IMG/VR virus record: IMGVR_UViG_3300029286_002355
Location: 1 to 64,000 of that record
DNA length: 64,000 bases
Strand: one strand, 5' to 3'
Source: a virus
The notes beneath the pieces were generated by a model that saw nothing but the letters and a program-made list of their open reading frames with translations, ran no database searches and had not been told where the DNA came from. The translations under genes and the position numbers were made by a program. Within the stretch, counting starts at the first letter, position 1. Each line of letters starts with the position of its first letter. Positions 1 through 64,000 of the stretch are shown here, in pieces.

Positions 1-402
1 ATATGCGTAGAAGACCTATCAGTTAAGAATATGATGAAGAACCATTGCTTATCAAAGAGTATTTCGGATGCTTCTTGGGGTGAGTTCCTAAGACAACTGA
101 AATATAAAAGTGAGTGGAACGGAAGAAATCTTGTTAGTATAAACAAGTTCTTCCCTTCAAGTAAAACCTGCAATAAGTGTAAGTTCATTAATCAGGACTT
201 AACCTTAGCAGATAGGGAATGGGTCTGTCCTAGTTGTGGTGAAAAACTAAATAGAGACCTTAATGCTTCAAAAAACATATTGGAGCAAGGTATAAATAAT
301 TTCAACTCTGGATGTGGAATATATTCGGAGTCTAAACAAAAACTTGTGGAGGCGTTACCAAGTAAGGTAAGTCTTAGAAGCAAGAAACCCAGCGATCTTT
401 AG
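1..402 (+). CDS. tnpB: TnpB (IS200/IS605 OrfB), C-terminal part cut by the window edge
   Basis: The reading frame is open from base 1 and encodes the C-terminal part of a TnpB RNA-guided nuclease. The catalytic glutamate (VEDLSVKN) sits at the very edge. The Cys4 zinc finger (CNKC then CPSC) and the following RDLNAS with the last RuvC aspartate are intact. The stop codon lies in the loop of the right-end hairpin, as usual for these elements, where the guide RNA overlaps the 3' end of the gene. Unlike the two other plus-strand tnpB genes here, it keeps all four zinc cysteines. Confidence 0.9.
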   Translation: MCVEDLSVKNMMKNHCLSKSISDASWGEFLRQLKYKSEWNGRNLVSINKFFPSSKTCNKCKFINQDLTLADREWVCPSCGEKLNRDLNASKNILEQGINNFNSGCGIYSESKQKLVEALPSKVSLRSKKPSDL

Positions 403-415
403 TCGCTGGGTAGTT
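1..415 (+). mobile_element. Right end of an IS200/IS605-type tnpB element
   Basis: An 8-bp stem, CCCAGCGA (388-395) with TCGCTGGG (403-410), encloses the 7-nt loop TCTTTAG and is followed by TAGTT. The same loop and trailing GGGTAGTT end the elements at 30.3 kb and 41.4 kb, so this is the element right end and probably the 3' scaffold of its guide RNA. The left end is outside the window. Confidence 0.8.
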
Positions 416-422
416 CATGCAT
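399..422 (-). pseudogene. Start of a minus-strand gene cut off by the tnpB element
   Basis: A strong ribosome site, AGGAGG (430-435), stands seven bases before an ATG at 422-420. The frame runs only seven codons into the element end before TAA. The ribosome site overlaps the stop of the upstream gene, as elsewhere in this genome, so the element probably landed just after the start codon of a real gene. Confidence 0.5.
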
Positions 423-433
423 TTTGGTTCCTC

Positions 434-772
434 CTAAATATTTGTCCATTTTTTATCAATGGCAATTTTGTCTTCTCGTTCTTTTCTTTCTTTGTTTATT
501 TGATCTTGTGCCCTCTTGTCTTTTAAGGTTGGCGTATAGAGACATACCACTTCGTTTCCAGAACTATCTAGCCACTTATGGAGTTCTGGTTTAGCTCTTT
601 TTTCTACTTTTGTTTTCTTTACTAGCCTTCCCTCTTTCCATTCCATTTTATAAGCAGAGGGTGGGGCATAGAGATGGCAATGGGGACAATGTATCCACTT
701 ACCTTTTTCGCTCAGGAGACCATGTTCTGCAAGAAATCCTACATTGTCAAGATGTTCACATTTTTTATTCAT
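434..772 (-). CDS. Small zinc-binding-like protein, unknown function
   Basis: 112 residues. An N-terminal Cys/His cluster (KCEH, then HCPHCH near residues 28-34) resembles a zinc site; the C-terminal half is charged and probably helical. It follows the next gene upstream with an 8-nt overlap, indicating one transcript. No family recognised. Confidence 0.7.
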   Translation of the reverse strand: MNKKCEHLDNVGFLAEHGLLSEKGKWIHCPHCHLYAPPSAYKMEWKEGRLVKKTKVEKRAKPELHKWLDSSGNEVVCLYTPTLKDKRAQDQINKERKEREDKIAIDKKWTNI

Positions 773-983
773 CTATTACGCCCTTTACCTTTACGATCTC
801 GCCATAAAAAAATGCTTTAGCTGAATAATGACTTCCATATATACCCAGTTTAACTTCAGGGTGTTTTTCCTCTAAAATTTTGATGGCTTCCGATAGACTG
901 TTTGCCAACAATAAATAATGTTCTTCGGGATATCTGTCTGCTATAGTAATCCTATAAAGATCAAATGGTTCTGCTCCCAACAT
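765..983 (-). CDS. Hypothetical protein, 72 aa
   Basis: Unrecognised small mixed alpha/beta protein. AAGGAGACCT directly before ATG supports the start at 983. Confidence 0.65.
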   Translation of the reverse strand: MLGAEPFDLYRITIADRYPEEHYLLLANSLSEAIKILEEKHPEVKLGIYGSHYSAKAFFYGEIVKVKGVIDE

Positions 984-991
984 AGGTCTCC

Positions 992-1405
992 TTATTTTTC
1001 CAATACGGTATTATTTGTTGCGACCACGTTATAATCATTATTCACTTTGCTTCCCCATAGATTTTTCCCCTTGGTTTCTTCTATGACTATTTTTTCAGCG
1101 GTCCAAAAGGATACTTCTTTATAATCCCAACTTCTAACCGTTCCCTTTTCATCAAGAAACATTATAACGGTGGTGTTATTGGTTCTTATTATTGCTGTGG
1201 GTTCTTTATATTCAATGTTTTTATCTCCAATTTTTGCTACAAAAGTCGGTAATAGTAAAAATACAATAGGAAAGAGTAGCATAAACGCAAGAAAACCTTC
1301 AGCTTCAGAATCAGACCAAGGGCTCTCAACAATTAAATACACTTGCGCTAGAAAACATATGATGGCTGCAATCAAGCACAAAACAACTAAAATGGTAACG
1401 ATCAT
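992..1405 (-). CDS. Membrane protein, 137 aa
   Basis: Two hydrophobic segments (about residues 2-26 and 39-57) are followed by a soluble C-terminal domain rich in polar residues. AAAGGAGAAT precedes ATG, which overlaps the stop of the upstream gene by 4 nt. Family not recognised. It is one of several small membrane proteins in the first 6 kb. Confidence 0.7.
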   Translation of the reverse strand: MIVTILVVLCLIAAIICFLAQVYLIVESPWSDSEAEGFLAFMLLFPIVFLLLPTFVAKIGDKNIEYKEPTAIIRTNNTTVIMFLDEKGTVRSWDYKEVSFWTAEKIVIEETKGKNLWGSKVNNDYNVVATNNTVLEK

Positions 1406-1800
1406 ATTCTCCTTTTTGATGAAAGCTTTTGAATTTCTTTATCGAAAAACACAATTTCTTTCTGTAAAGATTTCATTTTGCTATTATTTTCTTTGAGGAA
1501 ATTTCTTTTTTGTTTCAGAAGATAAGAAATGTCCTGCTCTTTTATTTTCTTATTGTTTTTATAAAATAGTATAGATTGGTTAATGTCATCATCGGTGGCT
1601 ATTCTTATTCCGTAAATTCTTGCATTGATAGAATAATCTTCAACTTCGGGGCTTGTTCCTATGCGTTTAGTTCCTGCTTCAAACCTAAGATGTTTCCACC
1701 CTTCGTTTTTCAAGTTCACCATAGCTTGAGTTACTTCTTCATAGGGTGGATGTGGAGATTTAAGTTCGAAAGAGTCTTCATACCAAGTTGTCTTTTTCAT
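1402..1800 (-). CDS. Hypothetical protein with C-terminal coiled coil
   Basis: 132 residues. The N-terminal half (to about residue 75) looks globular and beta-rich; the rest is Lys/Glu/Gln-rich with heptad-like spacing. It overlaps the downstream membrane protein gene by 4 nt. Confidence 0.65.
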   Translation of the reverse strand: MKKTTWYEDSFELKSPHPPYEEVTQAMVNLKNEGWKHLRFEAGTKRIGTSPEVEDYSINARIYGIRIATDDDINQSILFYKNNKKIKEQDISYLLKQKRNFLKENNSKMKSLQKEIVFFDKEIQKLSSKRRI

Positions 1801-1802
1801 AT

Positions 1803-2195
1803 TTACACCGTTAGTTTTTGAACCCTATTTTCAAAATCAACATGAACCGCTACTAAGAGGGCTTTTTTCTTTTCTTCTCTCTTTGAATTACCCGATAGCT
1901 TTTTGAGATATTCCTTGTTTCTTTCTAGGAGGGTGGTTATTTCTTCTCTGGATCGTCTATCTTGTGGATAAATCGCAAAGTAGTCATCAGCCGTAATAGG
2001 TCTTATTTCTTCTTTAGCCATATTTTTCCCTTTCGTTTTTGCAACAAATGAAACTATATCGTCATTGTCATCAATAATTACATCGGCTTCTTCTGCATCG
2101 TCTTCGTCATCTTCGGATGTTTCTTCTGCGTCTTCGTCATCATAAACAACATCGTCATCAAAGTCATCTTGGTGTTGTGTTTTCTTAGGGCTCAT
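1803..2195 (-). CDS. Protein with a highly acidic N-terminus, 130 aa
   Basis: Residues 10-48 are almost entirely Asp/Glu, followed by a basic helical region with many Lys/Arg. Strong acidic tracts occur in DNA-mimic and histone-like proteins, but nothing here fixes a function. It overlaps its upstream neighbour by 4 nt. Confidence 0.7.
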   Translation of the reverse strand: MSPKKTQHQDDFDDDVVYDDEDAEETSEDDEDDAEEADVIIDDNDDIVSFVAKTKGKNMAKEEIRPITADDYFAIYPQDRRSREEITTLLERNKEYLKKLSGNSKREEKKKALLVAVHVDFENRVQKLTV

Positions 2196-2410
2196 AACGC
2201 TCCTAACTTAATAACGTTTAATTTAAGAAAAGTGAGTGTTACAATGACCAACATAAAAACGCAGATTAATCTGAACATTTCCATAGCGGCATCGTGCGGT
2301 ACATATTCTTTAATATGGATTCCGTAAAGAACAAAAAGAAATGACACCAGAGTTGAAGGCCATCTCCAACTTTTAATGCCTTGTAATAATTGAGTCATAT
2401 CGTTTGTCAT
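2192..2410 (-). CDS. Small membrane protein, 72 aa
   Basis: Two predicted membrane helices (about residues 19-33 and 45-65). No family recognised. It overlaps the downstream gene by 4 nt. Confidence 0.6.
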   Translation of the reverse strand: MTNDMTQLLQGIKSWRWPSTLVSFLFVLYGIHIKEYVPHDAAMEMFRLICVFMLVIVTLTFLKLNVIKLGAL

Positions 2411-2421
2411 TTTATCTCGTT

Positions 2422-2613
2422 TTATGATACATAGATTTTCATCAAATCTCCCGCCTCATAAGTCATTACGCTTTTTTCAACTACATATTCTTTGTCTTCA
2501 ATATGTATAAAATTTGAACAAGAATAACCTATAAGCTGACATACCGTTGCGGAAGGTATAGATAACAATTCTTTATCGCCATAGCTAGATAATTTTATAA
2601 TTTTAATGTCCAT
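2422..2613 (-). CDS. Hypothetical protein, 63 aa
   Basis: Short beta-rich protein of unknown function in the same gene chain. Confidence 0.55.
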   Translation of the reverse strand: MDIKIIKLSSYGDKELLSIPSATVCQLIGYSCSNFIHIEDKEYVVEKSVMTYEAGDLMKIYVS

Positions 2614-2642
2614 AATTTCCCTTTATTATACAGGATCGACAA

Positions 2643-2837
2643 CTATAATTTTATTTCGTTTGTTGCGGATATAGTTGTATTTGTTTTCCACTGAAATTTC
2701 CCTTGATTATAGGTAGCATGGTTATTTTCAACCGCTTCGTCCTTAATAGACTTTTCTCCATACTGATAGAACATGATACAACACGCCAAACAGAAAACAG
2801 TTATGCACCATATACTAGCTAATTTACATGCATCCAT
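2643..2837 (-). CDS. Small single-pass membrane protein, 64 aa
   Basis: A Cys-rich hydrophobic helix (residues 5-24) precedes a polar tail, suggesting an N-terminal anchor with the tail outside the membrane. Unknown function. Confidence 0.55.
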   Translation of the reverse strand: MDACKLASIWCITVFCLACCIMFYQYGEKSIKDEAVENNHATYNQGKFQWKTNTTISATNEIKL

Positions 2838-2853
2838 TTCTTACCCCCTTGTA

Positions 2854-3240
2854 CTATTGGTTTTCTTCTAATAGAGTTAATTCGTTTCTTGTAAAATTAA
2901 TTTTGTTACCATAAGCGTTGATATCCCAAGCCCTAATGACACGGATAGAAGATTCGGGGGCAGTAAACAGTTTAATATCTGAAGTTTGATAGGTTTGACC
3001 CTGACAAGTGACAAACATGGTATATTGGCTTTTAGCTATTTCATCGGGTACTATAATTTCAGTTTGTGTTCCACCCCAAGCTCCAACATTAGCAATCATT
3101 CCAAAACCTAAAAGAATATCAACCCCCAAGGCAAAGAGAAAAGATCCCCAAACATTACTATCTTTCATTGCAAGCCCAACAACGGTTCCAAAGATACATA
3201 TGTATGCGATCATCCAACATATAAATAATATCATAAGCAT
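2854..3240 (-). CDS. Membrane protein with soluble C-terminal domain, 128 aa
   Basis: Two N-terminal hydrophobic helices (about 2-24 and 32-54) are followed by a domain of about 70 polar residues. The architecture matches the protein at 992-1405: two helices, then a small beta-rich domain. The two may be distant relatives. Confidence 0.65.
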   Translation of the reverse strand: MLMILFICWMIAYICIFGTVVGLAMKDSNVWGSFLFALGVDILLGFGMIANVGAWGGTQTEIIVPDEIAKSQYTMFVTCQGQTYQTSDIKLFTAPESSIRVIRAWDINAYGNKINFTRNELTLLEENQ

Positions 3241-3241
3241 G

Positions 3242-3478
3242 TTACTCCTTCATGTTGTCTAGGGTTTCGTTCCATTGATCAATCATTTTGTCCAATAAAT
3301 CTTCTGCGGTTATTGTCTGAGAAAGCTCATCAAATTTCACTGTCATTCCCCAATAACATTCTTTATTGCTGCAACAAATAGAAACAGAAGGAAAAGAATG
3401 CATACTCCCATAGGTGTTATGCACCTCCATCTTTCCCTTACAACGTGGGCAGTTATTGATATGACGATACGTTTCCAT
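3242..3478 (-). CDS. Lar-like zinc-finger protein
   Basis: 78 residues with CPRC near the N-terminus, a second Cys pair around residues 36-41, and a C-terminal tryptophan-asparagine (QWNE). This order, two CxxC-type pairs then a conserved WN, is the pattern of the Lar/restriction-alleviation-like family common in phages. Family members in phage lambda and Rac modulate host type I restriction; most phage copies are untested. Assignment rests on the motif pattern only. Confidence 0.6.
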   Translation of the reverse strand: METYRHINNCPRCKGKMEVHNTYGSMHSFPSVSICCSNKECYWGMTVKFDELSQTITAEDLLDKMIDQWNETLDNMKE

Positions 3479-3480
3479 AA

Positions 3481-3726
3481 TTACTCATCCTCCCAGTTAT
3501 CAAAGCATAAACTGTCTCTGTTATTTTCTCCAATATTGCAACCCACATGAAACCTACCTCCAACTTCCATTTTATCAAAGATGGCGGGAGGAATACCGTG
3601 CCAGTCTATGAAAACAGGAATATCTATCTCCCATCCCGGAATGATTACGACCACTCCTTTGCTTGTAAGGCTATGAACTCTGACTAGGGTTCTCCACATT
3701 CTCTTTTTTGGATCTTCCTTTTTCAT
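3481..3726 (-). CDS. Hypothetical protein, 81 aa
   Basis: Beta-rich, aromatic protein without a recognised family. It overlaps its upstream neighbour by 4 nt. Confidence 0.6.
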   Translation of the reverse strand: MKKEDPKKRMWRTLVRVHSLTSKGVVVIIPGWEIDIPVFIDWHGIPPAIFDKMEVGGRFHVGCNIGENNRDSLCFDNWEDE

Positions 3727-3977
3727 TCCTGAACCTGCGTTATTTCCGGGTGGTTTTTAATATATGTGTCTTTCCCCTCGCAAAAGTAAAAGATTGACCA
3801 TCCTAGCCAAATAATAAGAAGCAGGATTATATGGGCGACAATAACATTTCTTGTCTCTTCTTCGGAATCATAAGCCATTTCTTTTGGAATAAACCATAAA
3901 AGAAAGTAATAAACACCAATAATAATAGCCGCAATGGGAACATACGCTAATGCTGTTAATAGTATAACCGGAATCAT
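3723..3977 (-). CDS. Small membrane protein, 84 aa
   Basis: Two hydrophobic helices (about 3-30 and 45-66) separated by a short acidic loop. Overlaps both neighbours by 4 nt. Function unknown. Confidence 0.6.
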   Translation of the reverse strand: MIPVILLTALAYVPIAAIIIGVYYFLLWFIPKEMAYDSEEETRNVIVAHIILLLIIWLGWSIFYFCEGKDTYIKNHPEITQVQE

Positions 3978-4189
3978 TTAACTCTCCTTTGTTTTTTGCA
4001 ACGTTTAAACGGTTCAAGATTAATGTTTAACAGCTTTTTGGCAACCTTCTCTTGCTCTTTGGGAGACAGATAGCGAAACCACATATCGGGAGATTCTTCG
4101 TCTTGAGGGCAACCCAATTCCGCCAAATTTTCACAAAAACCAAGTATGACCTTAGCAACAATTTTTTCCAGTTTTTTTTCCAGTTTCAT
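3974..4189 (-). CDS. Hypothetical helical protein, 71 aa
   Basis: Basic, mainly helical protein with a Lys/Arg-rich C-terminus. No family recognised. Confidence 0.6.
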   Translation of the reverse strand: MKLEKKLEKIVAKVILGFCENLAELGCPQDEESPDMWFRYLSPKEQEKVAKKLLNINLEPFKRCKKQRRVK

Positions 4190-4201
4190 AGTCCCTTTCG
4201 T

Positions 4202-5377
4202 TTATCCGTTTAGTCTGACGTACTCTTTATTCAATTCTATTTGTTGCAGCAAAATATGAAGTTCGTGACCCATATTTCCTCTTGCCTTAGCTTCATACAT
4301 CTCATAAAACGGTTCCCAAGCAAATATTTTCTTTCTAGCCAACATTTTTGTAAGGAAATCACTTCTCCCCTGTAGCCATTTACCTTCGAATTCGTTTTTG
4401 GTTAAGCCACTGTTCTTTAGATACTCTTCTTTAACCCTCTTAACATAATTATCGTAACCATCAACGTCTGAAGCCAATACCAGCAAATCAATACTGGAAA
4501 ACCTTTCTTCAAGTTCGGTTTTATATTCGCAAGTTTCATGTTTGGTTGAAGCAATAAGAGTCTTAACTAATTCACGACTTTTTTCATCACAGCGAAGCAG
4601 CCTTATATGTGCATAACTCATACAATCATCTACTGTCGCAAAAACGTCATGCAACCAAAAAGCCATTTCAACTTCGAAACGTTTATCTATCGTGGCCATA
4701 GAATCGAATGTTTCCAAGCAATTTAGGATGTGATTGATGTTATGATAAGCGTTTGAATTCATTCCTTTTATTCTCAACCACATTTCTTCTCTGACATTTG
4801 GAGATGGCGGAACATTAAATCCCATTTCTCCATTTACTAATTTCATAAAACGCTTTTCGGCATATTGAGTAACTAGATAATCCAAGGTAAGCGGAGAAAC
4901 ATATTGCTCCACAACTTTTCGCCACCCTCTTTGTCCTACCAATCCCTTAACCCAAGAAGAACTAACCAAACTTAAAGCTTCATCGGGCATTAAATAAAGC
5001 GTTTCTACGGATGGCTGAATAATCTTGTTGGTATGGTAAATCTGATTCTCGTAATGAAAATCCATAGAATCTCGAATGCCACGAACCAGAAACTTTGCCC
5101 CTATCTCCTTGGCAAAATCTACTAGATAGGTTGTGTCAGGTAGAGTTTGAATAACCACATTGTTTTCTTGGACTCCTGCAATATATTGAATGGTGTCTCG
5201 CAGCATTTCAACTCTGTCTTCAATAGGGAAGGAAGGCGTTTTATTTACGTTAGTTGCAACAACAATATGGAGTTTATCAAAAACAGAACAAGCTTTCTTG
5301 ATAATTTGAGAATGGCCCAAGGTGCAAGGGTCAAAAGTTCCTCCATAGGCGGCAATAAGTTCTCCAGAGTTATTCAT
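4202..5377 (-). CDS. coaD: Phosphopantetheine adenylyltransferase (CoaD) fused to an HD-domain hydrolase
   Basis: Residues 1 to about 165 match CoaD, which turns 4'-phosphopantetheine and ATP into dephospho-CoA: the nucleotide-binding GGTFDPCTLGH, then RGIRDSMDFHYE and the SSSWVK loop. The RGIRD and SSSxVK patterns point to CoaD rather than NadD. The remaining 220 residues carry YHNxxH and LHDVF, signatures of small HD metal-dependent phosphohydrolases. The start is taken at ATG 5377, with GAGGG six bases before it and an 8-nt overlap with the upstream gene; a GTG four codons earlier is less likely. The CoaD-HD fusion is unusual. CoaB and CoaC occur at 21-24 kb. Confidence 0.85.
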   Translation of the reverse strand: MNNSGELIAAYGGTFDPCTLGHSQIIKKACSVFDKLHIVVATNVNKTPSFPIEDRVEMLRDTIQYIAGVQENNVVIQTLPDTTYLVDFAKEIGAKFLVRGIRDSMDFHYENQIYHTNKIIQPSVETLYLMPDEALSLVSSSWVKGLVGQRGWRKVVEQYVSPLTLDYLVTQYAEKRFMKLVNGEMGFNVPPSPNVREEMWLRIKGMNSNAYHNINHILNCLETFDSMATIDKRFEVEMAFWLHDVFATVDDCMSYAHIRLLRCDEKSRELVKTLIASTKHETCEYKTELEERFSSIDLLVLASDVDGYDNYVKRVKEEYLKNSGLTKNEFEGKWLQGRSDFLTKMLARKKIFAWEPFYEMYEAKARGNMGHELHILLQQIELNKEYVRLNG

Positions 5378-5711
5378 ATTTTCCCTCACTAACTCTCTTT
5401 ATAGAATTGCGAATATCAATTTGTTGCAGTTTCTTCCTGTCTTCGGAAATCCCTCTCGCTTTATCTAAGTTGCTTTCTATCCAATAATATAATCCTGCTA
5501 TTGTGTAAAAAACGATAAGAAATGCAATCACAACCCCCGGCATGAAATAAACCATAAAAACCAGCCATACATTTGCGCTTAAGAACATCCAAGAAGCCAA
5601 TAACCATAAAAGAGAACCTATAATTACTATGGCGGCAAGCATTCCCAGAACCATAGCAATTTCCTTAATCTTTAGCCAACAAAAAATAAGCGCAACATTT
5701 GTGGTTTTCAT
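5370..5711 (-). CDS. Membrane protein, 113 aa
   Basis: Three hydrophobic stretches (about 20-40, 45-70 with a break, and a C-terminal amphipathic part) end in a Lys/Arg-rich tail. Overlaps the CoaD-HD start by 8 nt, so probably coupled to it. Function unknown. Confidence 0.65.
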   Translation of the reverse strand: MKTTNVALIFCWLKIKEIAMVLGMLAAIVIIGSLLWLLASWMFLSANVWLVFMVYFMPGVVIAFLIVFYTIAGLYYWIESNLDKARGISEDRKKLQQIDIRNSIKRVSEGKYE

Positions 5712-5718
5712 TTTCCCC

Positions 5719-6249
5719 TCAGTTTTTTTGATTCTGAAATAGTGCCGAAAGCATATTATCTATTATTTTGCTTTTCGACCCATTCCCATTTTTAATTTCT
5801 TTCTGCATCGCTTTACCAAATTCAGTAAGATGATACTTAACGCTCTTCCCCGAAAGCAAACCATCACCGCTTATACTAACGATTCCTTTCCGCCTCAGAC
5901 CTTCCATTACTACCATGCCAAAAAGATTAGGGATCTTATCTTGAACATTTCCATACATAAAGTCTTCGCTATCATCATAATCAAATACACCTTCTCTACC
6001 CAGAACAAGAGATACAAGAGCCATGATGTCTTCCCATTCTTCTTCGTTAACTTCATGGCCTTCGTCAAAGTTGTCCATATACTTTTCTAACATGGAAAGA
6101 GTATCTTTGTCAATGCTTTCCAACCATTTTTGAAAGGCCCAATCTCCCTTGACTTTCTTTTCGGTTTCTACAAAATACACCGACATAGGAAGATCAGTAA
6201 TGGTAGATCGGTCAATATTATCAAACCGGTTTACTTTATTGGAATTCAT
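5719..6249 (-). CDS. Hypothetical protein with winged-helix-like C-terminal part
   Basis: 176 residues. The N-terminal part is acidic and helical. Residues 115-150 (LRRKGIVSIS, then SVKYHLTEFGK) look like the recognition helix and wing of a winged-helix domain. It is the first gene after a promoter at 6279-6306 and may be a regulator, but no family is recognised. Confidence 0.65.
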   Translation of the reverse strand: MNSNKVNRFDNIDRSTITDLPMSVYFVETEKKVKGDWAFQKWLESIDKDTLSMLEKYMDNFDEGHEVNEEEWEDIMALVSLVLGREGVFDYDDSEDFMYGNVQDKIPNLFGMVVMEGLRRKGIVSISGDGLLSGKSVKYHLTEFGKAMQKEIKNGNGSKSKIIDNMLSALFQNQKN

Positions 6250-6278
6250 AAATATCCCCTGTTTTACGTCTCGGATAC

Positions 6279-6306
6279 ATTATGATAGGTTTTTAAAAAA
6301 ATGCAA
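6279..6306 (-). promoter_or_regulatory. Sigma70-like promoter
   Basis: TTGCAT (6306-6301), 16-nt spacer, CATAAT (6284-6279). It starts the transcript that includes the CoaD-HD gene. Confidence 0.5.
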
Positions 6307-6313
6307 GAAGAAT

Positions 6314-6532
6314 TTAGGATTTCTTATCGGTGAAGGAATGGATAAGTTTCATGGCATGAGTAGTGCAAAGACAGAAACCTTCAATAAAGATTTCTGATTG
6401 TTTTTTGCAACTGAGGAATTCGCAACCTGTTTTTCGTTCTTCGGGTAGAATTTCGGCAAAGAGCTGGCTTTTAATGGCTTGCTCTATTACCTCATTTACG
6501 GTTACGGGCTGTTCTTTTGTTTTCTTTTTCAT
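6314..6532 (-). CDS. Small Cys-rich protein, 72 aa
   Basis: A C-terminal CxxxxC...CxC...H cluster (residues 37-58) suggests one zinc site. Function unknown. Confidence 0.6.
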   Translation of the reverse strand: MKKKTKEQPVTVNEVIEQAIKSQLFAEILPEERKTGCEFLSCKKQSEIFIEGFCLCTTHAMKLIHSFTDKKS

Positions 6533-6563
6533 ATCAAGTTTTTGTTTTACTTGCCCATGATAT

Positions 6564-7118
6564 TTACTTATTATGCCAGATCCACGTTATTATACCTAGG
6601 TGATCCCCATTACTTAAAAGTATTTTTGCCTGTGATTTAGAAGAACTTCCATCGGTAGGAAGACAACCTATATTATAGCCATGTCCCATGAATGCTGTAC
6701 CTACATTTGAACACTTTAGCTGGCACTCACTTTCTTCGTTTTTAAATATGAAATCCTTTGTCCATTCGGCATCCCAAAACATGTCATAGAGACTGTCGCT
6801 GTAAGCTTCCGTTCTATATTTTTGAATATCCTTGGCAATAATAGCAACAGGGTAAGCGTAATAATAAGTTCTTTTTTCAGAATCATCGGAGAAAGGACAG
6901 TCGTATTTTAGAATTTTTCGAAGGTCAAACATTCTATGCTTATAGTATCCCATTAAAACTAAATTCTTCCAAACGTTGTATCCCCACATTTCTATAGGCA
7001 ATAAGTCGTTATCTTTAAGGTCATTATTTTCAAGTGGAACAATATAGTCTCCTCCGTAAAGCAAATCCCCATATTCGGGTTGCCACCTTTTTTGAGCTTT
7101 TACTACAGAAAAGTTCAT
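6564..7118 (-). CDS. Hypothetical protein, 184 aa
   Basis: Aromatic-rich, apparently globular protein with many Tyr and Trp; no motif recognised. Co-directional with its neighbours. Confidence 0.65.
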   Translation of the reverse strand: MNFSVVKAQKRWQPEYGDLLYGGDYIVPLENNDLKDNDLLPIEMWGYNVWKNLVLMGYYKHRMFDLRKILKYDCPFSDDSEKRTYYYAYPVAIIAKDIQKYRTEAYSDSLYDMFWDAEWTKDFIFKNEESECQLKCSNVGTAFMGHGYNIGCLPTDGSSSKSQAKILLSNGDHLGIITWIWHNK

Positions 7119-7127
7119 GATTTTACC

Positions 7128-7319
7128 TCACTTGATTTTTACTTCGGGAGATTTATCGTTTTCGGTTTCAATATCTTCAAGCAAACACCATGGCGGAAAC
7201 TCTTTTGCTTCGTCTTCTTTTGAAAAATACTTATTGCTCTTCTCGCAAAATCCACCGGCCAAGTAACCAAACTTATGTAGAATACATTGGTGGCAACTTA
7301 ATATGGGTAAATATTTCAT
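7128..7319 (-). CDS. Small Cys-rich protein, 63 aa
   Basis: CxxC (residues 9-12) with two later cysteines, consistent with a zinc ribbon. Overlaps the upstream gene by 4 nt. Confidence 0.6.
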   Translation of the reverse strand: MKYLPILSCHQCILHKFGYLAGGFCEKSNKYFSKEDEAKEFPPWCLLEDIETENDKSPEVKIK

Positions 7320-7795
7320 TTTATCTCCAATAGTTCTTTTAGTTGTTTAATAGTTATGCTAGAAACATCAGATATCCTACTACCCTTGCATTTACTACAG
7401 GTTACTTTCTTTTCTCCGTTACATTTCCTACATGGCCCATCATAAGACTCTACGCCGTTGGGTGATCCATATTCAAACCATCCCTTAACATGCTCTTTAC
7501 CTTTACCGTTGCAGACATAGCAAGTTTCTTTACCATCTGTACAATCACATTTTTCTTTTCCAATAACTTTTATCGCAAAGTCTTCAGGGTTAAGACTGCT
7601 TTTGACAGGTTCAACTTCTGAAAAATGTATTCCCAAATGACTACCGAACATTAATCCTTCTCCATCAATGGCAATACTTTCTACCTCTTCCTCGTCGCCT
7701 TTATAATGCCATATCTCACCATAAGCATCCCGAATGTCGTGTAGTATTTTAACTGTATCTCCAACCTTATAGGGGTTTTTCTTATGGGGTTTCAT
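7316..7795 (-). CDS. Protein with DnaJ-type zinc repeats
   Basis: 159 residues. The N-terminal 55 resemble a small SH3-like beta barrel (KVGDTVKI start). The C-terminal half carries CxxCxGxG-type repeats (CYVCNGKG, CRKCNGEK, CSKCKGS) typical of the DnaJ cysteine-rich domain. There is no J domain, so it is not a full co-chaperone. Confidence 0.65.
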   Translation of the reverse strand: MKPHKKNPYKVGDTVKILHDIRDAYGEIWHYKGDEEEVESIAIDGEGLMFGSHLGIHFSEVEPVKSSLNPEDFAIKVIGKEKCDCTDGKETCYVCNGKGKEHVKGWFEYGSPNGVESYDGPCRKCNGEKKVTCSKCKGSRISDVSSITIKQLKELLEIK

Positions 7796-7797
7796 GG

Positions 7798-8031
7798 TTA
7801 CTTCTTTTTCTTCTTGGATTCCACCATATCAATCAACAAACTATTTATGGCATAGTCAACCAAGGCATCCTTATCTTCGGTTATTTTTCTAAGTCCATAT
7901 TCGGCAAGCTTATCCATAACCTTTTCGTCTGCCGTAAAATCCACCTTATATGTTTTAGCAGGAATAAACTTGCCAAACTTGATCGAGCCAACAACTCCAC
8001 CTTCATCTACTTTACCTATTTTCTTTTTCAT
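7798..8031 (-). CDS. Small basic protein, possible ribbon-helix-helix
   Basis: 77 residues ending in a run of lysines. A strand (TYKVDFTADEK) followed by two helices would fit a ribbon-helix-helix DNA binder, but the match is weak. GGGAGATAT precedes ATG. Confidence 0.55.
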   Translation of the reverse strand: MKKKIGKVDEGGVVGSIKFGKFIPAKTYKVDFTADEKVMDKLAEYGLRKITEDKDALVDYAINSLLIDMVESKKKKK

Positions 8032-8046
8032 ATATCTCCCTATTTA

Positions 8047-8104
8047 AAAACCGTGCCTTGCCTTGCCCTGCCTAGCCGCCCCAGTGCTTGCCTCACCGAA
8101 CCTG
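8047..8104 (-). repeat. GGCAAGG-type repeat, copy 1
   Basis: A run of near-repeats of GCCTTGCC on the plus strand, in the gap before the gene at 8031. Its first 21 bases match copy 2 at 8387. Not coding. Confidence 0.7.
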
Positions 8105-8110
8105 ACCATT

Positions 8111-8386
8111 TCATTTTAAAGCTTCACTTGCCACTGGATGTATTCCCGTTCCTTTACACCCACTACAAGGGCAATCATCATAAGGATAAGGATCGGGCTG
8201 TTTACCACTCCCTTGACAGGAAGGACATTTAATAGATGCCAAAGCCTTTCTTAGCTTTTGTATTTCTTCTGTTAGTTTTTTAATTTCTTTTGCTGCTTCT
8301 TCCGCCAAAGGGTCTCCGGGTGACAAATCCAATCCTATTGAACCTGCCTCTACAAGTCTATCAATTAAATCATTGTGAATGCTCAT
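8111..8386 (-). CDS. Coiled-coil protein with DnaJ-type zinc motif
   Basis: 91 residues: an N-terminal helix with heptads (about 20-55), then CPSCQGSG and CPCSGCKGTG, two DnaJ-like zinc half-sites. Related in its zinc motif to the protein at 7316-7795. The ATG directly follows repeat copy 2 with no ordinary ribosome site. Confidence 0.6.
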   Translation of the reverse strand: MSIHNDLIDRLVEAGSIGLDLSPGDPLAEEAAKEIKKLTEEIQKLRKALASIKCPSCQGSGKQPDPYPYDDCPCSGCKGTGIHPVASEALK

Positions 8387-8450
8387 AAAACCGTGCCTTG
8401 CCTTGCCATGCCTCGCAAAAACGCACCTTGCCTAGCCATGCAACACCTCG
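8387..8450 (-). repeat. GGCAAGG-type repeat, copy 2
   Basis: On the minus strand the gap is a string of GGCAAGG/GGCATGG units ending in GGCACGGTTTT, immediately before the ATG at 8386. Same repeat as 8047-8104. Confidence 0.7.
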
Positions 8451-8453
8451 AAA

Positions 8454-8984
8454 TTAATCAATCTTTTCGAAACTCAACATCTTACTTCTTCCGTAAAGTC
8501 CCTTATTGGCGGGACGGAAATCCATGAGCCCAACTTTCTTACCCATGTCTTCAATCACTTGTTTAACCTGCTCAATATTCATCATGGTTTCATCCCACTC
8601 AATACCAAAAGTAACTTTCCAACTATCAATTCTGGGACGATGACGCATAACTCGCCCCCTTGTTGAAGGAATAACCACAGGCCTCGAATCAACGGAATAC
8701 CTTTCTGTTCCCAAACCAACATATTCTGGCTCAACCATCAAGCAAGCAGCAACAGTTTTTTGAAGAGATGCCCGGCCTTTGCCCTTACTGTATGCAGCGG
8801 CCCCAACTAGTGCTCTTTGAATGTTGATGCCGGGAATATAAAGCTCTCTTGACCCCGGAATTCTATAGGCAGCAATTTCGGCTTGCTCTTCTTTGGGTTT
8901 CTTATCTAATCCTTGAATTGGAGTGTCTGGAAACCGATTCATTAATAGTGCCGAAGTACCTTCTATCGTTACTTTTGCCTTCAT
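8454..8984 (-). CDS. Conserved phage-like protein, possible nucleic-acid binding
   Basis: 176 residues from ATG 8984, which has GGGAG at good distance; an ATG 12 codons upstream is less likely. The N-terminal KVTIEGTSALLMNRF and the C-terminal GLMDFRPANKG..GR pattern recall a family of uncharacterised phage proteins often found near recombination genes. I cannot name the family. The GC-rich repeats downstream are also of a kind seen in such phage regions. Confidence 0.6.
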   Translation of the reverse strand: MKAKVTIEGTSALLMNRFPDTPIQGLDKKPKEEQAEIAAYRIPGSRELYIPGINIQRALVGAAAYSKGKGRASLQKTVAACLMVEPEYVGLGTERYSVDSRPVVIPSTRGRVMRHRPRIDSWKVTFGIEWDETMMNIEQVKQVIEDMGKKVGLMDFRPANKGLYGRSKMLSFEKID

Positions 8985-9003
8985 TATTTCTCCCTTGGTT
9001 TCG

Positions 9004-9177
9004 TTAATTTTTCTTGTCAAAAATTCGGCTACAGTTTTTGCATCTTTGATCTACTAAATAATTCCATGCACCTAGTCCATCAACTGAATATTTTTTTGCT
9101 CGACACAATGGTTTACCTTTCATGTCAAAAAAATGGACTTTGTGAGGATCTCTTACTCTTACACTTAGTCCATGCAT
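9004..9177 (-). CDS. Small zinc-knuckle-like protein, 57 aa
   Basis: ATG at 9177 has a strong ribosome site (AAGGAGAAACA). The frame gives 57 residues with one CKNC pair near the end and a third Cys at residue 25. It fills the gap between the genes at 8984 and 9187. Confidence 0.6.
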   Translation of the reverse strand: MHGLSVRVRDPHKVHFFDMKGKPLCRAKKYSVDGLGAWNYLVDQRCKNCSRIFDKKN

Positions 9178-9186
9178 TGTTTCTCC

Positions 9187-9411
9187 TTATATTCTCCCCT
9201 GAGCCGCCATAGAACCAAATTGCCCTAAAGACATTGTATCGCACATTCCAATATCACCTATTCTTGATTTGATTACTTTTACGATTTGGCCTGTTTCGTC
9301 TATTTTTCCAACCACATCAAAATCCGCAACTAACATTTTGTAATAGGCTATACTGTCATCGGAATCTGCCCCCTTGTCTTCCCCGTATTCTAACAATAGT
9401 ATTTTTCTCAT
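9187..9411 (-). CDS. Hypothetical protein, 74 aa
   Basis: Small alpha/beta protein of unknown function. Its start lies just after a good promoter, leaving a leader of only a few bases. Confidence 0.6.
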   Translation of the reverse strand: MRKILLLEYGEDKGADSDDSIAYYKMLVADFDVVGKIDETGQIVKVIKSRIGDIGMCDTMSLGQFGSMAAQGRI

Positions 9412-9420
9412 GGTATACCT

Positions 9421-9448
9421 ATTATAACTGATTCGAAGTATAAATCAA
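9421..9448 (-). promoter_or_regulatory. Sigma70-like promoter
   Basis: TTGATT (9448-9443), 16-nt spacer, perfect TATAAT (9426-9421). ATG follows nine bases after the -10 box. Confidence 0.6.
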
Positions 9449-9450
9449 TA

Positions 9451-9873
9451 TCAATTACGCTTTTTTTTACCCCTCATACATATTGAAAAATCAGTAGGCT
9501 TTTTAGAAACCCATGCTACCCATTTTCGAATTTCAGGATGAGAACAAATAGCCTCTGGAGTATTATAGGTAGACCTTAACTCCTTTAGTGATAACAACTT
9601 ATGAATTTGGTCTCCGCATGAAACACAAACATGAATGGTTTCTTTACCTTTCATTGAGCGTGGGATGAGATGATGATGTTCCCAACAATCTTCTGGGACT
9701 TCTCTTTTACAAATAGGACAATGAGTTAACTCTTCTTCTTCGTATATTGGGCAAGCTTCTTTGGTACAGAAACATTGGAAATCAATACTACACCCGCTTC
9801 CAAGATCGCATATGGCCCATCCCAGTTTATCAGTCCATCCGTGCTCACATTCGATTTCTTCGTAAAATTTCAT
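9451..9873 (-). CDS. HNH endonuclease-like protein
   Basis: 140 residues. The second half has CPIC, then HHHLIPRS, then CVSCGDQIHKL, the zinc-braced beta-beta-alpha core of HNH nucleases. HPEIRKWVAWVSKKP follows as in a family of stand-alone bacterial and phage HNH proteins. The N-terminal part has additional cysteines. Homing or general nuclease activity cannot be told from sequence. Confidence 0.75.
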   Translation of the reverse strand: MKFYEEIECEHGWTDKLGWAICDLGSGCSIDFQCFCTKEACPIYEEEELTHCPICKREVPEDCWEHHHLIPRSMKGKETIHVCVSCGDQIHKLLSLKELRSTYNTPEAICSHPEIRKWVAWVSKKPTDFSICMRGKKKRN

Positions 9874-10021
9874 GGCTGATTCCTATAGGGCGCATTATGC
9901 TGCGCTTTAATAATTACAACATTTTCTGTTTTATCGTTGTAAGTGGTTTATTGCAAATTACATGCGATCTTATTTTGCGATGTTCCAAAAATATGAATGC
10001 GCTGTATGTTACCACTTATGT
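9874..10021. other. Gap without a recognised gene
   Basis: 148 bases between the HNH gene and the kinase-like gene. No convincing ORF or terminator seen. Confidence 0.5.
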
Positions 10022-10561
10022 CTATTTGCTGACTTCGTTTGCTTCTTTGTTTTCTTCAGGTATTTCAGATTGCAGAATTTTTTCTATGGTTAGTGGGCCT
10101 TCTTCTTTATATTTTTCAATTTGGCGTTGGATTTCTTCTAAGGTAAGTCCATGCCGATTACGTTCAGCTAATTCTTCTGGTTTCTTCCCGCCAGTTCCAA
10201 GATCCACAATTTTTACTTCATAGCCATATTTTAATGCAGCTTCAACATATCGTTTAGAATTCCACGCCCGAATACCAAGATTATCTATGACAATAGGCGT
10301 TCTACCTTCCCGCATGGCATTTATCGCCCTCTTTAGATTATTCTTAGAAACGGCAACCAAAGGAGTGTAATTGTCTTGTTCCTTCATCTTTGCAAAAAAA
10401 GCTATATATTCTTCGTCATTGTTAGAAATAAGATCGTCGGAAGAGAATATATTTTCTGGAACCACTCCGGGTAAATTTCTAGAGGCTGTACTTTTACCAC
10501 TTCCTGAAATTCCACGAAGTAGGAAGAGGATTTTTTTTTGCGATAGCCTATACCAGTTCAT
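10022..10561 (-). CDS. P-loop kinase, polynucleotide-kinase-like
   Basis: 179 residues. Walker A (GISGSGKST) is close to the N-terminus, followed by SSDDL and VIDNLGIRAW, the pattern of the AAA_33 group that includes T4 polynucleotide kinase and N4BP2-like kinases. These phosphorylate RNA or DNA 5' ends. No 3'-phosphatase domain is present. With the RNA ligases and RtcB in this window it may serve RNA repair. Its start overlaps the stop of the endonuclease gene upstream by 4 nt. Confidence 0.7.
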   Translation of the reverse strand: MNWYRLSQKKILFLLRGISGSGKSTASRNLPGVVPENIFSSDDLISNNDEEYIAFFAKMKEQDNYTPLVAVSKNNLKRAINAMREGRTPIVIDNLGIRAWNSKRYVEAALKYGYEVKIVDLGTGGKKPEELAERNRHGLTLEEIQRQIEKYKEEGPLTIEKILQSEIPEENKEANEVSK

Positions 10562-11439
10562 GCTATTTCCTTGTAGAACTTTTCTCTAAATTTCTTGTCA
10601 TAAAATTCCGTAAACGTTATCTTATCTTCTTCATATAGTTTTGTTAAATCTCCTGTTGACAATTTTGGTATATCAACCATTTGATAAATAAGACCTTTTT
10701 TATTACAAAACTTTTCAGCAGCCTCCCTTTTCAGTTTATTAGAAGGAGTATTAAATAGTTTTTTTGGTTTGCATTCTATCAAGTATTTATCTTCTACAAA
10801 AAAGTCGGCTCTATACGTTCTTCTAGTACCGTCCCAGTTTACATATTCTATAGTTAAATCTTTTCTTTCAGCCGATATCCACTTTTTATTTTCTTTTTCT
10901 ATTATATTAATCATGTAAGATAGTTCTAAAATGCTTCTGAAATACCATTTGTTATACCAACCGCTCCATCCGTTTCCTGCCCCATGAGGAGAACATTTGC
11001 CAAACATGGAATTTTTTTCACCACTGTTATTTATAGATTGCTTTTTTCTATAGGCATCCATTTTTCTGTCTGCCTCTTCTTTGCCATATTTTTTTACCCA
11101 CTGTTGATATACGGTTTTTCCATACATCGGATTATTTTTACCTTGAGCGAGTTTAGTAAGTAATTTGATTCTTTCTGGTGATTTAAGATAAGCGTAATCT
11201 CTTGCCCTTAATACCGCTTTTGTTTCTTCTGTGTGGTGTTTACCCTCAAAGCCATTAGGATTATTTTTGGCATATTCTCTAAATTGTTTTGTTCTTAGTT
11301 TATGTATTTCTGGTCTATTGTTGATTTCGGAAGCGGAACAAGATCTACATGGTCTATTATTTACTTTGGAATTATAGTGGGAATGATATGATGAATAAAT
11401 GAGTTCTTTCCCACATTTAGGGCAATTTCTGGTATACAT
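10558..11439 (-). CDS. Homing endonuclease with NUMOD3 motifs and a PD-(D/E)xK-like domain
   Basis: 293 residues. An N-terminal zinc site (CPKC..CRSC) is followed by NUMOD3-like helices around KHHTEETK and NPMYGK, which bind DNA in GIY and HNH homing enzymes. The C-terminal part has YRADFFVEDKYLIECKPKK, which fits a PD-(D/E)xK core (D..ExK). It sits cleanly between host-type genes, as free-standing homing genes do. Confidence 0.75.
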   Translation of the reverse strand: MYTRNCPKCGKELIYSSYHSHYNSKVNNRPCRSCSASEINNRPEIHKLRTKQFREYAKNNPNGFEGKHHTEETKAVLRARDYAYLKSPERIKLLTKLAQGKNNPMYGKTVYQQWVKKYGKEEADRKMDAYRKKQSINNSGEKNSMFGKCSPHGAGNGWSGWYNKWYFRSILELSYMINIIEKENKKWISAERKDLTIEYVNWDGTRRTYRADFFVEDKYLIECKPKKLFNTPSNKLKREAAEKFCNKKGLIYQMVDIPKLSTGDLTKLYEEDKITFTEFYDKKFREKFYKEIA

Positions 11440-11514
11440 TACTATCTCCTTTTAGCAATGTAATTCTGTCAGGGAACCAGAAATACTTCTTATTATTTTA
11501 ATTTATTTTTACGT

Positions 11515-11730
11515 CTATATTTCCCCATCAGGCATCGGTCCATATTCCTTTTCCAACTCTGCCACAGACATCAAGGCAATATCTATATCTCCATAGGCGT
11601 CTTCGGTTGTGACTACCCAAAATTCAGGGCATTCATCACCGATACATTGAGCGGCAGGAATAGCTCGAACCACATCCTTATTATTCTTATTGGTAAGGGT
11701 CAAAACCTTTTCTAGGGATTCTGTTATCAT
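11515..11730 (-). CDS. Hypothetical acidic protein, 71 aa
   Basis: Unknown function. Its ATG overlaps by 4 nt the stop codon of the C-terminal fragment of a gene split by the tnpA/tnpB element, showing the original coupling. Confidence 0.6.
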   Translation of the reverse strand: MITESLEKVLTLTNKNNKDVVRAIPAAQCIGDECPEFWVVTTEDAYGDIDIALMSVAELEKEYGPMPDGEI

Positions 11731-11822
11731 AATTGCTCCACCTCTGCATCTCCTTCGATTGCAACCTTGGCCGATTTGTGATCTAAAAAATCATCAACTG
11801 CTTCATCCTGATCAACACACTG
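11727..11822 (-). pseudogene. C-terminal fragment of the gene split by the IS200/IS605 element
   Basis: An open frame begins at the element end and runs 30 codons (QCVDQDEAVDDFLDH and on) to TGA, overlapping the next start as ATGA. It has no start of its own. The N-terminal part is at 13462-13640 beyond the element. Confidence 0.6.
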
Positions 11823-11854
11823 ACATACTCTCCATGCTAAAGCCACGGAGGTTC

Positions 11855-12916
11855 TTAGTTAACAAACGCCTCATTACATTTCGGCATTTGATTTTCTAAT
11901 CTGAGGATATCAGTGTTCCTCTTAGTATTATCTCTGTCTAATACTAAATGACCATTGCCTTCAGTGTTATTCAATAATTCAAATGCCGCTATATTAAAAG
12001 CGGCATTTGAATCCGCATGGTCAGCGTGTCCACAACTAACACATTTGAATACTTTTCCATTCCTGTTTCCTATAACTCCACATCTACTACATTTTTGACT
12101 AGTATATGCAGGATTGATATAGACAACTGGTATTCCTAATATTTTGGATTTGTATTCTATCATGGTTTTAAGCTGATAGAAACTCCAACTATTTAAGGAG
12201 TACTTGAATGACGGTTGTGTTTTCTTATTTCTCTTTTCTCTAATTTGCGTTAAGTCTTCCAACTTAATTCCACAATTATTCTTTTGAGCAACTTGAACTA
12301 TCTTTCTACTAATCTCATGGTTCAAATTCTTAATTCTGTTTTGTTCTCTTCTCTTGATTTTCTTTAGTTGATATTTTGCTCCTTTCTTTTGTAGTTTTGT
12401 TCTCAGGTTCTTATATTTTAAGTGAAGATGATTTGCTTCTTTTCCTAATTTGATAACCTTTTTGGTTTTAGGAATTGCTACAACTGCACAATGACCAGTA
12501 GTATTTAAGTCCACTCCGATATAATCTTTAACTTTCATTTCCTGCTTGTTAGGCACTTCGCAGGAAATATAGCAATAGGTATTATCAACCTCTATCTGAT
12601 TGATTTTAGTGAAGTTGTTTGGAAATTGATATTGAAGCTCTAATTTAATTACTGAAACTTTGATTGTCTTAGTTTCTTGATTTACTTTAATACCTTGGTT
12701 TGGAATGGTTAGTTTAACAGATTTGATTGACTTACACTTTTTGTTCTTTGAATACTTTTTTAGGATTTGGTTAGATATTTGTGACTTTAGACCGAAGTGT
12801 TTTACGTCCTTAGAACTTCTAGATTTTGTTTTGATAGCAAAGGAAGCAATTTTTCTAGCAATATTCAATTCGCTAGAAAAATCTTTGTCGTGCTTCACTT
12901 TGTAGGTTAATATCAT
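11855..12916 (-). CDS. tnpB: TnpB RNA-guided nuclease (IS200/IS605)
   Basis: 353 residues. The three RuvC acidic residues are visible: D in GVDLNTTGH, E in IKLEDLTQIR, D in HADHADSNAA. The Cys4 zinc finger (CSRC, CVSC) is intact. TnpB uses a guide RNA made from the element right end to cut DNA next to a short motif, favouring element retention. It looks active. Confidence 0.92.
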   Translation of the reverse strand: MILTYKVKHDKDFSSELNIARKIASFAIKTKSRSSKDVKHFGLKSQISNQILKKYSKNKKCKSIKSVKLTIPNQGIKVNQETKTIKVSVIKLELQYQFPNNFTKINQIEVDNTYCYISCEVPNKQEMKVKDYIGVDLNTTGHCAVVAIPKTKKVIKLGKEANHLHLKYKNLRTKLQKKGAKYQLKKIKRREQNRIKNLNHEISRKIVQVAQKNNCGIKLEDLTQIREKRNKKTQPSFKYSLNSWSFYQLKTMIEYKSKILGIPVVYINPAYTSQKCSRCGVIGNRNGKVFKCVSCGHADHADSNAAFNIAAFELLNNTEGNGHLVLDRDNTKRNTDILRLENQMPKCNEAFVN

Positions 12917-13326
12917 TTGTTCTTTTGGTCTTCTATATATTTCTTAACAACCGCTAAAGTTACTGCTCCAACTGTTGAAATGAATCTGGAATTAGTCCAA
13001 AGAGTAGGAAGTCTTGATTTCAGTTCTGGAAATTGGTTTCTAAGTTCATGAGAAGTATAACCTTTGATTTTAGAAACCACCTTGTATATTCCTTCTTTTG
13101 GATTAGTACTAATTATCAAGTGAACGTGGTCTAATAGCACTTCCATGTCTAGCACCTTGAACTTATATTCTTCTTGTTTTGAAAGAATCAATTCCTTAAG
13201 TCGTTTTGCAATATCTTCTGTCAAAACCTTTCTTCTATATTTAGGACAGAAGATAACGTGGTATTGACAAGAGTAGATGAAATCTCCATCTGACTCATAC
13301 TTCTTTTCGCTTTGTTGTATTTCCAT
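12913..13326 (-). CDS. tnpA: TnpA Y1 transposase (IS200/IS605)
   Basis: 137 residues, a normal size. The HUH metal motif (DHVHLII) and the catalytic tyrosine near the C-terminus (VVKKYIEDQ) are present, so single-strand peel-and-paste transposition is plausible. TnpB starts within its stop codon. Confidence 0.93.
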   Translation of the reverse strand: MEIQQSEKKYESDGDFIYSCQYHVIFCPKYRRKVLTEDIAKRLKELILSKQEEYKFKVLDMEVLLDHVHLIISTNPKEGIYKVVSKIKGYTSHELRNQFPELKSRLPTLWTNSRFISTVGAVTLAVVKKYIEDQKNK

Positions 13327-13354
13327 ATACTAGTCCTTAATATCTTCTACTTAC

Positions 13355-13360
13355 ATTATA
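13355..13360 (-). promoter_or_regulatory. -10 box upstream of tnpA
   Basis: TATAAT preceded by TTG, with no clear -35. The same TGTATAAT form precedes other mobile genes here (about 29.02, 33.98, 40.11 and 52.35 kb). Confidence 0.35.
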
Positions 13361-13436
13361 CAAGAAATTAAGAAATAATCCTGCATAAAAGTGAAAATAT
13401 TTTTTTAGGTATAGAAATGGTTGAAATTGACGGCAT

Positions 13437-13640
13437 TCATCCCCATGCTAAAGCAACGGGGCTTTCTGCCGTTTTCCCGGTAATTTTTAAACCACTCATC
13501 CATGATCCCAATTCGATTTGAGCCATACCTTCAATGTTCATATCAACGACATTTCCCAATGCTTCTACCAGATCTCTTTGATGTGAATCTTCGTAGGTTG
13601 AAAAAGTGCCTCTAATGGTTGCTGCTGGAATTTTTTTCAT
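13437..13640 (-). pseudogene. N-terminal part of the gene split by the IS200/IS605 element
   Basis: ATG 13640 has AAAGGAGAC in front. About 59 residues (MKKIPAATIRG and on) precede the element border near 13462, after which the frame reads into the left end and stops. The rest of the gene resumes at 11822. Function unknown. Confidence 0.65.
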
Positions 13641-13661
13641 AATGTCTCCTTTCATAGTCTC

Positions 13662-14135
13662 CTATCTTATGTCATACAACTCTAGCAATGCGGCCCATCC
13701 CGACGATATAACTTCTTTTTGCTCTTTTTTTAAACTAATGATTTTCAACAGCATATCAAGGAAATATTTTGAATGAAAGAAAGCCTCCGCAATAGGACGA
13801 GTATGAAATGTCCACCTGTTGTTATGTTTTTTCTGAAATTCCTTACCTGTTCCATCCTTGAGTATCTCCGTATAAAAATCACATAAATGCTTGTCTTTAT
13901 TTGGGTTAATTTTTTGGATAATTTTTAGAATTTCTTCTGTATATTCTTGAAGCCAGTAAATCTTGAAAGAATAGTGATAGAAGCGATAAATCCTGTCTTC
14001 GTAAGCATAATCGATTCTCTTACCAAGACCTTCAATCTCTTTAGAGCATTTATTTATCTTCCTGAATAAAGCAGATCGTTTCCTTTTAATTGCCGCATAT
14101 TCTTTATCGTAGTCTACTTTTACGATTACACTCAT
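13662..14135 (-). CDS. Hypothetical helical protein, 157 aa
   Basis: Helical, Lys/Tyr-rich protein without a recognised domain. Overlaps the upstream deoxyribosyltransferase-like gene by 4 nt. Confidence 0.65.
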   Translation of the reverse strand: MSVIVKVDYDKEYAAIKRKRSALFRKINKCSKEIEGLGKRIDYAYEDRIYRFYHYSFKIYWLQEYTEEILKIIQKINPNKDKHLCDFYTEILKDGTGKEFQKKHNNRWTFHTRPIAEAFFHSKYFLDMLLKIISLKKEQKEVISSGWAALLELYDIR

Positions 14136-14623
14136 TGAATCATCTCCCTAATTTCCATTCTCGCCTTGGACACTTCCCAAAGTTTCAAGCTAACGTCCAT
14201 CATAGAAGAAAAAGTGGAAACAATATAAACATTATCAAAATTAAGTTTAAGTAGATGTTGTTGGACTAACGCTCTTGCTCTGATAGATTCTTTTGCCGCT
14301 ACCGGATTATCTTTTACCAAATCAGGAGTAAGTGTCTGATCAATCATGATAACAAAGTCTCTTCGACTTTCCAATTTAATTGCGTTAAGAATAGAAAATC
14401 CCGTTTCGGCTAAAGATCCTGTTGCGTAAGTTTCATTGGTGACAGGAAACAAAATGATACTATCGTTAGCCAAATGTTCTGCTTCAATTACTGCCAATTC
14501 GGGTTTCCAATCGTCTACTTGGGGGTTAAAAAATTCAATACCTTTTTCTTTATAAACCTCCATAAAGGGTTGTCGCCAAGTGCTTTTACCACATGTTCCA
14601 AATAATCCAATGCACAATTTCAT
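14132..14623 (-). CDS. Nucleoside 2-deoxyribosyltransferase-like protein
   Basis: 163 residues. The N-terminal GLFGTCGKSTWR, FNPQVDDWKPE and the GSLAETGFSI glutamate motif fit the NDT-like fold that exchanges bases on 2'-deoxynucleosides or cleaves nucleotides. Related proteins in phages are thought to act in nucleotide salvage; TIR/SLOG-like relatives also exist, so the substrate is open. Confidence 0.65.
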   Translation of the reverse strand: MKLCIGLFGTCGKSTWRQPFMEVYKEKGIEFFNPQVDDWKPELAVIEAEHLANDSIILFPVTNETYATGSLAETGFSILNAIKLESRRDFVIMIDQTLTPDLVKDNPVAAKESIRARALVQQHLLKLNFDNVYIVSTFSSMMDVSLKLWEVSKARMEIREMIQ

Positions 14624-14633
14624 TTATTTCTCC

Positions 14634-15356
14634 TTAATTAATGCGTTCTATCGGTTTTGCGTTTGAAAGTGTTTCTATTTTTTTATTGGTTTTATAAACA
14701 TCTGAAGCAAGGAGTTCAGCAGGAGGTATTAAATCTTTTGCTTTGATTTCTGGGACTTCTTCTACCACCTCATCCTTTTCGATTTCTTTAATTAGAGCTT
14801 GTGCCTGTTCCAAAGAATGCTGACAAGATTTCGAAATTGCTTCTGTAACTTGCTCGTCAGATAACACAACAGCTTCAACCTTCATACCAAACGAATTAGC
14901 CGCTGTAATTTCTTTTGTTTCTGCTTCTGCTTTTGACTTTGCCTCTTGTTCGGCCTTTTCCCTTGCTTCCTTTTCAGCCTTTTCCCTTGCTTCCCTTTCG
15001 GCCTGTTTCTTGGCTATTTTTTCGGCTTTTTCTGAAGCTGCTTTATCCGCTCTTTCTGCCGCCTCTATTTCTTCAAGTGCTTTAGCTTCCGCAATAAGCT
15101 TTTCATCCGCTTCTTTTTTTACTCTGGCAACTTCTTCGGCTTCTGCTTTAACCCTTGCAACTTCTTCGGCTTTAATTCTAACTATTTCGTCAGCCTTTTC
15201 TTTAGCGATTTTCTTTTGTTCTGCCTTATAAGCTTTTCTGTCAAACTTTTCATAAGGAACGCAAGCAGGACTATTAGCCTTATCCGTACCGCAATTCTTT
15301 TCATGGGCCGGTTTACGTCTACAACCACAAACAATACAACGAATATTTTTCTTCAT
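14634..15356 (-). CDS. Long Ala/Glu/Lys coiled-coil protein with N-terminal zinc site
   Basis: 240 residues from ATG 15356 (AAGGAGTAAC before it). A short Cys cluster (CIVCGCRRK, then CGTDKANSPAC) leads into about 110 residues of near-perfect repeats of KAE(K/A)EAREKA type, as in TolA-like helices, then an acidic tail. Two further in-frame ATGs upstream come from a local duplication of the AAAAAGRAGTAACATG segment. Confidence 0.7.
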   Translation of the reverse strand: MKKNIRCIVCGCRRKPAHEKNCGTDKANSPACVPYEKFDRKAYKAEQKKIAKEKADEIVRIKAEEVARVKAEAEEVARVKKEADEKLIAEAKALEEIEAAERADKAASEKAEKIAKKQAEREAREKAEKEAREKAEQEAKSKAEAETKEITAANSFGMKVEAVVLSDEQVTEAISKSCQHSLEQAQALIKEIEKDEVVEEVPEIKAKDLIPPAELLASDVYKTNKKIETLSNAKPIERIN

Positions 15357-15370
15357 GTTACTCCTTTTTC

Positions 15371-15598
15371 TTACCATGTTACTTCTTTTTCGCAATCGAT
15401 AACACTTTCTTTTGTATAGTGTCCATAGAAAGTCCCATCCACCATGACCAATCTAACCATGCCCATTTTTTCCCCAAAAGCAAATGCATGTTCAGCAACT
15501 CCCGGACACATCTCGTAATATACCGATCTTGGCTTGGGATAAGGGGTATAACAAAACCACTTCAAAATATTTGCTACAATTTTTGGGATGTGGTTCAT
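15371..15598 (-). CDS. Hypothetical protein, 75 aa
   Basis: Small protein with two cysteines and a beta-rich C-terminal half. Unknown function. Confidence 0.55.
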   Translation of the reverse strand: MNHIPKIVANILKWFCYTPYPKPRSVYYEMCPGVAEHAFAFGEKMGMVRLVMVDGTFYGHYTKESVIDCEKEVTW

Positions 15599-15599
15599 T

Positions 15600-15764
15600 T
15601 TAATACCCTGCTTCTTTTAGTTCTTTTTTGAGATTGTTTAGTACATGTGCTGAGGAGTCTTCATTGGTTGGTATAATCCACTCGCTTGTAATTCCGTTAG
15701 AGTCGATATACTTTACAATAAGATCATTCCCCCTAATACTTATGGTAGCTATCTTTTTCTTCAT
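15600..15764 (-). CDS. Small hypothetical protein, 54 aa
   Basis: ATG 15764 follows AAAGGGAGTAAC. The frame (MKKKIATISIRGNDL and on) ends in TAA two bases before the next ATG. It fills an otherwise empty gap and has normal composition. Confidence 0.6.
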   Translation of the reverse strand: MKKKIATISIRGNDLIVKYIDSNGITSEWIIPTNEDSSAHVLNNLKKELKEAGY

Positions 15765-15765
15765 G

Positions 15766-16362
15766 TTACTCCCTTTCTAGTTTTTCACTTGGTTTTCTGT
15801 CTTTTACCTTATGTAAGGCCGCTTCTATTTCGCCCAACTGTTCTATCCCATTATACCGAATAAGATTAGAATGGGTAAAATCTTCGTTATAGTCATAAGC
15901 AGGCATAATGACTAATCCCCTTGGTCTATGCTCAACCCATTTTTCTATATACTTAGGAAAATCGTCAACTAGAACTTTGCCATAAACTATCCCCTTATCT
16001 CTGGTAATCGTTATATCATTACAAAAAGGCATATTCTTATTGACCCACCGAACCTTGCCTTCCCATGCAGCAGGATTTACTCTTGGCCCTTGAGTTAGAA
16101 TAATAATACGGAATTCAAGTTTTCTTAATAGATCAACCAATTGCATTCCACGATCAATGACAGGAAGATTCTCCCACCACTCCCTAGAGGCTCGAATAAG
16201 ATTCATCCTTGCAAAAATGTAATCGGGTTCTTCTCCTTTTTTCCAAGAGAAAGTTTTTGGCTCGTTAGGAGAACGAAGCTTTTCAAGATCAACATAAAGC
16301 TGTTCATCATGTCCTGCTACGCTACCATCTAAATCCACTAATGCTATATCGTCTCCAAGCAT
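15766..16362 (-). CDS. HAD-family phosphatase, deoxyribonucleotidase-like
   Basis: 198 residues. Motif I is VDLDGS, motif II IILTQGP, and the conserved lysine with acidic pair appears in KGIVYGKVLVDDFP. Such small phage HAD proteins are usually 5'(3')-nucleotidases. In place of the common DxDGT it has DLDGS, still with both aspartates. Confidence 0.7.
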   Translation of the reverse strand: MLGDDIALVDLDGSVAGHDEQLYVDLEKLRSPNEPKTFSWKKGEEPDYIFARMNLIRASREWWENLPVIDRGMQLVDLLRKLEFRIIILTQGPRVNPAAWEGKVRWVNKNMPFCNDITITRDKGIVYGKVLVDDFPKYIEKWVEHRPRGLVIMPAYDYNEDFTHSNLIRYNGIEQLGEIEAALHKVKDRKPSEKLERE

Positions 16363-16371
16363 GGTTCTCCT

Positions 16372-16587
16372 TTACTCATTACAGTTAACACAATCACATT
16401 TCATTTCCCCATCATATTCGTTCATGGCTTCTCTTATATCGTTTTCATTCTCGCTTTTTATCATATCGGGATATTCGCCCTCTTCGTCTGGAATCATACG
16501 AAGTTGCCATATTCTTACTACTTCACCAGTATCTTTGCATCTTAAAATCAATTCAAATTTGGGATGAGGTTTAAGACACGCTTTCAT
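16372..16587 (-). CDS. Hypothetical protein, 71 aa
   Basis: Start at ATG 16587, which overlaps the NADAR stop as ATGA and has GAGGG before it. C-terminal CDCxxC suggests a metal site. Unknown function. Confidence 0.6.
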   Translation of the reverse strand: MKACLKPHPKFELILRCKDTGEVVRIWQLRMIPDEEGEYPDMIKSENENDIREAMNEYDGEMKCDCVNCNE

Positions 16588-17150
16588 AAGTCCCTCAGTT
16601 CTTGTCTTACTTCCATCAAAATTCTTCCAAGATGATTCATGCCAGCTTTCTTGTCGCAACCCCTATCGCACTCCTTGTTAATACAGATGCCCCACTCAGA
16701 ATCATGCCATGTTGTTCCTTCAACAAGATAAGCATTCCCTGTAGCCAAAAGTTTTTGTTTAAGATCGTGATTTTGAAACTTAAGCAATACAATCTTTTTC
16801 ATTATACCAAGTTTTATGCTCTCCCAATCTTCTCTTATAGTAATTTGTTTGCCGTATTTTTTGGCTTTTCCGGGGCTAGGTTCCAGTCTTATCTTTTCTC
16901 TCCACGTTTCGCCTTCCTCATTATCTCTGGCCTTTTCTGCTTGGTAAATATGCTCCGTTGAAAACCAAAGCTTATTTTTCCAAGTCAAGAGGGGGGAAAC
17001 AACATGGAAGTTACTGAGGAAACGATACTCTCCATTAAACCAATAAATTACGGGTTGAGTGGTATCGAAAAAATCTTCTACATGAAGTCGTCCCCACCAT
17101 TTACTAATGTCGGTTTCAGCTTTATCAGAACCATATCCTGTTATTTCCAT
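16584..17150 (-). CDS. NADAR-family protein (YbiA-like)
   Basis: 188 residues. Conserved motifs are all visible: FNGEYRFLSNF, STEHIYQAEKA, PGKAKKYG, NAYLVEGTTWHDSEWG and NHLGRILMEVR. NADAR enzymes are N-glycosidases; some remove ADP-ribose from guanine in nucleic acid and thereby undo DarT-type toxins, others act on riboflavin intermediates. In a phage an anti-defence role is plausible. An extra Cys cluster (NKECDRGCDKK) just before the last motif could bind metal and is not typical. Confidence 0.85.
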   Translation of the reverse strand: MEITGYGSDKAETDISKWWGRLHVEDFFDTTQPVIYWFNGEYRFLSNFHVVSPLLTWKNKLWFSTEHIYQAEKARDNEEGETWREKIRLEPSPGKAKKYGKQITIREDWESIKLGIMKKIVLLKFQNHDLKQKLLATGNAYLVEGTTWHDSEWGICINKECDRGCDKKAGMNHLGRILMEVRQELRDL

Positions 17151-17158
17151 AAATCTCC

Positions 17159-17467
17159 TTAAGTAACCACAGATTGTGCAATTGCCAAAAGCTTTTCTTC
17201 TTTTGCCGCATTTTTTAGTGCTTCTTTCTGTCTCTTTTTAAATTCCCTATTTTGTCTACCTGTCCATCGCATATTTTTTATAAGACGGTTATGGGCAGCT
17301 TGTATTTGGTCAAAGCAGTTAGTACAACAAGTAGATGGAGTACTATTGGGTTCTCGATATAACAATAGTTTCTTGTCTCCCTCAATATTTTTATCCCCTT
17401 CTTCAGGAGTAATGAGTTCGTAACAAACAGGACAGTATATTTTTTCGGCCATAAATTTTCTAGACAT
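17159..17467 (-). CDS. Zinc-finger protein, 102 aa
   Basis: CPVC near the N-terminus and CCTNC around residue 48 form a plausible zinc ribbon; the C-terminal half is basic and helical. An ATG five codons in (17452) is an alternative start. Confidence 0.6.
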   Translation of the reverse strand: MSRKFMAEKIYCPVCYELITPEEGDKNIEGDKKLLLYREPNSTPSTCCTNCFDQIQAAHNRLIKNMRWTGRQNREFKKRQKEALKNAAKEEKLLAIAQSVVT

Positions 17468-17479
17468 ACTTACCCCCTC

Positions 17480-17755
17480 TCACCTATCTCTATCGGCCCA
17501 TCCTATATCGTTTCCCCAATCATCTGCCATTCTATTGAGCTTACTAAGACGATCAGAAGCCCTATCGTTAGCCTTAATCAATGCGGCAACCAAATCCTTT
17601 GTTTTATGAACAGAATTGGGAATAAGCCATTCGTCCTGTTCTTCGTCATATACTGTTCCGCAATCCTTACACCAAAAAATACGAAATGGTTTAGTATATT
17701 CTTCCCTATTAATATTGATTACTACTTCCATTTTCGATTGACAATTACAATTCAT
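17480..17755 (-). CDS. Small zinc-ribbon protein, 91 aa, leaderless start
   Basis: CNC at the N-terminus and CKDC near residue 30 suggest one zinc site; the C-terminal part is helical. The ATG lies six bases after the -10 box of its promoter, so the mRNA would begin at the start codon. Confidence 0.6.
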   Translation of the reverse strand: MNCNCQSKMEVVININREEYTKPFRIFWCKDCGTVYDEEQDEWLIPNSVHKTKDLVAALIKANDRASDRLSKLNRMADDWGNDIGWADRDR

Positions 17756-17761
17756 GCGGAC

Positions 17762-17789
17762 ATCATAGCAGAAAAGATTAATAAGTCAA
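17762..17789 (-). promoter_or_regulatory. Sigma70-like promoter, leaderless
   Basis: TTGACT (17789-17784), 16-nt spacer, TATGAT (17767-17762) with TG one base before it (extended -10). Confidence 0.7.
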
Positions 17790-18034
17790 GAAGTTTTTAA
17801 TAGGGCCATAGGTGCTATTGCTTCACAAAATTTCTTATAAGATAAAGGTTTAGGACATTTGTTGACTGGAATAGCTTCGTGATCATAAGCCTGTTCATGC
17901 TTAACTACGGCAGACTTAACGGGATAATGCAAGGTGCAAAAAGCGGTTCCACCCGTATGATAAAAGTTACCGGGAAACGAAATGCAATGGGCAAAACAAC
18001 CTACGCAAGTTTTATGTTTCTTGACTTTAATCAT
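17786..18034 (-). CDS. Small Cys/His-rich protein, 82 aa
   Basis: Cysteines and histidines in the first 40 residues (CVGCFAHC..HTGG..FCTLH) suggest a zinc site. Overlaps the DUF5662-like gene upstream by 4 nt; its last codons overlap the promoter of the next gene. Confidence 0.6.
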   Translation of the reverse strand: MIKVKKHKTCVGCFAHCISFPGNFYHTGGTAFCTLHYPVKSAVVKHEQAYDHEAIPVNKCPKPLSYKKFCEAIAPMALLKTS

Positions 18035-18501
18035 TCAAGCCATCCTAATTCAATGACTGTATTTTTCAACATTTCTTTCCTCTGCCCCTCAATCTTGAAT
18101 TTCTTGCAACAGATATCGAAAGATTGTTTAAATGATCCTCCATGGGTTCGCAGACTTGAACTTTTCCAATCCGCAAGCATCTCAAGCAAATCAAAAAGAT
18201 TCATGTCATCAATACCGTTTTTGAAATGTTCGGGATGATGTTTGTTTTTGCTATAGTGCTCTTGAATGGCAACATCCATTTCTTTGAAAATTTCTAGGTA
18301 TTCCGGCGAACCAAACTTTAATGTGCTAAGTTTTGGAGAATACTTATCAAAGATAGGCTTCTCTAATGGATTTAACTTGGAATTGTCATGATGGTTAGCC
18401 CGATGAAGCAAAATATCTATCATGTTTTGAATGAACCTTTCCACGTTATCCTTATGGGTCAAAGTGTCTTGTTCGGAATCATAGGGCTTATTTTTTTTCA
18501 T
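18031..18501 (-). CDS. DUF5662-like phage protein
   Basis: 156 residues with the spaced histidines of this phage family: RANHHDNSK, HYSKNKHHPEHF, then a C-terminal DLLEMLADWK. The His/Asp pattern suggests an HD-like metal site. No activity is established. Confidence 0.7.
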   Translation of the reverse strand: MKKNKPYDSEQDTLTHKDNVERFIQNMIDILLHRANHHDNSKLNPLEKPIFDKYSPKLSTLKFGSPEYLEIFKEMDVAIQEHYSKNKHHPEHFKNGIDDMNLFDLLEMLADWKSSSLRTHGGSFKQSFDICCKKFKIEGQRKEMLKNTVIELGWLE

Positions 18502-19051
18502 GTTCTTTTTCTTCCATGGCTAATGCGTTGTTTTTCCACTGGTTCATCGTTTCTTTTGACAATCTGCCATCACAAGTAGATATTTGGCAATCGTTTCTAA
18601 CGTATATCCCGTTTCTGAGGTCACCAAGTCTACTAATATCAAAAAGATAATGTTCTGATTTCCCGTAATGTACCATTCTTCCAGACCAATACCCATGTCC
18701 GGTATTAGTAGCAATAATAAATCTCTTTTGGGGAGAAATCCATTTTACCGTAAACCCTTTCGGCCCCCAATCGCACCCACGGTAAAGTCGTTCTAAAAAA
18801 TCCTTGACTTCTTGTGGGATTTCTATTTCCGTCTTCTTTTCAAGTTCTTCCACTTTTTTACGAAGAGCCCATTGATCTTGAGCTATTTTAGTAGTTTTTA
18901 TTTCTACATTTTTCCTAACCTTCTTAATGATTTTGTCGTAAGCTTCTTTTGCTCTTTTGACATCGGGATCGGAATCAATAGAAAGAATCAAATTGTCCAT
19001 TTCTGTTCTGTTTTTGGCAATTTGCTTTTTCAATGAGGATAGGGTTTCCAT
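18488..19051 (-). CDS. Coiled-coil protein with C-terminal beta domain, 187 aa
   Basis: Residues 1-75 form an acidic/basic coiled coil; the rest looks globular, with glycine and aromatic residues. Not recognised. Confidence 0.6.
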   Translation of the reverse strand: METLSSLKKQIAKNRTEMDNLILSIDSDPDVKRAKEAYDKIIKKVRKNVEIKTTKIAQDQWALRKKVEELEKKTEIEIPQEVKDFLERLYRGCDWGPKGFTVKWISPQKRFIIATNTGHGYWSGRMVHYGKSEHYLFDISRLGDLRNGIYVRNDCQISTCDGRLSKETMNQWKNNALAMEEKEHEKK

Positions 19052-19073
19052 GGTATCTCCATTTTTAATACTC

Positions 19074-19107
19074 CCGCCTCCTAGAAGTATTACCTTCTAG
19101 GAGGCGG
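19074..19107. terminator. Strong 14-bp hairpin between genes
   Basis: CCGCCTCCTAGAAG and its exact complement enclose a 6-nt loop. There is no T-run on the minus strand, so as a terminator it would be imperfect; it might instead stabilise or separate the mRNA ends. Confidence 0.5.
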
Positions 19108-19138
19108 TTTCTCTGCAACCCTACGAGTGGCTTAAGAC

Positions 19139-19876
19139 TTAGGCCGCAGAAATCACAATCTGACTGTTTCGACTAACCAAGAACTTGTTGCCTGTTGAGA
19201 TATTCTTGAGAATCTTACGGCAGATTCTAATTCGCCCATCCTTGTTAACCGTAACGGGATATTCAATTGATGCACCATGTCCCGATAGGCTACTTAACAC
19301 AAGGCCAGCGGTTCCCACAACAACATAAACCTCTTGATGCGGGATATACCCCTGATTTCGTGCCATGTGGATAGGAATTTGAAGCCTTCCATTCTTTGTG
19401 GTAAGACGTTCCCCCTTTGCCAACTTTACTTTAGTCGTCGGTGCAAAAGGGCTTGATACCTGCGCTCCTGTTCCGCTTGAGGCAACAGTTACGGGAGCAG
19501 AAGTACCATCCAAGGAAGGAGGGGTATATCCGCCCGAAGAAGTTGGATTTGTGGGAGCCGTTGCCGTATCAACTTTCATTCCGGTTTGAGTGGGATTAGA
19601 ATTTGTCCAATCCTGATCGTACTTGGAGACATCACCGTAAGGATGGTAATAGACGAAAGGCATTACACTGGCATTGACATCTACCGCATCCCGAACATAG
19701 GAGCCCATTTCACTATTTTTGAACATGCCCTGAATGAGTGTATTGACTTCCTTGTGATGGAGACTTGTACCGGCCTTACGAAGCGTCCTTGTGACATCGT
19801 AAGCGGTAAACATGTAGCCATCCGTAACAAACTGTGTAACCGTATCTCGCACCAACTTTTCTGTGTTTGTATCCAT
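19139..19876 (-). CDS. Putative DNA-binding protein with AbrB/SpoVT-like C-terminal domain
   Basis: 245 residues. The N-terminal 75 (DTVTQFVTDGYMFTAYDVTRTLR) resemble a winged helix. A Pro/Thr/Ser/Gly-rich linker (about 85-145) follows. The C-terminal part has GRLQIPIHMARNQGYIPHQEVYVV, similar to swapped-hairpin AbrB folds. It has its own promoter and is followed by a strong hairpin. Regulator or abundant nucleoid-type protein; function inferred only. Confidence 0.6.
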   Translation of the reverse strand: MDTNTEKLVRDTVTQFVTDGYMFTAYDVTRTLRKAGTSLHHKEVNTLIQGMFKNSEMGSYVRDAVDVNASVMPFVYYHPYGDVSKYDQDWTNSNPTQTGMKVDTATAPTNPTSSGGYTPPSLDGTSAPVTVASSGTGAQVSSPFAPTTKVKLAKGERLTTKNGRLQIPIHMARNQGYIPHQEVYVVVGTAGLVLSSLSGHGASIEYPVTVNKDGRIRICRKILKNISTGNKFLVSRNSQIVISAA

Positions 19877-19930
19877 TTTATTAACTCCCTTTCTTTGTTT
19901 ATTTTTTACTTACTCGATCTTTATATAAGC

Positions 19931-19958
19931 ATCATAACAGAATACTTGGAGAAGTCAA
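19931..19958 (-). promoter_or_regulatory. Sigma70-like promoter
   Basis: TTGACT (19958-19953), 16-nt spacer, TATGAT (19936-19931), preceded by TTCTGT as in other promoters here. Leader about 50 nt. Confidence 0.7.
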
Positions 19959-19964
19959 GTATTA

Positions 19965-20309
19965 TTATTTTTTGAGACTTGTTTTTCTAACAATTTTATT
20001 AATCCAAGCCATAAACTCCCCTAGATTATAAACATAAAAGTTCATGTGGGTTATAAGTTTTGCCTGATCTTTTATATAATCAACCATCCCTTCACTTGCT
20101 CCATTTCCGCCTACAACAAGAACAAAATTGCTTTCCGGGAATCTTTTCTGTCTAGCGTTTTCAAGGGGGAAAATTAATTTTTCATCGCACGACCCGCTTA
20201 CCCTTTGTATTTTACAATCAATTCTTATCCGAATGTATCCGTCAAGATCGTGCTTAACTGAATCAATCCTGTTTGATAGGTGGTTTGGGACAACTATAAC
20301 AAACTTTGC
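19965..20309 (-). pseudogene. C-terminal fragment of an unidentified, possibly restriction-nuclease-like protein
   Basis: 114 codons are open to TAA at 19967-19965 but no start codon or ribosome site is present, and a TAG stops the frame at 20312-20310. The residues (KFVIVVPNHLSNRI, then DGYIRIRIDCK) have ordinary protein composition. It directly follows a truncated adenine methylase, so a restriction-enzyme remnant is one explanation. I could not match a family. Confidence 0.45.
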
Positions 20310-20354
20310 CTACCGCACCTGTTCTTGTTTTTAATGCTGGGGTACGGATAATTT

Positions 20355-20798
20355 TTAACAATGGCAATCGTTAATTAAAACATTTTTATAGTTTGTATTT
20401 AGAAACACTACGCCACTACCCACAAATGGCTCTATTATCCTCTTTGCGGAAATTGGAAATTGGGCAATCAAAAATGGCAATATCTTTCCTTTGCCCCCTG
20501 CCCATTTTAAAAAACTATGTTTGTAATTTTTGGTTTTTTTTATTCGATTCGTTTTTGAGGGGTTGATGTAGTCAAGCTCAAACCCATCATGGTAATCTGA
20601 GGACTTTAACACCTTACCAGACGGAATCAATCTGTCGTTAATAAACATCAGTATTTTGTCTTTTCTTAACCTAGAAGCAGACAGCATACAGCCTAATCCA
20701 TTCCTAAAAACAAGTTGACTATCTTCAATTTTAAACAAGCCCCTACAATGTCCGTCAATTATTCTATTCAATTCGTCAACGTAACTTGCAATAATCAT
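20355..20798 (-). pseudogene. Truncated Dam-type adenine methyltransferase
   Basis: 147 residues. Residues 95-145 match the N-terminus of D12/Dam methylases: SFLKWAGGKGKILPFL (motif X/SAM loop) and IEPFVGSGVVFLN (motif I), then INDCHC where the family continues with ND(I/L)N. The frame stops there, so the catalytic DPPY and target domain are missing. The first 90 residues are an extra domain. It has a good promoter and ribosome site, so a short peptide could still be made. Confidence 0.75.
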
Positions 20799-20828
20799 AA
20801 AATCTCCTTTTTAATTCTTTATGCGTAT

Positions 20829-20856
20829 ATCATATCATACCGCTTCAAAAAGTCAA
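20829..20856 (-). promoter_or_regulatory. Sigma70-like promoter
   Basis: TTGACT (20856-20851), 16-nt spacer, TATGAT (20834-20829). Confidence 0.65.
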
Positions 20857-20900
20857 CAACTATTTTCAATTATTTATTAAGCTAACCGAATCACATTGTC

Positions 20901-20935
20901 CTGACATACTACCCATGCCAAAGGCACAGGTGTTC
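20901..20935 (-). repeat. Solo right end of an IS200/IS605 element
   Basis: 28 of 35 bases match the right end of the tnpA/tnpB element at 11820-11854, including CTGACATACT and the CATGC.AAAG core. No transposase gene is next to it, so it is a remnant or a guide-RNA-only relic. The rest of 20860-21060 holds nothing I recognise. Confidence 0.6.
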
Positions 20936-21060
20936 TAGGCTTACACCAAAGCACTTGCCCGTGCTTTTACTAAATTTACCAAAATTTATACGAATACCTT
21001 CTTTTTATTAAATATATTTGGTTATCTTTGTTTTGTTCGGATTCATCTCTTAACGCCAAA

Positions 21061-21726
21061 TTACAGAGTCTTACTACAGAGTCTTATAACGTTGTCATAA
21101 ATGGACTGAGCAATATCATCCTTTGATCTTAACACTTCTTCCCAATCCGCCATTAACAATACACCAACATGTTCCCCACTCTTTTCAATAGCCTTCTTAT
21201 CATTTGCAAAAACCATGTCCAATTTATTATCTTCCCACAACTTTTTGGCAATTTCCACCATCTCTTTCGAAGACTTGCCACTTGTAAACTTAAACCCCAC
21301 CAAAATAGCATCCTTATTCCATTTTCTGAAATTGGAAATAACCTTGGGCGTTTTACGGATTGTCTTACGCATATGCTCAATCAATGCATCAGACGAATCA
21401 CTACTAACCTTTACCGCCCCCTCATAATCAAAAGTAAAATCAGAAATTGCCATTGGATGAATCACTACATCCGCTTGAGGAACCAAAGACTTCATAGCCT
21501 CCATTACCGATTCCGTATTGGTAACTTTTACAAAAGAATAGCAATAAAGATCGGACGGCTTTACGGCAGATTCAGGAGCTACATAAGTAACGTTATGCCC
21601 ATGTTCTAGGAATGTCTGGGCAATTAAAGCTCCCAGTCTTCCTGTAGAAATATTCGTGAGAACCCTTATGTCGTCTATGTGCTCAGCCGTTCCACCACTA
21701 GTAACTACTACGTTTAATTTCTTCAT
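21061..21726 (-). CDS. coaB: Phosphopantothenate-cysteine ligase (CoaB) domain protein
   Basis: 221 residues matching the CoaB half of bacterial CoaBC, which joins 4'-phosphopantothenate and cysteine: TSGGTAEHIDDIR, NISTGRLG (for NxSSGxxG), AISDF in place of AAVADY, and VGFKFTS. Length fits a single CoaB domain. In most bacteria CoaB is fused to CoaC; here they are separate and divided by a homing endonuclease. Start overlaps that gene by 4 nt. Confidence 0.85.
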   Translation of the reverse strand: MKKLNVVVTSGGTAEHIDDIRVLTNISTGRLGALIAQTFLEHGHNVTYVAPESAVKPSDLYCYSFVKVTNTESVMEAMKSLVPQADVVIHPMAISDFTFDYEGAVKVSSDSSDALIEHMRKTIRKTPKVISNFRKWNKDAILVGFKFTSGKSSKEMVEIAKKLWEDNKLDMVFANDKKAIEKSGEHVGVLLMADWEEVLRSKDDIAQSIYDNVIRLCSKTL

Positions 21727-23084
21727 GCGAATGCCTCCTTTGCTATTTCTATATTTTTATCTTCCCCATCTTCTAACCATAGTACAATTACCTTGAACCC
21801 TTTTTTCGTGGCAAATCTATTTTTTTCTTCATCAAAGCTACTTTTAACATCCGCAGCTTCTTTTGTCCAAGGGTGCCTCCATGAATCCCACCTATTATAA
21901 TCGCTAGACTTCCATACAGGGTTAGGATGAACGTGCTCTCCGTTAAATTCCAATATAACCTTTTTTGATTTAACTACAAAATCGTAAACGTAAAATTTTT
22001 CTTTGTCGCCTAAAAACCATTCTTGAGAACCGCTTATGCCAAAGAATATATCGTCTCTTCCAATACCGTTTTTCCTTAAATACTTATATAGTGGAATAAA
22101 AACCCTAAGAGAATATTTAGACGCCATCCTGTTACGAGACTTTAACTGTTCCATCCAGTTTATATATCTTTTCTTACCTTCATTTTTCCCATACTTTTTA
22201 GTGAGATATTCTAGCGTATGCGAATAGGCTATGGTTTTGCATTTTTCTTTATGTCTTATGTGCCCTTCTTTTTCCCCATATTTTTCTACATACCACTTCA
22301 AAGACCCCTTTTCTCTAGCTTTGGTTAAATATTGAGACCATTTTAGTAGCCCATCCTCTAAACCGTATAATGCAACACACTTTTCGTAAGAATAACTTAC
22401 TTTTTTGCATAAACTTTCATATTTCTTTTTACCTTCTTTCTTGCCATATTTCGCTTCAAACTTTTTTAAACTAAACCCACTATTTTTTTTAAATTCTTCC
22501 CAACGCTTCGAGCCATTTTTTTCCCCATACAGTCCTATATAGTTTTGCAATGTATTTTTCCATGTTTTTTGCTCGGCGGATTTTTCGGCAGCTTCTTTTT
22601 CCCCATACCCTCGCTTAATCCAAAACTCAGGATTATGTGGAGAAAACTCTTTTTTAAATTTTGGATCGGAATTTAGTTTTTCAATAAGTATTTTTCTTGA
22701 ATCGTTTTGAAACTTTTCTTTAAGCAATTGGGCTTCTTTTTTTGTATAGCCTTTTCTTAACCAATATTGAAGGGACATTTTTCCACGTCCAGATTGTAAT
22801 TTGGATATTTTAGTTTTGGCGTCAGCTATGTCCCATCCTCTTATCGTCCAATATTCTGTTGATAATTTAGATTTAATACAGAAATATTTACTCCTAATAA
22901 GCCTGAGCAATCTTACAATTCCAATAGAATTAAAGCCTGATAAAATTTCTTCGAAAACCCCCATAAGGCTTGGCGTCATCTTTTTTATGTCTACTATGTG
23001 TTTATGACGTATAAACTCAAAAAGCTCTTGGGGACTACTAACTGTACCTAAAATTTCATTATATTTACATATTTTCATAATCAC
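21723..23084 (-). CDS. Homing endonuclease with YGxxxGxxR repeats and a VSR-like nuclease domain
   Basis: 453 residues. Five or more repeats of the form YG(E/K)(K/N)xGxxR(W/Y) in residues 190-330 look like small DNA-binding modules. The C-terminal 110 residues have FYVYDFVVKSKKVILEFNGEHVHPNP and KGFKVIVLWLED, the EDxHD/VSR-like homing nuclease core. It sits between CoaB and CoaC region genes. Confidence 0.75.
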   Translation of the reverse strand: MIMKICKYNEILGTVSSPQELFEFIRHKHIVDIKKMTPSLMGVFEEILSGFNSIGIVRLLRLIRSKYFCIKSKLSTEYWTIRGWDIADAKTKISKLQSGRGKMSLQYWLRKGYTKKEAQLLKEKFQNDSRKILIEKLNSDPKFKKEFSPHNPEFWIKRGYGEKEAAEKSAEQKTWKNTLQNYIGLYGEKNGSKRWEEFKKNSGFSLKKFEAKYGKKEGKKKYESLCKKVSYSYEKCVALYGLEDGLLKWSQYLTKAREKGSLKWYVEKYGEKEGHIRHKEKCKTIAYSHTLEYLTKKYGKNEGKKRYINWMEQLKSRNRMASKYSLRVFIPLYKYLRKNGIGRDDIFFGISGSQEWFLGDKEKFYVYDFVVKSKKVILEFNGEHVHPNPVWKSSDYNRWDSWRHPWTKEAADVKSSFDEEKNRFATKKGFKVIVLWLEDGEDKNIEIAKEAFA

Positions 23085-23108
23085 TCCTTATATTTGCGCT
23101 ACGAGTGA

Positions 23109-23192
23109 TTATTCTTTATTTATCTCTCTAGTTCCTTCAAAAATAACAACTTTTTCTCCCTTGCTCCGCCTGCCGTAATTAAGCTTTTTCAT
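23109..23192 (-). CDS. Very short ORF, 27 aa
   Basis: ATG 23192 has AATAGGAGAAAA before it; 27 codons to TAA. It may be the start of a gene cut short by the endonuclease insertion, or a leader peptide. Confidence 0.35.
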   Translation of the reverse strand: MKKLNYGRRSKGEKVVIFEGTREINKE

Positions 23193-23204
23193 TTTTCTCC
23201 TATT

Positions 23205-23540
23205 TTACACTTCTTTTGGCGGCTTCGGATTCCAATCTACACTTGCGAAAACCTGATAGTCTTTAACATTGTTGGCGATTTTAGCAACTTCACTCATTGT
23301 CGTTTTACTCCCGCACATTTGGAGAAACTCGAACAATCCACGTGGCCCCTCCCCATAATAGCCCCAACTAAAACCACTAAAAGTAAAGATGTTGTTTGTC
23401 CACTCTGCTTTGACCAAATACTCCCAAGGGTCATCAACATAAGTCAGAGTAATCCTTATAGGCTTACCAAACGCCTTAATCAACATCTTGGCGTTATCTA
23501 GCGAATTTTCTGTTACTCCGCATTCTTCTTTGATTTTCAT
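23205..23540 (-). CDS. Hypothetical protein, 111 aa
   Basis: Globular alpha/beta protein between CoaC and the endonuclease; no family recognised. Confidence 0.6.
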   Translation of the reverse strand: MKIKEECGVTENSLDNAKMLIKAFGKPIRITLTYVDDPWEYLVKAEWTNNIFTFSGFSWGYYGEGPRGLFEFLQMCGSKTTMSEVAKIANNVKDYQVFASVDWNPKPPKEV

Positions 23541-23541
23541 G

Positions 23542-24087
23542 TTATCCTCTTTTCTTTTCGATTACCATGTTTATGAACTCAATAGCATCTCTTGGCTTCA
23601 TAACTCCACCATTACCAACATCTCCACAAGCTAACTTCGTTTCTATGGTTGCCGCTACCCAAGTCCCATGAACCTTAAGCATTTCAATATTCCTAACCGT
23701 AGTAAAATGTTCCAACATGTTTGTATTCATTGCCGGGAACACTATTTTTATTGTTTTTTTCGGTAGAGCCAAATAAACCGTAGAAAGCAAATCGTCGGCA
23801 ATACCACAAGAAAACTTAGCAATGATATTGGCTGTGGCAGGATAGACTACAAAAATTTCACTCCATTTTGCCACCTCAATATGCTCTACTAAACCATTTC
23901 TTTCTACCCACATATCGTTCATTACAGGATGATTAGACAAAGTAGATAAGGTCAATGGGGTAATGAATTTGGTAGCACTATCAGTCATGATTACTCTAAC
24001 ATCATGCCCTTGCGCCTTTAATCCCGTAATCAAATCACAAGCCTTGTAACAAGCTATCCCCCCTGTTATTCCAACAATGATATTCAT
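23542..24087 (-). CDS. coaC: Phosphopantothenoylcysteine decarboxylase (CoaC), flavoprotein
   Basis: 181 residues, the size of a stand-alone CoaC. GITGGIACYKA at the N-terminus, active-site EHIEVAKW, PATANIIAKFSCGIADDLLST, the PAMNTNM motif and LACGDVGNGG lid are all present. It decarboxylates phosphopantothenoylcysteine to 4'-phosphopantetheine using FMN. ATG overlaps its upstream neighbour by 4 nt. Confidence 0.9.
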   Translation of the reverse strand: MNIIVGITGGIACYKACDLITGLKAQGHDVRVIMTDSATKFITPLTLSTLSNHPVMNDMWVERNGLVEHIEVAKWSEIFVVYPATANIIAKFSCGIADDLLSTVYLALPKKTIKIVFPAMNTNMLEHFTTVRNIEMLKVHGTWVAATIETKLACGDVGNGGVMKPRDAIEFINMVIEKKRG

Positions 24088-24284
24088 GATTGCCCCTCTA
24101 CGATTCTCTTTACATTCTCGGTTACAGATTGAAGTTCATCAAGAGTCCATCGTTGTCTTGGGGTCTCAAAATGTAAAACCCCATTCTCTTCCATTACCCT
24201 ACCAATCCACTCTTCAGATCCATTGGGGTGGTTGGCATAGAAATCCCAATTTGATCCCCTATCTCGTATAACAATGGTAGTCAT
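24084..24284 (-). CDS. Hypothetical protein, 66 aa
   Basis: First gene of the CoaC transcript, with AAGGAAAGG before ATG. Unknown function. Confidence 0.6.
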   Translation of the reverse strand: MTTIVIRDRGSNWDFYANHPNGSEEWIGRVMEENGVLHFETPRQRWTLDELQSVTENVKRIVEGQS

Positions 24285-24309
24285 ATTACCTTTCCTTTAT
24301 TTCCTTAGC

Positions 24310-24337
24310 ATCATAACAGAAGCGGCGAATAAATCAA
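24310..24337 (-). promoter_or_regulatory. Sigma70-like promoter for the CoaC transcript
   Basis: TTGATT (24337-24332), 16-nt spacer, TATGAT (24315-24310), with TTCTGT before the -10. Confidence 0.65.
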
Positions 24338-24342
24338 GTTAA

Positions 24343-24537
24343 TTATCTTACTCTTTCTAGAACAAGTCGATATTTTGGGACATCAAGGCTCCACAGTTCT
24401 GATGGAAACTTAAGGGGTATTCGTTTACCAACTATTTGATCGGGATAAAGAACAACTTCAAAATAGGGGTCTGTTCCATTAGCCCAAGGATATCCTGCGC
24501 CCAACACATAACGCTTTTTGAATGTAGTCTTTTTCAT
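24343..24537 (-). CDS. Hypothetical protein, 64 aa
   Basis: Start at ATG 24537 (GAGGAAAAT before it), overlapping the stop of the small gene upstream as ATGA. Unknown function. Confidence 0.6.
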   Translation of the reverse strand: MKKTTFKKRYVLGAGYPWANGTDPYFEVVLYPDQIVGKRIPLKFPSELWSLDVPKYRLVLERVR

Positions 24538-24704
24538 ATTTTCCTCGCATTCTTTCTTTGATAACTTCGTCCAGCTTTCCATCCCCTGACATAAGCAAAT
24601 TTGAATAACCAAGCAGGAATTAGATCGGACACATTGTATTTTTTACTTAATTTATTCCAGTGTATCATCATTACTTTTTCAGGATGCATTTGATTCTTTT
24701 TCAT
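24534..24704 (-). CDS. Small basic protein, 56 aa
   Basis: ATG 24704 follows GAAGGAGAAATACA; the frame (MKKNQMHPEKVMM and on) ends in the ATGA overlap with the next gene. Rich in Lys, Arg and Trp. Confidence 0.6.
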   Translation of the reverse strand: MKKNQMHPEKVMMIHWNKLSKKYNVSDLIPAWLFKFAYVRGWKAGRSYQRKNARKI

Positions 24705-24871
24705 TGTATTTCTCCTTCATCTATAAAGGTTTCTGCCGTAGCACAAATCTCTATTACGCTATTTTCCAACATTTTTCGAAGAACTTCCTTTTGCCCTTCG
24801 ATGTCATAAAGAGGAACCTTCCACAATTCACGGAGAGATTGATCTATTAATGCTTCTCTATTTTTTATCAT
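24701..24871 (-). CDS. Hypothetical acidic helical protein, 56 aa
   Basis: Start at ATG 24871 inside the last codons of the PolX gene, with GAGAGG before it. Overlaps the next gene by 4 nt. Confidence 0.55.
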   Translation of the reverse strand: MIKNREALIDQSLRELWKVPLYDIEGQKEVLRKMLENSVIEICATAETFIDEGEIQ

Positions 24872-25799
24872 GGAACCCTGCCTCTCTAAACTCAGGAGCA
24901 ATGTAACCCATCCCAAGAGCTTTGAAAATATCCTCTTCCCTTAATCCCGCAATCCACTTCCCCTTGAAAAGGCCATACTCATTCAGCTTCATGCCTTTGG
25001 AAATTGCTAATCGTCGCATTTCTATATTGAATTCGTAAGAACCCGTAAGGCTCATCATCATAGCACCAAACTGATGCTTATTGACAAACCGAATATCAAC
25101 CCCAATGCCTTTATAGATTGCGCTAAATTTCTTTGCCCCAACCTCAATTACTTCCTCCCAACCAATCTTTTTAACCGCACTGTAACCCTTGGCAATCGTG
25201 TTTTTATCCCCAGCCATGACAATATCAATATCACCAGAAGTAGCAGCGTTTCTACGAATACTTCCACAAACAATCATCATGGCTTTGGGGACTTCAAGCC
25301 TAAGAGGGAACATAATTTCATTGGACAAGTCAATTGCTTCCGCACGGCTCATCCTACGCCCCTTTAACTTCATTTCCCTAACCACATGACGTTCTAGCTT
25401 GCCATCAACAATGATTTTCTTTTGAATAAGAGCATAAAGTTCTTTGAGAGTCTTTATCTTGTATTCTTTAAAGAGTTTTTGTGCTTTAACCGGGCCAATT
25501 CCTTTAACCTTCATCAGTTCGGAATAATCTTTATCTGAACCCGCAAACTTATTCAATTTGCTTAGTTTTCCTGTCTTAAGCATCTCTTCCACTTTGGCAT
25601 AGATACTCTTACCAATTCCCTGCATATTAATAACTTGATTGGCCGAAACAAGTGGAACCTTCATATTGGCAATTGTTTTAGCCGCTTTAAGATAGGCAAC
25701 CTTCTTAAAACGAGCATAGGGATTATCAGGCTCCATAACCATGACTACATCCCCAAGCTTCTTTAGACTTTCAACAATGTATGCTTTATGATCTTTCAT
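24858..25799 (-). CDS. polX: Family X DNA polymerase (Pol beta-like)
   Basis: 313 residues, about the size of mammalian Pol beta. Two helix-hairpin-helix motifs (MQGIGKSIYAK and VKGIGPVKAQK) precede the palm, which has GSIRRNAATSGDIDIV with the catalytic DxD and VDIRFV with the third aspartate. GSYEFNIEMRRLA matches the dNTP-contacting segment. Pol X fills short gaps in repair. No lyase-nuclease PHP domain follows, unlike many bacterial PolX. ATG lies eight bases after a GATAAT box, so the mRNA may be nearly leaderless. Confidence 0.9.
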   Translation of the reverse strand: MKDHKAYIVESLKKLGDVVMVMEPDNPYARFKKVAYLKAAKTIANMKVPLVSANQVINMQGIGKSIYAKVEEMLKTGKLSKLNKFAGSDKDYSELMKVKGIGPVKAQKLFKEYKIKTLKELYALIQKKIIVDGKLERHVVREMKLKGRRMSRAEAIDLSNEIMFPLRLEVPKAMMIVCGSIRRNAATSGDIDIVMAGDKNTIAKGYSAVKKIGWEEVIEVGAKKFSAIYKGIGVDIRFVNKHQFGAMMMSLTGSYEFNIEMRRLAISKGMKLNEYGLFKGKWIAGLREEDIFKALGMGYIAPEFREAGFHDKK

Positions 25800-25805
25800 G
25801 CCATT

Positions 25806-25834
25806 ACATTATCAAAAAACCGTCTATTTGTCAA
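25806..25834 (-). promoter_or_regulatory. Sigma70-like promoter for polX
   Basis: TTGACA (25834-25829) with either GATAAT at 15-nt or TAATGT at 17-nt spacing. It overlaps the stop of the upstream small gene. Confidence 0.55.
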
Positions 25835-25977
25835 GCGTAATTTTTGGGTCTAGGATACCAAGCATTTACATTATGCGCCCTAACGGTTATAGCATTAAAC
25901 CACCAACGAAGCTCAGGATGTTCGGTTATGATTCTCTTAGGCTTTTCAACATCTTTTTCTTTCGTTTCGTTTTTCAT
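25831..25977 (-). CDS. Small hypothetical protein, 48 aa
   Basis: The ATG (25977) overlaps the M23 peptidase stop by 4 nt; 48 codons (MKNETKEKDVEKPK and on) with a Trp-rich C-terminal half. Fills the gap before polX. Confidence 0.55.
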   Translation of the reverse strand: MKNETKEKDVEKPKRIITEHPELRWWFNAITVRAHNVNAWYPRPKNYA

Positions 25978-26579
25978 GAATTTCCATTCCAATGCATTAT
26001 TGATGGTCGCATAATATCTGCTTTACTCTTTAGTTGGATTAACAATGGAGTCGGGTCAACCTGTAAATCATAGAAGTGTTCTTTGTTTGGGTCTTGTTGA
26101 TCTTCATACAAATATTGCCAACCGTGATGATGCATTGCGAAATGGAGCATTGACATAGCCTTACCCTTATCCTTTTTTAGGATTTGTAGAACCGTACCAA
26201 TAACCTGCCCACTATTAACCGATTGTCCTTCTTTTAAAGAGTCAAGTGGTTTGATTTCTCCGTAGCAAATAACGCCTGAATATCCTTCAACATCAACAGC
26301 CCAACTTGTTTTCCAATGAGAACATCCAGCTTCTTTCCCAGTGAAATAACGGATTTTGACTATTTCTCCATTTTCTACGGCATAAACCTTGGAACCAACA
26401 GGAGAATATAGATCCACTCCTGTATGTACATCAAACTTCCTTTTGGCTAAAAAGGAACCATAGTGAAGGCATACAGGAATATCGGGCATGGGCAAAAGCG
26501 GCGGATGATAAAAATTCATGTGATGGGAATAGTCACCAATAACCCCGCTATCAATTTTAGGATGTAATTGCTTTTCCAT
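25974..26579 (-). CDS. M23-family metallopeptidase
   Basis: 201 residues. HTGVDLYSPVGSKVYAVENGEI and the later LHFAMHHHG are the zinc-binding HxxxD and HxH motifs of LytM/M23 glycyl-glycine endopeptidases, which cut peptidoglycan cross-links. No signal peptide is evident, which would fit a holin-dependent lysis enzyme or a virion enzyme. Confidence 0.8.
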   Translation of the reverse strand: MEKQLHPKIDSGVIGDYSHHMNFYHPPLLPMPDIPVCLHYGSFLAKRKFDVHTGVDLYSPVGSKVYAVENGEIVKIRYFTGKEAGCSHWKTSWAVDVEGYSGVICYGEIKPLDSLKEGQSVNSGQVIGTVLQILKKDKGKAMSMLHFAMHHHGWQYLYEDQQDPNKEHFYDLQVDPTPLLIQLKSKADIMRPSIMHWNGNS

Positions 26580-27018
26580 GATCTATTCTTTCAAATTCTT
26601 CATCAATAATAGCTTCAATTTTGGCCTGTGATTTTTCAAAAATTTCTTTTGACCATTCCTGCCCTGCATTAGCCATATCAACCGCCGTTTCGGGCAATGT
26701 TTTTAAAAGCTTTTTCCCTGTCGCACTTTGATAGAATTTCAACATAGCAGAAATATCTTTACCATTATAGTATTTCAGGTAAATTTCTGTTACTTTCCCC
26801 CGGAAGAAATCCATAGACTCTTTAGTGAAAATTGCAGCCAAAATCTTAGATACAACCACCTTGGATGTTAATCCTGCCTCGGATGCTTCTCCGTAAGGCA
26901 TATTGGCTAATCTCGCCTGAGTAACAGAGTTGATTAATGACTTTATTGAGTTTTCTGATAGCACTAACCCAATAAGCTTTTTTAGGTCTTTATCTTTTTT
27001 CGTAATTTTCTTTTTCAT
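26557..27018 (-). CDS. DUF2059-like protein
   Basis: 153 residues from ATG 27018 (AAAGGAGTAAT). The C-terminal half has FYQSATGKKLLKTLPETA, close to the FYxSPxGxKxxxxxP pattern of DUF2059. Bacterial members are usually exported; here there is no signal peptide. Function unknown. Confidence 0.6.
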   Translation of the reverse strand: MKKKITKKDKDLKKLIGLVLSENSIKSLINSVTQARLANMPYGEASEAGLTSKVVVSKILAAIFTKESMDFFRGKVTEIYLKYYNGKDISAMLKFYQSATGKKLLKTLPETAVDMANAGQEWSKEIFEKSQAKIEAIIDEEFERIDHGKAITS

Positions 27019-27019
27019 A

Positions 27020-28150
27020 TTACTCCTTTCCATATGTTAGTTGAAACCTTCGAGAAATTGCCTTAATAGAAAGCCTTCCACCCCTAAGAGCATAACTTGT
27101 CATTTCCTTTACGGGCCTGATGACTACCCCTTCCGCAGGAGTCCCATTCGCATAGTTTTGAGCATCAGCAAATTCAACTAGTTCATCCACGGTCTTCCAT
27201 TTGAAAACTCCAACATAAATAACAGGAACCCTAGGAATATTATGAGTATCGCAGAAAGAAACAAAATCAGCATAGTCAAGATACCTGTGTCCCAAGATGC
27301 TAAATACATCAAAAGCCGCAATTTGAACATCTTTCATTCCCAGTTTGTTTCCTTGGACTCCATTGCCGTAAATTTCACTTTGTAATGCGCTATTTGTTCC
27401 TTTAAGGATATCAATAATGCCATACTTTTTAGTCATGTTCCAATAGGTGTTACCCTCTGTATCCTTTAGCTCAATGTTTCTAGAACATACACCAAAAATA
27501 TGACCTTCGGCAATGTTTTCTGTCTTGCTGTAGGCGGTAAAGCTCGTTCCGTCTATTTTTGTGGTCACATAGACTTCTACTCCCTGAAGCTCTTCAATGG
27601 TTCCGGGATAGGCTTGCACTCGATGTACGTCTGTTTTAATAAGAAATCCGGGGAAGTTCCCTTTCATCAATCCCTTAAGTTCGGCGGGAATATCGGGAGT
27701 ATATTGTGTAACCCCAAAGAACTCTCCGACATCATCATCAACAGAATGAACAGCCTTAGTGATTCCAAGCTTGATTTTGGCTTCCATGTAGGCACAATAT
27801 TTATCATTGTCAATAATAGAAAGGGGCATAGCCAAACCTTGCGAAACTTGGCCCCTCAACTTTACGGTTTTCAATCTAATAGGTTTATCGGGACGGTTCT
27901 TATCAACAAGAAACTCATTCCAAGTATCTTTTTTAAGAATGGAATCTACCTCAAAATAAACGCAAAGATCGCCAACATTGAATTCACCTTTCTTGACTAC
28001 AACTTTCCATCCAAGAACAGAAGCGCATTCAATCTTGTCGGCATTCGGGATAGGATCAAGGGCAGTAACCTTCTGAATGGTTGCGAGATGACGAACCACT
28101 TCAACCTTCTCTTCCACTTTTTCTTTTACTTCTGTAGTATTCTCGTCCAT
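27020..28150 (-). CDS. RNA ligase, Rnl5/DraRnl-like
   Basis: 376 residues. An N-terminal OB-like domain (about 20-130: VTALDPIPNADKIECASVLGW) precedes the nucleotidyltransferase domain with motif I TKIDGTS (lysine nucleophile), FGVCSRNIELKD, EIYGNGVQGN (motif III area), AEGVVIRP (motif IV) and SIKAIS (motif V). This N-terminal OB plus ligase order matches the Deinococcus RNA ligase family, which seals 3'-OH/5'-P RNA nicks. Part of the RNA repair set. Confidence 0.85.
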   Translation of the reverse strand: MDENTTEVKEKVEEKVEVVRHLATIQKVTALDPIPNADKIECASVLGWKVVVKKGEFNVGDLCVYFEVDSILKKDTWNEFLVDKNRPDKPIRLKTVKLRGQVSQGLAMPLSIIDNDKYCAYMEAKIKLGITKAVHSVDDDVGEFFGVTQYTPDIPAELKGLMKGNFPGFLIKTDVHRVQAYPGTIEELQGVEVYVTTKIDGTSFTAYSKTENIAEGHIFGVCSRNIELKDTEGNTYWNMTKKYGIIDILKGTNSALQSEIYGNGVQGNKLGMKDVQIAAFDVFSILGHRYLDYADFVSFCDTHNIPRVPVIYVGVFKWKTVDELVEFADAQNYANGTPAEGVVIRPVKEMTSYALRGGRLSIKAISRRFQLTYGKE

Positions 28151-28151
28151 A

Positions 28152-28373
28152 TTACTTCCTCAACTTTATTTCATCAATTTTATCAGCAATTTCCCTAAGC
28201 TCGCTAGACCTAAACATAGTCTCTTCCCCGCAAACAAAAAAATACAAATTATCCCCTTTGAAAATTCTTGGATTAGCCCTTACAATATTGCCCCACCATT
28301 GCGAACCTTTAATCAGTTTTCGGTAAACCCTAACATCACTTTTCTTACCTACTTTTTGAGTTACAAATTGCAT
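28152..28373 (-). CDS. Hypothetical basic protein, 73 aa
   Basis: Lys/Arg-rich N-terminal half. Shares a single-base TAATG-like junction with its upstream neighbour. Unknown. Confidence 0.55.
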   Translation of the reverse strand: MQFVTQKVGKKSDVRVYRKLIKGSQWWGNIVRANPRIFKGDNLYFFVCGEETMFRSSELREIADKIDEIKLRK

Positions 28374-28588
28374 TACTTCACCTTTGCATCGATTGATTCC
28401 AAAGAGGTTGCGATACGTTCCAATGCTCTTGTTTGCTTGGCATATTCCCCTGACTGAACCCTCATGGATATAGCACTATCTACTCCCGGTGCAACCCAAG
28501 CTCTAGGAGAACAACCAACAAATTTTCCTAGAACCAATACCAAAACCAAAACAACTGCCGAAATTATAGCCGTTCTCTTAATATTCAT
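28373..28588 (-). CDS. Small anchored protein, possible lipoprotein
   Basis: 71 residues. A basic start and a hydrophobic helix (9-24) lead to FVGC, a non-canonical lipobox; the remainder is a helical tail. Anchor type is uncertain. Confidence 0.55.
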   Translation of the reverse strand: MNIKRTAIISAVVLVLVLVLGKFVGCSPRAWVAPGVDSAISMRVQSGEYAKQTRALERIATSLESIDAKVK

Positions 28589-28600
28589 TTCTTCTCCTTT

Positions 28601-28774
28601 TTATCCCACATCTATTCCGTCTTTGTAAATCTGCAAATCTCTAAGCTTTAACCACTCTTTTTTAAGATAATCGGGTTTCCCCACCGCCTTAGTCCAAAGA
28701 GTGTGGAAAATGGTCTTAGTTTCTGACCAAGGAATATTTTGCCCTTCATTACCTGATATCTTTTTTTGCTTCAT
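28601..28774 (-). CDS. Hypothetical protein, 57 aa
   Basis: Start at ATG 28774 within the end of the zinc-ribbon gene; an upstream in-frame ATG would overlap more. Basic, Trp-rich; unknown. Confidence 0.55.
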   Translation of the reverse strand: MKQKKISGNEGQNIPWSETKTIFHTLWTKAVGKPDYLKKEWLKLRDLQIYKDGIDVG

Positions 28775-28928
28775 GTGCCTTTCTTGGCTTATACAGTCGA
28801 ATATGTATTGAGCCACATGTTTTGCAACTAGAAAATTTCAACGGATAGGCTTTCGGTTGCTCGTTAATATATCCGCAATCGTCACATTCAACTTGTTTTT
28901 GGGGGTATGTTCCAAAAAACTTTTTCAT
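28749..28928 (-). CDS. Small zinc-ribbon protein, 59 aa
   Basis: Two pairs, CDDC (15-18) and CKTC (35-38), form a typical zinc ribbon. The ATG at 28928 lies about 10 bases from the left end of a tnpB element and has no ribosome site, so the insertion probably removed its leader. Confidence 0.6.
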   Translation of the reverse strand: MKKFFGTYPQKQVECDDCGYINEQPKAYPLKFSSCKTCGSIHIRLYKPRKAHEAKKDIR

Positions 28929-28938
28929 TTCATATATT

Positions 28939-30308
28939 ACGAGCGGAAACCCCGATATCTTTAGTGTCGGGGAGGTAAGCGAGTTACTAACTTACTTTCC
29001 ACTACTCCTTTCTTTAGCCATTATTATACATTAATATCTCCCAAATTCAAGCAAAAAGAAATATTAAAATAATAGAAGGAATTTGTATAATAATTAAAGA
29101 AAGTAATATATATGAAAACATACAATGTTCAACTTGAGTTTCAGAGCGAAGAAGACAAAGATCTTCTTCTCGCTACCTTTGAAGTTCATAAGAATATTTG
29201 GAATTATACCTCTAAATACGTCTTTGCCCATAAACTGAAGGCTTGGGGCAAAGACGTTCACGAAGCTACTTACCACAAATGCAGAAAGAAATTCCCTACC
29301 TCTCCTTCCCAAATTATAATTAGAGCAAGAGAGGATGTTGTAGCTACTTTCAAAACCATAAAGTCTAACAATCATAAGATTGAAGAATGTCCAGTTAAAA
29401 CTCATTATTCAATAAGATTGGACAAGAGGCTTTATACTTTACAAAGGGATTCAATCAAACTAACTACAGTAGAAAAAAGGATAATTTGTAAACTCAAACT
29501 CTATAAGAAACTTGAAGAGTTATTTAAGTATGAGGTTAAAGATCCATTAATTTTTGTTAGAAACAATCAGATTTATTTAGCCTTAACCTTTGATACTCCT
29601 GAGCCTATATTCAATCCCAATCAATGCGTTGGAATTGATTTGGGATTGAATCGTATTGCAGTAACTTCAGAAGGTAAAATAATTTCAGGTAGTAATTACA
29701 TTAGAACCAAAAGAAAAATCAGATATTTAAAGAGATGTTTACAACGCAAGAAAAAATTAAGAGTTAAGAAATCTGATTCAGCAAGAAAACATTTGAGAAA
29801 ACTAAAAAGAAAAGAACTCAATTATTCCAAAAATTATATCCACCATTTGGCTAATGAACTACTTAAAACTAATTGTAATACTTTAGTTTTAGAAGATCTT
29901 AGTTCCCTCAAAGACCATAGCAAAGGAAGATTACAAAATAATAAATTATCTCAAGTTCCATTTTTCCAGTTACTAACAATATTAAAATACAAGGCACAAG
30001 CTCTAGGTAAAAGAGTAGAAACTGTTAATCCTGCTTATACCTCTAAAGATGACTATAGAGGAATTGAAAAAGGCATAAGAAAAGGATGTAGGTATTATGC
30101 ATCAGATAAGGTAGTTCTTGATGCAGACCTCAACGCTTCCATAAATATTGGGAAGCGTTGGGGTGATAAAAATAAACTTCCTGTTTCGTTTGTAGTCCCC
30201 TTAGACGGGAAATACAAACTAAATGGGCAGGCTGTGTGTCAACCAGCCAATCGTTTAGTGCCTTTGACTAGACAAGCCCAGACATCTTTAGTGTCTGGGT
30301 AGTTGACA
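28939..30308 (+). mobile_element. tnpB-only IS200/IS605-type element
   Basis: The left end (from about 28939, ACGAGCGGAAACCCC) forms the stem CCCCGATA/TGTCGGGG (28950-28957, 28965-28972) around loop TCTTTAG. The right end forms CCCAGACA/TGTCTGGG (30277-30284, 30292-30299) around the same loop, then TAGTT. There is no tnpA. The left-end sequence is shared with the element at 40029. Confidence 0.8.
29112..30302 (+). CDS. tnpB: TnpB, subfamily without the Cys4 finger
   Basis: 396 residues. RuvC residues are in GIDLGLNRIAV, LVLEDLSSLK and LDADLNASINI. Where the zinc finger normally lies it has YTSKDDYRGIEKGIRKGCRYYASDK, a loop with one Cys, a known variant of OrfB proteins. It probably relies on a transposase elsewhere for movement. 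It reads against all surrounding genes. Confidence 0.88.
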   Translation: MKTYNVQLEFQSEEDKDLLLATFEVHKNIWNYTSKYVFAHKLKAWGKDVHEATYHKCRKKFPTSPSQIIIRAREDVVATFKTIKSNNHKIEECPVKTHYSIRLDKRLYTLQRDSIKLTTVEKRIICKLKLYKKLEELFKYEVKDPLIFVRNNQIYLALTFDTPEPIFNPNQCVGIDLGLNRIAVTSEGKIISGSNYIRTKRKIRYLKRCLQRKKKLRVKKSDSARKHLRKLKRKELNYSKNYIHHLANELLKTNCNTLVLEDLSSLKDHSKGRLQNNKLSQVPFFQLLTILKYKAQALGKRVETVNPAYTSKDDYRGIEKGIRKGCRYYASDKVVLDADLNASINIGKRWGDKNKLPVSFVVPLDGKYKLNGQAVCQPANRLVPLTRQAQTSLVSG

Positions 30309-30313
30309 TTGTT

Positions 30314-30342
30314 ACTATAACAGAAAGCCTTGAAGAAATCAA
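30314..30342 (-). promoter_or_regulatory. Sigma70-like promoter separated from its gene
   Basis: TTGATT (30342-30337), 17-nt spacer, TATAGT (30319-30314), with TTCTGT before the -10. It now points into the right end of the tnpB element; the next minus-strand gene is the zinc-ribbon gene on the far side. Confidence 0.6.
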
Positions 30343-30350
30343 GTCTTATT

Positions 30351-30602
30351 TTATCTTTCCATAGTAATCGAATTGGACTTAGGCAGGGCTACGCAAAAGC
30401 ACTCCCCGTAATGGCTAAACTTATAAATATTAAAATTTTCTATCTCTCTAATCTTTGTTTCACATAGAGACCAAGAATTTTTAGCGTTCGTCTCTCTACT
30501 TTTATCGACTATAAACGAAGTTGCGGCTATAGTGGCAAACAAACCAATAATTACAACGGTAAGCATAAGAATATATGTTGCGAATGATTTATTTAGTTTC
30601 AT
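30351..30602 (-). CDS. Prepilin-like small membrane protein (diverged)
   Basis: 83 residues. A hydrophobic N-terminal helix (10-30) like pilins but without the canonical GFTLIE cleavage site. The C-terminal part (IREIENFNIYKFSHYG, CVALP) matches that of the next two genes (INDYEIYRF, VAVP). It overlaps 30599-30832 by 4 nt. Probably a fourth, decayed or specialised member. Confidence 0.6.
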   Translation of the reverse strand: MKLNKSFATYILMLTVVIIGLFATIAATSFIVDKSRETNAKNSWSLCETKIREIENFNIYKFSHYGECFCVALPKSNSITMER

Positions 30603-30832
30603 GGTTTCTCCAATTCTTTTTTAGGTACTGCCACATAATGTTCTCCACCACGATCCCTAAATCGGTATATTTCGTAATCGTTTATTTCCCCTACTTTTAC
30701 CTCAAGCAAATTATTAGGACTTTCTGCTCTTTTTTTGGCATCTATAAACGAAGGAAGGGCTATAGCAACAAGCAAACCAAGAATTGCAATGACAATCGCA
30801 ACCTCTAACCACGTAAATCCTGCTTTTTTCAT
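30599..30832 (-). CDS. Type IV prepilin-like protein
   Basis: 77 residues from ATG 30832, which has GGAGAGG and overlaps the previous stop as ATGA. KKAGFTWLEVAIVIAILGLL is a class III (prepilin) signal with Gly-1/Phe+1 and Glu+5, then a small C-terminal domain ending EINDYEIYRF..HYVAVPK. It is too short for a major pilin head, closer to pseudopilins or minor pilins. Confidence 0.75.
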   Translation of the reverse strand: MKKAGFTWLEVAIVIAILGLLVAIALPSFIDAKKRAESPNNLLEVKVGEINDYEIYRFRDRGGEHYVAVPKKELEKP

Positions 30833-31107
30833 GGCCTCTCCAAAGTTATCGAGTTTGTTTTGGAAATTGGAATTGGAATTGCAACACAATGCATACCACT
30901 TATAGCCCATATATTGTACCCATCAATTTCACATATTTTCTTAATCTGTAGTCTTTCTTTTTGCTTCTCGTTAAATTGTTCGGGTGTCATATTTTCCATT
31001 GTTTTCTTATTTTTTGCCTCTACAAACAAAGGAATGGCTATAGCGGCAATGAGTCCCAATATTGCTGTTATAATCATTGCTTCCACCAAGGTAAATGCTT
31101 TTTTCAT
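30829..31107 (-). CDS. Type IV prepilin-like protein
   Basis: 92 residues. KKAFTLVEAMIITAILGLIA has the Phe+1/Glu+5 prepilin pattern (Ala at -1). The C-terminal part carries ICEIDGYNIWAISG..CVAIP, related to the two following genes. ATG overlap couples it to its neighbour. Confidence 0.75.
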   Translation of the reverse strand: MKKAFTLVEAMIITAILGLIAAIAIPLFVEAKNKKTMENMTPEQFNEKQKERLQIKKICEIDGYNIWAISGMHCVAIPIPISKTNSITLERP

Positions 31108-31114
31108 ATTCTCC

Positions 31115-31495
31115 TTATCGTATTTGGGTTATATTAGCACCATAATAATTAACAGCAATAATTATGTCACCATACCGTCCATCTCCGCCCCATCCATCCG
31201 AATATCTAGCCTTATAAAAAGTAGTCCCATGAAGGACAAACATTTTTTCCACATTGTATTTCTTGAGAGCTACTTCGTTCACTTCGTTCTCTGAAAGCGG
31301 GACAGCAACCTTATTTTCGTAGGTTGTATTGGTAACTACTGTTCCGTTTTCTTGCTTCTCTAGAACAATTGTTGGCTGATTAATTTGATGTCGTCGTTTC
31401 AATGCTTCTTTAATGGCAGGTATTAACATTCCCGCTAATATTCCAACAATGGCTATAACTACCAAAAGCTCTATCAATGTGAATGCTTTTTTCAT
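31115..31495 (-). CDS. Type IV prepilin-like protein
   Basis: 126 residues. KKAFTLIELLVVIAIVGILA is a near-consensus prepilin N-terminus; GMLIPAIKEALKRR follows as in pilins and pseudopilins of many Gram-negatives, including PVC-group bacteria. The C-terminal domain differs from the other three. Processing would need the host prepilin peptidase, none being seen here. Confidence 0.8.
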   Translation of the reverse strand: MKKAFTLIELLVVIAIVGILAGMLIPAIKEALKRRHQINQPTIVLEKQENGTVVTNTTYENKVAVPLSENEVNEVALKKYNVEKMFVLHGTTFYKARYSDGWGGDGRYGDIIIAVNYYGANITQIR

Positions 31496-31513
31496 TTTTA
31501 TTCCTTTCTGTTT

Positions 31514-32380
31514 TTAGAAACCATAAGTCAATCCAACCTTCCCGACAACCTCATCCCCCGAACCGTAAATTGCTTTAGCCCCACTCTTAATTTTTGAGTC
31601 CAGCAAATCTACATACCGAATACTGGCTACCAAACCTACTTGTGATATTGGGGAAACGTTTAGGGTTAATCCACTTGACCAATCGTTAATGGCATCATCC
31701 GCAACAGCAAAATAGAATTCGTTATAATTTTCGTTTCCGAATCCTAGCCCTGTATCTACGGTTGCCGAAATCTTATCTAGTAATTGAATGGTATGACCAA
31801 TACTTGCTACTCCATAAAAACCCTTAGCTTCTTTAAAATCGTAATAAAGAGCTAATGATGGATTAAACAACACGGAATAGGTTGCGCTAATATATCCTTC
31901 ACGTGTATTGGCAATGTTTTGTCCCGAATAGATATACTCAATAAGACCTGCTCCATAAGTCAATTTCCCTTTCGTGTCTGTATATCCTAGTGTCAAATCG
32001 ACTTCGTTAAACGTGGTATTCTCCGCACCCATATTCCCCCATGTATTGATTGAGAACGAACCGACACTTGTGGGTTTAATAACCGTAACATTGGGCTCAA
32101 GTACGGTTTCGTTTTGGAATACTCGTCCCCTACTCACAAATGACGAAAACATAGGTATTTCCAAGCTTCCAAGAGTAGCGGTTGAATCGGCACTTGCAAT
32201 ATTAAAACTGTTGGTAGTTGCAACAATGAAATTGCTGGTGCTGAGGTTACTTATAGAATTGCTATTGATGGTGTTTAGGTTACTTATAGAATTGCTAAAC
32301 GTATTGCTTTCTGCCCAAGCTCCCGCAACAGAAAACAAAATTAGCATTATTAGGATTCCGACAGTCTTCATGTTTTTCAT
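31514..32380 (-). CDS. Exported outer-membrane beta-barrel-like protein
   Basis: 288 residues. A Sec signal peptide (MKNMKTVGILIMLILFSVAG, cleavage near AWA) precedes a Ser/Asn/Thr-rich stretch with SISNL repeats (30-50). Then come alternating beta strands typical of outer-membrane barrels, ending in VGLTYGF, a C-terminal phenylalanine as in BAM substrates. It lies in the same transcript as the prepilin-like genes. A phage outer-membrane protein could block receptors or alter the surface. Confidence 0.65.
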   Translation of the reverse strand: MKNMKTVGILIMLILFSVAGAWAESNTFSNSISNLNTINSNSISNLSTSNFIVATTNSFNIASADSTATLGSLEIPMFSSFVSRGRVFQNETVLEPNVTVIKPTSVGSFSINTWGNMGAENTTFNEVDLTLGYTDTKGKLTYGAGLIEYIYSGQNIANTREGYISATYSVLFNPSLALYYDFKEAKGFYGVASIGHTIQLLDKISATVDTGLGFGNENYNEFYFAVADDAINDWSSGLTLNVSPISQVGLVASIRYVDLLDSKIKSGAKAIYGSGDEVVGKVGLTYGF

Positions 32381-32416
32381 ATTTTACTCCTTTGTATTGT
32401 TTTTCGTAGCTTTTAC

Positions 32417-32773
32417 TTACCATATATCGGGGCCATGATATACCTTACCGTCAACCATATCTCCGTCTTCAATCCACGGAGTATCAATATCGGGATCGGG
32501 ATGGGCCTTCTCTTTCCCAAATTGCTTTTTAAGTCTTTCTTGAACACCTTTTTCTGTCAACATGGCATAGTTGTAACTCTGCTCCCCATTGTTAACGTCA
32601 ATAAACCATTCCATTTTTCCTCCACTCATACCGTAATGAGCACTAGTAATAGTGGCAAGTCCTCCAGAATAATCATCGCTTCCACGTGAAATATGCAACC
32701 TTGATTCTACATAAATCTCGCTTCCAACAACGGGATCTTTCGGCAGACCCTTTGTTTTTTTATTTTTTTCCAT
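32417..32773 (-). CDS. Hypothetical protein, 118 aa
   Basis: Soluble, with an SH3-like start (VGSEIYVESRL). Unknown function; upstream of the outer-membrane-like gene in one transcript. Confidence 0.6.
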   Translation of the reverse strand: MEKNKKTKGLPKDPVVGSEIYVESRLHISRGSDDYSGGLATITSAHYGMSGGKMEWFIDVNNGEQSYNYAMLTEKGVQERLKKQFGKEKAHPDPDIDTPWIEDGDMVDGKVYHGPDIW

Positions 32774-32782
32774 GATTTTCCT

Positions 32783-33061
32783 TTATTTAGTTGACATATA
32801 TTCCGTATAGCAAACAAACCCGAATCCTGTCATCTCTCTTCCCTTGACCTTTTTACTCTGCATGGTTGCGCTCATACATATCTTGTAAGCCTTGCGTTTG
32901 AAGTCTCCACTAATAACTCTCATGTTGTTTAAACCGACAAGTCTCACAAACCTATATACATCCTGATTCCCCGTAACAAAACAACTATAGACTCCACCCT
33001 TACGAATCTTATTTAGGATTCGCTTCAGTTTGTTTTTGTCATTGTTTAGATCTGATTTCAT
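32783..33061 (-). CDS. Hypothetical basic protein, 92 aa
   Basis: Start at ATG 33061, twelve bases after the -10 box; upstream ATGs precede the promoter and are not used. Basic, with several cysteines; unknown. Confidence 0.55.
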   Translation of the reverse strand: MKSDLNNDKNKLKRILNKIRKGGVYSCFVTGNQDVYRFVRLVGLNNMRVISGDFKRKAYKICMSATMQSKKVKGREMTGFGFVCYTEYMSTK

Positions 33062-33073
33062 TATTATGGATAC

Positions 33074-33101
33074 ATCATAGCAGAATAGAATAAAAAAGCA
33101 A
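33074..33101 (-). promoter_or_regulatory. Sigma70-like promoter for the prepilin/outer-membrane transcript
   Basis: TTGCTT (33101-33096), 16-nt spacer, TATGAT (33079-33074), extended TTCTGC. No later promoter is seen before the pilin-like genes. Confidence 0.65.
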
Positions 33102-33107
33102 GAGAAA

Positions 33108-33950
33108 TTATTGCAGATGCCAACCATAATAGGGCTTGCCATTTTTAATAGCGATTCTAGATAGTTCTTTTCGATTTAATCCGTATTTTTCGGCAAACTT
33201 ACGCAAGCTAATAACTTCTTCTCTACATCCTCTTTCATTCACAAAAACTATTTTTTTACCAAGTCTCGCAAAAGAAGCCTTACCTTTCATTGTATCTGAT
33301 TTTTTAATTCCTTTTGTTGCCTTAGACATCATTCTCTTGTATTTTGAGGTGTTCTGCCTCTTAATTTTGTCCTCTAGTTGTTCTGGTGTCAATTTCTTTC
33401 CAGTCATAATTCTTGATATTTTTTCCTTAAACTCTTTTGATTTTAGAACGGCAATACGCTTAGTATCATCTCTGACTTTGGCAGATTTTCTCATTCTTTT
33501 TATTGTCTTTTCAGTATGCTTGCTCCCTAGTCTGTGCCTCCTAGTGCATTCTCCAATTTCTTTTGCCCTGCTTCTAGATATAGCTTGTAATTTCGCTATT
33601 GTTTCCGGCGTATGTTTCCTACCACTCATCGGAGCAGTAGCATTAGAGCAAATATTATAGCAGTAATCCTTACCGATGTTTGAATCAAGTACCTTTTGCT
33701 CTTCTTTTATAGCCTTGGAGTGGCGAAGAACTTTAACAATAACAAAAGAAAAATTTTCGTCTCCATACTTGTTATATGCCCCTTGCAAATGCGGGTTTGA
33801 GTGCCTGTTTTTTCTTAGAAGATCTAGATGCTTAGAAAAACGTTTTGAAAAACTATTTTTTGTAGATCCAACATACCATTTGCCGTTAATCTCGTTGATA
33901 ATTGTGTATAAACCAGATTTCCCCATTAATTCTTTATTACATGTCTTCAT
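33108..33950 (-). CDS. GIY-YIG homing endonuclease (Seg-like)
   Basis: 280 residues. GLYTIINEINGKWYVGST is the GIY-YIG core; several NUMOD3-type helices (GRKHTPETIAKL, GSKHTEKTIKRM, GKKLTPEQLED) follow, then a C-terminal helix-turn-helix (SLRKFAEKYGLNRKELSRI). Free-standing homing gene in the gap after the PARP gene. Confidence 0.85.
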   Translation of the reverse strand: MKTCNKELMGKSGLYTIINEINGKWYVGSTKNSFSKRFSKHLDLLRKNRHSNPHLQGAYNKYGDENFSFVIVKVLRHSKAIKEEQKVLDSNIGKDYCYNICSNATAPMSGRKHTPETIAKLQAISRSRAKEIGECTRRHRLGSKHTEKTIKRMRKSAKVRDDTKRIAVLKSKEFKEKISRIMTGKKLTPEQLEDKIKRQNTSKYKRMMSKATKGIKKSDTMKGKASFARLGKKIVFVNERGCREEVISLRKFAEKYGLNRKELSRIAIKNGKPYYGWHLQ

Positions 33951-34028
33951 AATATAACCTCCTAGTGTTATTGCTGTTCGGTTATATTATACAACAAATT
34001 CGCCCCAATAACCTTTAGGATAATTCAA

Positions 34029-35339
34029 TTATTTTCCAGAGGGACTAAACTCCACCAGATAGTTAAGACGACATTGACTTGTACGAAACACTATCATTTC
34101 GTTGTTCATGACTCCACTCTGATGGGCTTTTGCAAAATAACTATCATGACCAGTAGGCGGATTGCGACTACATGGACCAGAAGGAACGTAGTAATTACCC
34201 ATTGCAACAGAACAAATAAACATAAACGGATTGTTGTCTTTCGCCCCACCACTCCAATAATTTGTTGCATAGTTTAACGATTTTGTGCTTTGATCGGAGA
34301 AATAAAGTCCATTGTGGAACATCCTGCCGCAGACATGTGGAGAGCTAGCAGGAGGAATAATAAGTCCAGCCCTTAATATTGACAATAGATTACTACACTT
34401 CGTGCCATGCCACAAATCCCAAATATTAGACATCTTAGCTCCGTCTTTTATAAAGGCAGAACTTACCGTATTAATATCAACCGAATAGACCATTTTAACA
34501 TCAAGATTGGCAGACTGATGAACGCTTTGCCAAGTCTTTTTGTAAAATTTACGTATTCTATCAATTTCCTTGCCATCTTCGACAAGGTGAAGCTGGCAAT
34601 CGAAAACTTTTTCCTCTGGAGCAACAACAGCTTTCGTACCATTAACAGGAATAGATGTTGCCGAAACAAGAGATGCTTGTAAACTATCCAAAATTTGCTT
34701 TTGGGCTTGAACCTTAGCAAGATCGCTCCACCACTCCCTAACATCTAATTTTCTATGTCCAATATCGCTAGGTATTAGCATAAGGTAATCATTTGTTTTT
34801 CGCCCCAGATCAATCCCGTAATTTTTTGCCACAACCATGTCTGCAATTTCCTCTAGAATACCGCTGGCAGCATCAATAGTTTTCTGCCCGACCACATCAC
34901 CTGTTGCTGTTGTAAATAAGCCAGTTGTATCATTATATACAATTTTTCCGCCTGTTGATGTCATAATTGAATGGGCGTTTTCTTTAACCAGCCTATCAAT
35001 CAGTTTGGTAACAAGAGGATTATTAGATTTAATTTGACTATGGGCAATGTTTTTTAAATCAGGCGAATTATGATTAACACTTTTGGTTGATGTGGAAGAA
35101 GATGGAGTTCCTACACTTTCTATAACTCTATAGCCCTTCCCCTCTTTTTCCCTCAGCTTTTTTTCTAGAAATGAAACGCCTGCCCCCGGAAACTCTTTAG
35201 ATTGACCAGAATCCCCCACTCGTCCCCATCTTGTAATAACCATTCCGTCACTATAGAGTTCGCCAGTCCAAAACTTATTATGGTTTTCCTCAACGCAATC
35301 GGTCATAATTCTTTTTTCAACTCTGATAGGCGTAGCCAT
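34029..35339 (-). CDS. WGR-domain poly(ADP-ribose) polymerase (PARP)
   Basis: 436 residues from ATG 35339 (AGGAGAACTAAA before it). Domains in order: WGR (1-75, RWGRVGDSGQ), a helical PARP regulatory domain (about 105-240, PLVTKLIDRLV start) and the ART catalytic domain (about 285-436). The H-Y-E triad is intact: His in LWHGTKCSN, Tyr in GLYFSD, Glu in NNEMIVF, as in PARP1. It should transfer ADP-ribose from NAD+ to protein or nucleic acid after DNA-break sensing through WGR. Full PARPs are rare in phages. Confidence 0.92.
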   Translation of the reverse strand: MATPIRVEKRIMTDCVEENHNKFWTGELYSDGMVITRWGRVGDSGQSKEFPGAGVSFLEKKLREKEGKGYRVIESVGTPSSSTSTKSVNHNSPDLKNIAHSQIKSNNPLVTKLIDRLVKENAHSIMTSTGGKIVYNDTTGLFTTATGDVVGQKTIDAASGILEEIADMVVAKNYGIDLGRKTNDYLMLIPSDIGHRKLDVREWWSDLAKVQAQKQILDSLQASLVSATSIPVNGTKAVVAPEEKVFDCQLHLVEDGKEIDRIRKFYKKTWQSVHQSANLDVKMVYSVDINTVSSAFIKDGAKMSNIWDLWHGTKCSNLLSILRAGLIIPPASSPHVCGRMFHNGLYFSDQSTKSLNYATNYWSGGAKDNNPFMFICSVAMGNYYVPSGPCSRNPPTGHDSYFAKAHQSGVMNNEMIVFRTSQCRLNYLVEFSPSGK

Positions 35340-35355
35340 TTTAGTTCTCCTATTT

Positions 35356-35565
35356 TTACAGATTTTCAGTTGAGATATCTTTAAACTCACCCTTTAATAC
35401 AGCCTTGTGCATTTCAAGAGCATCTCCGGCAACCTGTTCATTGATTTCATTGGTGACGAAACCTTTTCCTATAACGCCAAACTTCTTTCTCAAGGCGTTA
35501 AGTTCTTCGATAACCGTCAATCCTCTCATTGGTATTTTGACAATCTTATTTCTTCCCTTTTTCAT
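35356..35565 (-). CDS. Hypothetical basic protein, 69 aa
   Basis: First gene of the PARP transcript, with a leader of about six bases. N-terminal half basic; function unknown. Confidence 0.55.
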   Translation of the reverse strand: MKKGRNKIVKIPMRGLTVIEELNALRKKFGVIGKGFVTNEINEQVAGDALEMHKAVLKGEFKDISTENL

Positions 35566-35577
35566 TTTGATAAAACC

Positions 35578-35606
35578 ATCATAACCTATTTCGACATAAA
35601 TTGCAA
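35578..35606 (-). promoter_or_regulatory. Sigma70-like promoter for the PARP transcript
   Basis: TTGCAA (35606-35601), 17-nt spacer, TATGAT (35583-35578). Confidence 0.6.
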
Positions 35607-35619
35607 GCTTTTTCTTTGT

Positions 35620-35976
35620 CTACATTGCTTCGTATCCGCCACATATTTGTAAAAATCTAGACCACTCATCTATAAAATCGGAAAAATCTTTTAGTGATCC
35701 GCTAAACAGATCTTTATTTTCCTGATACAATGCCTGTCTGGTTTTTTCATCTAAGGCTTTTATTTTTTTGGCCGCTTCCCTACTTTCCTTGGCGTTAATC
35801 TTAAACGGGGTTTCTTTGTTGCCATATTTTTCCCATAACACTTTTGAATAAAAACCCGCTTCCCACGATATGATGCCCAAGAGATTTGCTCCTGCCGAAT
35901 TAACATCAAAATAGTGTCCTCCACAACTATTTTTGTAATTAAGCTTTTTTTTGTTCGGATAATATTGTCGGCTCAT
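35620..35976 (-). CDS. Hypothetical protein, 118 aa
   Basis: Helical, aromatic; unknown. Last gene of the transcript that starts at 37.6 kb. Confidence 0.6.
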   Translation of the reverse strand: MSRQYYPNKKKLNYKNSCGGHYFDVNSAGANLLGIISWEAGFYSKVLWEKYGNKETPFKINAKESREAAKKIKALDEKTRQALYQENKDLFSGSLKDFSDFIDEWSRFLQICGGYEAM

Positions 35977-35977
35977 T

Positions 35978-36379
35978 TTATTCCTTTGTTACCAGCTTCT
36001 TTAACCGCTCAACTTCTGCTTCTGAGGTTTTCAAATTTAGAACAGCCCTATCATAATCCATTTTGGCATGAAACGCAAGGTTTTTCTTTTGTTGAAGCAA
36101 CTTTTTTTCAGCCTGCTTCTTTACACGTTCTTCTTCGTTATGGATTTTTGTAGCCGAAACCGTAAATTCAACTATTTCGGGAACACCAAACTCAGGATAG
36201 GCATTAGAGAAATAGGTAACTTGTGTTCTTGCCCCACCGATTCTGGTATAGAGTCTTGCGCCTTTCAATTCAACCCAAGTTTCTCCGTATCCGCCATAGC
36301 CTTTTCTGCGAAACCACTTGCCCTCTTTGTTTCTAACCGCAAAAAAGCTTAGGTCATTTGATTTAATATTCTTTGCCAT
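35978..36379 (-). CDS. Hypothetical protein with C-terminal coiled coil, 133 aa
   Basis: Beta-rich N-terminal half (RRKGYGGYGETWVELKG) and a helical coiled-coil C-terminal half. Unknown. Confidence 0.6.
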   Translation of the reverse strand: MAKNIKSNDLSFFAVRNKEGKWFRRKGYGGYGETWVELKGARLYTRIGGARTQVTYFSNAYPEFGVPEIVEFTVSATKIHNEEERVKKQAEKKLLQQKKNLAFHAKMDYDRAVLNLKTSEAEVERLKKLVTKE

Positions 36380-36382
36380 AAT

Positions 36383-36730
36383 TTACCTCCTTAACAATTT
36401 TTTAACGAATTTCAAAAATTTATCTTTTGTCCCGAACACATTTTGAAAATCGCCCCTGAAATCAATAATGGGATTTTCTATATATTTACCACCGCTAGCG
36501 CAACAACAGCCAATCGGAACCAAACTCAATTTCCCATTTTTGAATTCTTTATATTGTGATTGGCTCAGAGAAAAATGTGATATAGATTGATCCGGATCTA
36601 GACTACTTATGATATACACTTTGCATTGTTTGGGGAGAGTGGCATAGTAGAACTGATGCCATTTTGAATCATCGAACATTCCATTACCCTTGAAACCCAA
36701 TGGCGCAACATCTTTGGCATATATTTTCAT
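36383..36730 (-). CDS. Hypothetical protein, 115 aa
   Basis: Globular with CCCASGG in the middle, perhaps a metal or redox site; unknown. Confidence 0.6.
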   Translation of the reverse strand: MKIYAKDVAPLGFKGNGMFDDSKWHQFYYATLPKQCKVYIISSLDPDQSISHFSLSQSQYKEFKNGKLSLVPIGCCCASGGKYIENPIIDFRGDFQNVFGTKDKFLKFVKKLLRR

Positions 36731-36740
36731 AAATTTCTTT

Positions 36741-37031
36741 TTATTTTCTCACCAGACTTTTCCACTCTTTAGAAGGAGCCCCGTATTCGTTTTCGCCAAC
36801 TAACCATTGAGCAGCTTCTATTGCGCCTTCTCTAACATTGTCGGCGTAACCCTTATTTTCATAATTATCGTAAACTTCGTCTTCAGTCATGCGTTCGGTT
36901 AACACATGAATCTGAGCGTCAATAGAATTCCAATGATTATCACCAAACATAGATTGCCTTACTACTGTGGGCTTCATGGCTTTCAGGGTTTCAATTTCCG
37001 CTTCAATTTCTTTTGTATTTGGAATTTTCAT
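36741..37031 (-). CDS. Hypothetical protein, 96 aa
   Basis: Acidic helical protein; overlaps the upstream gene by 4 nt. Confidence 0.6.
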   Translation of the reverse strand: MKIPNTKEIEAEIETLKAMKPTVVRQSMFGDNHWNSIDAQIHVLTERMTEDEVYDNYENKGYADNVREGAIEAAQWLVGENEYGAPSKEWKSLVRK

Positions 37032-37276
37032 ATCGTCCCTCCTTGTTTTCTTAACGCATTTTTTATATCTCTGAGAACTGCATATAGGTTTACGTCCTGA
37101 TCAATAGAAAGTTTTTTCCCTTCCTTTTTCCACTTGCCATAAGTTTCTCCCGTATGACAACTCCAAAGCAACTCATGGGTATCTTCGTCTCTTATAGTAA
37201 TGATTGTATTTGATAAAATAGCAGACTTGATTGCTTCCACCAAAGCATTTGCCTTTATTATTCTATCGATGTCCAT
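37028..37276 (-). CDS. Hypothetical protein, 82 aa
   Basis: Unrecognised alpha/beta protein in the same chain. Confidence 0.55.
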   Translation of the reverse strand: MDIDRIIKANALVEAIKSAILSNTIITIRDEDTHELLWSCHTGETYGKWKKEGKKLSIDQDVNLYAVLRDIKNALRKQGGTI

Positions 37277-37282
37277 AAGACC

Positions 37283-37573
37283 TCACTTGTATTCAGGTTT
37301 ATATGTCCAAAACACCGTATGATCGTTATTGTAGGTTGGCATGAGTCCAAAGAACTTGCAGAAGAGTAGTTGGTTGATAAATTCAAACTTCTCGCTAATG
37401 CTAATTATGCCATGCTGATAAAAAGGATCGGACTTAAGACGGATTTCAAAACGAACACAATCAACACCATTAGAAGCTTCATCATCAATGAACTTCACTT
37501 CGCAATGTTGTGTTTCTCTGTTGATCGCTCTTAGGTAGCCTTTAACAGCATTTATTTTTTTAGATACATCCAT
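37283..37573 (-). CDS. Hypothetical protein, 96 aa
   Basis: First gene after the promoter at 37601; AAGAAAGGATTT precedes ATG. Unknown function. Confidence 0.6.
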   Translation of the reverse strand: MDVSKKINAVKGYLRAINRETQHCEVKFIDDEASNGVDCVRFEIRLKSDPFYQHGIISISEKFEFINQLLFCKFFGLMPTYNNDHTVFWTYKPEYK

Positions 37574-37600
37574 AAATCCTTTCTTAATTATTATGCGGTC

Positions 37601-37629
37601 ATCATATCATAAAAGAATGGAAATGTCAA
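37601..37629 (-). promoter_or_regulatory. Sigma70-like promoter
   Basis: TTGACA (37629-37624), 17-nt spacer, TATGAT (37606-37601). Close to the bacterial consensus. Confidence 0.7.
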
Positions 37630-37632
37630 GAA

Positions 37633-38004
37633 CTATTCTATTTTTTGGGTTGTTCCTGATGCCGTTGTCCCTCCTGTTTTTACCGTCCATCCGGCCCCCT
37701 TAATATCGTCGGAGGATCGAACATGTAGCCTAACCCCATCCACATATCCAATATTTTCCGTATAAACCGCTTCATAATAGCAAGACTGTCCATTGGTGAC
37801 ATCCGTAAAGATTCTAACGCTTCCATCGCCAAAATCTTTTGTCAGAAGTTCGCTCCCTTCTTTTATCATAACGCTATAATGTCCGGGCTCATGAAGATAA
37901 ATCGCATCCACATCGTATTTTTCCTGAATTTTGTCGCAGCCACATAAAACGACAAGCAATAAAGCGATAAAAATTGCCGTCATAAACATAATATTAGTTT
38001 TCAT
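37633..38004 (-). CDS. Putative lipoprotein, 123 aa
   Basis: A basic start and hydrophobic helix end in LCGC, a good lipobox with the modified Cys at about residue 23. The rest is a small beta-rich domain. Probably exported and anchored in an envelope membrane. Confidence 0.65.
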   Translation of the reverse strand: MKTNIMFMTAIFIALLLVVLCGCDKIQEKYDVDAIYLHEPGHYSVMIKEGSELLTKDFGDGSVRIFTDVTNGQSCYYEAVYTENIGYVDGVRLHVRSSDDIKGAGWTVKTGGTTASGTTQKIE

Positions 38005-38022
38005 TTTTGCCTCCTATTATCG

Positions 38023-38154
38023 TTAAAAAAACTTCCAAGCAGTCCAAGCTATTGCACCTATAACAATTGCGGCCAGAATAACAGATCCTAAAAATGAAAA
38101 TACAAATGACCACAACATGCTTTTCTGCGATTGAATTTCGTTTCCGTTATTCAT
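38023..38154 (-). CDS. Small single-pass membrane protein, 43 aa
   Basis: The frame from ATG 38154 (MNNGNEIQSQKSM and on) contains one strong hydrophobic helix (15-36). The start overlaps the previous stop by 4 nt. Confidence 0.55.
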   Translation of the reverse strand: MNNGNEIQSQKSMLWSFVFSFLGSVILAAIVIGAIAWTAWKFF

Positions 38155-38369
38155 TTTTTCACATCCTCACGGCTAATCAGTATTCGCATGGCTATATTAC
38201 AGGCAAATCCTATGCTCAACAGAACCCAATCAACCCAAGTCAGGTATTTAAACATAAGAAGATTGTAAGGTTTATCCCATACGTGACAGGTACTGGTTAC
38301 GGTTCCTACCAATACAAAAATACCAGTCAAAACAAGTAATATTTCTATCCATATATCAGATTTTCTCAT
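38151..38369 (-). CDS. Small membrane protein, 72 aa
   Basis: Two hydrophobic helices (7-28 and 43-63). Overlaps both neighbours by 4 nt, so coupled to rtcB. Confidence 0.6.
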   Translation of the reverse strand: MRKSDIWIEILLVLTGIFVLVGTVTSTCHVWDKPYNLLMFKYLTWVDWVLLSIGFACNIAMRILISREDVKK

Positions 38370-39652
38370 TCTTCACCTGCATCTTTCCAAGAAACAAGAG
38401 GAAAAAGTTTGAACAATGGCAATACCAAATCGGCCTCATTAGAAATTACGTCTTCGATATCCTTATAGGCTTGAGGAGCTTCACTAAAATCCATCATACC
38501 CAAGTCCTTTCCCTTACGAGATACAGCCCTGCCATATTTAGTATGATAAACGCCTTCCATTGCTTTTTCTATTTCCTTGATCTTTTCAGGAGTATTGTAT
38601 TCTTGATTAAAGGCATTACGGCCCATTCTACGACCTGCCCCATGAGAACAAGATGACAATGATTCTTTTTGCCCACGTCCCCTTACGATGTAGGAAGCGG
38701 TGCCTTGAGAACCGGGTATGATTCCAATGGTCTTTTCACTTGCCAATGTAGCTCCCTTACGATGAACCCAAATATTTCTTCCAAAATGGTTTTCTATAGA
38801 GGCATAGTTATGATGAATGTTGATGAGATCCTTTACCCCCACTATTTCTCCCGAAGTGTTTTGCATATTAGGGAAGTAATGAAGCAGATTGTCCCAAATA
38901 TCATCCAACATAGCTTTGCGGTTATAGAAGGCAAAGTTAAGGCACATATTCATCCATCCCAAATAAGCCTTTCCTTCTTGGGAAGTAACAGGCAAGAAAG
39001 GAACAGAAGATTGCGAATACCACTCATGATTTATTTTTGCAGCAACATCATTAAAGTGATCGCATACTTTCTTACCTATATTACGGGAGCCAGAATGAAC
39101 CATAACCCAAATGTTTCCATTTTCGTCATATTGGAGTTCTATGAAGTGGTTGCCGCCTCCCAAGGTTCCCATTTGAGAAAAGAAAGCATCGGGTTTAACA
39201 ATCACGGGAACGGAAAGAACATCCAATCTATTTTCTCCCATGCAGAGATGTTTTGTGAGAGCATAATTAATCTTGTCACTGTATTTCTGTTCCATTATCT
39301 TTCGGCGTTGGTCTGTGTTATGCGAAAAGCCCATAGGAATAGCTCGTTCAATAGCATGATGAAGGATTTCTTCTTTCCCTTTAATATCTTGAACAGTAAG
39401 GTTGGTACGGAAAGCACCAAGGCCGCAGCCGATATCGACACCCACGAAGTTAGGAACAACAACACTAGTGCATGCAACAACTCCACCAATTGGCATGCTC
39501 ATTCCCTGATGACAGTCCGGCATCAAAGCAAAATGCTCGACAAATGGGAGTTTAGCAATGGCCTCTATCTGTTCAATAGCTCCCGCCTCAATATCGGAAC
39601 ACCAAGAAAAAACGGGCTTTCCATTCGATAACTTTATTTCCATAGTTTTCAT
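38366..39652 (-). CDS. rtcB: RNA-splicing ligase RtcB
   Basis: 428 residues. Metal-binding GVDIGCGLGAFRT, GGGNHFIEL, HSGSRNIGK and the SCSHGAGRRMGR segment with the guanylylated histidine are present. RtcB joins 2',3'-cyclic phosphate or 3'-phosphate ends to 5'-OH, the ends left by anticodon nucleases and toxins. No archease gene is seen nearby. ATG is six bases after the -10 box, so its mRNA should be leaderless. Confidence 0.93.
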   Translation of the reverse strand: MKTMEIKLSNGKPVFSWCSDIEAGAIEQIEAIAKLPFVEHFALMPDCHQGMSMPIGGVVACTSVVVPNFVGVDIGCGLGAFRTNLTVQDIKGKEEILHHAIERAIPMGFSHNTDQRRKIMEQKYSDKINYALTKHLCMGENRLDVLSVPVIVKPDAFFSQMGTLGGGNHFIELQYDENGNIWVMVHSGSRNIGKKVCDHFNDVAAKINHEWYSQSSVPFLPVTSQEGKAYLGWMNMCLNFAFYNRKAMLDDIWDNLLHYFPNMQNTSGEIVGVKDLINIHHNYASIENHFGRNIWVHRKGATLASEKTIGIIPGSQGTASYIVRGRGQKESLSSCSHGAGRRMGRNAFNQEYNTPEKIKEIEKAMEGVYHTKYGRAVSRKGKDLGMMDFSEAPQAYKDIEDVISNEADLVLPLFKLFPLVSWKDAGEE

Positions 39653-39658
39653 GTATAC

Positions 39659-39686
39659 ATCGTAGCATATTTACTAAAAAAGTCAA
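39659..39686 (-). promoter_or_regulatory. Sigma70-like promoter for rtcB, leaderless
   Basis: TTGACT (39686-39681), 16-nt spacer, TACGAT (39664-39659). Confidence 0.65.
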
Positions 39687-40028
39687 GGACTAATTTCATC
39701 TTTTTTAATAGAATACAGTTTCCAACCCCTATGGTTCATGCTAGTTCTTTCGTCTATTTTACTACCACCATTTCTTACCTCAAATTGTTGGTAGTCCACT
39801 CCATACTTTTTTATTTCTCTTTTTATGCCTCCTTCTATAATAAATTCTTCACCAAGAGGAGAAACTAACTTCCATAACTTTGCATGAGGGTTTTTAAGTC
39901 CCATTTTTGAATCCGATATGTGTCTTCTAACCCTTGGCAACGTAGCAACATTTTTCCCTGTTTTCTTGTCAATCCAAGGCTTATTTTTCCTACATCTATC
40001 GGAAGCTTCTTTCTTCTGTTCATTTGAC
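39683..40028 (-). pseudogene. C-terminal remnant of a NUMOD-type homing endonuclease
   Basis: About 112 codons (NEQKKEASDRC to DEISP) are left of a protein whose upstream part was replaced by the left end of a tnpB element; an apparent start at 40090 lies inside the element. SPLGEEFIIEGGIKREIKKYGVD and the RGWKLYSI end are typical of DNA-binding tails of homing enzymes. Confidence 0.55.
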
Positions 40029-41405
40029 ACGAGCGGAAACCCCGACATCTTTAGTGTGGGGGAGGTAAGCGAGTTACTATATCCACTCATCTCCTTTCTT
40101 TAACTTTCTACTATTATACATCTTTAATTCCTGAAATGCAAGAAAATAATCAAAGAAATAAAGAGGAAAAGACTAAATAGTTATAGAAGAACATAATATA
40201 TGAATATCTTAACGTATAATATAAAACTTGAACCGAAAGATAAGGAAGAATATGATCTTCTTTATTCTACACTACTTGAACACCAGAAGGTTTGGAATTA
40301 TATGTCAGAATACGTTTTTAAGTCAAAGAACGTAGATAAACGATTAATCCACGACAAAAATTACCATAAGTGCAGAAAACTGTTTCCCGATTGTCCTTCC
40401 CAAATAATAATTAGAGCCAAGGATTCTGTATTTTCTACCTATAAAACTATTCAATCTAATCATCACAAATTAGAAAAGCCAGCAAAACAAGAAAATCTCT
40501 CTGTTAGGCTTGACAAAAGAATATATACGTTCTTTCCTAATAATAAAATCAAACTAACTACGACAGGAAAAAGAATAATGTGCTCTTACGTTCCCTATTC
40601 TAAATTTCAAGAGATGTTCAATAGATATGCCGTATGTGATCCACTTTTGTTTTTTAAAGACAATCAGTTTTGGCTTTCTGTTTCTTTTGAGGTTAATACC
40701 CCAACTCTTATAGAAAATAGCTGTATTGGAGTGGATTTAGGTATTAAACGGTTTGCAACAACCTCTGAGGGAATTTCTTTTATAGATAGAACGTTCCTTA
40801 AAGAAAAAAGAAAATTGAGATATCTAAAGCGAATCTTACAGTCAAAATCCAAATCTACCTTTTCTCGTTCTGCTCAAAGAAAACTAAAGAACCTTAAGAA
40901 AAGAGAACAAAATAAGAATAAAAATCAAACTCATCTCATTGCTAACAAAATTCTAAACACTAAGTCTAATGTTATTGTTATGGAAGATTTAAGTGGAATT
41001 AAATCTTCTAATAAAGGTAAGAAATTTAATAACAGACAATCTCAAGTTCCTTATTTTGATTTAAGAAGGATACTAACATACAAGGCACTATTGCAAGGAA
41101 AAACAATAGTAACGGTTGACCCTGCTTATACCTCTAAAGATGACTATACTGGTCTTGAACGAGGAATAAGAAGTGGATGCAGATATTACACCTCAGACGG
41201 CAGAGTTTATGATGCAGATTGGAATGCTGCTATAAATATTGCTCAACGTTATTCTATAAGAAAAAGAGTAAAAGGTGTAAAACTCCCTGTTTCGTTTAAT
41301 ATACCTATTGATGGTAAATTAAACCTTATAGGCAAGCCACATCAACTGGCTAATCGTGAGATAAGGTCTCGCAAACCCAATGATCTTTAGTCATTGGGTA
41401 GTTGA
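40029..41405 (+). mobile_element. tnpB-only IS200/IS605-type element, second copy of the 28.9 kb type
   Basis: Left end ACGAGCGGAAACCCC with stem CCCCGACA and loop TCTTTAG as in the element at 28939. Right end stem CCCAATGA/TCATTGGG (41377-41384, 41392-41399) with the same loop, then TAGTT. The right end abuts the stop codon of the phosphoesterase gene at 41406. Confidence 0.8.
40200..41390 (+). CDS. tnpB: TnpB, subfamily without the Cys4 finger
   Basis: 396 residues, same length and architecture as the protein at 29112 but clearly diverged. RuvC residues in GVDLGIKRFAT, IVMEDLSGIK and YDADWNAAINI; YTSKDDYTGLERGIRSGCRYY replaces the zinc finger. The stop lies in the right-end hairpin loop. 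Confidence 0.88.
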   Translation: MNILTYNIKLEPKDKEEYDLLYSTLLEHQKVWNYMSEYVFKSKNVDKRLIHDKNYHKCRKLFPDCPSQIIIRAKDSVFSTYKTIQSNHHKLEKPAKQENLSVRLDKRIYTFFPNNKIKLTTTGKRIMCSYVPYSKFQEMFNRYAVCDPLLFFKDNQFWLSVSFEVNTPTLIENSCIGVDLGIKRFATTSEGISFIDRTFLKEKRKLRYLKRILQSKSKSTFSRSAQRKLKNLKKREQNKNKNQTHLIANKILNTKSNVIVMEDLSGIKSSNKGKKFNNRQSQVPYFDLRRILTYKALLQGKTIVTVDPAYTSKDDYTGLERGIRSGCRYYTSDGRVYDADWNAAINIAQRYSIRKRVKGVKLPVSFNIPIDGKLNLIGKPHQLANREIRSRKPNDL

Positions 41406-42137
41406 TTATGCCCCCTTGAATAACCGATCTGATAAATACGATGACAAACTAGCATACTTAATAGCCGACTCTGTTTTGGCAATATTGTAAAACACCCTTC
41501 TAAGAGTAAAAGTAACATTATCGCCAAAATCAAAAATACCATAACAAGCCCTGCAATCTCCGTCTCTGGGTTGTCCTACACTTCCAACATTTACAATAAA
41601 CTTTTGGTCTTTATCTAGAACCATATCATCTGTCAAGAATTCATATAGTCCATTTTTACTTCCAAAAACAAATGGATTGTGCGTATGTCCAACCAAACAT
41701 ATTCTAGACGGAGTTATTTTCAGTTCTTCCCTTGCCTTGTGTTTGGCATCTATATAATTCCATAGAGAAGGTTCTGAAAAAGATCCATGACATAAAACCA
41801 TATCCAATTCAGGAATATTTATGGTATGTGGAAGATTGGCTATAGCTTTTATTGCTTCTTCGCTAAGATTTTTTCTCGCATAACGAACCCCCTCAATGGC
41901 ATAAAGATTCAATTCTTTCTCCATAACGGCATTACAAACGCATTCTTCGTGATTTCCCTTGATCATTTTCTGGCAAAGAGAAGAGACAATACCCAAACAT
42001 TTAAGTGGATCTGGCCCATATCCTACAACATCTCCAAGACAATAAACTACGCCAATATCTTGTGACTTTAGATCCTCTACAACAGCCTGTAAAGCTTCCA
42101 AGTTTCCATGAATGTCAGATATGATGGCTATTTTCAT
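41406..42137 (-). CDS. Metallophosphoesterase, YfcE/MJ0936-like
   Basis: 243 residues. DIHGN, GDVVGYGP, GNHEE, CHGS and GHTH are the five calcineurin-like metal motifs. Relatives hydrolyse phosphodiesters or diadenosine polyphosphates. It follows PPK2 with a 4-nt overlap. Confidence 0.88.
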   Translation of the reverse strand: MKIAIISDIHGNLEALQAVVEDLKSQDIGVVYCLGDVVGYGPDPLKCLGIVSSLCQKMIKGNHEECVCNAVMEKELNLYAIEGVRYARKNLSEEAIKAIANLPHTINIPELDMVLCHGSFSEPSLWNYIDAKHKAREELKITPSRICLVGHTHNPFVFGSKNGLYEFLTDDMVLDKDQKFIVNVGSVGQPRDGDCRACYGIFDFGDNVTFTLRRVFYNIAKTESAIKYASLSSYLSDRLFKGA

Positions 42138-42901
42138 TTGACGACAACTCCCTTCAAGAAATTTACGGGTTTTGGGTATTCCATATTGAGCATGGTCATT
42201 TCTTTAACCGTAATTTTTGCAATGAGTAAATTTCTATACCACTGAGAGTTTGATGGAATAATTTGCCAATATTTAGTATTAGTTGCATTGATAACTTGAT
42301 CGTATGCATCTATATATTTGTCCCACAGAAGTCTTTCTTTAAGGTCTGCTTCTGATATTTTCCAGTTTTTAGCTGGGTCATCAATTCTCTCCTGAAGCCT
42401 TTCCCTTTGTTTCTCTTTGGATATATGCAGGAAAAACTTTAAAATTGTGGTTCCTTGCCGCCACAACATATCTTCAAAAGTGTTAATATATCTATATCTG
42501 TCTCGAATTTCATCATTCCCTACTAATTCATGAACCTTGGGGAACAGAACATCCTCATAATAACTTCTATTAAAAATAACAATTTCTCCTTTGGCCGGAA
42601 CTTGTTTATGTATTCTCCACAAAAAGTCATGATCAGATTCCTCTTGGGTTGGAGTTTTAAACGAAACTACCCTTACCCCTTGAGGATTAAAACCGCTAAA
42701 GGAATGGCGAATAACTCCATCTTTACCCGAAGCATCCATACCCTGCAAAACAATTAAAATACTATGTTGGTGTCCTGCATATAACAACTCTTGTAATTTA
42801 GACAATTCTTCCTGAACCATAACCATTTCTTTTATGGCTTCTTCTTTTTGGCCTTTTTTGAAAGCAGGGTCTATGTTTTTAAGATTCATTTTATCAATCA
42901 A
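42134..42901 (-). CDS. ppk2: Polyphosphate kinase 2 family protein
   Basis: 255 residues, the size of one-domain PPK2. Walker A (GMDASGKDG), the lid FNRSYYEDVLFPKVH and the C-terminal WYRNLLIAKI are all family features. PPK2 makes ATP or GTP (or their diphosphates) from polyphosphate, so it may supply energy when the host is depleted. The start overlaps nadE by 8 nt. Confidence 0.9.
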   Translation of the reverse strand: MIDKMNLKNIDPAFKKGQKEEAIKEMVMVQEELSKLQELLYAGHQHSILIVLQGMDASGKDGVIRHSFSGFNPQGVRVVSFKTPTQEESDHDFLWRIHKQVPAKGEIVIFNRSYYEDVLFPKVHELVGNDEIRDRYRYINTFEDMLWRQGTTILKFFLHISKEKQRERLQERIDDPAKNWKISEADLKERLLWDKYIDAYDQVINATNTKYWQIIPSNSQWYRNLLIAKITVKEMTMLNMEYPKPVNFLKGVVVK

Positions 42902-43628
42902 AAGTAAGTGTTTCTGGCATCTTCCGCTTGTGTTCGGAGTTTTTTATCCTTCTCATAATATTACTAACTTTATCTTCGCCTAAATTTAACTTTAAGTCAT
43001 GCAGTTGCCCCTGAACCCTTCCTGTCAGTAGTTTTAGAATATTATCCATTTCACTATAGGGCATCCCAATTTCGCTTTCATCGGTTTGCCCAGCCCACAA
43101 TTCCGCAGAAGGAGGCTTGTTAAGAATGCTTGGTGGGAAGTTCGGATAAGTTTTGGCAACTTCCCATACTTCGGTTTTGAATAAGCCGCCAATAGGTTCT
43201 ACATCACATCCACCATCGCCATACTTAGTAAAATATCCAAGCATCATTTCTGTTCTATTACTCGTACCAATAACCAAACCATTATTTTCAGAAGCTAGTC
43301 CGTAAAGAATAGCCATGCGAACTCTTGCTCTGGTATTTCCCATGGTTAGACGGTTGGTAAAACCAAATCCGTCCACAATCAACTTAATGTTTGTACATCC
43401 ATAATTGGGAAGTTCTAGGATCGAAGCCACTTTATCTGCATCACCGGTTGATTGATCGCCATAAGGCATTGTTCTTGCAAAAATTTTATCTTTACCCAAA
43501 GCTTCAACGCAGAGAAATGTAATAAGGGCAGAGTCCACCCCACCCGATTCCCCTATAATAGCGTTTCGTCCATTCATAAAAGAACGTATTTTTTCAACCA
43601 AATTGGCTCTGACTTTTATATAATCCAT
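42894..43628 (-). CDS. nadE: NH3-dependent NAD+ synthetase
   Basis: 244 residues. The ATP-pyrophosphatase loop ESGGVDSAL, then NTRARVRMAILYGLA, GTSNRTEMMLGYFTKYGDGGCD and PSAELW are NadE signatures. It amidates nicotinate adenine dinucleotide to NAD+. No glutaminase domain, so it uses ammonia. AAGGAGATAACA precedes ATG; it heads a transcript with ppk2. Confidence 0.93.
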   Translation of the reverse strand: MDYIKVRANLVEKIRSFMNGRNAIIGESGGVDSALITFLCVEALGKDKIFARTMPYGDQSTGDADKVASILELPNYGCTNIKLIVDGFGFTNRLTMGNTRARVRMAILYGLASENNGLVIGTSNRTEMMLGYFTKYGDGGCDVEPIGGLFKTEVWEVAKTYPNFPPSILNKPPSAELWAGQTDESEIGMPYSEMDNILKLLTGRVQGQLHDLKLNLGEDKVSNIMRRIKNSEHKRKMPETLTFD

Positions 43629-43652
43629 TGTTATCTCCTTGTCTTTCTTTAC

Positions 43653-43680
43653 ATTGTATTTGATTCGGAAAATAAATCAA
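43653..43680 (-). promoter_or_regulatory. Sigma70-like promoter for nadE-ppk2
   Basis: TTGATT (43680-43675), 16-nt spacer, TACAAT (43658-43653). Confidence 0.6.
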
Positions 43681-44418
43681 TCATTTTTTACAAATATAAA
43701 TCAGGGATGATTCTTCCCCTACCGTTATGTTCATATTCACTACATCCGAAAAAACCTCCCTTAATACCACTTCGAGCCTTTCTTCCGGAATCCAAAGAAA
43801 CGAAGTATGGTGCGGCTCATGTCCTTCTACATAAACAGACCGATGAATGAAACCGTTAGCATCCAAACAATGTATCTCCACATACTCTTTACCATTTGCT
43901 TTGAAAGTTCTAGTTACAGGCTTTTCGCTTGGGGTCTCAGGGAAAGTGCTGAATACGAATTTAGAATTTTTTGTCATTGATCTTTTAAGAAGAAGCAGGT
44001 TGTCTTTATCGAACCAATAGTTGATACCCTGTTGACAAATGACCGCATCATAAGTATCGGCATAAGCATAATACTTTAGGAAGCTGTGGGTAGAACCATT
44101 AAAAAGAAGGACTTCCCTATCATAGTCGTTAGAGCAAGAAAGCAAGTTCCCATCTTTATTAAAACCTCTTTTGTTAAATCCTATTTTTTGTGGTATTTCG
44201 TAGATATGTGGGTTGGTATCTACGCCGGTTACAGAATAGGCTCCCATTTCAACAGCTTCTTTAATCCCGTTCCCATTGACGCCACAACAAAGTTCTAATA
44301 CCATTTTTTTATCTATGGGGATAGCAAACGCCAAGAGTTCTCTGGGGGTTTTTTCGACAAGATGAGGATATAAAATCGCATATTCGTCACTTGCCATTTT
44401 AAATTTTGGTTCCGACAT
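43681..44418 (-). CDS. Class I SAM-dependent methyltransferase
   Basis: 245 residues. Motif I is VLELCCGVNGNG, followed by GVDTN (motif II), and YDAVICQQGINYW for motif IV. Substrate unknown. It closes the gene run that contains the TerY-P-like set. Confidence 0.75.
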   Translation of the reverse strand: MSEPKFKMASDEYAILYPHLVEKTPRELLAFAIPIDKKMVLELCCGVNGNGIKEAVEMGAYSVTGVDTNPHIYEIPQKIGFNKRGFNKDGNLLSCSNDYDREVLLFNGSTHSFLKYYAYADTYDAVICQQGINYWFDKDNLLLLKRSMTKNSKFVFSTFPETPSEKPVTRTFKANGKEYVEIHCLDANGFIHRSVYVEGHEPHHTSFLWIPEERLEVVLREVFSDVVNMNITVGEESSLIYICKK

Positions 44419-44428
44419 ATTTATCCTT

Positions 44429-46111
44429 TCATTTTTTCATCTTTACAGAATACAATTTCTTCCCATCGGTATAATACATTCCACCCGAAACATTAAACAT
44501 TCTATCAGAGGCACCAAAAGGAGGATTATCAATAACCTTTACGTTCTCCCCCTTAAATACTTCAACATTGGAATCGCTTACCAAAACAGCAACCCCATTA
44601 GGCATAACGGTTAAATTCATATTACAGTAAGATACATCGTGGGTTATTCTAATGGTATATTTTGCATAGGAAGGATCAAATGACAACACCAGTCTAGTAT
44701 ACTCTCCCTTCTTTTCTGCAATAATAGCACATACGTTTCTTTCCGATCTAGCATCAATAATCCGAAGACCATCCAATTCCTTAACATGAATACTTTGGCA
44801 AGAACCTTTTACATAAGGAATGGTTACATATTTTTTCCCTAGCAAATCCTGTATGATTACTCCATCAAAAACTTGGGTAGAAAGATCCATAACCGAAAGA
44901 GCCATGCGTGTTCCATGCACCGTCTTTTCTCCAAATCGAGTAAAACTATTTTCAATTAATTTGCCATCAAAAACGGTGTAAATGCATCCGTTTCGATACA
45001 TCATATCTTCTGCCGCAATCTTCCCTACGTCTTTTCCGTTATCGTCAAAAATAGAAACTATTCCGTCCTTAAGAATACAAACCACAGGAGCTACCCCATT
45101 CGATTCGCACATAAGAACCTTCTTTGCGTCGTCAATGATAACAGGAAGTTTAGCTCTACCCTTATAAATATTTTTCTTGCCAATTAAGAAGTTGATACCC
45201 ATGAAATTGAAAACGTTCAAAATGACTTCGGGACATTCTTCCGAAAGAACCGTGATGAATGCATCTGTAGCCGATATGATATTGAAAGTATGTGGAATAG
45301 CTACCGAAACAATATCTCCCATGCTAGGCGGGGAACATCGGGCATTGTCAACGAAAACTTGCTTAAGCCATTTTAAATGACTACTTGGAATAATGGAAAA
45401 ATCATTACAGGATTTGGGGAGAGAAACTTTGGGATCAAAAATAGAGATGCCCTTTTCCATTCTCTTCAACCACTCGCTATTTTTGTAATCAGGATGAGAA
45501 CCTTTAAATGGATGAATTCCCACCCACAATTGAGTAGCTAAGACAGCAAAAGAGAACCAATCGCTTCCTTCATTCCATTTGTTAGCCTTAATGGTTCTGT
45601 CACGAATACTCTCCATGATTGCCGTAGCTCTAAAAGATGGGGTTTGATAAGAATCTACATCAATAAAAAATACATCATCAAATTTCTTAGCAACCAATTC
45701 GTTCATTTCGTTAAGGTCTACTATAAGACAATTCGCATCATGAATGGACTGAACGACCACTTGCATTTGAGATATCAATTCGTTTACCTGCTCATTACTT
45801 ATGTTATTTTGCTGTTTGAAACTATTGGTAAATAGTTGGCAGAGAGGGTAAGAGCCCTTCTTAAACTCCAAAGCATATCCGACAGGTTTATTGTCTTCAT
45901 AAACAATAGCTAATGGGATAAGAACATTAGGGTGTTTGATTTGCTTTAATTCATCAATTTTTTGAGAAGGAAGCATTTGTTGTGGGTCATTGTAAATCTT
46001 GTATGCAGTTTTATCTTTGACGTAGATAGAAGCTTCTCCACCGCTTGCTAGGTAGTCATTATCGGTAAGGGTTATCTTCCCCATCCCTTCAACTGTATAA
46101 GTAGTCTTCAT
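44429..46111 (-). CDS. Protein kinase of TerY-P type with beta-propeller-like C-terminal half
   Basis: 560 residues. Kinase elements in residues 1-260: glycine loop ASGGEASIY, lysine in AYKIY, catalytic loop IVDLNEMNELV with Asp and Asn, metal-binding FIDVDSYQ in place of DFG, and SDWFSFAVLATQLW. This form belongs to the divergent kinases of TerY-phosphorylation systems. Residues 300-560 are repeated beta segments without a known name. With PP2C and vWA genes next door it completes the triad. Confidence 0.8.
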   Translation of the reverse strand: MKTTYTVEGMGKITLTDNDYLASGGEASIYVKDKTAYKIYNDPQQMLPSQKIDELKQIKHPNVLIPLAIVYEDNKPVGYALEFKKGSYPLCQLFTNSFKQQNNISNEQVNELISQMQVVVQSIHDANCLIVDLNEMNELVAKKFDDVFFIDVDSYQTPSFRATAIMESIRDRTIKANKWNEGSDWFSFAVLATQLWVGIHPFKGSHPDYKNSEWLKRMEKGISIFDPKVSLPKSCNDFSIIPSSHLKWLKQVFVDNARCSPPSMGDIVSVAIPHTFNIISATDAFITVLSEECPEVILNVFNFMGINFLIGKKNIYKGRAKLPVIIDDAKKVLMCESNGVAPVVCILKDGIVSIFDDNGKDVGKIAAEDMMYRNGCIYTVFDGKLIENSFTRFGEKTVHGTRMALSVMDLSTQVFDGVIIQDLLGKKYVTIPYVKGSCQSIHVKELDGLRIIDARSERNVCAIIAEKKGEYTRLVLSFDPSYAKYTIRITHDVSYCNMNLTVMPNGVAVLVSDSNVEVFKGENVKVIDNPPFGASDRMFNVSGGMYYTDGKKLYSVKMKK

Positions 46112-46362
46112 TCATCTTTCTTCCAAACAATTTTATACCTTCTCACAATTGTATCTACGTCAAATGCCCTACAATCATCGCATACTCCACCAAGTTTATT
46201 TATGTTCCCAACAAGAAATATACCTATTTTTGTATCAATGAGAGTACCGGGAATATTGAGATGTCTCTTGCAAAAAGAATCTAATTCGTCCAATTCTTTT
46301 CCCTTTTCGTTTGAGTAAATAGTCCCAAAAGGTAATCCGCACTTAATCCATCCATCTTTCAT
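46108..46362 (-). CDS. Hypothetical protein, 84 aa
   Basis: Alpha/beta protein with CxxC (GVCDDC); sits between PP2C and kinase, overlapping the kinase start by 4 nt. Perhaps an accessory part of the triad. Confidence 0.6.
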   Translation of the reverse strand: MKDGWIKCGLPFGTIYSNEKGKELDELDSFCKRHLNIPGTLIDTKIGIFLVGNINKLGGVCDDCRAFDVDTIVRRYKIVWKKDE

Positions 46363-46371
46363 AACTCCTCC

Positions 46372-47250
46372 TTATACCACTACGGTTGCTATAGAAATGT
46401 CATCAAAATGAGACATAAGTAGTTTTTTGTGATCTTTCTGCAAAGCCTTCATCCTTCTTTGGACAAAAACCCCCGATGTATTCTTGTAAGCCACAAAGCT
46501 ATTAACAATATCTTCCGATAGGACATTATTCATTCCATTGTCAGATTGCTTTTGATAGCTTTTTACTCCATCCGACATAAGCGATATACTTTCTATATCC
46601 TTGAACGTAAATGAAGTATTGTCCCACCCTATTGAAGGATGAGGAGATAAATTAATTTGCTTGCTTGCATTTTTCCTGAGTCCATTTAGTTGTTGTAGGT
46701 TTTGACATACATCTAACATCCCACCAAATTCTTGAACATAACACGCCAACCGATTAGAATCTAAGGGATAAGATGGGTAGTAAGGTGCTCCACTTAAATA
46801 GGTTACGTCAATGATATTCAGATCCCCATTCTTGAATTTAATAGCCGCAACGCCATCTCCGAACATAAAGAGATTGGCCTTATCTTTGTCAACAACGGTC
46901 AGGAGCAATGTGCAATCGGAGAACAGGGGAGAAAGGTCAAGATGTTTTCTTACAATTTCTACCTCTTGCATAATACAATCTCTAATTTTTTCTTGCTCAC
47001 TAGAGAATTCGGTTCCTCTTTCTTTGTCAATTTCCGAAAGGGTTTTTACGACATCCGAATGCATCAATAATTTTCTTGCGGCATAGGCAACAACCCTAGC
47101 CCCTAAATCTGCTTGACCACTTATGTTATGGGATTCGGAGCAACCATCTGTAACAATGGCAAAACCAATTCCATCCTTCTCCCCTGTTAAAGCATAATCT
47201 TGACAGGATTCGTGAGAAGAACCAATTTCAAAATAGCAATCGGTTTTCAT
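46372..47250 (-). CDS. PP2C-family protein phosphatase
   Basis: 292 residues. Metal ligands appear in SCQDYAL, AIVTDGCS, LMSDGVKSY and FDDISIAT, the usual PP2C order. It should oppose the neighbouring kinase. Overlaps its upstream neighbour by 4 nt. Confidence 0.85.
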   Translation of the reverse strand: MKTDCYFEIGSSHESCQDYALTGEKDGIGFAIVTDGCSESHNISGQADLGARVVAYAARKLLMHSDVVKTLSEIDKERGTEFSSEQEKIRDCIMQEVEIVRKHLDLSPLFSDCTLLLTVVDKDKANLFMFGDGVAAIKFKNGDLNIIDVTYLSGAPYYPSYPLDSNRLACYVQEFGGMLDVCQNLQQLNGLRKNASKQINLSPHPSIGWDNTSFTFKDIESISLMSDGVKSYQKQSDNGMNNVLSEDIVNSFVAYKNTSGVFVQRRMKALQKDHKKLLMSHFDDISIATVVV

Positions 47251-47657
47251 ATTTGTTTTACCCGATATTCAGGGAAGGGTTTTGCGCCACGGAATTTTTC
47301 AACAACAATATCGACATGCGGAGCTTTGTTAATAAGAACCAACACAAATCCACCTATTTTGACTACAGAATAAGAGTATCTGAAGTTAATGACGCTAAGT
47401 AGTTCTCTTTTGAGTGTAGGGCCAAAATCAAAAGCCTTTATCTTTCCGTCTGAGGCATCAATAACATTTGACCTATAGCGAATATGTCCTTTGGCGTTAT
47501 CTTTCTCGCAACATGGACAACCTTTAAAATGTTTTTGATAGGTAACAACAGGACTATCGGGAAGGATACGAATTTTTACAGGTTCTCCATCTTGCAGCTT
47601 AATGAATTCGAGTTTTGTTGGCCCCAAATAATCTTTCATTTTATCATATATTAGCAT
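47247..47657 (-). CDS. Hypothetical protein, possibly nucleic-acid binding
   Basis: 136 residues. KLQDGEPVKIRILPDSP near the N-terminus resembles the start of phage single-strand-binding-like proteins, and CPCCEKD is a possible zinc site. The link is weak. Confidence 0.55.
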   Translation of the reverse strand: MLIYDKMKDYLGPTKLEFIKLQDGEPVKIRILPDSPVVTYQKHFKGCPCCEKDNAKGHIRYRSNVIDASDGKIKAFDFGPTLKRELLSVINFRYSYSVVKIGGFVLVLINKAPHVDIVVEKFRGAKPFPEYRVKQI

Positions 47658-47675
47658 ACGTCCTTTCTAAGACAA

Positions 47676-47700
47676 AGGGCGAGATATTCCATCCCGCCCT
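47676..47700 (-). terminator. Weak hairpin terminator
   Basis: AGGGCG/CGCCCT stem with a 13-nt loop, followed on the minus strand by TTGTCTT, after the stop of the gene at 47730. Confidence 0.4.
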
Positions 47701-47729
47701 CCACTTACAAATCAATTGCCCAATACAAA

Positions 47730-48068
47730 CTATTCCAAACAAGTAACGGAATCTGCAACATAAGTTCCGGGAGGAGCAACTTCAATATCTGACTTGCACA
47801 AAGTATTTTCCCATAAATACTTTATGCCACCCAAATATTTTGCGATACGTTTTTGTTTTCGTGGATTTTTTGCAATACATTTTACAACCAATATATCTGT
47901 GTATTGAGAAGCAAAAGCAGTGGCATCTTTTTTTTCTTTAAAAAAGAATAGTTTTGATCCTATTAGAGATGGAAACACTTCAACATTAACAGGATAGGTT
48001 AGAGCAAAGTAGTTTCCATATGAACTAATAGAATCTCTTCGGTTGTTAAGAACTTTCCATCCATTCAT
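47730..48068 (-). CDS. Three-copy family protein (GTYVADS family), copy 1
   Basis: 112 residues. Shares with 53822-54226 and 58162-58536 an N-terminal GWKVL and RR.SIS, central YPVNVEVFPSL.GSKLFFFK, VKCIA.NP.K and a C-terminal GTYVADSVTCLE. Soluble, alpha/beta; function unknown. It lies between the vWA and PP2C genes. Confidence 0.7.
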   Translation of the reverse strand: MNGWKVLNNRRDSISSYGNYFALTYPVNVEVFPSLIGSKLFFFKEKKDATAFASQYTDILVVKCIAKNPRKQKRIAKYLGGIKYLWENTLCKSDIEVAPPGTYVADSVTCLE

Positions 48069-48076
48069 ATTTCACC

Positions 48077-48853
48077 TTAGAACGTAAGTTTAGATGAAGC
48101 TACCGTTGACGTTCCCGAAGCAAGAGCCTGAGACGTAGAAGAAATACTACGACTGATATATCCTGCCAATTTAGCCAAGGTCTTTTCAGGAGATGTCTTT
48201 TGGAACAAATCCGTCAAATCAACAAACTGAGTGATATCCGCATCCTTTCTGAAATCGTCCAAATAAACAACGGTACTGTTATCGCTATATCCAACCCCAA
48301 CAAGAATAACAGCAATAGATTCCAGCTTTTCTTCCTTCTTAGCCTTGTCAATAGCTTTCTTACAAGTCTTAGCTGTAGCCTTACCCATATTGTTAGCCCC
48401 ATCAGTTAGAACATAGATAACTCCATTAGCGGAGTAATCCTGATCCACAAGAAGCTTTCCGTAATCCGCTGTAGCTTCAACACAAGATTGAACGGCATCG
48501 AATAAGGAAGTACAGCCACCAATTTGAACGGCATCGGTATATTCCTTTTCTTTAATGTCTGTAAGAAGCCTGAAACCGTGGACTTCTACAACCGTATCGC
48601 TAAACATAACTAGACGAAAGAGAAGATTATGTTTTCTTGGAGAGCTTTGACAAGACTTTAAAATGGTCTTCAAGCAATCTTCCAACTGTTTTCGATAGCT
48701 ACTTACCGAACCTGATACGTCAACCACCACTGTAGCTAACGTATATTCACTTGCTCCTGACAGCGAATCCAATCCAACGGCACTAAACCGATAATTGGAA
48801 GCAGTTGAAAGCTGCTGCATACTCACATTTTCATCTACAACGATATCCGGCAT
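48077..48853 (-). CDS. vWA-domain protein, TerY-like
   Basis: 258 residues. MIDAS residues: VVVDVSGSVSSY (DxSxS), a threonine near TSLFDAV and VLTDGANNMGK. The size and the partner kinase and phosphatase genes fit TerY, the vWA part of the TerY-P triad thought to respond to stress through phosphorylation. A Ser/Thr-rich tail ends the protein. Confidence 0.8.
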   Translation of the reverse strand: MPDIVVDENVSMQQLSTASNYRFSAVGLDSLSGASEYTLATVVVDVSGSVSSYRKQLEDCLKTILKSCQSSPRKHNLLFRLVMFSDTVVEVHGFRLLTDIKEKEYTDAVQIGGCTSLFDAVQSCVEATADYGKLLVDQDYSANGVIYVLTDGANNMGKATAKTCKKAIDKAKKEEKLESIAVILVGVGYSDNSTVVYLDDFRKDADITQFVDLTDLFQKTSPEKTLAKLAGYISRSISSTSQALASGTSTVASSKLTF

Positions 48854-48867
48854 ATTTCCTCCTTTAT

Positions 48868-49032
48868 TTACTCAGTTATACTTTCTTCAATTATTTTACG
48901 CCATGCTTGTTTTATTTCTTTTTGGATCGTACTATCAATTGCATCCCACTCGTTCCCTATTCCTCCACGATCAGAAATATCTTCTACGATCATGTCAACT
49001 ATATGTTTTGATATTTTTTGTTTTTTGTCCAT
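48868..49032 (-). CDS. Small helical protein, 54 aa
   Basis: The frame from ATG 49032 (MDKKQKISKHIVDM and on) fills the gap before the vWA gene; AAGGAGAAAT precedes it. Acidic/basic helix; unknown. Confidence 0.6.
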   Translation of the reverse strand: MDKKQKISKHIVDMIVEDISDRGGIGNEWDAIDSTIQKEIKQAWRKIIEESITE

Positions 49033-49040
49033 ATTTCTCC

Positions 49041-49262
49041 TTAAAACTCCAAGTGCATTCCACCACCACCTTTACTGGTAAGATCGATTCCTCTGAGGAT
49101 TTTGAATCCAAGGAATTTCCGATAATACAGAACCACATGATGCAAGCTTTCGTTCGGTGGCTCAAAAGAATTTCCTACAATAGGCTGTTCTCTGCTATCC
49201 CACGTAACTTCGCTACCAAACGGGCTTCGCTTTTCCACTGGATCGTAAAATCCTTTCTTCAC
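49041..49262 (-). CDS. Hypothetical protein, 73 aa
   Basis: Unknown; glycine-rich C-terminus (SKGGGGMHLEF). Confidence 0.55.
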   Translation of the reverse strand: MKKGFYDPVEKRSPFGSEVTWDSREQPIVGNSFEPPNESLHHVVLYYRKFLGFKILRGIDLTSKGGGGMHLEF

Positions 49263-49270
49263 AAATTCTC

Positions 49271-49555
49271 CTATACGGTCTTTATTAAAAGACTACAATT
49301 AGCCTGCGCCCTCTCAAAAGTAAAGGCGTGATGGGTTACGATAACTCTTAGCCCCTTTATTTTATCCAATGCGGAACTTAATAGTGTATATGCTTCATCA
49401 ATATCTTCTTTAATTGCAGGTTTTTTATCATTGCCAATTCTAACAATAATAAGCTTGCCTGATAGAGATGCTTTCTTTATGGCAACAATGTCATAAGGCT
49501 TACGTCCATCTGATTTCTGCAAAGTCTCTTCAAGCAAATTGGTTTTATTGGGCAT
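49271..49555 (-). CDS. Hypothetical protein, 94 aa
   Basis: Start at ATG 49555 with GAAAGGATACT before it, rather than six codons upstream. Alpha/beta; unknown. Confidence 0.6.
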   Translation of the reverse strand: MPNKTNLLEETLQKSDGRKPYDIVAIKKASLSGKLIIVRIGNDKKPAIKEDIDEAYTLLSSALDKIKGLRVIVTHHAFTFERAQANCSLLIKTV

Positions 49556-49576
49556 AGTATCCTTTCGTTCCATTAT

Positions 49577-49990
49577 TTACTCAATAGGTTCGTCAAGTAA
49601 GTTTTTCACAACCTGTTCAACATCTATAATTCCTAATTTATCCAATGGTTTTTCTTCAAAGGACTTAGCAAGAGTGGTTAATATTCTACCTGCTTCTGCT
49701 AGTTTACCAATATAATCAGTTACCGTACCAGCAACGCCTTCATAGTGGCATCCATTAGGAGATAACCATGACCATCCATCGGGGCATTGATAGGTTGGAT
49801 CACAGGGAACTTTTTGCCAACCCATTAGAAAATGAATCTGTTCGTTAACTTCCGCTCTAGTAAGTTTTGTTGGGTTAGATCGGATACGAATTTTGATTGG
49901 TTCTGGATGCACGTTTTTTAGTCTAGCATTGACATCTTTTGTTTTCTTAACCGTTGCTTTTCTTTCTGCATCTGTAAGTCTTGTAGCCAT
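49577..49990 (-). CDS. Hypothetical protein, 137 aa
   Basis: A basic N-terminus, a central segment with Trp and Cys residues (CPDGWSWLSPNGC) and a helical C-terminus. Unknown. Confidence 0.6.
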   Translation of the reverse strand: MATRLTDAERKATVKKTKDVNARLKNVHPEPIKIRIRSNPTKLTRAEVNEQIHFLMGWQKVPCDPTYQCPDGWSWLSPNGCHYEGVAGTVTDYIGKLAEAGRILTTLAKSFEEKPLDKLGIIDVEQVVKNLLDEPIE

Positions 49991-49999
49991 ATTTACTCC

Positions 50000-50188
50000 T
50001 TATTCTTTAACCCATTGATGACCGCATTTATGACAAGTAACCTTAATAGCTCTCTTGGATAAGGCCCAATTGAACACCTTACGATAAAAGAATTGTTTTA
50101 CAATACCACCAAACAATCCATAAGTTGTTATCGTAAGGTTTCGCTTACAATTAGGGCATACCAAATCGAGTTTAGTTACCAGTTGCAT
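50000..50188 (-). CDS. Small zinc-ribbon protein, 62 aa
   Basis: CPNC (11-14) and CHKCG (52-56) form a zinc ribbon around a hydrophobic centre. Its ATG touches the stop of the hydrolase upstream. Confidence 0.65.
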   Translation of the reverse strand: MQLVTKLDLVCPNCKRNLTITTYGLFGGIVKQFFYRKVFNWALSKRAIKVTCHKCGHQWVKE

Positions 50189-50982
50189 TAAGCAAGGTAC
50201 TCCGTAGACTTCTCAACCCTCATTCCACGTTTAATCATGTCGATAACGAAGTCTTTACCAAGCTTATCAAAGCCGGTTACATTCGAACAGCAATCTTCTA
50301 GGAGAACGAATTTCTTGATATTTTCGTCACCAAAAGCTTTAGCCACTTGTTCAACGGTAGCTTTTACGCAATGGCTTAACGCCTCTCCTGCTATTAAAAG
50401 AGAGTCCGCCTCCTGAAGAGTCTTTATTAGTCCAGTATTTAACATGGTGCTAGGTTCTTCGGGAGAGGGAACTTCCGCCTCAAGTGCCCCATAATGCTCC
50501 GACATATAGAAATCGCCTTTAACACAATAATCCGCCATTCTCTTCCTGTCTTTTTCCCATTGAATAATAGCATCAGAAACGTTAGGGACAAGAGCATGGC
50601 CCCAAGATCCTATAAGACAGTGATAGGGCCAAATAATTAGTGGATATTTACCCTTTGTCGATAGCTCTTCAACATAATCAATTCCCCTTTTTCTCAGTCC
50701 CAAAAGGGTTGTTTGCCACACACTCTTCCTGACATCATCTACGCTAATAACCGTAAATGGCTGAGGATGCTCGTTTTTGGAATTAACCCAGAAAGCAGAA
50801 TGGAATACCTGCATTACTTTGTGTGAATCTAAAGTTGCATGTATACGGTCAATTTTCTTGCCCACCCTATTGATGAATTTAGACAATCTATCCATATCCC
50901 CATCGGCACCGGGAACGAACAAATTCCCTTTTGGACTAGAAAAATCATTTTGACAATCAATAGCTAACAGATGTACTTTCAT
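50188..50982 (-). CDS. Isochorismatase-family hydrolase, nicotinamidase-like
   Basis: 264 residues. Asp in AIDCQNDF, a central basic residue (lysine or arginine near KSVW), and the catalytic Cys in GEALSHCVKATVEQ form the family triad; DSHKVMQVFHSAFW resembles the metal site of nicotinamidase. PncA turns nicotinamide into nicotinate for NAD+ salvage. Other isochorismatase activities cannot be excluded. First gene of the transcript that includes the kinase-phosphatase-vWA set. Confidence 0.75.
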   Translation of the reverse strand: MKVHLLAIDCQNDFSSPKGNLFVPGADGDMDRLSKFINRVGKKIDRIHATLDSHKVMQVFHSAFWVNSKNEHPQPFTVISVDDVRKSVWQTTLLGLRKRGIDYVEELSTKGKYPLIIWPYHCLIGSWGHALVPNVSDAIIQWEKDRKRMADYCVKGDFYMSEHYGALEAEVPSPEEPSTMLNTGLIKTLQEADSLLIAGEALSHCVKATVEQVAKAFGDENIKKFVLLEDCCSNVTGFDKLGKDFVIDMIKRGMRVEKSTEYLA

Positions 50983-51032
50983 ATTTTCTCCTTTGTTACT
51001 TTGTTTATCTTAATCCTATCTTAATTACAAAC

Positions 51033-51060
51033 ATTGTAGTCGAAGTAAAAAAAAATGCAA
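51033..51060 (-). promoter_or_regulatory. Sigma70-like promoter
   Basis: TTGCAT (51060-51055), 16-nt spacer, TACAAT (51038-51033). No further promoter is evident until 43.7 kb. Confidence 0.55.
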
Positions 51061-51061
51061 G

Positions 51062-52030
51062 CTATTTTTTCATATTTTTTTCAACATAATCTTTTTCCTC
51101 TTTACTCAGGGTATGACAAATAAACCTAAATTTTCCACCCATCACCCGTACAACATACTTCTTTTTAGATACGACATTCCTAAGATAATGCATCCATCCT
51201 TTCCCTAAAAAGTTTTTCTTGTTAAATCCCGTAACCTCCACATATGTATTTGTTTCTGGAAAAAAGAAATCGTATCTTTTTAGCCCTCTTTTCCCAAGAT
51301 GCCCATATTTTTCATTGTGGATAAAGTTTAAATTATCTTTTTTGTATTTCAAATAAAAGAATGCTTCTGTTTTAGATGCGCACCTTGCACCATCCTTAAG
51401 AACTATCTTGTTTGCCTTACTACATTTTGGACAGTGGTTCCCGTCATTTCTATGATAAACCTCTGTTTCCCATTCATGCCTACAGGTAGAACATATCCAC
51501 CATGCCACAAAATTACTTCCGGGAGATACATCGAATGGAGTACGCTTCCTATTTTTTGTGGGGTGCCATTCTTTTGCTATTTTAGGCAGTTGGGTCTTCA
51601 AACAATTACTTTTACAAACCTTATGTCCGCTACAATATGGACAGCCGTTACCGCTATTTCTATAATTAATTCCGGCTTTCCATTCATGTGTTTCACCATT
51701 AACAATATGCTCCCACCATACGGATTTGCTAGAACCCGGCAAAAAATCAAATGGGCCTCTTACATTTTTGTGTCCCCACTCTTTAGAAAGTAATGGGTTA
51801 ACAGATCCTAACGATATACACTTAGGACATTGACCATAATTAAAGAGAGTCCTGTAATATATTTTTGTTTTCCATTCATTTCCGCATTTTATACATTTCC
51901 ACCATGCTTTTCTGTCAGATCCATAACCAATTTTTGTTACATCGAGTTTTCCATTTTTTGTAGGGTGCCATTCTTTTGCCAATATTGGATTGTGTATAGC
52001 AAGGGATATCTTTTTACAATTTTTTTTCAT
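51062..52030 (-). CDS. Zinc-ribbon-repeat endonuclease-like protein
   Basis: 322 residues. Three to four repeats of the Probable-zinc-ribbon type: EWHPTKNGK, WWKCIKCGNEW, CPKC, with KEWHPTKN and CPYC/CPKC versions repeated. The C-terminal 110 residues (ASKTEAFFYLKYK, KRYDFFFPETNTYVEVTG) look like a PD-(D/E)xK or VSR-like nuclease. Such proteins behave as homing genes in phages. Confidence 0.7.
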   Translation of the reverse strand: MKKNCKKISLAIHNPILAKEWHPTKNGKLDVTKIGYGSDRKAWWKCIKCGNEWKTKIYYRTLFNYGQCPKCISLGSVNPLLSKEWGHKNVRGPFDFLPGSSKSVWWEHIVNGETHEWKAGINYRNSGNGCPYCSGHKVCKSNCLKTQLPKIAKEWHPTKNRKRTPFDVSPGSNFVAWWICSTCRHEWETEVYHRNDGNHCPKCSKANKIVLKDGARCASKTEAFFYLKYKKDNLNFIHNEKYGHLGKRGLKRYDFFFPETNTYVEVTGFNKKNFLGKGWMHYLRNVVSKKKYVVRVMGGKFRFICHTLSKEEKDYVEKNMKK

Positions 52031-52212
52031 TGTTTTACCCCTTCTATTTTTATATTATACACATTTATGATAATATCTTCTATGTATTGGGATAGAAACG
52101 ATTCTAATTCTTCTACTATAAGCGATTCTATATCAATGTGGTGTGATCTAATTACTTCTAGTTTTTGGACTAAATCAACTAACCTAACAGTACTGGTAAT
52201 ATTGAGTTGCAT
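52027..52212 (-). CDS. Small acidic helical protein, 61 aa
   Basis: ATG 52212 follows AATAAGGAG at 9 bases; overlaps the endonuclease gene by 4 nt, so coupled to it. The start lies inside one arm of an alternative RNA structure. Confidence 0.6.
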   Translation of the reverse strand: MQLNITSTVRLVDLVQKLEVIRSHHIDIESLIVEELESFLSQYIEDIIINVYNIKIEGVKQ

Positions 52213-52343
52213 TGGCGGCTTCTCCTTATTATATTAAACACAAAAGCCCAAGAATACCTCCATAGAAGCCGCCAAGCTAACAGGGGAGAGTCTCCAAGGG
52301 CTTTTGTTATGTTCATTTTATTTAGCTTTGGCGGCTTTTTCAT
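52179..52343 (-). CDS. Possible 54-aa leader peptide
   Basis: A frame opens at ATG 52343 eight bases after TATAAT and runs to TAG 52181-52179, across the inverted repeats and the start of the next gene. Basic N-terminus, Trp-rich centre. It may be a leaderless regulatory ORF; coding is unproven. Confidence 0.35.
   Translation of the reverse strand: MKKPPKLNKMNITKALGDSPLLAWRLLWRYSWAFVFNIIRRSRQCNSILPVLLG
52212..52337 (-). promoter_or_regulatory. Leader with mutually exclusive hairpins
   Basis: Three arms: A (52337-52322, AAGCCGCCAAAGCTAA), its complement B (52280-52266, TTAGCTTGGCGGCTT) and C (52221-52212, AAGCCGCCAA). B can pair with A or with C. C carries the region next to the ribosome site of the following gene. 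A further pair AAAAGCCC/GGGCTTTT (52305-52298, 52249-52242) crosses both. Confidence 0.55.
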
Positions 52344-52351
52344 ACACTAAT

Positions 52352-52357
52352 ATTATA
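52352..52357 (-). promoter_or_regulatory. -10 box of the endonuclease leader
   Basis: TATAAT preceded by TTG; -35 weak. Same form as before tnpA at 13355. Confidence 0.4.
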
Positions 52358-52380
52358 CAATAAAAGCCATCAAAATACCT

Positions 52381-53145
52381 TTATTTGTTCTTCATTATCT
52401 TTCCTAATCTTTTCACAATAATATCGTAATATTTTTGCTCTTTTTCAATTCCAATAAATCTACGATTAAGGTTGTAAGCAGCTTCTAATGTTGAGCCTGA
52501 ACCAGCACAATTATCTAAAACCAAATTTCCTTCATTGGTATAAGTTCTGATCAAATATTCCATGAGCGCAACAGGTTTTTCAGAAGGATGATTTTTGTTT
52601 TTCCCATTATTAACCACGGGGAAATTTAGTATAGAAGTAGGGTAACGATCTGTTTGTCCACCGCCCTTGATTCCCCACTTTGTTTTTCCGTAAGTCAAAG
52701 TTGCGGCCCCTTCATGATGGGTAAACGAATTAACAGGTTTATGTCCTGTTGTTTTTTGGGGATTATAAGTTGGTGGATTTCTATAAAAAACTAAAACGGA
52801 TTCATGCTTCCTCAGGGGTTGTTTTTTGGCGTTTAAAAATCCTGTTACTTTATTTTTTACCCAAATCAAGTCGTACCTAAAAATGGACATATTGCTAGCT
52901 ATTAACTTTGTTCTAAAGGGTTCTACGGCAGTAAAAACCATTGCGGCGTTACTTTTTGTTATTCTTAGATATTGTTCCCATAGCGGTTCAAAGGGTATGA
53001 TTACGTCCCATGTTTGGCGATTGGTTACAGAATAAGGCAAATCACACAAGACCATATCAATTGATTGGTCTGGAATATTTTTCATTAGTTCCAAACAATC
53101 GCCCAACCAAACTCCCCGACTAAATTTATCCGAATTGTTTTTCAT
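52381..53145 (-). CDS. DNA adenine/cytosine-N4 methyltransferase (beta-class)
   Basis: 254 residues. Catalytic DLPYSVT (DPPY type) comes first, the target region in the middle, and the SAM motif LDNCAGSGST with RRFIGIEKE last, the beta-class order. HPSEKPVALMEYLI precedes it. It probably methylates phage DNA against restriction. It overlaps the upstream gene by 4 nt. Confidence 0.88.
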   Translation of the reverse strand: MKNNSDKFSRGVWLGDCLELMKNIPDQSIDMVLCDLPYSVTNRQTWDVIIPFEPLWEQYLRITKSNAAMVFTAVEPFRTKLIASNMSIFRYDLIWVKNKVTGFLNAKKQPLRKHESVLVFYRNPPTYNPQKTTGHKPVNSFTHHEGAATLTYGKTKWGIKGGGQTDRYPTSILNFPVVNNGKNKNHPSEKPVALMEYLIRTYTNEGNLVLDNCAGSGSTLEAAYNLNRRFIGIEKEQKYYDIIVKRLGKIMKNK

Positions 53146-53834
53146 GGATTTTGATTAATTTTTATGACCAATTTATCACTTAAATATTTTGCCCCCAACA
53201 AGAAATCAAACTCTTCTTTATTGGTTGGTAATTCTCCGAAAACATCTTTAATAACATTTACTAAATAAAGAGGATGGCTTTGTTTATCCCATGCGTCAAT
53301 AGGATGGTTTTCGTCTCCATCTGACTCCCAGTGATCTTCTAGCCATTTATAACTACAAGCAATCCCTATTTCAACTACTTCATTTAATATCCATGATGGC
53401 AAATGATGGAGGGATAGTTTGGTTACGTTTTTATATCCTGCCAAAATAGGATTACAAAATGGTGAGTGTCTATCGTTTTTCGGTTCATGACATAACGCTA
53501 TATCCAATCGAATGTTAAAGGGGTGCATCCAAACAAAGGCGTTCCTATTTTTAACCCAATTAGCCCATGTTCCACAATTCAATTTGGGCCTTAAAGCTTT
53601 ATTACAACTATCATATCCGTTATTGCTGATATCCGAATGATAATCTAGGTTAATAATACGATCACAATGAGATTTATTTATAAATGGGAGTAGGTCGGCG
53701 TGATCATCCACAATTTTGATTGGTAGACCAGTAGCCTTAATTTGCCGCATGAATTTAAGGCATTCTTTTGCGGGTCTATCGTTCCAAAAATCTAGATCTA
53801 TGGATAGATACGTTTTCAAGGTTATCTCAAACAA
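53142..53834 (-). CDS. Arginase-fold-like protein (UPF0489-like)
   Basis: 230 residues. SIDLDFW, VDDHADLLPF and NLDYHSDI give the spaced Asp/His pairs seen in UPF0489/peptide-arginase-type proteins. Substrate unknown; identification tentative. Confidence 0.5.
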   Translation of the reverse strand: MFEITLKTYLSIDLDFWNDRPAKECLKFMRQIKATGLPIKIVDDHADLLPFINKSHCDRIINLDYHSDISNNGYDSCNKALRPKLNCGTWANWVKNRNAFVWMHPFNIRLDIALCHEPKNDRHSPFCNPILAGYKNVTKLSLHHLPSWILNEVVEIGIACSYKWLEDHWESDGDENHPIDAWDKQSHPLYLVNVIKDVFGELPTNKEEFDFLLGAKYLSDKLVIKINQNP

Positions 53835-54226
53835 GTAATGGAATCTGCGACATAAGTTCCGTGAGGGGCGTTTTCGGTAAAAGGGACAGAAGCACCTTTT
53901 GTTTTATTTACATAATCCCAAAAATATGTTAGCTGGGTTAAGCTATTAGTAATGAATGGTTGTTTTTTGGGGTTAGTGGCAATACATTTTACAGTAATAT
54001 ATTCTACTCCATTATACCTGCCTAACCTGCCTATGTAATTTTTGGCATCTTTTTCACTTTTAAAAAAGAATAATTTTGATCCTTTTAGAGACGGAAACAC
54101 TTCAACATTGACCGGATAACGTATAGAATGAATATTTAGATTATCCCAATCGCTAATGGAGCGTCTATTCTTTTTAAGTAAAACTTTCCACCCCTTACAC
54201 TTATTTATTGTTTTTGATTTTTTCAT
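53822..54226 (-). CDS. Three-copy family protein (GTYVADS family), copy 2
   Basis: 134 residues from ATG 54226 (AAGGAGACAAGT). Same motif order as copies at 47730 and 58162: KGWKVL, NRRSISDWD, RYPVNVEVFPSL, GSKLFFFK, VKCIATNPKKQ, GTYVADSITCLR. Overlaps the downstream gene by 13 nt. Confidence 0.7.
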   Translation of the reverse strand: MKKSKTINKCKGWKVLLKKNRRSISDWDNLNIHSIRYPVNVEVFPSLKGSKLFFFKSEKDAKNYIGRLGRYNGVEYITVKCIATNPKKQPFITNSLTQLTYFWDYVNKTKGASVPFTENAPHGTYVADSITCLR

Positions 54227-54254
54227 ACTTGTCTCCTTCTCTGCAATACGAACG

Positions 54255-54497
54255 TCATTTTTCATAAGTTACTGTTCTTTTTCTTTTGGGAACAGGAGCC
54301 GAAGCTTTGGGTTCTTTACACTCGTCTTGATCTAGCGGAACCACGTAAGTATCAACTCCGCAACCGCAACCGCATGTAAAATGAATTATTTTACCTTTAA
54401 TAATTCCTCTTTTGATTCTGGAATTGAGAACTGAGTCTATCCACTTGGACTCTCTCATTTGTTTCCCGCTTAAGAAATACTTATCCGATCTTTTCAT
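54255..54497 (-). CDS. Small basic protein with CGCGC motif, 80 aa
   Basis: Start at ATG 54497 (GGAGGAAG) inside the ligase gene end. FTCGCGCGVDTY is a likely metal-binding loop; the tail is Pro/Lys-rich. Confidence 0.6.
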   Translation of the reverse strand: MKRSDKYFLSGKQMRESKWIDSVLNSRIKRGIIKGKIIHFTCGCGCGVDTYVVPLDQDECKEPKASAPVPKRKRTVTYEK

Positions 54498-55485
54498 CTT
54501 CCTCCTCCACAACAACATGAAACTTATCTATGAATTTCTGTTTAAGATTAATTCCTATAGAAATCTTTTTTGCCCCAACATTCTTAAGCTCTTCCTCCAT
54601 GGTTGAGCCATTCTTGCGAAGAGAGAAGATGATTCCCTTTTCGAAAGCATAAACGGTTTTAGGTATAATGGTAAGCGCAAACTCCTTCTGCTCCTTGATA
54701 TCCTTATGATCTTGGTAAACAGAAGCAATACGGTTTTTGATTTCCGTATAAATACCATCCACAAAAGTAAAGTACGGTTCATCTTCGGGAAAATAACGAA
54801 GATATTCAGGGTGTTCATTTCCCATAATAAGATTTAGGACATTCTTGGGCGAAATATTTCCGTTCTCCCTCATGTGGGCTACGGCAACAAAAGAAGGGTT
54901 CTTTGTTTTAACTCTATGATGAGACCCATTTTCATTTTCAATTACAACCACCACTCCTTCTTGAAGCGTTGGAAAAGATTCTACCAACTTAAATAGCTCG
55001 GCAAAATCCTTACAAACGAAAATTTCTGGGCGATCAACTTCCATCATCCTTGCAACATTATTTAGCTCCGTATTGGAAAGTTCCCGATAGTTGTTGCGCT
55101 CAAGATTGTTCCTGCCACCAATAAGTGTAATTTTGTTTTCCGTATAGGGAGAAACAACCCGGTTTTCTGGCCCCGTAAGCTCGAATACAAGAGTAAATTC
55201 TTTCATTTCTAAAAGTGTAAGAAACTCCTTAAGACCTGTTTTCTTTTCAGCATCCCAAAATACTTCGGCAAAAGTTCTTCCTAGATTGGTTTGTCCCTCT
55301 GCGAAAGCCATTTTTCGAGTAGCTACGCACCACTTCTCTCCGTCAAAATAAAGCGAAAGCAGAGAGTTATGAACCAGCATATCGTTTGCAAAATAATTTT
55401 CGGTAGTAGTTTGCAAATCATAGCGTTTTGACTTACACTCTACCTTCTTAATCAATTTTATTTTGGCGAGCATAGGTTTACCCAT
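54481..55485 (-). CDS. C-terminal intein half plus RNA ligase C-terminal part
   Basis: 334 residues. Residues 1-40 are a split-intein C-half ending in YFANDMLVHN, followed by Ser+1. The extein goes on SLLSLYFDGEKW with ligase motifs III (FELTGPENRVVSPY), IV (EGVVVV) and V (RVKTKNPS) of the T4 Rnl1 group. The N-half is encoded at 56725-57363. Splicing would give motif I KLDGSL and a 407-residue enzyme. AAAGGGG precedes ATG and a separate promoter lies at 55513-55540. Confidence 0.9.
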   Translation of the reverse strand: MGKPMLAKIKLIKKVECKSKRYDLQTTTENYFANDMLVHNSLLSLYFDGEKWCVATRKMAFAEGQTNLGRTFAEVFWDAEKKTGLKEFLTLLEMKEFTLVFELTGPENRVVSPYTENKITLIGGRNNLERNNYRELSNTELNNVARMMEVDRPEIFVCKDFAELFKLVESFPTLQEGVVVVIENENGSHHRVKTKNPSFVAVAHMRENGNISPKNVLNLIMGNEHPEYLRYFPEDEPYFTFVDGIYTEIKNRIASVYQDHKDIKEQKEFALTIIPKTVYAFEKGIIFSLRKNGSTMEEELKNVGAKKISIGINLKQKFIDKFHVVVEEEDEKIG

Positions 55486-55512
55486 AAAGCCCCTTTCTCA
55501 ATTGTTTGCGCT

Positions 55513-55540
55513 ATCATAACATTTTTATTTAATAAGGCAA
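55513..55540 (-). promoter_or_regulatory. Sigma70-like promoter for the ligase C-half
   Basis: TTGCCT (55540-55535), 16-nt spacer, TATGAT (55518-55513). It overlaps the end of the endonuclease frame. Confidence 0.6.
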
Positions 55541-56677
55541 GATAAATCTTCTGTTAACAAAAGTTTTTCTGCCACCAACTTTTCTAGCTCTTCGTCATTG
55601 CATCTTCTAATTTCGTTTTCCCAAACATAAACCACAAAATATCCCATTTTTTCTGCCATGTTCTTTTTTTTCAAATCCCTATTCCATAGTTCTTGTGCTA
55701 ATATTTTATTACCAAACGGAAACGGCAACATATCATTATGCTTGTATTTGTCGGGATTGGCATGATAAAAGTCTCCGTTCACCTCCAACAAAATCTTGCC
55801 AATCCTAAAATCAAACTGCTTAAATTTCAAATAAAAAGAATGAGTATATTCTAGCCCCCATTTTAATAATATGTTGTTTACTCTACCCTCTATGCTCGAT
55901 ACCGTTACGTGGTGCAATCTTGACAAAATTTTGCTTTTTTCTTCATCTGATAGTTTTTCCCATCTACGCTTACATCCATCACTGAATTCATTTCTTTTCT
56001 TCGGGCAATTCTTTCCAGTATTTTTTAACAACTTCACTTTTTTCTTTTCTTTTCTTTTTCGTCTGACAAGGCCAATCGGTCCCATAATTTTTCCTTGAGG
56101 TCGCCACTCGTTTCTTTTCTATATCTCCCCATTTTTCATCGTTAAATTTCAATCGTGCTTCTGATATTTTTTCTGGATTACAAACCCTTTTTACACCATA
56201 TCTTCCCATAATTGTTGAGGTTATTTTTTCTTTTATTACTTCTATCTGAAATACATTATTTACGCCATATCTTTCTTGAACGGTTTTGTTTCTTTTGTCA
56301 TAAGCATCTGTTCCCCTACTCAACACGTTTATTTTCCCATATTTTTTTAAGCAAGTAGTTTCAAATTTTTTCTTTCGTTGTGGTAAACTGGAACTAACTT
56401 TAATACTTCTAGTCTCGAAGCCATAATATTTTAAAAGGAAAATTGTTTCTTTGAACCATAATCCAAATTCGTTTTTTATGTCTGGTAAACTTTTTTGTTT
56501 TACCACGTATTCTTCTTCTAGCTTTTCTTTGGTCGCTATAAGTGGGAAATTATATGCCAAGAAACTTGCTTTTATATCATTTTTGCCAAGATCTCCCCTG
56601 CTTTCGCACTTATATATGTGATGGCCCTTTATTTCCCCAAATGATAATTCTTTATAACAAAATGGACATTTTCTCAT
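55525..56677 (-). pseudogene. VSR/EDxHD-like homing endonuclease between intein halves, frameshifted
   Basis: Two overlapping frames together make one protein of about 380 residues. The first (56677-55988) has an N-terminal CPFC zinc site and KKYGKINVLSRG and RYGVNNVFQ-type DNA-binding repeats. The second has FDFRIGKILLEVNGDFYHANP and KMGYFVVYVWENE, the VSR-like catalytic core. The frame changes by one base in an A-rich run near 55990. This is the endonuclease type found inside fractured intein genes. Confidence 0.75.
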
Positions 56678-56724
56678 TTTTTATCCCCAAGACAAACATG
56701 ACCCACTCATATTTGTCGTGTATA

Positions 56725-57363
56725 TTAGTTCGATAGAAAAACAGAATCTCCTTCTTTTAATTCTTTTACTTTTCTATAGCACTTAAATTCTGGTAGCCAT
56801 ACATAATGTTCGCTTGTTAGTTTAATGGTTTTCCCGTTTTCTAGTTCTATTTCAAACCAATCGTCATTATTGTTTTTAATAGAAAACGCAAGAACATCAG
56901 CCCAAACAGTTTCCCCTGTATCGGTATCATACGCCAATATCTCTACCTTTTTTTTAGCCTCGCATATTTCTTTTATTGTTTTGTCACCGTCACGAGTTGT
57001 TATGAGCACATCTTCGGAACAACACCCATCTAGCTTGTTTTGAATCAACGCATCATTGAGACAAAGCTTCCATGTTCTAGGTTCATCAAAACTAGCTTCA
57101 CGTTGATTCCCTGAAAGCTTATCCTTTTCTTCGATCCCTTCTGCAAAATTATAAAAACGAACGAAGGACATTGCCATAACTTCCCAAGTTCCTTTGCGCA
57201 GGATTAGTCCACGGCATTCATCGCAGATTGGATTGAACTTAGGGCTATCAATTTGCGAGTAATTTAGTGTTACTCTGTCGGGATATTCTTTGACTTCAAT
57301 ATGGAATTCGTCTTGGAGTTTTTGAAGACCGTTTTTTATTAGATATTCTTGGACGTTAAGCAT
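56725..57363 (-). CDS. RNA ligase N-terminal part plus N-terminal intein half
   Basis: 212 residues from ATG 57363 (AAGGATACT before it; a longer frame to 57441 would overlap the upstream gene by 71 nt). Residues 1-113 are the N-terminal region of a T4 Rnl1-like ligase (CDECRGLILRKGTWEVMAM, FVRFYNFAEG) ending exactly at motif I NKLDG. Residue C114 opens the intein (CCSEDVLITTRDG), with block B TSEHYVW, and the frame stops after EGDSVFLSN. Confidence 0.9.
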   Translation of the reverse strand: MLNVQEYLIKNGLQKLQDEFHIEVKEYPDRVTLNYSQIDSPKFNPICDECRGLILRKGTWEVMAMSFVRFYNFAEGIEEKDKLSGNQREASFDEPRTWKLCLNDALIQNKLDGCCSEDVLITTRDGDKTIKEICEAKKKVEILAYDTDTGETVWADVLAFSIKNNNDDWFEIELENGKTIKLTSEHYVWLPEFKCYRKVKELKEGDSVFLSN

Positions 57364-57370
57364 AGTATCC

Positions 57371-57571
57371 TTAAATTTCTTTCTTGCATCCTGAACAATT
57401 AGTTGACCTGATCGTGCAATAACAACCCTTATTTTTATCAAACAACTTTTTGGCCTTTTTTACAGCCGATACACTATTGCGAGCTTCAACTTCATAAGTT
57501 GCGCTATCGTTATGATCGTACCCATTATATCCTTCGTATGAATAGTCAAATTGTATTTTGTATCTTTTCAC
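57371..57571 (-). CDS. Small protein with C-terminal CxC cluster, 66 aa
   Basis: Alpha/beta protein with cysteines at the end (CYC..CSGC). Ends 8 bases before the ligase start; unknown. Confidence 0.6.
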   Translation of the reverse strand: MKRYKIQFDYSYEGYNGYDHNDSATYEVEARNSVSAVKKAKKLFDKNKGCYCTIRSTNCSGCKKEI

Positions 57572-57590
57572 GTTGCCTTCTTAGTCTTTC

Positions 57591-57884
57591 TTACATTCTA
57601 TCTTCGGTATAGATACATGGGTTTTTACCAAGAGCATCTCTCCACCCCTTTCGCATAAGCTTGAAATGTTTCTTCTTTTGTGCCATATATTTCTTTTTGG
57701 CTTCCTCTCCGTGTCGCCATATATCTTCGATTTCTTGGGCCAACTGAGGAATTCTACCAAAACCATGCTCCTTACAAAGCAGCAATAGGTCAATAAGAAC
57801 ATTCTTTTCTCGGTAATAGCCTACAGTTTCCTTCGGCCAAACATTAATACAATCCAGATCTTCTACTTTTGGTGTTTTGTGCAT
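57591..57884 (-). CDS. Hypothetical protein, 97 aa
   Basis: Helical and basic at the C-terminal end. Chosen over a shorter overlapping frame because of its better start and composition. Unknown. Confidence 0.6.
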   Translation of the reverse strand: MHKTPKVEDLDCINVWPKETVGYYREKNVLIDLLLLCKEHGFGRIPQLAQEIEDIWRHGEEAKKKYMAQKKKHFKLMRKGWRDALGKNPCIYTEDRM

Positions 57885-57899
57885 TTTCGTTCCTTTCTT

Positions 57900-58151
57900 T
57901 TATGCCACTTTCTCTCTGAGTTTTTCTATTGGTTTTACTCCTGCCATTTTTGCCACTTTCTCTTCGGCTTCTTTTTTCTCGTTATATTTGTCCATTGCTG
58001 TCTCAAATTCATCCATGCTCCACCCATTCTCTTCTCTTGTTTTCGACCATTCCACAAGTAGATTGAAAGTTTTAACCCTGTATCTGCCCCAAGCCTCGTC
58101 AAATAGACGTTTCATGGTTTCAAAATCCGCCTGAACAGGTTTCTTTTTCAT
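57900..58151 (-). CDS. Hypothetical helical protein, 83 aa
   Basis: Start at ATG 58151 (GAAAGGATAAAT). Lys/Glu-rich helix; unknown. Confidence 0.6.
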   Translation of the reverse strand: MKKKPVQADFETMKRLFDEAWGRYRVKTFNLLVEWSKTREENGWSMDEFETAMDKYNEKKEAEEKVAKMAGVKPIEKLREKVA

Positions 58152-58161
58152 ATTTATCCTT

Positions 58162-58536
58162 TCATTCCAAACAAGTGATGGAGTCAGCAACGTAAGTTCC
58201 TTCTGGTGCAAGATTTAAAAGACTGCTGATACCTGTTATTTCCCAAGAATATTTTATATCTTCTCTCATTGCGGCAACATATTTTTTCTTTTTTGGATTT
58301 TTAGCAATGCACTTCACAATTATACAATCGCTACAACTAGCCCTATCGAAACAAACAGCATCGGCATATTTTTTAAAAAAGAACAGTTTTGATCCAGTTA
58401 GTGTTGGGAACATTTCGACATTAACTGGATAGGTTATAGCGAACTCGTTTTTACCACTCCAATCGCTGATAGAACGTCTATTCTTTCTAAGTAAAACTTT
58501 CCACCCTTCGCACATCTTTGCCTTTTGTTTTTTCAT
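58162..58536 (-). CDS. Three-copy family protein (GTYVADS family), copy 3
   Basis: 124 residues; EGWKVLLRKNRRSISDW, YPVNVEMFPTLTGSKLFFFK, VKCIAKNPKKKK and the end GTYVADSITCLE are shared with the copies at 47730 and 53822. It overlaps the upstream gene by 4 nt. Confidence 0.7.
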   Translation of the reverse strand: MKKQKAKMCEGWKVLLRKNRRSISDWSGKNEFAITYPVNVEMFPTLTGSKLFFFKKYADAVCFDRASCSDCIIVKCIAKNPKKKKYVAAMREDIKYSWEITGISSLLNLAPEGTYVADSITCLE

Positions 58537-58694
58537 TCTGGCTTCCCTTCTGCTTTTTCTGCTTGTTCTAATATCCCCAAAACAATTCGTTTAACATACG
58601 CTTCTGATAGCACTCTTTGCTGACTTATAGAAAAGGCAAAGAGATCAAACACCTTCTTTGTTATATCGTAGGCAATTTTATCTTTATTTTTCAT
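58533..58694 (-). CDS. Small helical protein, 53 aa
   Basis: ATG 58694 shares a base with the RuvB-like stop (TAATG) and its own stop overlaps the next ATG. Frame MKNKDKIAYDITKK and on. Unknown. Confidence 0.6.
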   Translation of the reverse strand: MKNKDKIAYDITKKVFDLFAFSISQQRVLSEAYVKRIVLGILEQAEKAEGKPE

Positions 58695-59671
58695 TATCTC
58701 CTTACTTTAGCCAGATATTTCTTCCCATCCTCTGTAAGAATTCGGCCCTTTGTTGTGCTCCGAATCATTCCCAGTTCTCTAGGACGAACTTCAATTTCCG
58801 ACTCAATGTTTTCTTCGTTAACCATCATTTTGAAAGCAATGTTGGCGCAGGAAATTGGCTGCTCATTTTCAATTATACCTAAAAGATCAACTTCCTGACG
58901 ATTTAATCCTTTCGGGAAAATACCCAATATGTTTTTCAATTCTCGCCAATGATTTTCTGTCAGAACCATAGCTGCTTGTCTTGTAAAATATCGTGTATTT
59001 TTGAAATAACGCTTAATATCATCGGCCAACATATAAGCGTCTCTTCCTCTGCCTCTACAAGCATCAGACAAATCTTCTGTATTGCAAGTTATCTTTACGT
59101 TCGGACAATAGAGTGCTAGCATTTTCAGCAATTCTGCATTACTGTATGCATTAAAATAAACTCTCTTGCAACGATCCAACAGTGGTTTAAACATTTTGAA
59201 AGCATCCGTAGTGGCGAAAACCATATTGATCTTACTTTTGTCATAGTTGATAGCCGAATCCCCGGACAGGATAGTTCTAATATTTTTTGTCCCTGTATCC
59301 AGAAGCGTCAATAATACAGTGGTAATGTCTTTGCTTAACCGATGGGCTTCATCCATGAGAATACTTACTGGAGTTTCACCAAGAACTCTTTCAATTAAAA
59401 TCTTGGAGAAAAACTCATCAACGGTTTCAATAGAGCCGCAATTGACTTCCACAAACCTACGCTGCAGGCTCAGAGCAACTTTAGAGGCAATCAGGGTTTT
59501 ACCTAATCCGTGAGAACCCGTAAATAAGAGCGTAGGGACGTTGATTTCCTCATCATGAGTAAGATATAGGTCAAGCTTGTTACGAACTTCCATTTGACCA
59601 ATTACACCAGAGAAGTCAAGACAAGTGGGCTTTTCCACCGCATTCCCGCTAATCAAGTTAATCGTTTTCAT
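58694..59671 (-). CDS. RuvB-like AAA+ ATPase
   Basis: 325 residues. Walker A GSHGLGKTLIA, Walker B SILMDEAHRL, a sensor region (FATTDAFKMFKPLLDRC) and a C-terminal winged helix (RELGMIRSTTKGRILTEDGKKYL) match RuvB, the Holliday-junction branch-migration motor. No RuvA or RuvC is nearby. Clamp-loader-like roles are the alternative. Confidence 0.8.
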   Translation of the reverse strand: MKTINLISGNAVEKPTCLDFSGVIGQMEVRNKLDLYLTHDEEINVPTLLFTGSHGLGKTLIASKVALSLQRRFVEVNCGSIETVDEFFSKILIERVLGETPVSILMDEAHRLSKDITTVLLTLLDTGTKNIRTILSGDSAINYDKSKINMVFATTDAFKMFKPLLDRCKRVYFNAYSNAELLKMLALYCPNVKITCNTEDLSDACRGRGRDAYMLADDIKRYFKNTRYFTRQAAMVLTENHWRELKNILGIFPKGLNRQEVDLLGIIENEQPISCANIAFKMMVNEENIESEIEVRPRELGMIRSTTKGRILTEDGKKYLAKVRR

Positions 59672-59697
59672 GTCATCCTTTCTTATTCTTTAAGGAT

Positions 59698-59726
59698 ACT
59701 ATAACAGAAAGACGGTTAATTGTCAA
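59698..59726 (-). promoter_or_regulatory. Sigma70-like promoter
   Basis: TTGACA (59726-59721), 17-nt spacer, TATAGT (59703-59698), TTCTGT before the -10. It drives the RuvB-like gene and the chain down to the ligase N-half. Confidence 0.7.
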
Positions 59727-59735
59727 GCCCTTTTA

Positions 59736-60662
59736 TTAGCCTTTTTTCTTCTTCTTTATTTTCGCCTTTTTCTTCTTTTTAGGAGGCCCGAATTTAAAAT
59801 GACGATCCTGAACTTGGAAAGGCAATTGCAAAATACCTTCCCCATGTTTTATTTTTATCATTAGCTTCTTTTTGAGATTGGCAAGAGCTTTTTCCCTGAT
59901 TTGTCGAATTCTTTCTCCTGTAATTCCATATTTTTTACCAAGGGTTGATAGTTTTGTTTTGTCGGCATCGAGACATTGAGAAATAACCACATCCCTGCTT
60001 ATCTCGTCCAGTTCATCCAGAATTTCATAAAGATAATTATAGTCTCCAAGTGATTTTGCGTTACCATCGGGAGAAACAGTTTTTTCGTCAGCAATGAAAT
60101 CCCCGAAAGAAGCGGCATTTTCCTCTTCACCATTTCCGATAGGCTGGTTCATAGAAATCGATGAGATATGAGCCTGTCGTATCTTGTCAACAGCTTTTGA
60201 AGTAATTTCAAGTTCTTCCTTGAGTTCATCGTTAGTGACATCGATTCCGTCATTTTCTTCTACCATCTTTTTATGTTTGATAACCCCATTGACAACATGA
60301 ATGGGTATCTTGACAGGAGCCGAATGATAGATCAACTCTTTTATTCTTTGTTGAATCCACTGAGTTGCGTAAGTTGAAAAACGGGTTTTAAACTTAGGAT
60401 CGAACATAAGTGCCGCTTTTACCAAGCCAGATTTTGCCGCAGAATAGAGTTCTCCGACATCAGTAGAACAACGGTGAGAGTAATAAAAAGCTTGTTTAGC
60501 AGCCCATCGAAGATTGTGTTTAACTAGTTCCTCAATAGCTTTTTCTCTTTGCTTACCACCCTTGAAGGAACGGATGGTGCGGATAAGCTCTTTTTCTCGT
60601 TTAACGGTCAAAAGAGGTATCCCCTTAACTTCTTCGATAAAATTCATAGAACTGTTCAACAT
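59736..60662 (-). CDS. Sigma70-family RNA polymerase sigma factor
   Basis: 308 residues from ATG 60662 (AAGGAATAGG); the longer frame to 60722 would overlap the promoter. Region 2 reads NLRWAAKQAFYY..DVGELYSAAKSGLVKA and FSTYATQWIQQRI, region 3 follows, and region 4 ends TLGKKYGITGERIRQIREKALANLKK. A basic Lys-rich tail finishes it. It may direct host polymerase to later phage promoters. Confidence 0.9.
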   Translation of the reverse strand: MLNSSMNFIEEVKGIPLLTVKREKELIRTIRSFKGGKQREKAIEELVKHNLRWAAKQAFYYSHRCSTDVGELYSAAKSGLVKAALMFDPKFKTRFSTYATQWIQQRIKELIYHSAPVKIPIHVVNGVIKHKKMVEENDGIDVTNDELKEELEITSKAVDKIRQAHISSISMNQPIGNGEEENAASFGDFIADEKTVSPDGNAKSLGDYNYLYEILDELDEISRDVVISQCLDADKTKLSTLGKKYGITGERIRQIREKALANLKKKLMIKIKHGEGILQLPFQVQDRHFKFGPPKKKKKAKIKKKKKG

Positions 60663-60690
60663 ATTACCTATTCCTTTCTTGGGCGCACAA

Positions 60691-60718
60691 CGTATCATGA
60701 ATAGATGATGAATGTCAA
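60691..60718 (-). promoter_or_regulatory. Promoter of the sigma gene
   Basis: Consensus TTGACA (60718-60713), but the -10 is weak (GATACG, 16-nt spacer). Confidence 0.45.
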
Positions 60719-60735
60719 GCATTATTTACAATTTT

Positions 60736-61623
60736 TTATAACAGTACGGCTCCTGTATATTTCCAATCATACCCGATGGTTCCGTCAGGGTAGAAAATAA
60801 TTTGGCGCATGTTCTCACTCGTATCGTTAGTTGTCAAGCAATTACTCAGGCAAAGATTCTGCCCCCTAAAATCATAGACTGTTGCACCATGAGCCAGATG
60901 CAATATGGGTTTCCCAACCGATTCAACGTGATGAATAATTGCTCTCTTTTTCAATTCCGGCAAGGTATGTAAGTCTACCCATTGCGCTACTTTACTGTTA
61001 TCTTCAACTCTTACAATCGGACGCAAAGTAAGTTGCTTGATTTTGTTTTCTATGCAAAAATTCACAACGTCATCAATGTCCCCGCAATTTGAAACAAAAC
61101 CATTCAGCATCATAATCGAGAGGCGAACAGTAAACCCCTTATCTATCAGAATTTTTGCGGTTGTCTTGATGTCAGGATATTTGTCTCCATAAATCTTCTT
61201 ATTGGCTGTTTGATGAACACTGACAGCAGACAAAGCCACGGTTGTCAAGCCTAGTTTGTACCAATCGGCCAAGTAGTCAAAAGAGTAGTCAACTGTTTCT
61301 TCATTTAAATCTCCTTTGAGTTCACCATTGCCAATTTGCATACCGTTGGTTTGGAGTTCGATGAATGGGAATTTAAATCCACTATCCCTGATGATACTAA
61401 GATAGCTTGAAATCAAACTGGGATACAAAGTGGGTTCTCCTTTCCCTGTAAATAGGATTGTCGTTGCATCTGCTCTGTCTGCCAACGAAAGGGCTACATT
61501 GAAGTTACGCCAGTTGACTTTGGTTGAAAGTTTATGCTTGGGCGTTTGTTTGGACACACAAAACGGACATGTGGCATTACAAGCGTTAGTTCCAACCACA
61601 ACCGACATTGTTTGAATCTTCAT
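60736..61623 (-). CDS. Radical SAM protein
   Basis: 295 residues. Cluster-binding CNATCPFC (Cys 15, 19, 22), then GKGEPTLYP (GGE-like) and IELQTNGMQ. Two later cysteines (CLSNC) near residue 260 could bind a second cluster. Substrate unknown; the core resembles MoaA/SPASM-type enzymes more than QueE. AAAGGAG precedes ATG; it stands alone under its own promoter. Confidence 0.85.
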   Translation of the reverse strand: MKIQTMSVVVGTNACNATCPFCVSKQTPKHKLSTKVNWRNFNVALSLADRADATTILFTGKGEPTLYPSLISSYLSIIRDSGFKFPFIELQTNGMQIGNGELKGDLNEETVDYSFDYLADWYKLGLTTVALSAVSVHQTANKKIYGDKYPDIKTTAKILIDKGFTVRLSIMMLNGFVSNCGDIDDVVNFCIENKIKQLTLRPIVRVEDNSKVAQWVDLHTLPELKKRAIIHHVESVGKPILHLAHGATVYDFRGQNLCLSNCLTTNDTSENMRQIIFYPDGTIGYDWKYTGAVLL

Positions 61624-61653
61624 AATAGATACTCCTTTCCTATTGTTCTAAGC

Positions 61654-61682
61654 ATACTACTAGAAGAAGGAATAAATGTCAA
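61654..61682 (-). promoter_or_regulatory. Sigma70-like promoter for the radical SAM gene
   Basis: TTGACA (61682-61677), 17-nt spacer, TAGTAT (61659-61654). Confidence 0.6.
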
Positions 61683-61690
61683 GAGGAAAT

Positions 61691-61900
61691 TTAATCTATT
61701 TCTAGGCTTCTGATAGGGCCTAATTCTTCAAAATTTATGTCGGGCGTTTCCATCTTTTCAAAATTAGAAGAAATCGACACAGTTTTTATCATATCTGGTT
61801 TCATCAGTGCTTTACCAGCGACAATGGTATCATAATATCCCTTGCCATAAAGCTGATCAATTGCTTTTTTATAATCTAGTTCTTGTTCGTCTTTAGTCAT
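61691..61900 (-). CDS. Hypothetical acidic protein, 69 aa
   Basis: Its C-terminus (LGPIRSLEID) resembles that of the upstream protein (FNTIGSLEI), hinting at a small duplicated pair. Overlaps it by 4 nt. Confidence 0.55.
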   Translation of the reverse strand: MTKDEQELDYKKAIDQLYGKGYYDTIVAGKALMKPDMIKTVSISSNFEKMETPDINFEELGPIRSLEID

Positions 61901-62151
61901 ATTTCCAAGCTCCCAATGGTATTAAATTCCACTGCTGGTTCGTTATTGTTCGTTAAAGAATTTTCTTTTTTAGACCCGTCATCAGATAAGTTTTTCCCCA
62001 TAAGTTTCTCAATGTCTGTTCGCTCTAGTATCCCGATAAGAAATTTCAGTTCATCCTTATTTTTACATAACACTTTAATATCGGCCAATATAACAGGAGA
62101 AAAATCGTTGCTTCGATACAAATTTTCTATACTACTAATTTTCGCTTCCAT
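61897..62151 (-). CDS. Hypothetical protein, 84 aa
   Basis: Helical N-terminal part, acidic tail ending FNTIGSLEI. Unknown; overlaps both neighbours. Confidence 0.55.
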   Translation of the reverse strand: MEAKISSIENLYRSNDFSPVILADIKVLCKNKDELKFLIGILERTDIEKLMGKNLSDDGSKKENSLTNNNEPAVEFNTIGSLEI

Positions 62152-62752
62152 CTTTCTCCGAAAATATATCAGGTTTTGAATTCATGTGATCTATTATTTC
62201 TTTCCAAGACCAAGGGAAAAATCTCTTATGGGTTTCAGTTTCCATGTCCACTCCTACATCCGTTGATTTATGAAGATCAGGAAGATTTGAATGAGAGTGT
62301 CCATATAAATGTATGCTGCCCTTAAATGCACTGGGCCAGCTTCTAAGAGCATAATGTCCCACAAAAACTCTTTGGCCTTCTATTTCCAACATTTTGTAAA
62401 TAGAAAAAGTAGGATCTTGAATAGCTAATTCTCCACCCATTATCTGCAATTTACCGGACTTAATCATATCCCTTAACAAACCCCTTGCGTAAGCCTGTCG
62501 TAGAGGTTTGTCGTGATTGCCCAAAAAAATTGTATGTTTACCGTTTAGTTGTTTAAGGAAATCGGCAACATAAAAAGGCGAACATTTATAGCCGACATCT
62601 CCAAGATTAGTAGTTTCATCGGCATCGGTAACAATTGAATTGTGATTAGAAACAATCGTTTTGTCTTGATCCTGAATATACTTAAATGGTCTATTGCATA
62701 GGAAAAGAATATTCGAATGACCGGCGTGATAATCTGAAGTAAAATAGTGCAT
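62135..62752 (-). CDS. Metallophosphoesterase
   Basis: 205 residues. DYHAGH, NLGDVG, GNHDKP, VGHYALRSWP and YGHSHSNLP give the calcineurin-like metal centre. It is like small phosphoesterases widespread in phages; substrate unknown. Confidence 0.85.
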   Translation of the reverse strand: MHYFTSDYHAGHSNILFLCNRPFKYIQDQDKTIVSNHNSIVTDADETTNLGDVGYKCSPFYVADFLKQLNGKHTIFLGNHDKPLRQAYARGLLRDMIKSGKLQIMGGELAIQDPTFSIYKMLEIEGQRVFVGHYALRSWPSAFKGSIHLYGHSHSNLPDLHKSTDVGVDMETETHKRFFPWSWKEIIDHMNSKPDIFSEKDGSEN

Positions 62753-62754
62753 AT

Positions 62755-63369
62755 TTAATAAAGTTTCCCATCTTTTCTAGCTAATTGGCCCAGATACCCT
62801 GAATGGTGATATTTTCCATATTCTTCTCTTGTTAGCCCTTTCTCTTCTGATGCAATAAGAGCTAAGGCATCGGTTAAGCACTGTATAACCAAAATAGAAG
62901 TTGTTGGGGCAAGTTTAAGTTCCCCTGCTTCTTCAATTTCTCCCATATCAATTACAAAATCAGCTTTTTCTCTTACAGGGCTATCGGGATGAGAAGTTAT
63001 ACCAATAATATATTTAACATTAACATTTCTAGCCAAATCCATTATCTCCATGACTTCTCTTGTTTTACCCGAAGTAGAAGCCACAAATAGAATATCTTTA
63101 GATCCAACAAGTCCTAGATCACCATGAGAAGCTTCGCCGGGGTGGAGATAACAAGAAGGCATACCCAACGAACAAAGGGTAGAAGAAAACTTTTGCATGG
63201 CTATACCGGCTTTTCCCATGCCTGTGGTAATTATTTTTCCCTTGCAAGTTTTAAGGAGATCAACAACCCTAAGAAAATTATTGTCGGCACTTAAACGTTC
63301 TATGGTTGCTGAAAACTGTTTAAATATTTGATTTGCCTTTTTGATTCTTTCGTTGCTTTTTCTTTTCAT
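62755..63369 (-). CDS. SIS-domain sugar-phosphate isomerase (KdsD/GutQ-like)
   Basis: 204 residues from ATG 63369. GMGKAGIAMQKFSSTLCSLG, HPGEASHGDLGLV, STSGKTREVM and the C-terminal HHSGYLGQLA match the SIS half of arabinose-5-phosphate isomerases, which feed Kdo synthesis. The CBS domains of KdsD are absent. It could alter sugar supply for host or phage glycans. Confidence 0.8.
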   Translation of the reverse strand: MKRKSNERIKKANQIFKQFSATIERLSADNNFLRVVDLLKTCKGKIITTGMGKAGIAMQKFSSTLCSLGMPSCYLHPGEASHGDLGLVGSKDILFVASTSGKTREVMEIMDLARNVNVKYIIGITSHPDSPVREKADFVIDMGEIEEAGELKLAPTTSILVIQCLTDALALIASEEKGLTREEYGKYHHSGYLGQLARKDGKLY

Positions 63370-63883
63370 TTTTTGCATCCTTTGTCTCTTTCAAGTCTTT
63401 TGATCGCTCTGGGTTTTCTATTGATTGCGAATTTGGCGTAGCGGGGATAAAGAATGGCCCTCTTATAACAACATCGGAAGAATCGGAAGAATCGGATTGA
63501 TTTTTTTCCACAATATCTTCCATTATCTTATGCAAAATGTCCTGAATAGCATTTGGGTATTGGGAGCTTTTAGAACTATCTTTTTCTACTTGACTATTCT
63601 TAAGTACCAACTCCAACGATTCATCAAAAGACTTGTTCTTATTTTCATGTGGGATGGGGCCATTTCGCATAATAACTAATTGTTGAAGTTCTTCGATAGT
63701 ACATTCTCCATTTTGAATCATCCGCTTGAAAAAGTTAAATTTTTGAGCTATAGCTTTTTGAATAGATACAGCTTCGTCTATATCACCGGGGACAAAAGCA
63801 AGTCCACTGGTCGCTTCGTAGTTTGCCAACTGGAATAGAAGTTGATCCATCATCATTACTTCTCTTAGTGAATATCTTCTCAT
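63320..63883 (-). CDS. Hypothetical protein with low-complexity tail, 187 aa
   Basis: Helical N-terminal part (to about 125) and a Ser/Asp then Lys/Asn-rich tail. Overlaps the SIS gene by 50 nt. Unknown. Confidence 0.6.
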   Translation of the reverse strand: MRRYSLREVMMMDQLLFQLANYEATSGLAFVPGDIDEAVSIQKAIAQKFNFFKRMIQNGECTIEELQQLVIMRNGPIPHENKNKSFDESLELVLKNSQVEKDSSKSSQYPNAIQDILHKIMEDIVEKNQSDSSDSSDVVIRGPFFIPATPNSQSIENPERSKDLKETKDAKNEKKKQRKNQKGKSNI

Positions 63884-63953
63884 ATTTTGTTACTTCTTAA
63901 TTTGGCTGTCTTTCCCCTAGTTTTTTTTCAATATATTTAGAATCTCGAATAAT

Positions 63954-64000
63954 TTAAATCGGCACATTTTCGGAATATGCAGCACCGTTGGGAATATGCA
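63954..64000 (-). CDS. Possible end of an upstream gene cut by the window edge
   Basis: A frame open from the edge (HIPNGAAYSENVPI) stops at TAA 63956-63954. Too short to name. Bases 63884-63953 show nothing else. Confidence 0.25.
   Translation of the reverse strand, partial: HIPNGAAYSENVPI

Follow-up and report, generated by a model that had tools for sequence, protein, structure and literature searches.

A nicotinamidase joined to a TerY-P-like kinase, phosphatase and VWA protein: a conserved four-gene unit of huge phages with a probable role in NAD-salvage signalling

TerY-P triads are widespread and, to our knowledge, neither their targets nor their inputs are known. We also know of no NAD salvage operon that includes a kinase, PP2C and VWA triad. 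NAD depletion is an established defence, and reconstitution of NAD by phages is established for NARP1 (PMC12774641). Here we describe a TerY-P-like triad that is encoded with a nicotinamidase in phages. We found no description of this four-gene unit in a literature search. The main text of a paper on huge phages (PMC7162821) does not mention NAD, kinases, phosphatases or vWA proteins, and a phage nicotinamidase appears only in a table in another (PMC10607447).

The triad lies on a 186 kb genome fragment from a large phage (IMG/VR record IMGVR_UViG_3300029286_002355), of which positions 1 to 64,000 constitute the window analysed; the unit genes, the ORFs between them and the NAD-related and PPK2 genes described for the window are all on the minus strand. 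As the first-pass annotation noted, genes for a VWA protein (48077-48853; PF00092, 7e-9), a PP2C-type protein phosphatase (46372-47250; PF13672, PP2C_2, 9.8e-11, above the cut-off) and a YegI-type Ser/Thr kinase (44429-46111; Pfam Pkinase, 6.9e-7, 29.4 bits, slightly below the cut-off of 31.7) run in one direction. The conserved unit is opened by a gene with an Isochorismatase Pfam match that encodes a nicotinamidase of the PncA/Pnc1 type (NIC; 50188-50982). The three small ORFs placed between the triad genes are present, two between the VWA and PP2C genes (112 aa, 47730-48068, and 136 aa, 47247-47657) and one between the PP2C and kinase genes (84 aa, 46108-46362). However, no relatives of them were found in other related loci, the only matches to the 112-aa ORF being two paralogues in the window (53822-54265 and 58162-58536), so we rejected them as parts of the module.

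The unit sits within a long one-direction gene run of the window. Also present are genes for NAD synthetase (NadE, 42894-43628; PF02540, 2.7e-63) and PPK2 polyphosphate kinase (42134-42901; PF03976, 8.9e-69). The PPK2 gene overlaps that for NadE by 8 bases and is a neighbour, not an established unit member. No known RNA, riboswitches included, was identified close to the unit in the window or in four further loci (L141, L159, L160 and L157), and promoter- and terminator-like sites in the interval 41000-52500 were about as numerous as in shuffled sequence.

The first-pass annotation staked its reading in part on conservation of the gene set in relatives and proposed a survey of gene order. The related viral loci fall into 90 clusters (<90% identical). 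In 80 of these all four genes are on one strand, and 75-76 of the 80 have the order nicotinamidase-VWA-PP2C-kinase. Median identities across the related viral loci are just 28-48%, and a set retained on one strand in 80 of 90 such divergent clusters is far from chance. Nicotinamidase was found within the fetched stretch for 51 of 54 viral kinase loci; in two others it is elsewhere on the contig, and the last locus is cut by the contig end. Thus, none of the 54 speaks against kinase and nicotinamidase sharing a contig. The four genes are also co-inherited (Mantel r 0.61-0.79). The conserved unit therefore has four genes, because the upstream nicotinamidase belongs to it, and not the three originally proposed; the earlier description recognized the nicotinamidase-like neighbour but missed that it is a core member. 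Homologues on viral contigs had to be sought with alignment-based scans, as scans with single proteins gave no matches. Most viral records are fragments, and relatives outside the unit are under-sampled because the search patterns were built from unit-bearing members.

By its modelled structure NIC is a nicotinamidase, and its predicted activity is deamidation of nicotinamide. The NCBIfam PncA match (3.7e-8) is below the cut-off of that model. The AlphaFold2 model (pLDDT 96.4) was used for a structural search, and the 15 top-ranking structures (Z 20-24) were without exception nicotinamidases or relatives of PnC1/PncA, including Pnc1 (Z 24.1 over 212 residues, rmsd 2.9), to which NIC was also aligned. 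The Asp-Lys-Cys triad and metal ligands are present, with D9, K155, C205, D52, H54 and H121 invariant in 70 members and H61 conserved in at least 90%. Hydrolysis of another amide in practice, such as one involved in the synthesis or removal of a modified nucleotide, might be suspected from a protein that is longer than PncA, about 25% identical to solved nicotinamidases, and built on a fold shared by diverse cysteine hydrolases. Nevertheless, other cysteine hydrolases score lower against the model (Z of 19.8 or less), the catalytic and metal-binding residues do not vary, and the neighbours are PncB, NadE, NadD and NrtR. We consider a different substrate very unlikely.

The products of the other three genes also have intact catalytic or metal-binding residues. 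MIDAS residues D45, S49, T115 and D151 of the VWA protein are invariant (65 members), as are D18, D35-G36, G131-D-G, D227 and D283-D284 of the phosphatase (65 members). In the kinase, D132 and D151 are invariant, and K38 and N137 are conserved in at least 90% of 79 members. The TerY-P-like character that was originally claimed agrees with hhalign comparisons to E. coli YegL, PphC and YegI, which gave probabilities of 91% for the VWA protein (a candidate for the TerY/YegL branch, but vWA is a broad fold and the profile missed YegL in hmmsearch), 76% for the phosphatase (a weak link) and 98.8% over 252 columns for the kinase, whose profile finds YegI at 1e-19. The alignment to YegI ends at profile column 269 and covers only the kinase domain (residues 1-270). 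The C-terminal half (about 280-560) is unlike that of YegI, and its unusual beta-rich character, also claimed originally, is confirmed by an AlphaFold2 model that is all-beta past residue 280 (mean pLDDT 93.8). This half is, as modelled, propeller-like. The propeller assignment rests on secondary structure and Foldseek because no solved structure resembling the C-terminal half was found by sequence and a VIA search with the kinase was filled by matches to the kinase domain. Foldseek matches include viral proteins, which we take to be propellers.

The surroundings of the unit are those of NAD salvage rather than of tellurium resistance or general stress. PncB, NadE, NadD and Nudix genes are its most frequent further neighbours. 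One or more of PncB, NadE and NadD occurs in the fetched flanks of 42 of the 90 clusters, always on the NIC strand (NadE in 29), and about half of the clusters have no further NAD gene nearby. Among 50 carrier records, 33 encode NAPRT (some of the PF04095 matches score weakly and may be Nampt-like), 36 encode NadE, and seven contain NrtR_WHD. NadE was found in none of 12 random viral contigs, a small and weak control as only three of them exceed 100 kb. The window phage encodes both NadE and PncB (G000, 75020-76198). An uncertain NadD/NMNAT candidate (4202-5389; PF01467, 6.1e-17) combines a nucleotidyltransferase with a phosphohydrolase-like domain; it partially matches phrog_3462 (nicotinamide-nucleotide adenylyltransferase, 1.4e-7) and also phrog_19425 (phosphohydrolase). 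Phages that lack the triad can also encode PncB and NadE, so salvage does not require it.

The set is not confined to phages, as it is also found on some bacterial chromosomes and on Variovorax megaplasmids, beside the NAD regulator NrtR. NrtR is upstream of NIC in two bacterial loci (L141 and L159) and downstream of lone kinases in three (L143, L147 and L149), in the first of which a NudC-like gene is next. A Variovorax megaplasmid encodes PP2C-kinase-pncB and, separately, NrtR/NIC-VWA; in Armatimonadota the kinase is followed by NadE. The soil strain Variovorax sp. SRS16 is among the carriers of the triad. PP2C or NIC is missing from some bacterial loci, and there is no NAD gene beside several of the lone kinases. 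The chromosomal form is sporadic, since the kinase was found in one of 396 Acidobacteriota genomes in a phylum-wide survey and in seven of 42 genomes from the order of Ca. Venteria. In a quick tree with mixed support and phage-heavy sampling, bacterial rows occur among phage rows and the phage and bacteria labels switch at least six times. Overall, the genomic link of the unit to NAD genes is well supported.

That nicotinamidase, kinase, phosphatase and VWA genes keep a fixed order suggests a switch that works by phosphorylation and is connected with the recycling of NAD. We think it reasonably probable, from gene content and order, that this is a NAD-salvage signalling unit of huge phages, sporadic in bacteria, with a switch of the YegI/TerY-P type. 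In this scheme nicotinamide released by NAD-cleaving enzymes would be deamidated to nicotinate by NIC, and NAD would then be remade from nicotinate along the Preiss-Handler route by PncB, NadD and NadE, whose genes are often close by. The kinase and phosphatase would provide reversible Ser/Thr phosphorylation, with the beta domain of the kinase as a sensor- or scaffold-like part and the MIDAS-bearing VWA protein as a metal-dependent adaptor. We infer that the enzymes are active and that flux is regulated; the target of the switch may be the nicotinamidase, another salvage enzyme or NrtR.

The resemblance to YegI, PphC and YegL would also fit a classical stress triad with a hitch-hiking nicotinamidase, the kinase acting on unrelated stress or metal proteins. 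We regard this as quite unlikely, given that nicotinamidase accompanies the kinase family in every viral locus not cut by a contig end, that NrtR does so in several bacteria, and that TerD was found in none of the 50 carrier records, in line with the absence of other ter genes noted in the first-pass annotation. Equally improbable, in our judgement, is a host-takeover kinase and phosphatase pair that rewrites host phosphorylation during infection, with the NAD genes as separate supply genes on a shared transcript. Phages do use kinases in this way (0.7 of T7 acts on host proteins) and the unit lies in a long run of co-directional genes, but bacteria keep the same operon, and takeover would not explain why gene order is fixed and why NIC is inherited with the other genes at such low identities. 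A possible, though still doubtful, alternative is that the phage rebuilds NAD after its cleavage by NADase defences of the host, such as TIR, SIR2 and like effectors, using the Preiss-Handler route in place of the known NARP1 and NARP2 pathways (enzyme pairs Adps/Namat or Nampt/Nmnat), with the triad detecting nicotinamide, ADP-ribose or NAD loss and switching salvage on. NADases release the substrate of NIC, Nudix, PncB, NadD and NadE genes are close by, the set occurs mostly in phages, and both NAD-depleting defence and phage NAD rebuilding have precedents. In contrast, the unit with NrtR on bacterial chromosomes and megaplasmids resembles ordinary NAD homeostasis, and no defence context was seen around the loci. 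More speculatively, a switch on NAD salvage could represent an undescribed class of Ser/Thr switch dedicated to this purpose and spread mainly by huge phages, in which the beta domain senses NAD breakdown and turns on the phage Preiss-Handler pathway, giving phages one more means of countering immunity that depletes NAD. The association of a TerY-P-type triad with a nicotinamidase and NrtR makes NAD state an input that can be tested directly and narrows the targets to a few. It also indicates that the regulation of NAD salvage could be widespread among huge phages, which bears on NAD-depleting anti-phage defence.

In summary, the unit combines features of several known systems. As in TerY-P and E. 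coli yegI-pphC-yegL loci, vWA, PP2C and YegI-type kinase genes occur together, and the phage kinase shares the GGE loop, the D-x-N-x-x-N catalytic loop and ID-x-DS-(F/Y)-Q in place of DFG. Unlike those loci, the phage set has a kinase C-terminus that did not align to YegI, a nicotinamidase as fixed fourth gene, and a context of NAD salvage and NrtR without the TerD-family genes that are commonly, though not obligatorily, linked to TerY-P triads. With Preiss-Handler salvage (PncA, PncB, NadD, NadE) it has in common that phages with the nicotinamidase also encode PncB, NadE and NadD-like proteins; one locus (L131) keeps all four genes in a single run, NIC-PncB-NadE-NadD, and its triad has decayed. 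NrtR-regulated NAD operons are comparable in that several bacteria have NrtR (Nudix plus NrtR_WHD) next to the kinase or NIC; the difference is a phosphorylation module that here separates the regulator from the salvage genes. As in NARP1 (Adps and Namat), a path from nicotinamide to NAD is encoded by the phage, although it follows a deamidating route with other enzymes, and its role in counter-defence is putative.

The VWA (48077-48853), PP2C (46372-47250) and kinase (44429-46111) genes, described in the first-pass annotation as a TerY-P-like triad, were identified on the minus strand by ORF and domain searches. Upstream of the triad is a nicotinamidase-like gene (50188-50982), and downstream on the minus strand are genes for a methyltransferase-like protein, NadE (42894-43628) and the polyphosphate kinase PPK2 (42134-42901). 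The last of these overlaps NadE and possibly supplies salvage with ATP made from polyphosphate. The small ORFs that separate the triad genes have no relatives among the other loci compared. Within the complete record (G000; 186,119 bases, of which the window is part), three paralogous proteins without assigned function (47730-48068, 53822-54265 and 58162-58536, minus strand, 49-58% identical) are scattered, with one member between VWA and PP2C. Also present in the window are two 396-aa ORFs on the plus strand (40200-41390 and 29112-30302), opposing the general gene direction; the product of the former is a TnpB/IS605 OrfB-type protein (Cas12f1-like TNB domain).

In a phage collection, the kinase was found in only three records, LR756511, LR745208 and LR756500 (595, 485 and 462 kb), all of which show the order nicotinamidase, VWA, PP2C, kinase on a single strand; in LR756500, which is distantly related, the genes are closely packed as one operon. 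Alignment-based scans of IMG/VR yielded 54 loci for the kinase and 80 for the nicotinamidase. All loci were searched with four profiles and merged at ≥90% protein identity into 90 clusters. The survey of related phages proposed in the first-pass annotation bears out a conserved gene order: 80 of the 90 clusters encode the complete set on one strand, 75 of them in the order nicotinamidase-VWA-PP2C-kinase. One further cluster is only seemingly shuffled, because its PP2C reading frame is over-long; three have the order PP2C-kinase-nicotinamidase-VWA and one VWA-PP2C-kinase-nicotinamidase. Several of the ten clusters without all four genes on one strand are truncated at contig ends. The nicotinamidase-VWA gap is <100 bases in 57/75 clusters, and viral members of the kinase family are accompanied by the nicotinamidase on all contigs that are not truncated. 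The four genes have median pairwise identities of 48% (nicotinamidase), 43% (VWA), 28% (PP2C) and 33% (kinase). Their pairwise sequence distances are correlated for every pair of genes (Mantel r 0.61-0.79), with no permutation reaching the observed value.

The nicotinamidase model (pLDDT 96.4) best matches nicotinamidases of fly, yeast, Acinetobacter and Leishmania (Z 22.7-24.2), and less well other cysteine hydrolases (Z 19.8 or less). Across 70 members, the Asp-Lys-Cys triad and metal ligands of this enzyme show little or no variation. Metal residues of PP2C and VWA are invariant among members, and the aligned kinases retain the lysine, catalytic aspartate, asparagine and metal aspartate. 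In the AlphaFold2 model of the kinase (pLDDT 93.8), a kinase fold precedes ~280 residues of beta strands. Viral Foldseek matches include one full-length phage kinase as well as some presumed propeller proteins.

PncB, NadE, Nudix and NadD are the commonest other families around the unit in viral loci (assignments confirmed with Pfam on examples). At least one of PncB, NadE and NadD occurs in the fetched flanks of 42/90 clusters, every time on the strand of the nicotinamidase, an agreement that is partly unsurprising given the long one-direction gene runs. Counts over whole records are 33/50 for NAPRT and 36/50 for NadE. NadE and PncB are also encoded by triad-free phages, so these salvage genes do not require the triad. 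In one phage locus (L131, 8989-13289), the triad has decayed and the salvage genes are retained: a PP2C remnant of 66 aa and a kinase remnant of 83 aa lie between an intact nicotinamidase and intact PncB-NadE-NadD. PncB of G000 (75020-76198) is adjoined by ABC-transporter-like genes on the minus strand (G000:C1:69619-75000; L139:5619-10995 in the corresponding locus), including a BPD_transp_1 permease. Neighbouring genes seem to encode an ATPase and a large protein that may bind substrate, and there is a lipoprotein gene with a vWA-like motif. It would be unusual for a phage to encode an uptake system next to a gene of NAD salvage.

A single scan of bacterial genomes identified 26 relatives, the majority in metagenome-assembled genomes. 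The four-gene operon occurs in Acidobacteriota, Armatimonadota and Desulfobacteraceae; the Myxococcota version has no recognised PP2C. NrtR (Nudix plus NrtR_WHD) is directly upstream of nicotinamidase in two Acidobacteriota, and NadE is directly downstream of the kinase in Armatimonadota. In two Thiotrichaceae and one deltaproteobacterium, NrtR comes directly after a lone kinase, with a NudC-like gene next in one case; alongside further lone kinases, two on ~4.2 Mb contigs, no NAD gene was found. A megaplasmid of Variovorax sp. SRS16 encodes PP2C-kinase-pncB and, ~20 kb away, nicotinamidase-VWA adjoining NrtR, a Nudix hydrolase and a macro-domain gene. Vibrio megaplasmids (880-940 kb) carry a distant nicotinamidase relative; that of Vibrio vulnificus plasmid NZ_CP015514.1 (783717-784556) adjoins an RNA ligase, with a TerD-family gene near and no recognisable triad inside 8 kb. 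In a quick tree, bacterial kinases are interspersed with those of phages (at least six label changes), and the kinases of a 1.36 Mb Armatimonadota contig (L148) and a 479 kb viral contig (L036) are sisters. An RtcB-like gene and PRPP synthetase were noted near the L148 locus, which may be a giant element, either integrated or mis-binned. Some bacterial contigs, chiefly a 31 kb Lokiarchaeota contig, may be mis-binned phage contigs.

Sequence and structure models show the enzyme identities and the genomic link to NAD, and the best-supported interpretation of the unit is a YegI/TerY-P-type phosphorylation switch linked to NAD salvage. The kinase and phosphatase would control salvage through some target protein. 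Nicotinamide, the substrate of nicotinamidase, is the product released by NADases, and it is thus attractive to suggest that the unit may use this product to counter NAD-depleting immunity. The established rebuilding of NAD by phages via NARP1 (PMC12774641) adds to this attraction, but the bacterial copies favour a broader function in NAD homeostasis.

We found no description of the fixed combination of triad and NAD salvage in the open-licence texts searched. Each of the two components, the triad and NAD salvage by phages, belongs to a kind already known; the similarity of the phage kinase to E. coli YegI (98.8% probability) is confined to the kinase domain.

What the first reader, a model, noticed from the sequence alone, without database searches (positions are those of the whole stretch)
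54481..57363. RNA ligase gene broken by a split intein with an endonuclease gene between the halves
The N-half stops an Rnl1-type ligase exactly after motif I KLDG, then gives Cys1 and intein blocks A and B. The C-half gives an intein end YFANDMLVHN, then SLLSLYFDG. Joining them restores KLDGSL, with the intein sitting in the catalytic motif. A VSR-like homing endonuclease gene lies between. This is the fractured-gene arrangement known from environmental phage DNA for other proteins; I know of no RNA ligase example, but cannot search.
Basis: partly seen in the sequence, partly recalled or inferred. Interest (0 to 1): 0.9.

Follow-up and report, generated by a model that had tools for sequence, protein, structure and literature searches.

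The report
RNA ligase split by trans-splicing intein
A phage RNA-repair enzyme is encoded as two separate genes, cut exactly in its catalytic motif, and the two proteins very probably join themselves with a split intein; at least 17 other phage contigs carry the same break, and related inteins break DNA ligases and other RNA ligases at or near the same active-site motif.

Summary
ORF 56725-57363(-) is the N-terminal part of a T4-Rnl1-type RNA ligase ending at motif I (KLDG), then a 99-aa intein N-fragment. ORF 54481-55485(-) is a 40-aa intein C-fragment ending HN, then S and the rest of the ligase. Joined, the exteins give a 407-aa ligase aligning gaplessly at KxDG|S with phage Rnl1; 113 distinct intact Rnl1 ORFs all read KxDG[S/T] there. 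The Vsr-like homing endonuclease gene between the halves is broken by one frameshift in this record; intact homologues occur elsewhere. It is not a one-off: IMG/VR holds at least 17 further fractured Rnl1 genes at the same site, with the endonuclease gene intact, broken, reduced or lost, plus one contiguous (cis) mini-intein. Both intein halves are under strong purifying selection. Related split inteins occupy motif I of PF09414 RNA ligases, ATP-dependent DNA ligases and one NAD-dependent ligase. The arrangement is the published 'fractured gene' type (Dassa 2009); I found no published RNA-ligase case, but that paper could not be read here. Splicing itself is inferred, not shown.

The parts
57025..57363 (-). 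N-extein: Rnl1 RNA ligase residues 1-113, ending at motif I KLDG
56728..57024 (-). Intein N-fragment (99 aa, CCSEDV...SVFLSN), stop codon at 56725-56727
55988..56677 (-). 5' part of the Vsr-like homing endonuclease gene (first frame, 229 aa)
55525..56085 (-). 3' part of the same endonuclease gene in the next frame, with the Vsr-like catalytic domain; gene broken by one frameshift
55366..55485 (-). Intein C-fragment (40 aa, MGKPML...YFANDMLVHN)
54484..55365 (-). C-extein: remaining 294 residues of the Rnl1 RNA ligase, starting with Ser+1; stop codon at 54481-54483

Best explanation
The two ORFs are translated separately. Their intein fragments bind and fold into one HINT domain that splices in trans: Cys1 attacks the G-C peptide bond, Ser+1 takes over the N-extein, the terminal Asn cyclises, and KLDG is joined to SLLS. 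This regenerates motif I and yields one 407-aa T4 Rnl1-type RNA ligase, which should be inactive until spliced because its active site is divided between the halves. The locus is a homing element: the free-standing Vsr-like endonuclease would cut intact ligase alleles at or near the motif-I codons, and repair would copy in the fractured allele with its endonuclease gene. In this phage the endonuclease gene is frameshifted, so homing is probably decaying while the split intein is kept because the ligase needs it. Shown: gene anatomy, borders, motif conservation, recurrence, selection on both intein halves in relatives. Inferred: splicing, ligase activity, cleavage and homing.
For: Residue-exact borders and profile matches. 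Gapless restoration of KxDG|S against nine phage Rnl1; all 113 distinct intact Rnl1 ORFs read KxDG then S (89) or T (24). Same split at the same residue in at least 17 other distinct contigs. Endonuclease gene intact in L154, L169, L133; remnant in L131/L132 and L189; absent in L168/L182 and L188. dN/dS about 0.06 (IntN) and 0.09 (IntC) pooled over three independent pairs; L188 (gene lost) against L189 (remnant) gives 0.06 and 0.05. The C-half model matches T4 Rnl1 best (5e-9); the cis relative L203 matches T4 Rnl1 (2.8e-13) and, best among inteins, NrdJ-1 (6e-3).
Against: No biochemical evidence. The block-F residue that is His in some relatives is Glu here, although it varies (N, H, E, K, Q, G) across the Rnl1 inteins. 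The C-half model is of moderate confidence (mean pLDDT 71) with the lone C-intein disordered. dS is near saturation in most pairs. The endonuclease target was not identified.
Confidence: 0.88

Rival explanations
1. The halves do not splice but associate non-covalently into a working two-subunit ligase, the intein fragments being inert tails.
For: Genes-in-pieces without splicing are known for a phage ribonucleotide reductase split by an endonuclease gene (Friedrich 2007, as cited in PMC10448857).
Against: Both fragments keep the splicing residues and the exact borders, and are more conserved than the exteins, in 18 distinct split Rnl1 loci. Tails of no use should erode. The contiguous relative L203 keeps the same intein in one frame, where excision must be the reason for its conservation.
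Confidence: 0.05
2. The locus is a decaying, non-functional remnant: ligase and intein no longer work, as the frameshifted endonuclease gene suggests.
For: The endonuclease gene is frameshifted here; block-F residue is Glu; the phage has two other RNA ligases.
Against: Both ligase ORFs are open with all nucleotidyltransferase motifs; relatives without an endonuclease gene still show purifying selection on both intein halves.
Confidence: 0.05
3. Assembly or sequencing error has split one contiguous intein-containing ligase gene, for example through a chimeric endonuclease insert.
For: A frameshift is present in the endonuclease gene, and one contiguous relative exists (L203).
Against: The same split with separate starts and stops occurs in at least 17 other contigs from many metagenomes; start codons have ribosome-binding-site-like sequences.
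Confidence: 0.02

Closest known systems
Fractured genes with split inteins and Vsr-like free-standing endonucleases (Dassa et al. 2009, doi 10.1093/nar/gkp095; known here only from citations and memory, text not held)
   Same: A conserved phage enzyme broken in two by a split intein, with a free-standing Vsr/EDxHD-like endonuclease gene between the halves.
   Different: Host is an RNA ligase and the break is in the catalytic lysine motif. From memory, that paper's abstract speaks of eight types of DNA synthesis and repair enzymes; I could not check its list.
NrdJ-1 split intein (PDB 8ubs)
   Same: Best sequence match among solved inteins to both halves (E 1.6e-6 and 1.1e-3).
   Different: Its host is a ribonucleotide reductase. 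Ribonucleotide-reductase split inteins from IMG/VR form a clade apart from the ligase inteins (100/100); NrdJ-1 itself was not placed in that tree.
T4 RNA ligase 1 family (PF09511, phrog_562)
   Same: The spliced product carries the Rnl1 motifs (KLDGS, FELTGPENRVV, EGVVVV, K-x-K); T4 Rnl1 is the top sequence and fold match of the C-half.
   Different: T4 Rnl1 is one uninterrupted gene.
EDxHD homing endonucleases such as I-Bth0305I (review PMC3943268)
   Same: Vsr-like catalytic domain tethered to an elongated DNA-binding region.
   Different: That review describes I-Bth0305I among group I intron endonucleases; here the gene lies between intein halves and is frameshifted.

Membership tests
Fractured gene (split intein with free-standing endonuclease gene) | Conserved enzyme split into two ORFs, each fused to a complementary intein fragment | tested here: met
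Fractured gene (split intein with free-standing endonuclease gene) | Free-standing endonuclease gene between the halves | tested here: met
   Present but broken by one frameshift; intact homologues in L154, L169, L133
Fractured gene (split intein with free-standing endonuclease gene) | Intact alleles without the insertion exist | tested here: met
   161 of 174 loci (some the same contig) have contiguous Rnl1 across the site
Class 1 (Cys1) intein | Cys1, block B TxxH, terminal HN followed by S/T/C | tested here: met
   CCSED, TSEH, HN|S
Class 1 (Cys1) intein | Histidine in block F (common, not universal) | tested here: not met
   Glu here; variable in relatives, so not diagnostic within this family
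Class 1 (Cys1) intein | Protein splicing in trans | not testable with these tools
   Needs expression; selection on both halves supports it indirectly
T4 Rnl1 RNA ligase | Nucleotidyltransferase motif I KxDG and downstream motifs in order | tested here: met
T4 Rnl1 RNA ligase | RNA ligation activity | not testable with these tools
   Not assayed
Vsr-like / EDxHD homing endonuclease | Vsr-like catalytic domain with conserved acidic and His residues | tested here: met
   TIGR00632 vsr E 1.1e-3, far below its curated cut-off; family alignment keeps D, E-x-x-GD-x-x-H and D
Vsr-like / EDxHD homing endonuclease | Intact reading frame | tested here: not met
   Frame broken in this record
Vsr-like / EDxHD homing endonuclease | Site-specific cleavage of the intact allele | not testable with these tools
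   Not assayed; target not identified

The most novel reading that the evidence does not exclude
One lineage of split inteins with Vsr-like endonucleases is specialised on motif I of covalent nucleotidyltransferases. It has moved between Rnl1 RNA ligases, PF09414 RNA ligases, ATP-dependent DNA ligases and an NAD-dependent ligase, inserting at or within a few residues of KxDG/KxHG in most of them, and after loss of the endonuclease has at least once been re-fused into a contiguous cis mini-intein (L203).
Probability: 0.5. Interest if true: 0.68.

Novelty: new member of a known kind. Interest (0 to 1): 0.58.

Why it matters
It extends fractured genes to RNA-repair enzymes and gives natural stages (endonuclease intact, broken, remnant, lost, and a contiguous form) for asking how split inteins arise, persist and perhaps re-fuse. 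It also supplies a set of untested natural split inteins with Ser, Cys and Thr +1 residues, which may be useful for protein ligation. The repeated hit on the catalytic lysine motif of several ligase families is a testable case of an endonuclease and intein tracking the most conserved site of an enzyme superfamily.

Tried and rejected
Single-protein scans of IMG/VR with the window proteins found at most one relative; alignments were needed. The one genome-contig scan gave only a match in an archaeal contig with the intein in one long frame. A structured RNA such as a group I intron as the reason for the break: no Rfam match in the window. A second intein in this phage: none, only the two halves of this one match. 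The truncated D12 methylase at 20355-20798 as another fractured gene: no intein sequence there. coaC and coaB with an endonuclease-like gene between them as another fractured gene: both look like complete separate genes. Literature: eight full-text searches gave no paper describing an RNA-ligase intein; the Dassa 2009, Aranko 2014 and Carvajal-Vallejos 2012 papers are not held. L203 as a nested re-fusion is favoured by the tree but not forced: AU p 0.24 for L203 outside the other Rnl1 inteins.

Full report
What is there. On the minus strand, ORF 56725-57363 (212 aa) runs MLNVQEYL...IQNKLDG (113 aa, ligase), then CCSEDVLITT...SVFLSN (99 aa), and stops; ORF 54481-55485 (334 aa) starts MGKPMLAKIK...YFANDMLVHN (40 aa) and continues SLLSLYFDG... 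(294 aa). Pfam, NCBIfam and PHROGs identify the pieces independently: intein N-terminal region on the N-half, intein C-terminal end on the C-half, and a T4-type RNA ligase profile whose columns 17-107 lie on one ORF and 107-362 on the other. Joining the exteins restores KLDGSL with no residue gained or lost against nine phage Rnl1 proteins, and the later motifs are in place. Starts have ribosome-binding-site-like sequences (AAGGATACT before the N-half, GAAAGGGG before the C-half, GGGG before the endonuclease; read by eye), so each is likely its own cistron.

The gene in between. The endonuclease gene is one gene in two frames: 55988-56677 covers positions 5-168 and 55525-56085 covers positions 167-304 of a model built from intact homologues, with the conserved residues of the Vsr-like domain kept. 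It is therefore frameshifted in this record; whether by mutation or by sequence error cannot be told. Intact relatives exist.

It is a family. Profile searches of IMG/VR with the ligase halves gave, with loci fetched earlier and the window, 174 loci with ligase matches (some of them the same contig): 161 contiguous, and five further distinct genes split exactly at KxDG|C...HN|S. The contiguous ones serve as empty sites: 113 distinct ones were read and all have KxDG followed by S or T. Searching with the intein fragments raised the number of distinct Rnl1 inteins at this site to 19 in the tree: 18 split, including the window, and one contiguous in a 520-aa ORF (L203). The endonuclease gene between Rnl1 halves is intact (L154, L169, L133 and others), frameshifted (window, L187), a remnant (L189, L131/L132) or gone (L168/L182, L188); in L205 and L233 a Vsr-like ORF lies on the opposite strand.

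The same lineage in other ligases. Relatives of this intein break PF09414 RNA ligases at KxHG|S/T or KxDG|S, ATP-dependent DNA ligases at KxDG|CR or SR, and one NAD-dependent DNA ligase at KIDG|C; a few sit a few residues away (KYDGEN|C, Q|CKxD), and four sit at KTDExR|C elsewhere in PF09414 ligases (families by Pfam). In a tree of 65 concatenated inteins the ligase inteins are separated from ribonucleotide-reductase inteins (100/100) and group largely by host enzyme; Rnl1 inteins form one group with weak support (80/74). L203 falls among split inteins, which suggests re-fusion, but its exact place is not fixed (AU p 0.24). Caveat: the queries were ligase inteins and only the best 80 of 350 IntC relatives were returned, so apparent specialisation on ligases may be partly sampling.

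Does it splice? Not shown. For it: Cys1, TxxH, YD and HN|S are conserved; both intein halves show dN/dS of about 0.06 and 0.09 pooled over three independent pairs of relatives, with dS near saturation. L188 (endonuclease gene lost) against L189 (remnant) gives 0.06 and 0.05; part of that divergence may predate the loss. Against it: Glu stands at the block-F position that is His in some members, but that position is N, H, E, K, Q or G across the Rnl1 inteins. Structure prediction of the C-half (mean pLDDT 71) matches T4 Rnl1 best (5e-9); the contiguous relative L203 (mean pLDDT 75) matches T4 Rnl1 (2.8e-13) and, best among inteins, NrdJ-1 (6e-3).

Known or new. The arrangement matches the published fractured genes with Vsr-like endonucleases (Dassa 2009, cited in PMC12350094 and PMC10448857; text not held). 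Eight library searches found no RNA-ligase case, which is not proof of absence. I file it as a new member of that known kind; the conserved active-site position across several ligase families is the more surprising part.

Noticed in passing
window 27020-28150(-) and 38366-39652(-): A second, uninterrupted RNA ligase (PF09414 with PHA02142 OB domain) and an RtcB-like protein: three RNA ligases in one phage record.
   Followed up: no
window 21723-23084(-): 453-aa endonuclease-like ORF (phrog_22677, as for the 3' endonuclease part here) between coaC- and coaB-like genes.
   Followed up: partly
window 20355-20798(-): D12-class adenine methyltransferase N-terminal fragment ending abruptly; no intein nearby, probably a truncated remnant.
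   Followed up: partly
window 11855-13326(-), 29112-30302(+), 40200-41390(+): IS200/IS605-type TnpA/TnpB-like ORFs, judged by eye from the translations; several transposon genes in a phage.
   Followed up: no
L245, L249, L252, L271, L292: A subgroup of PF09414-ligase split inteins with Thr+1 has TGNN in place of block B TxxH, that is, no block-B histidine.
   Followed up: no
L205:4266-5303(-) and L233:3425-4441(-): Vsr-like endonuclease ORF on the strand opposite to the ligase halves it separates.
   Followed up: partly
L203:3692-5251(+): Contiguous mini-intein RNA ligase at the same KLDG|S site with no endonuclease.
   Followed up: yes
L251:34-3060(+): Ribonucleotide reductase split at NPC|SEI by a related split intein with a different endonuclease-like ORF between the halves.
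   Followed up: no
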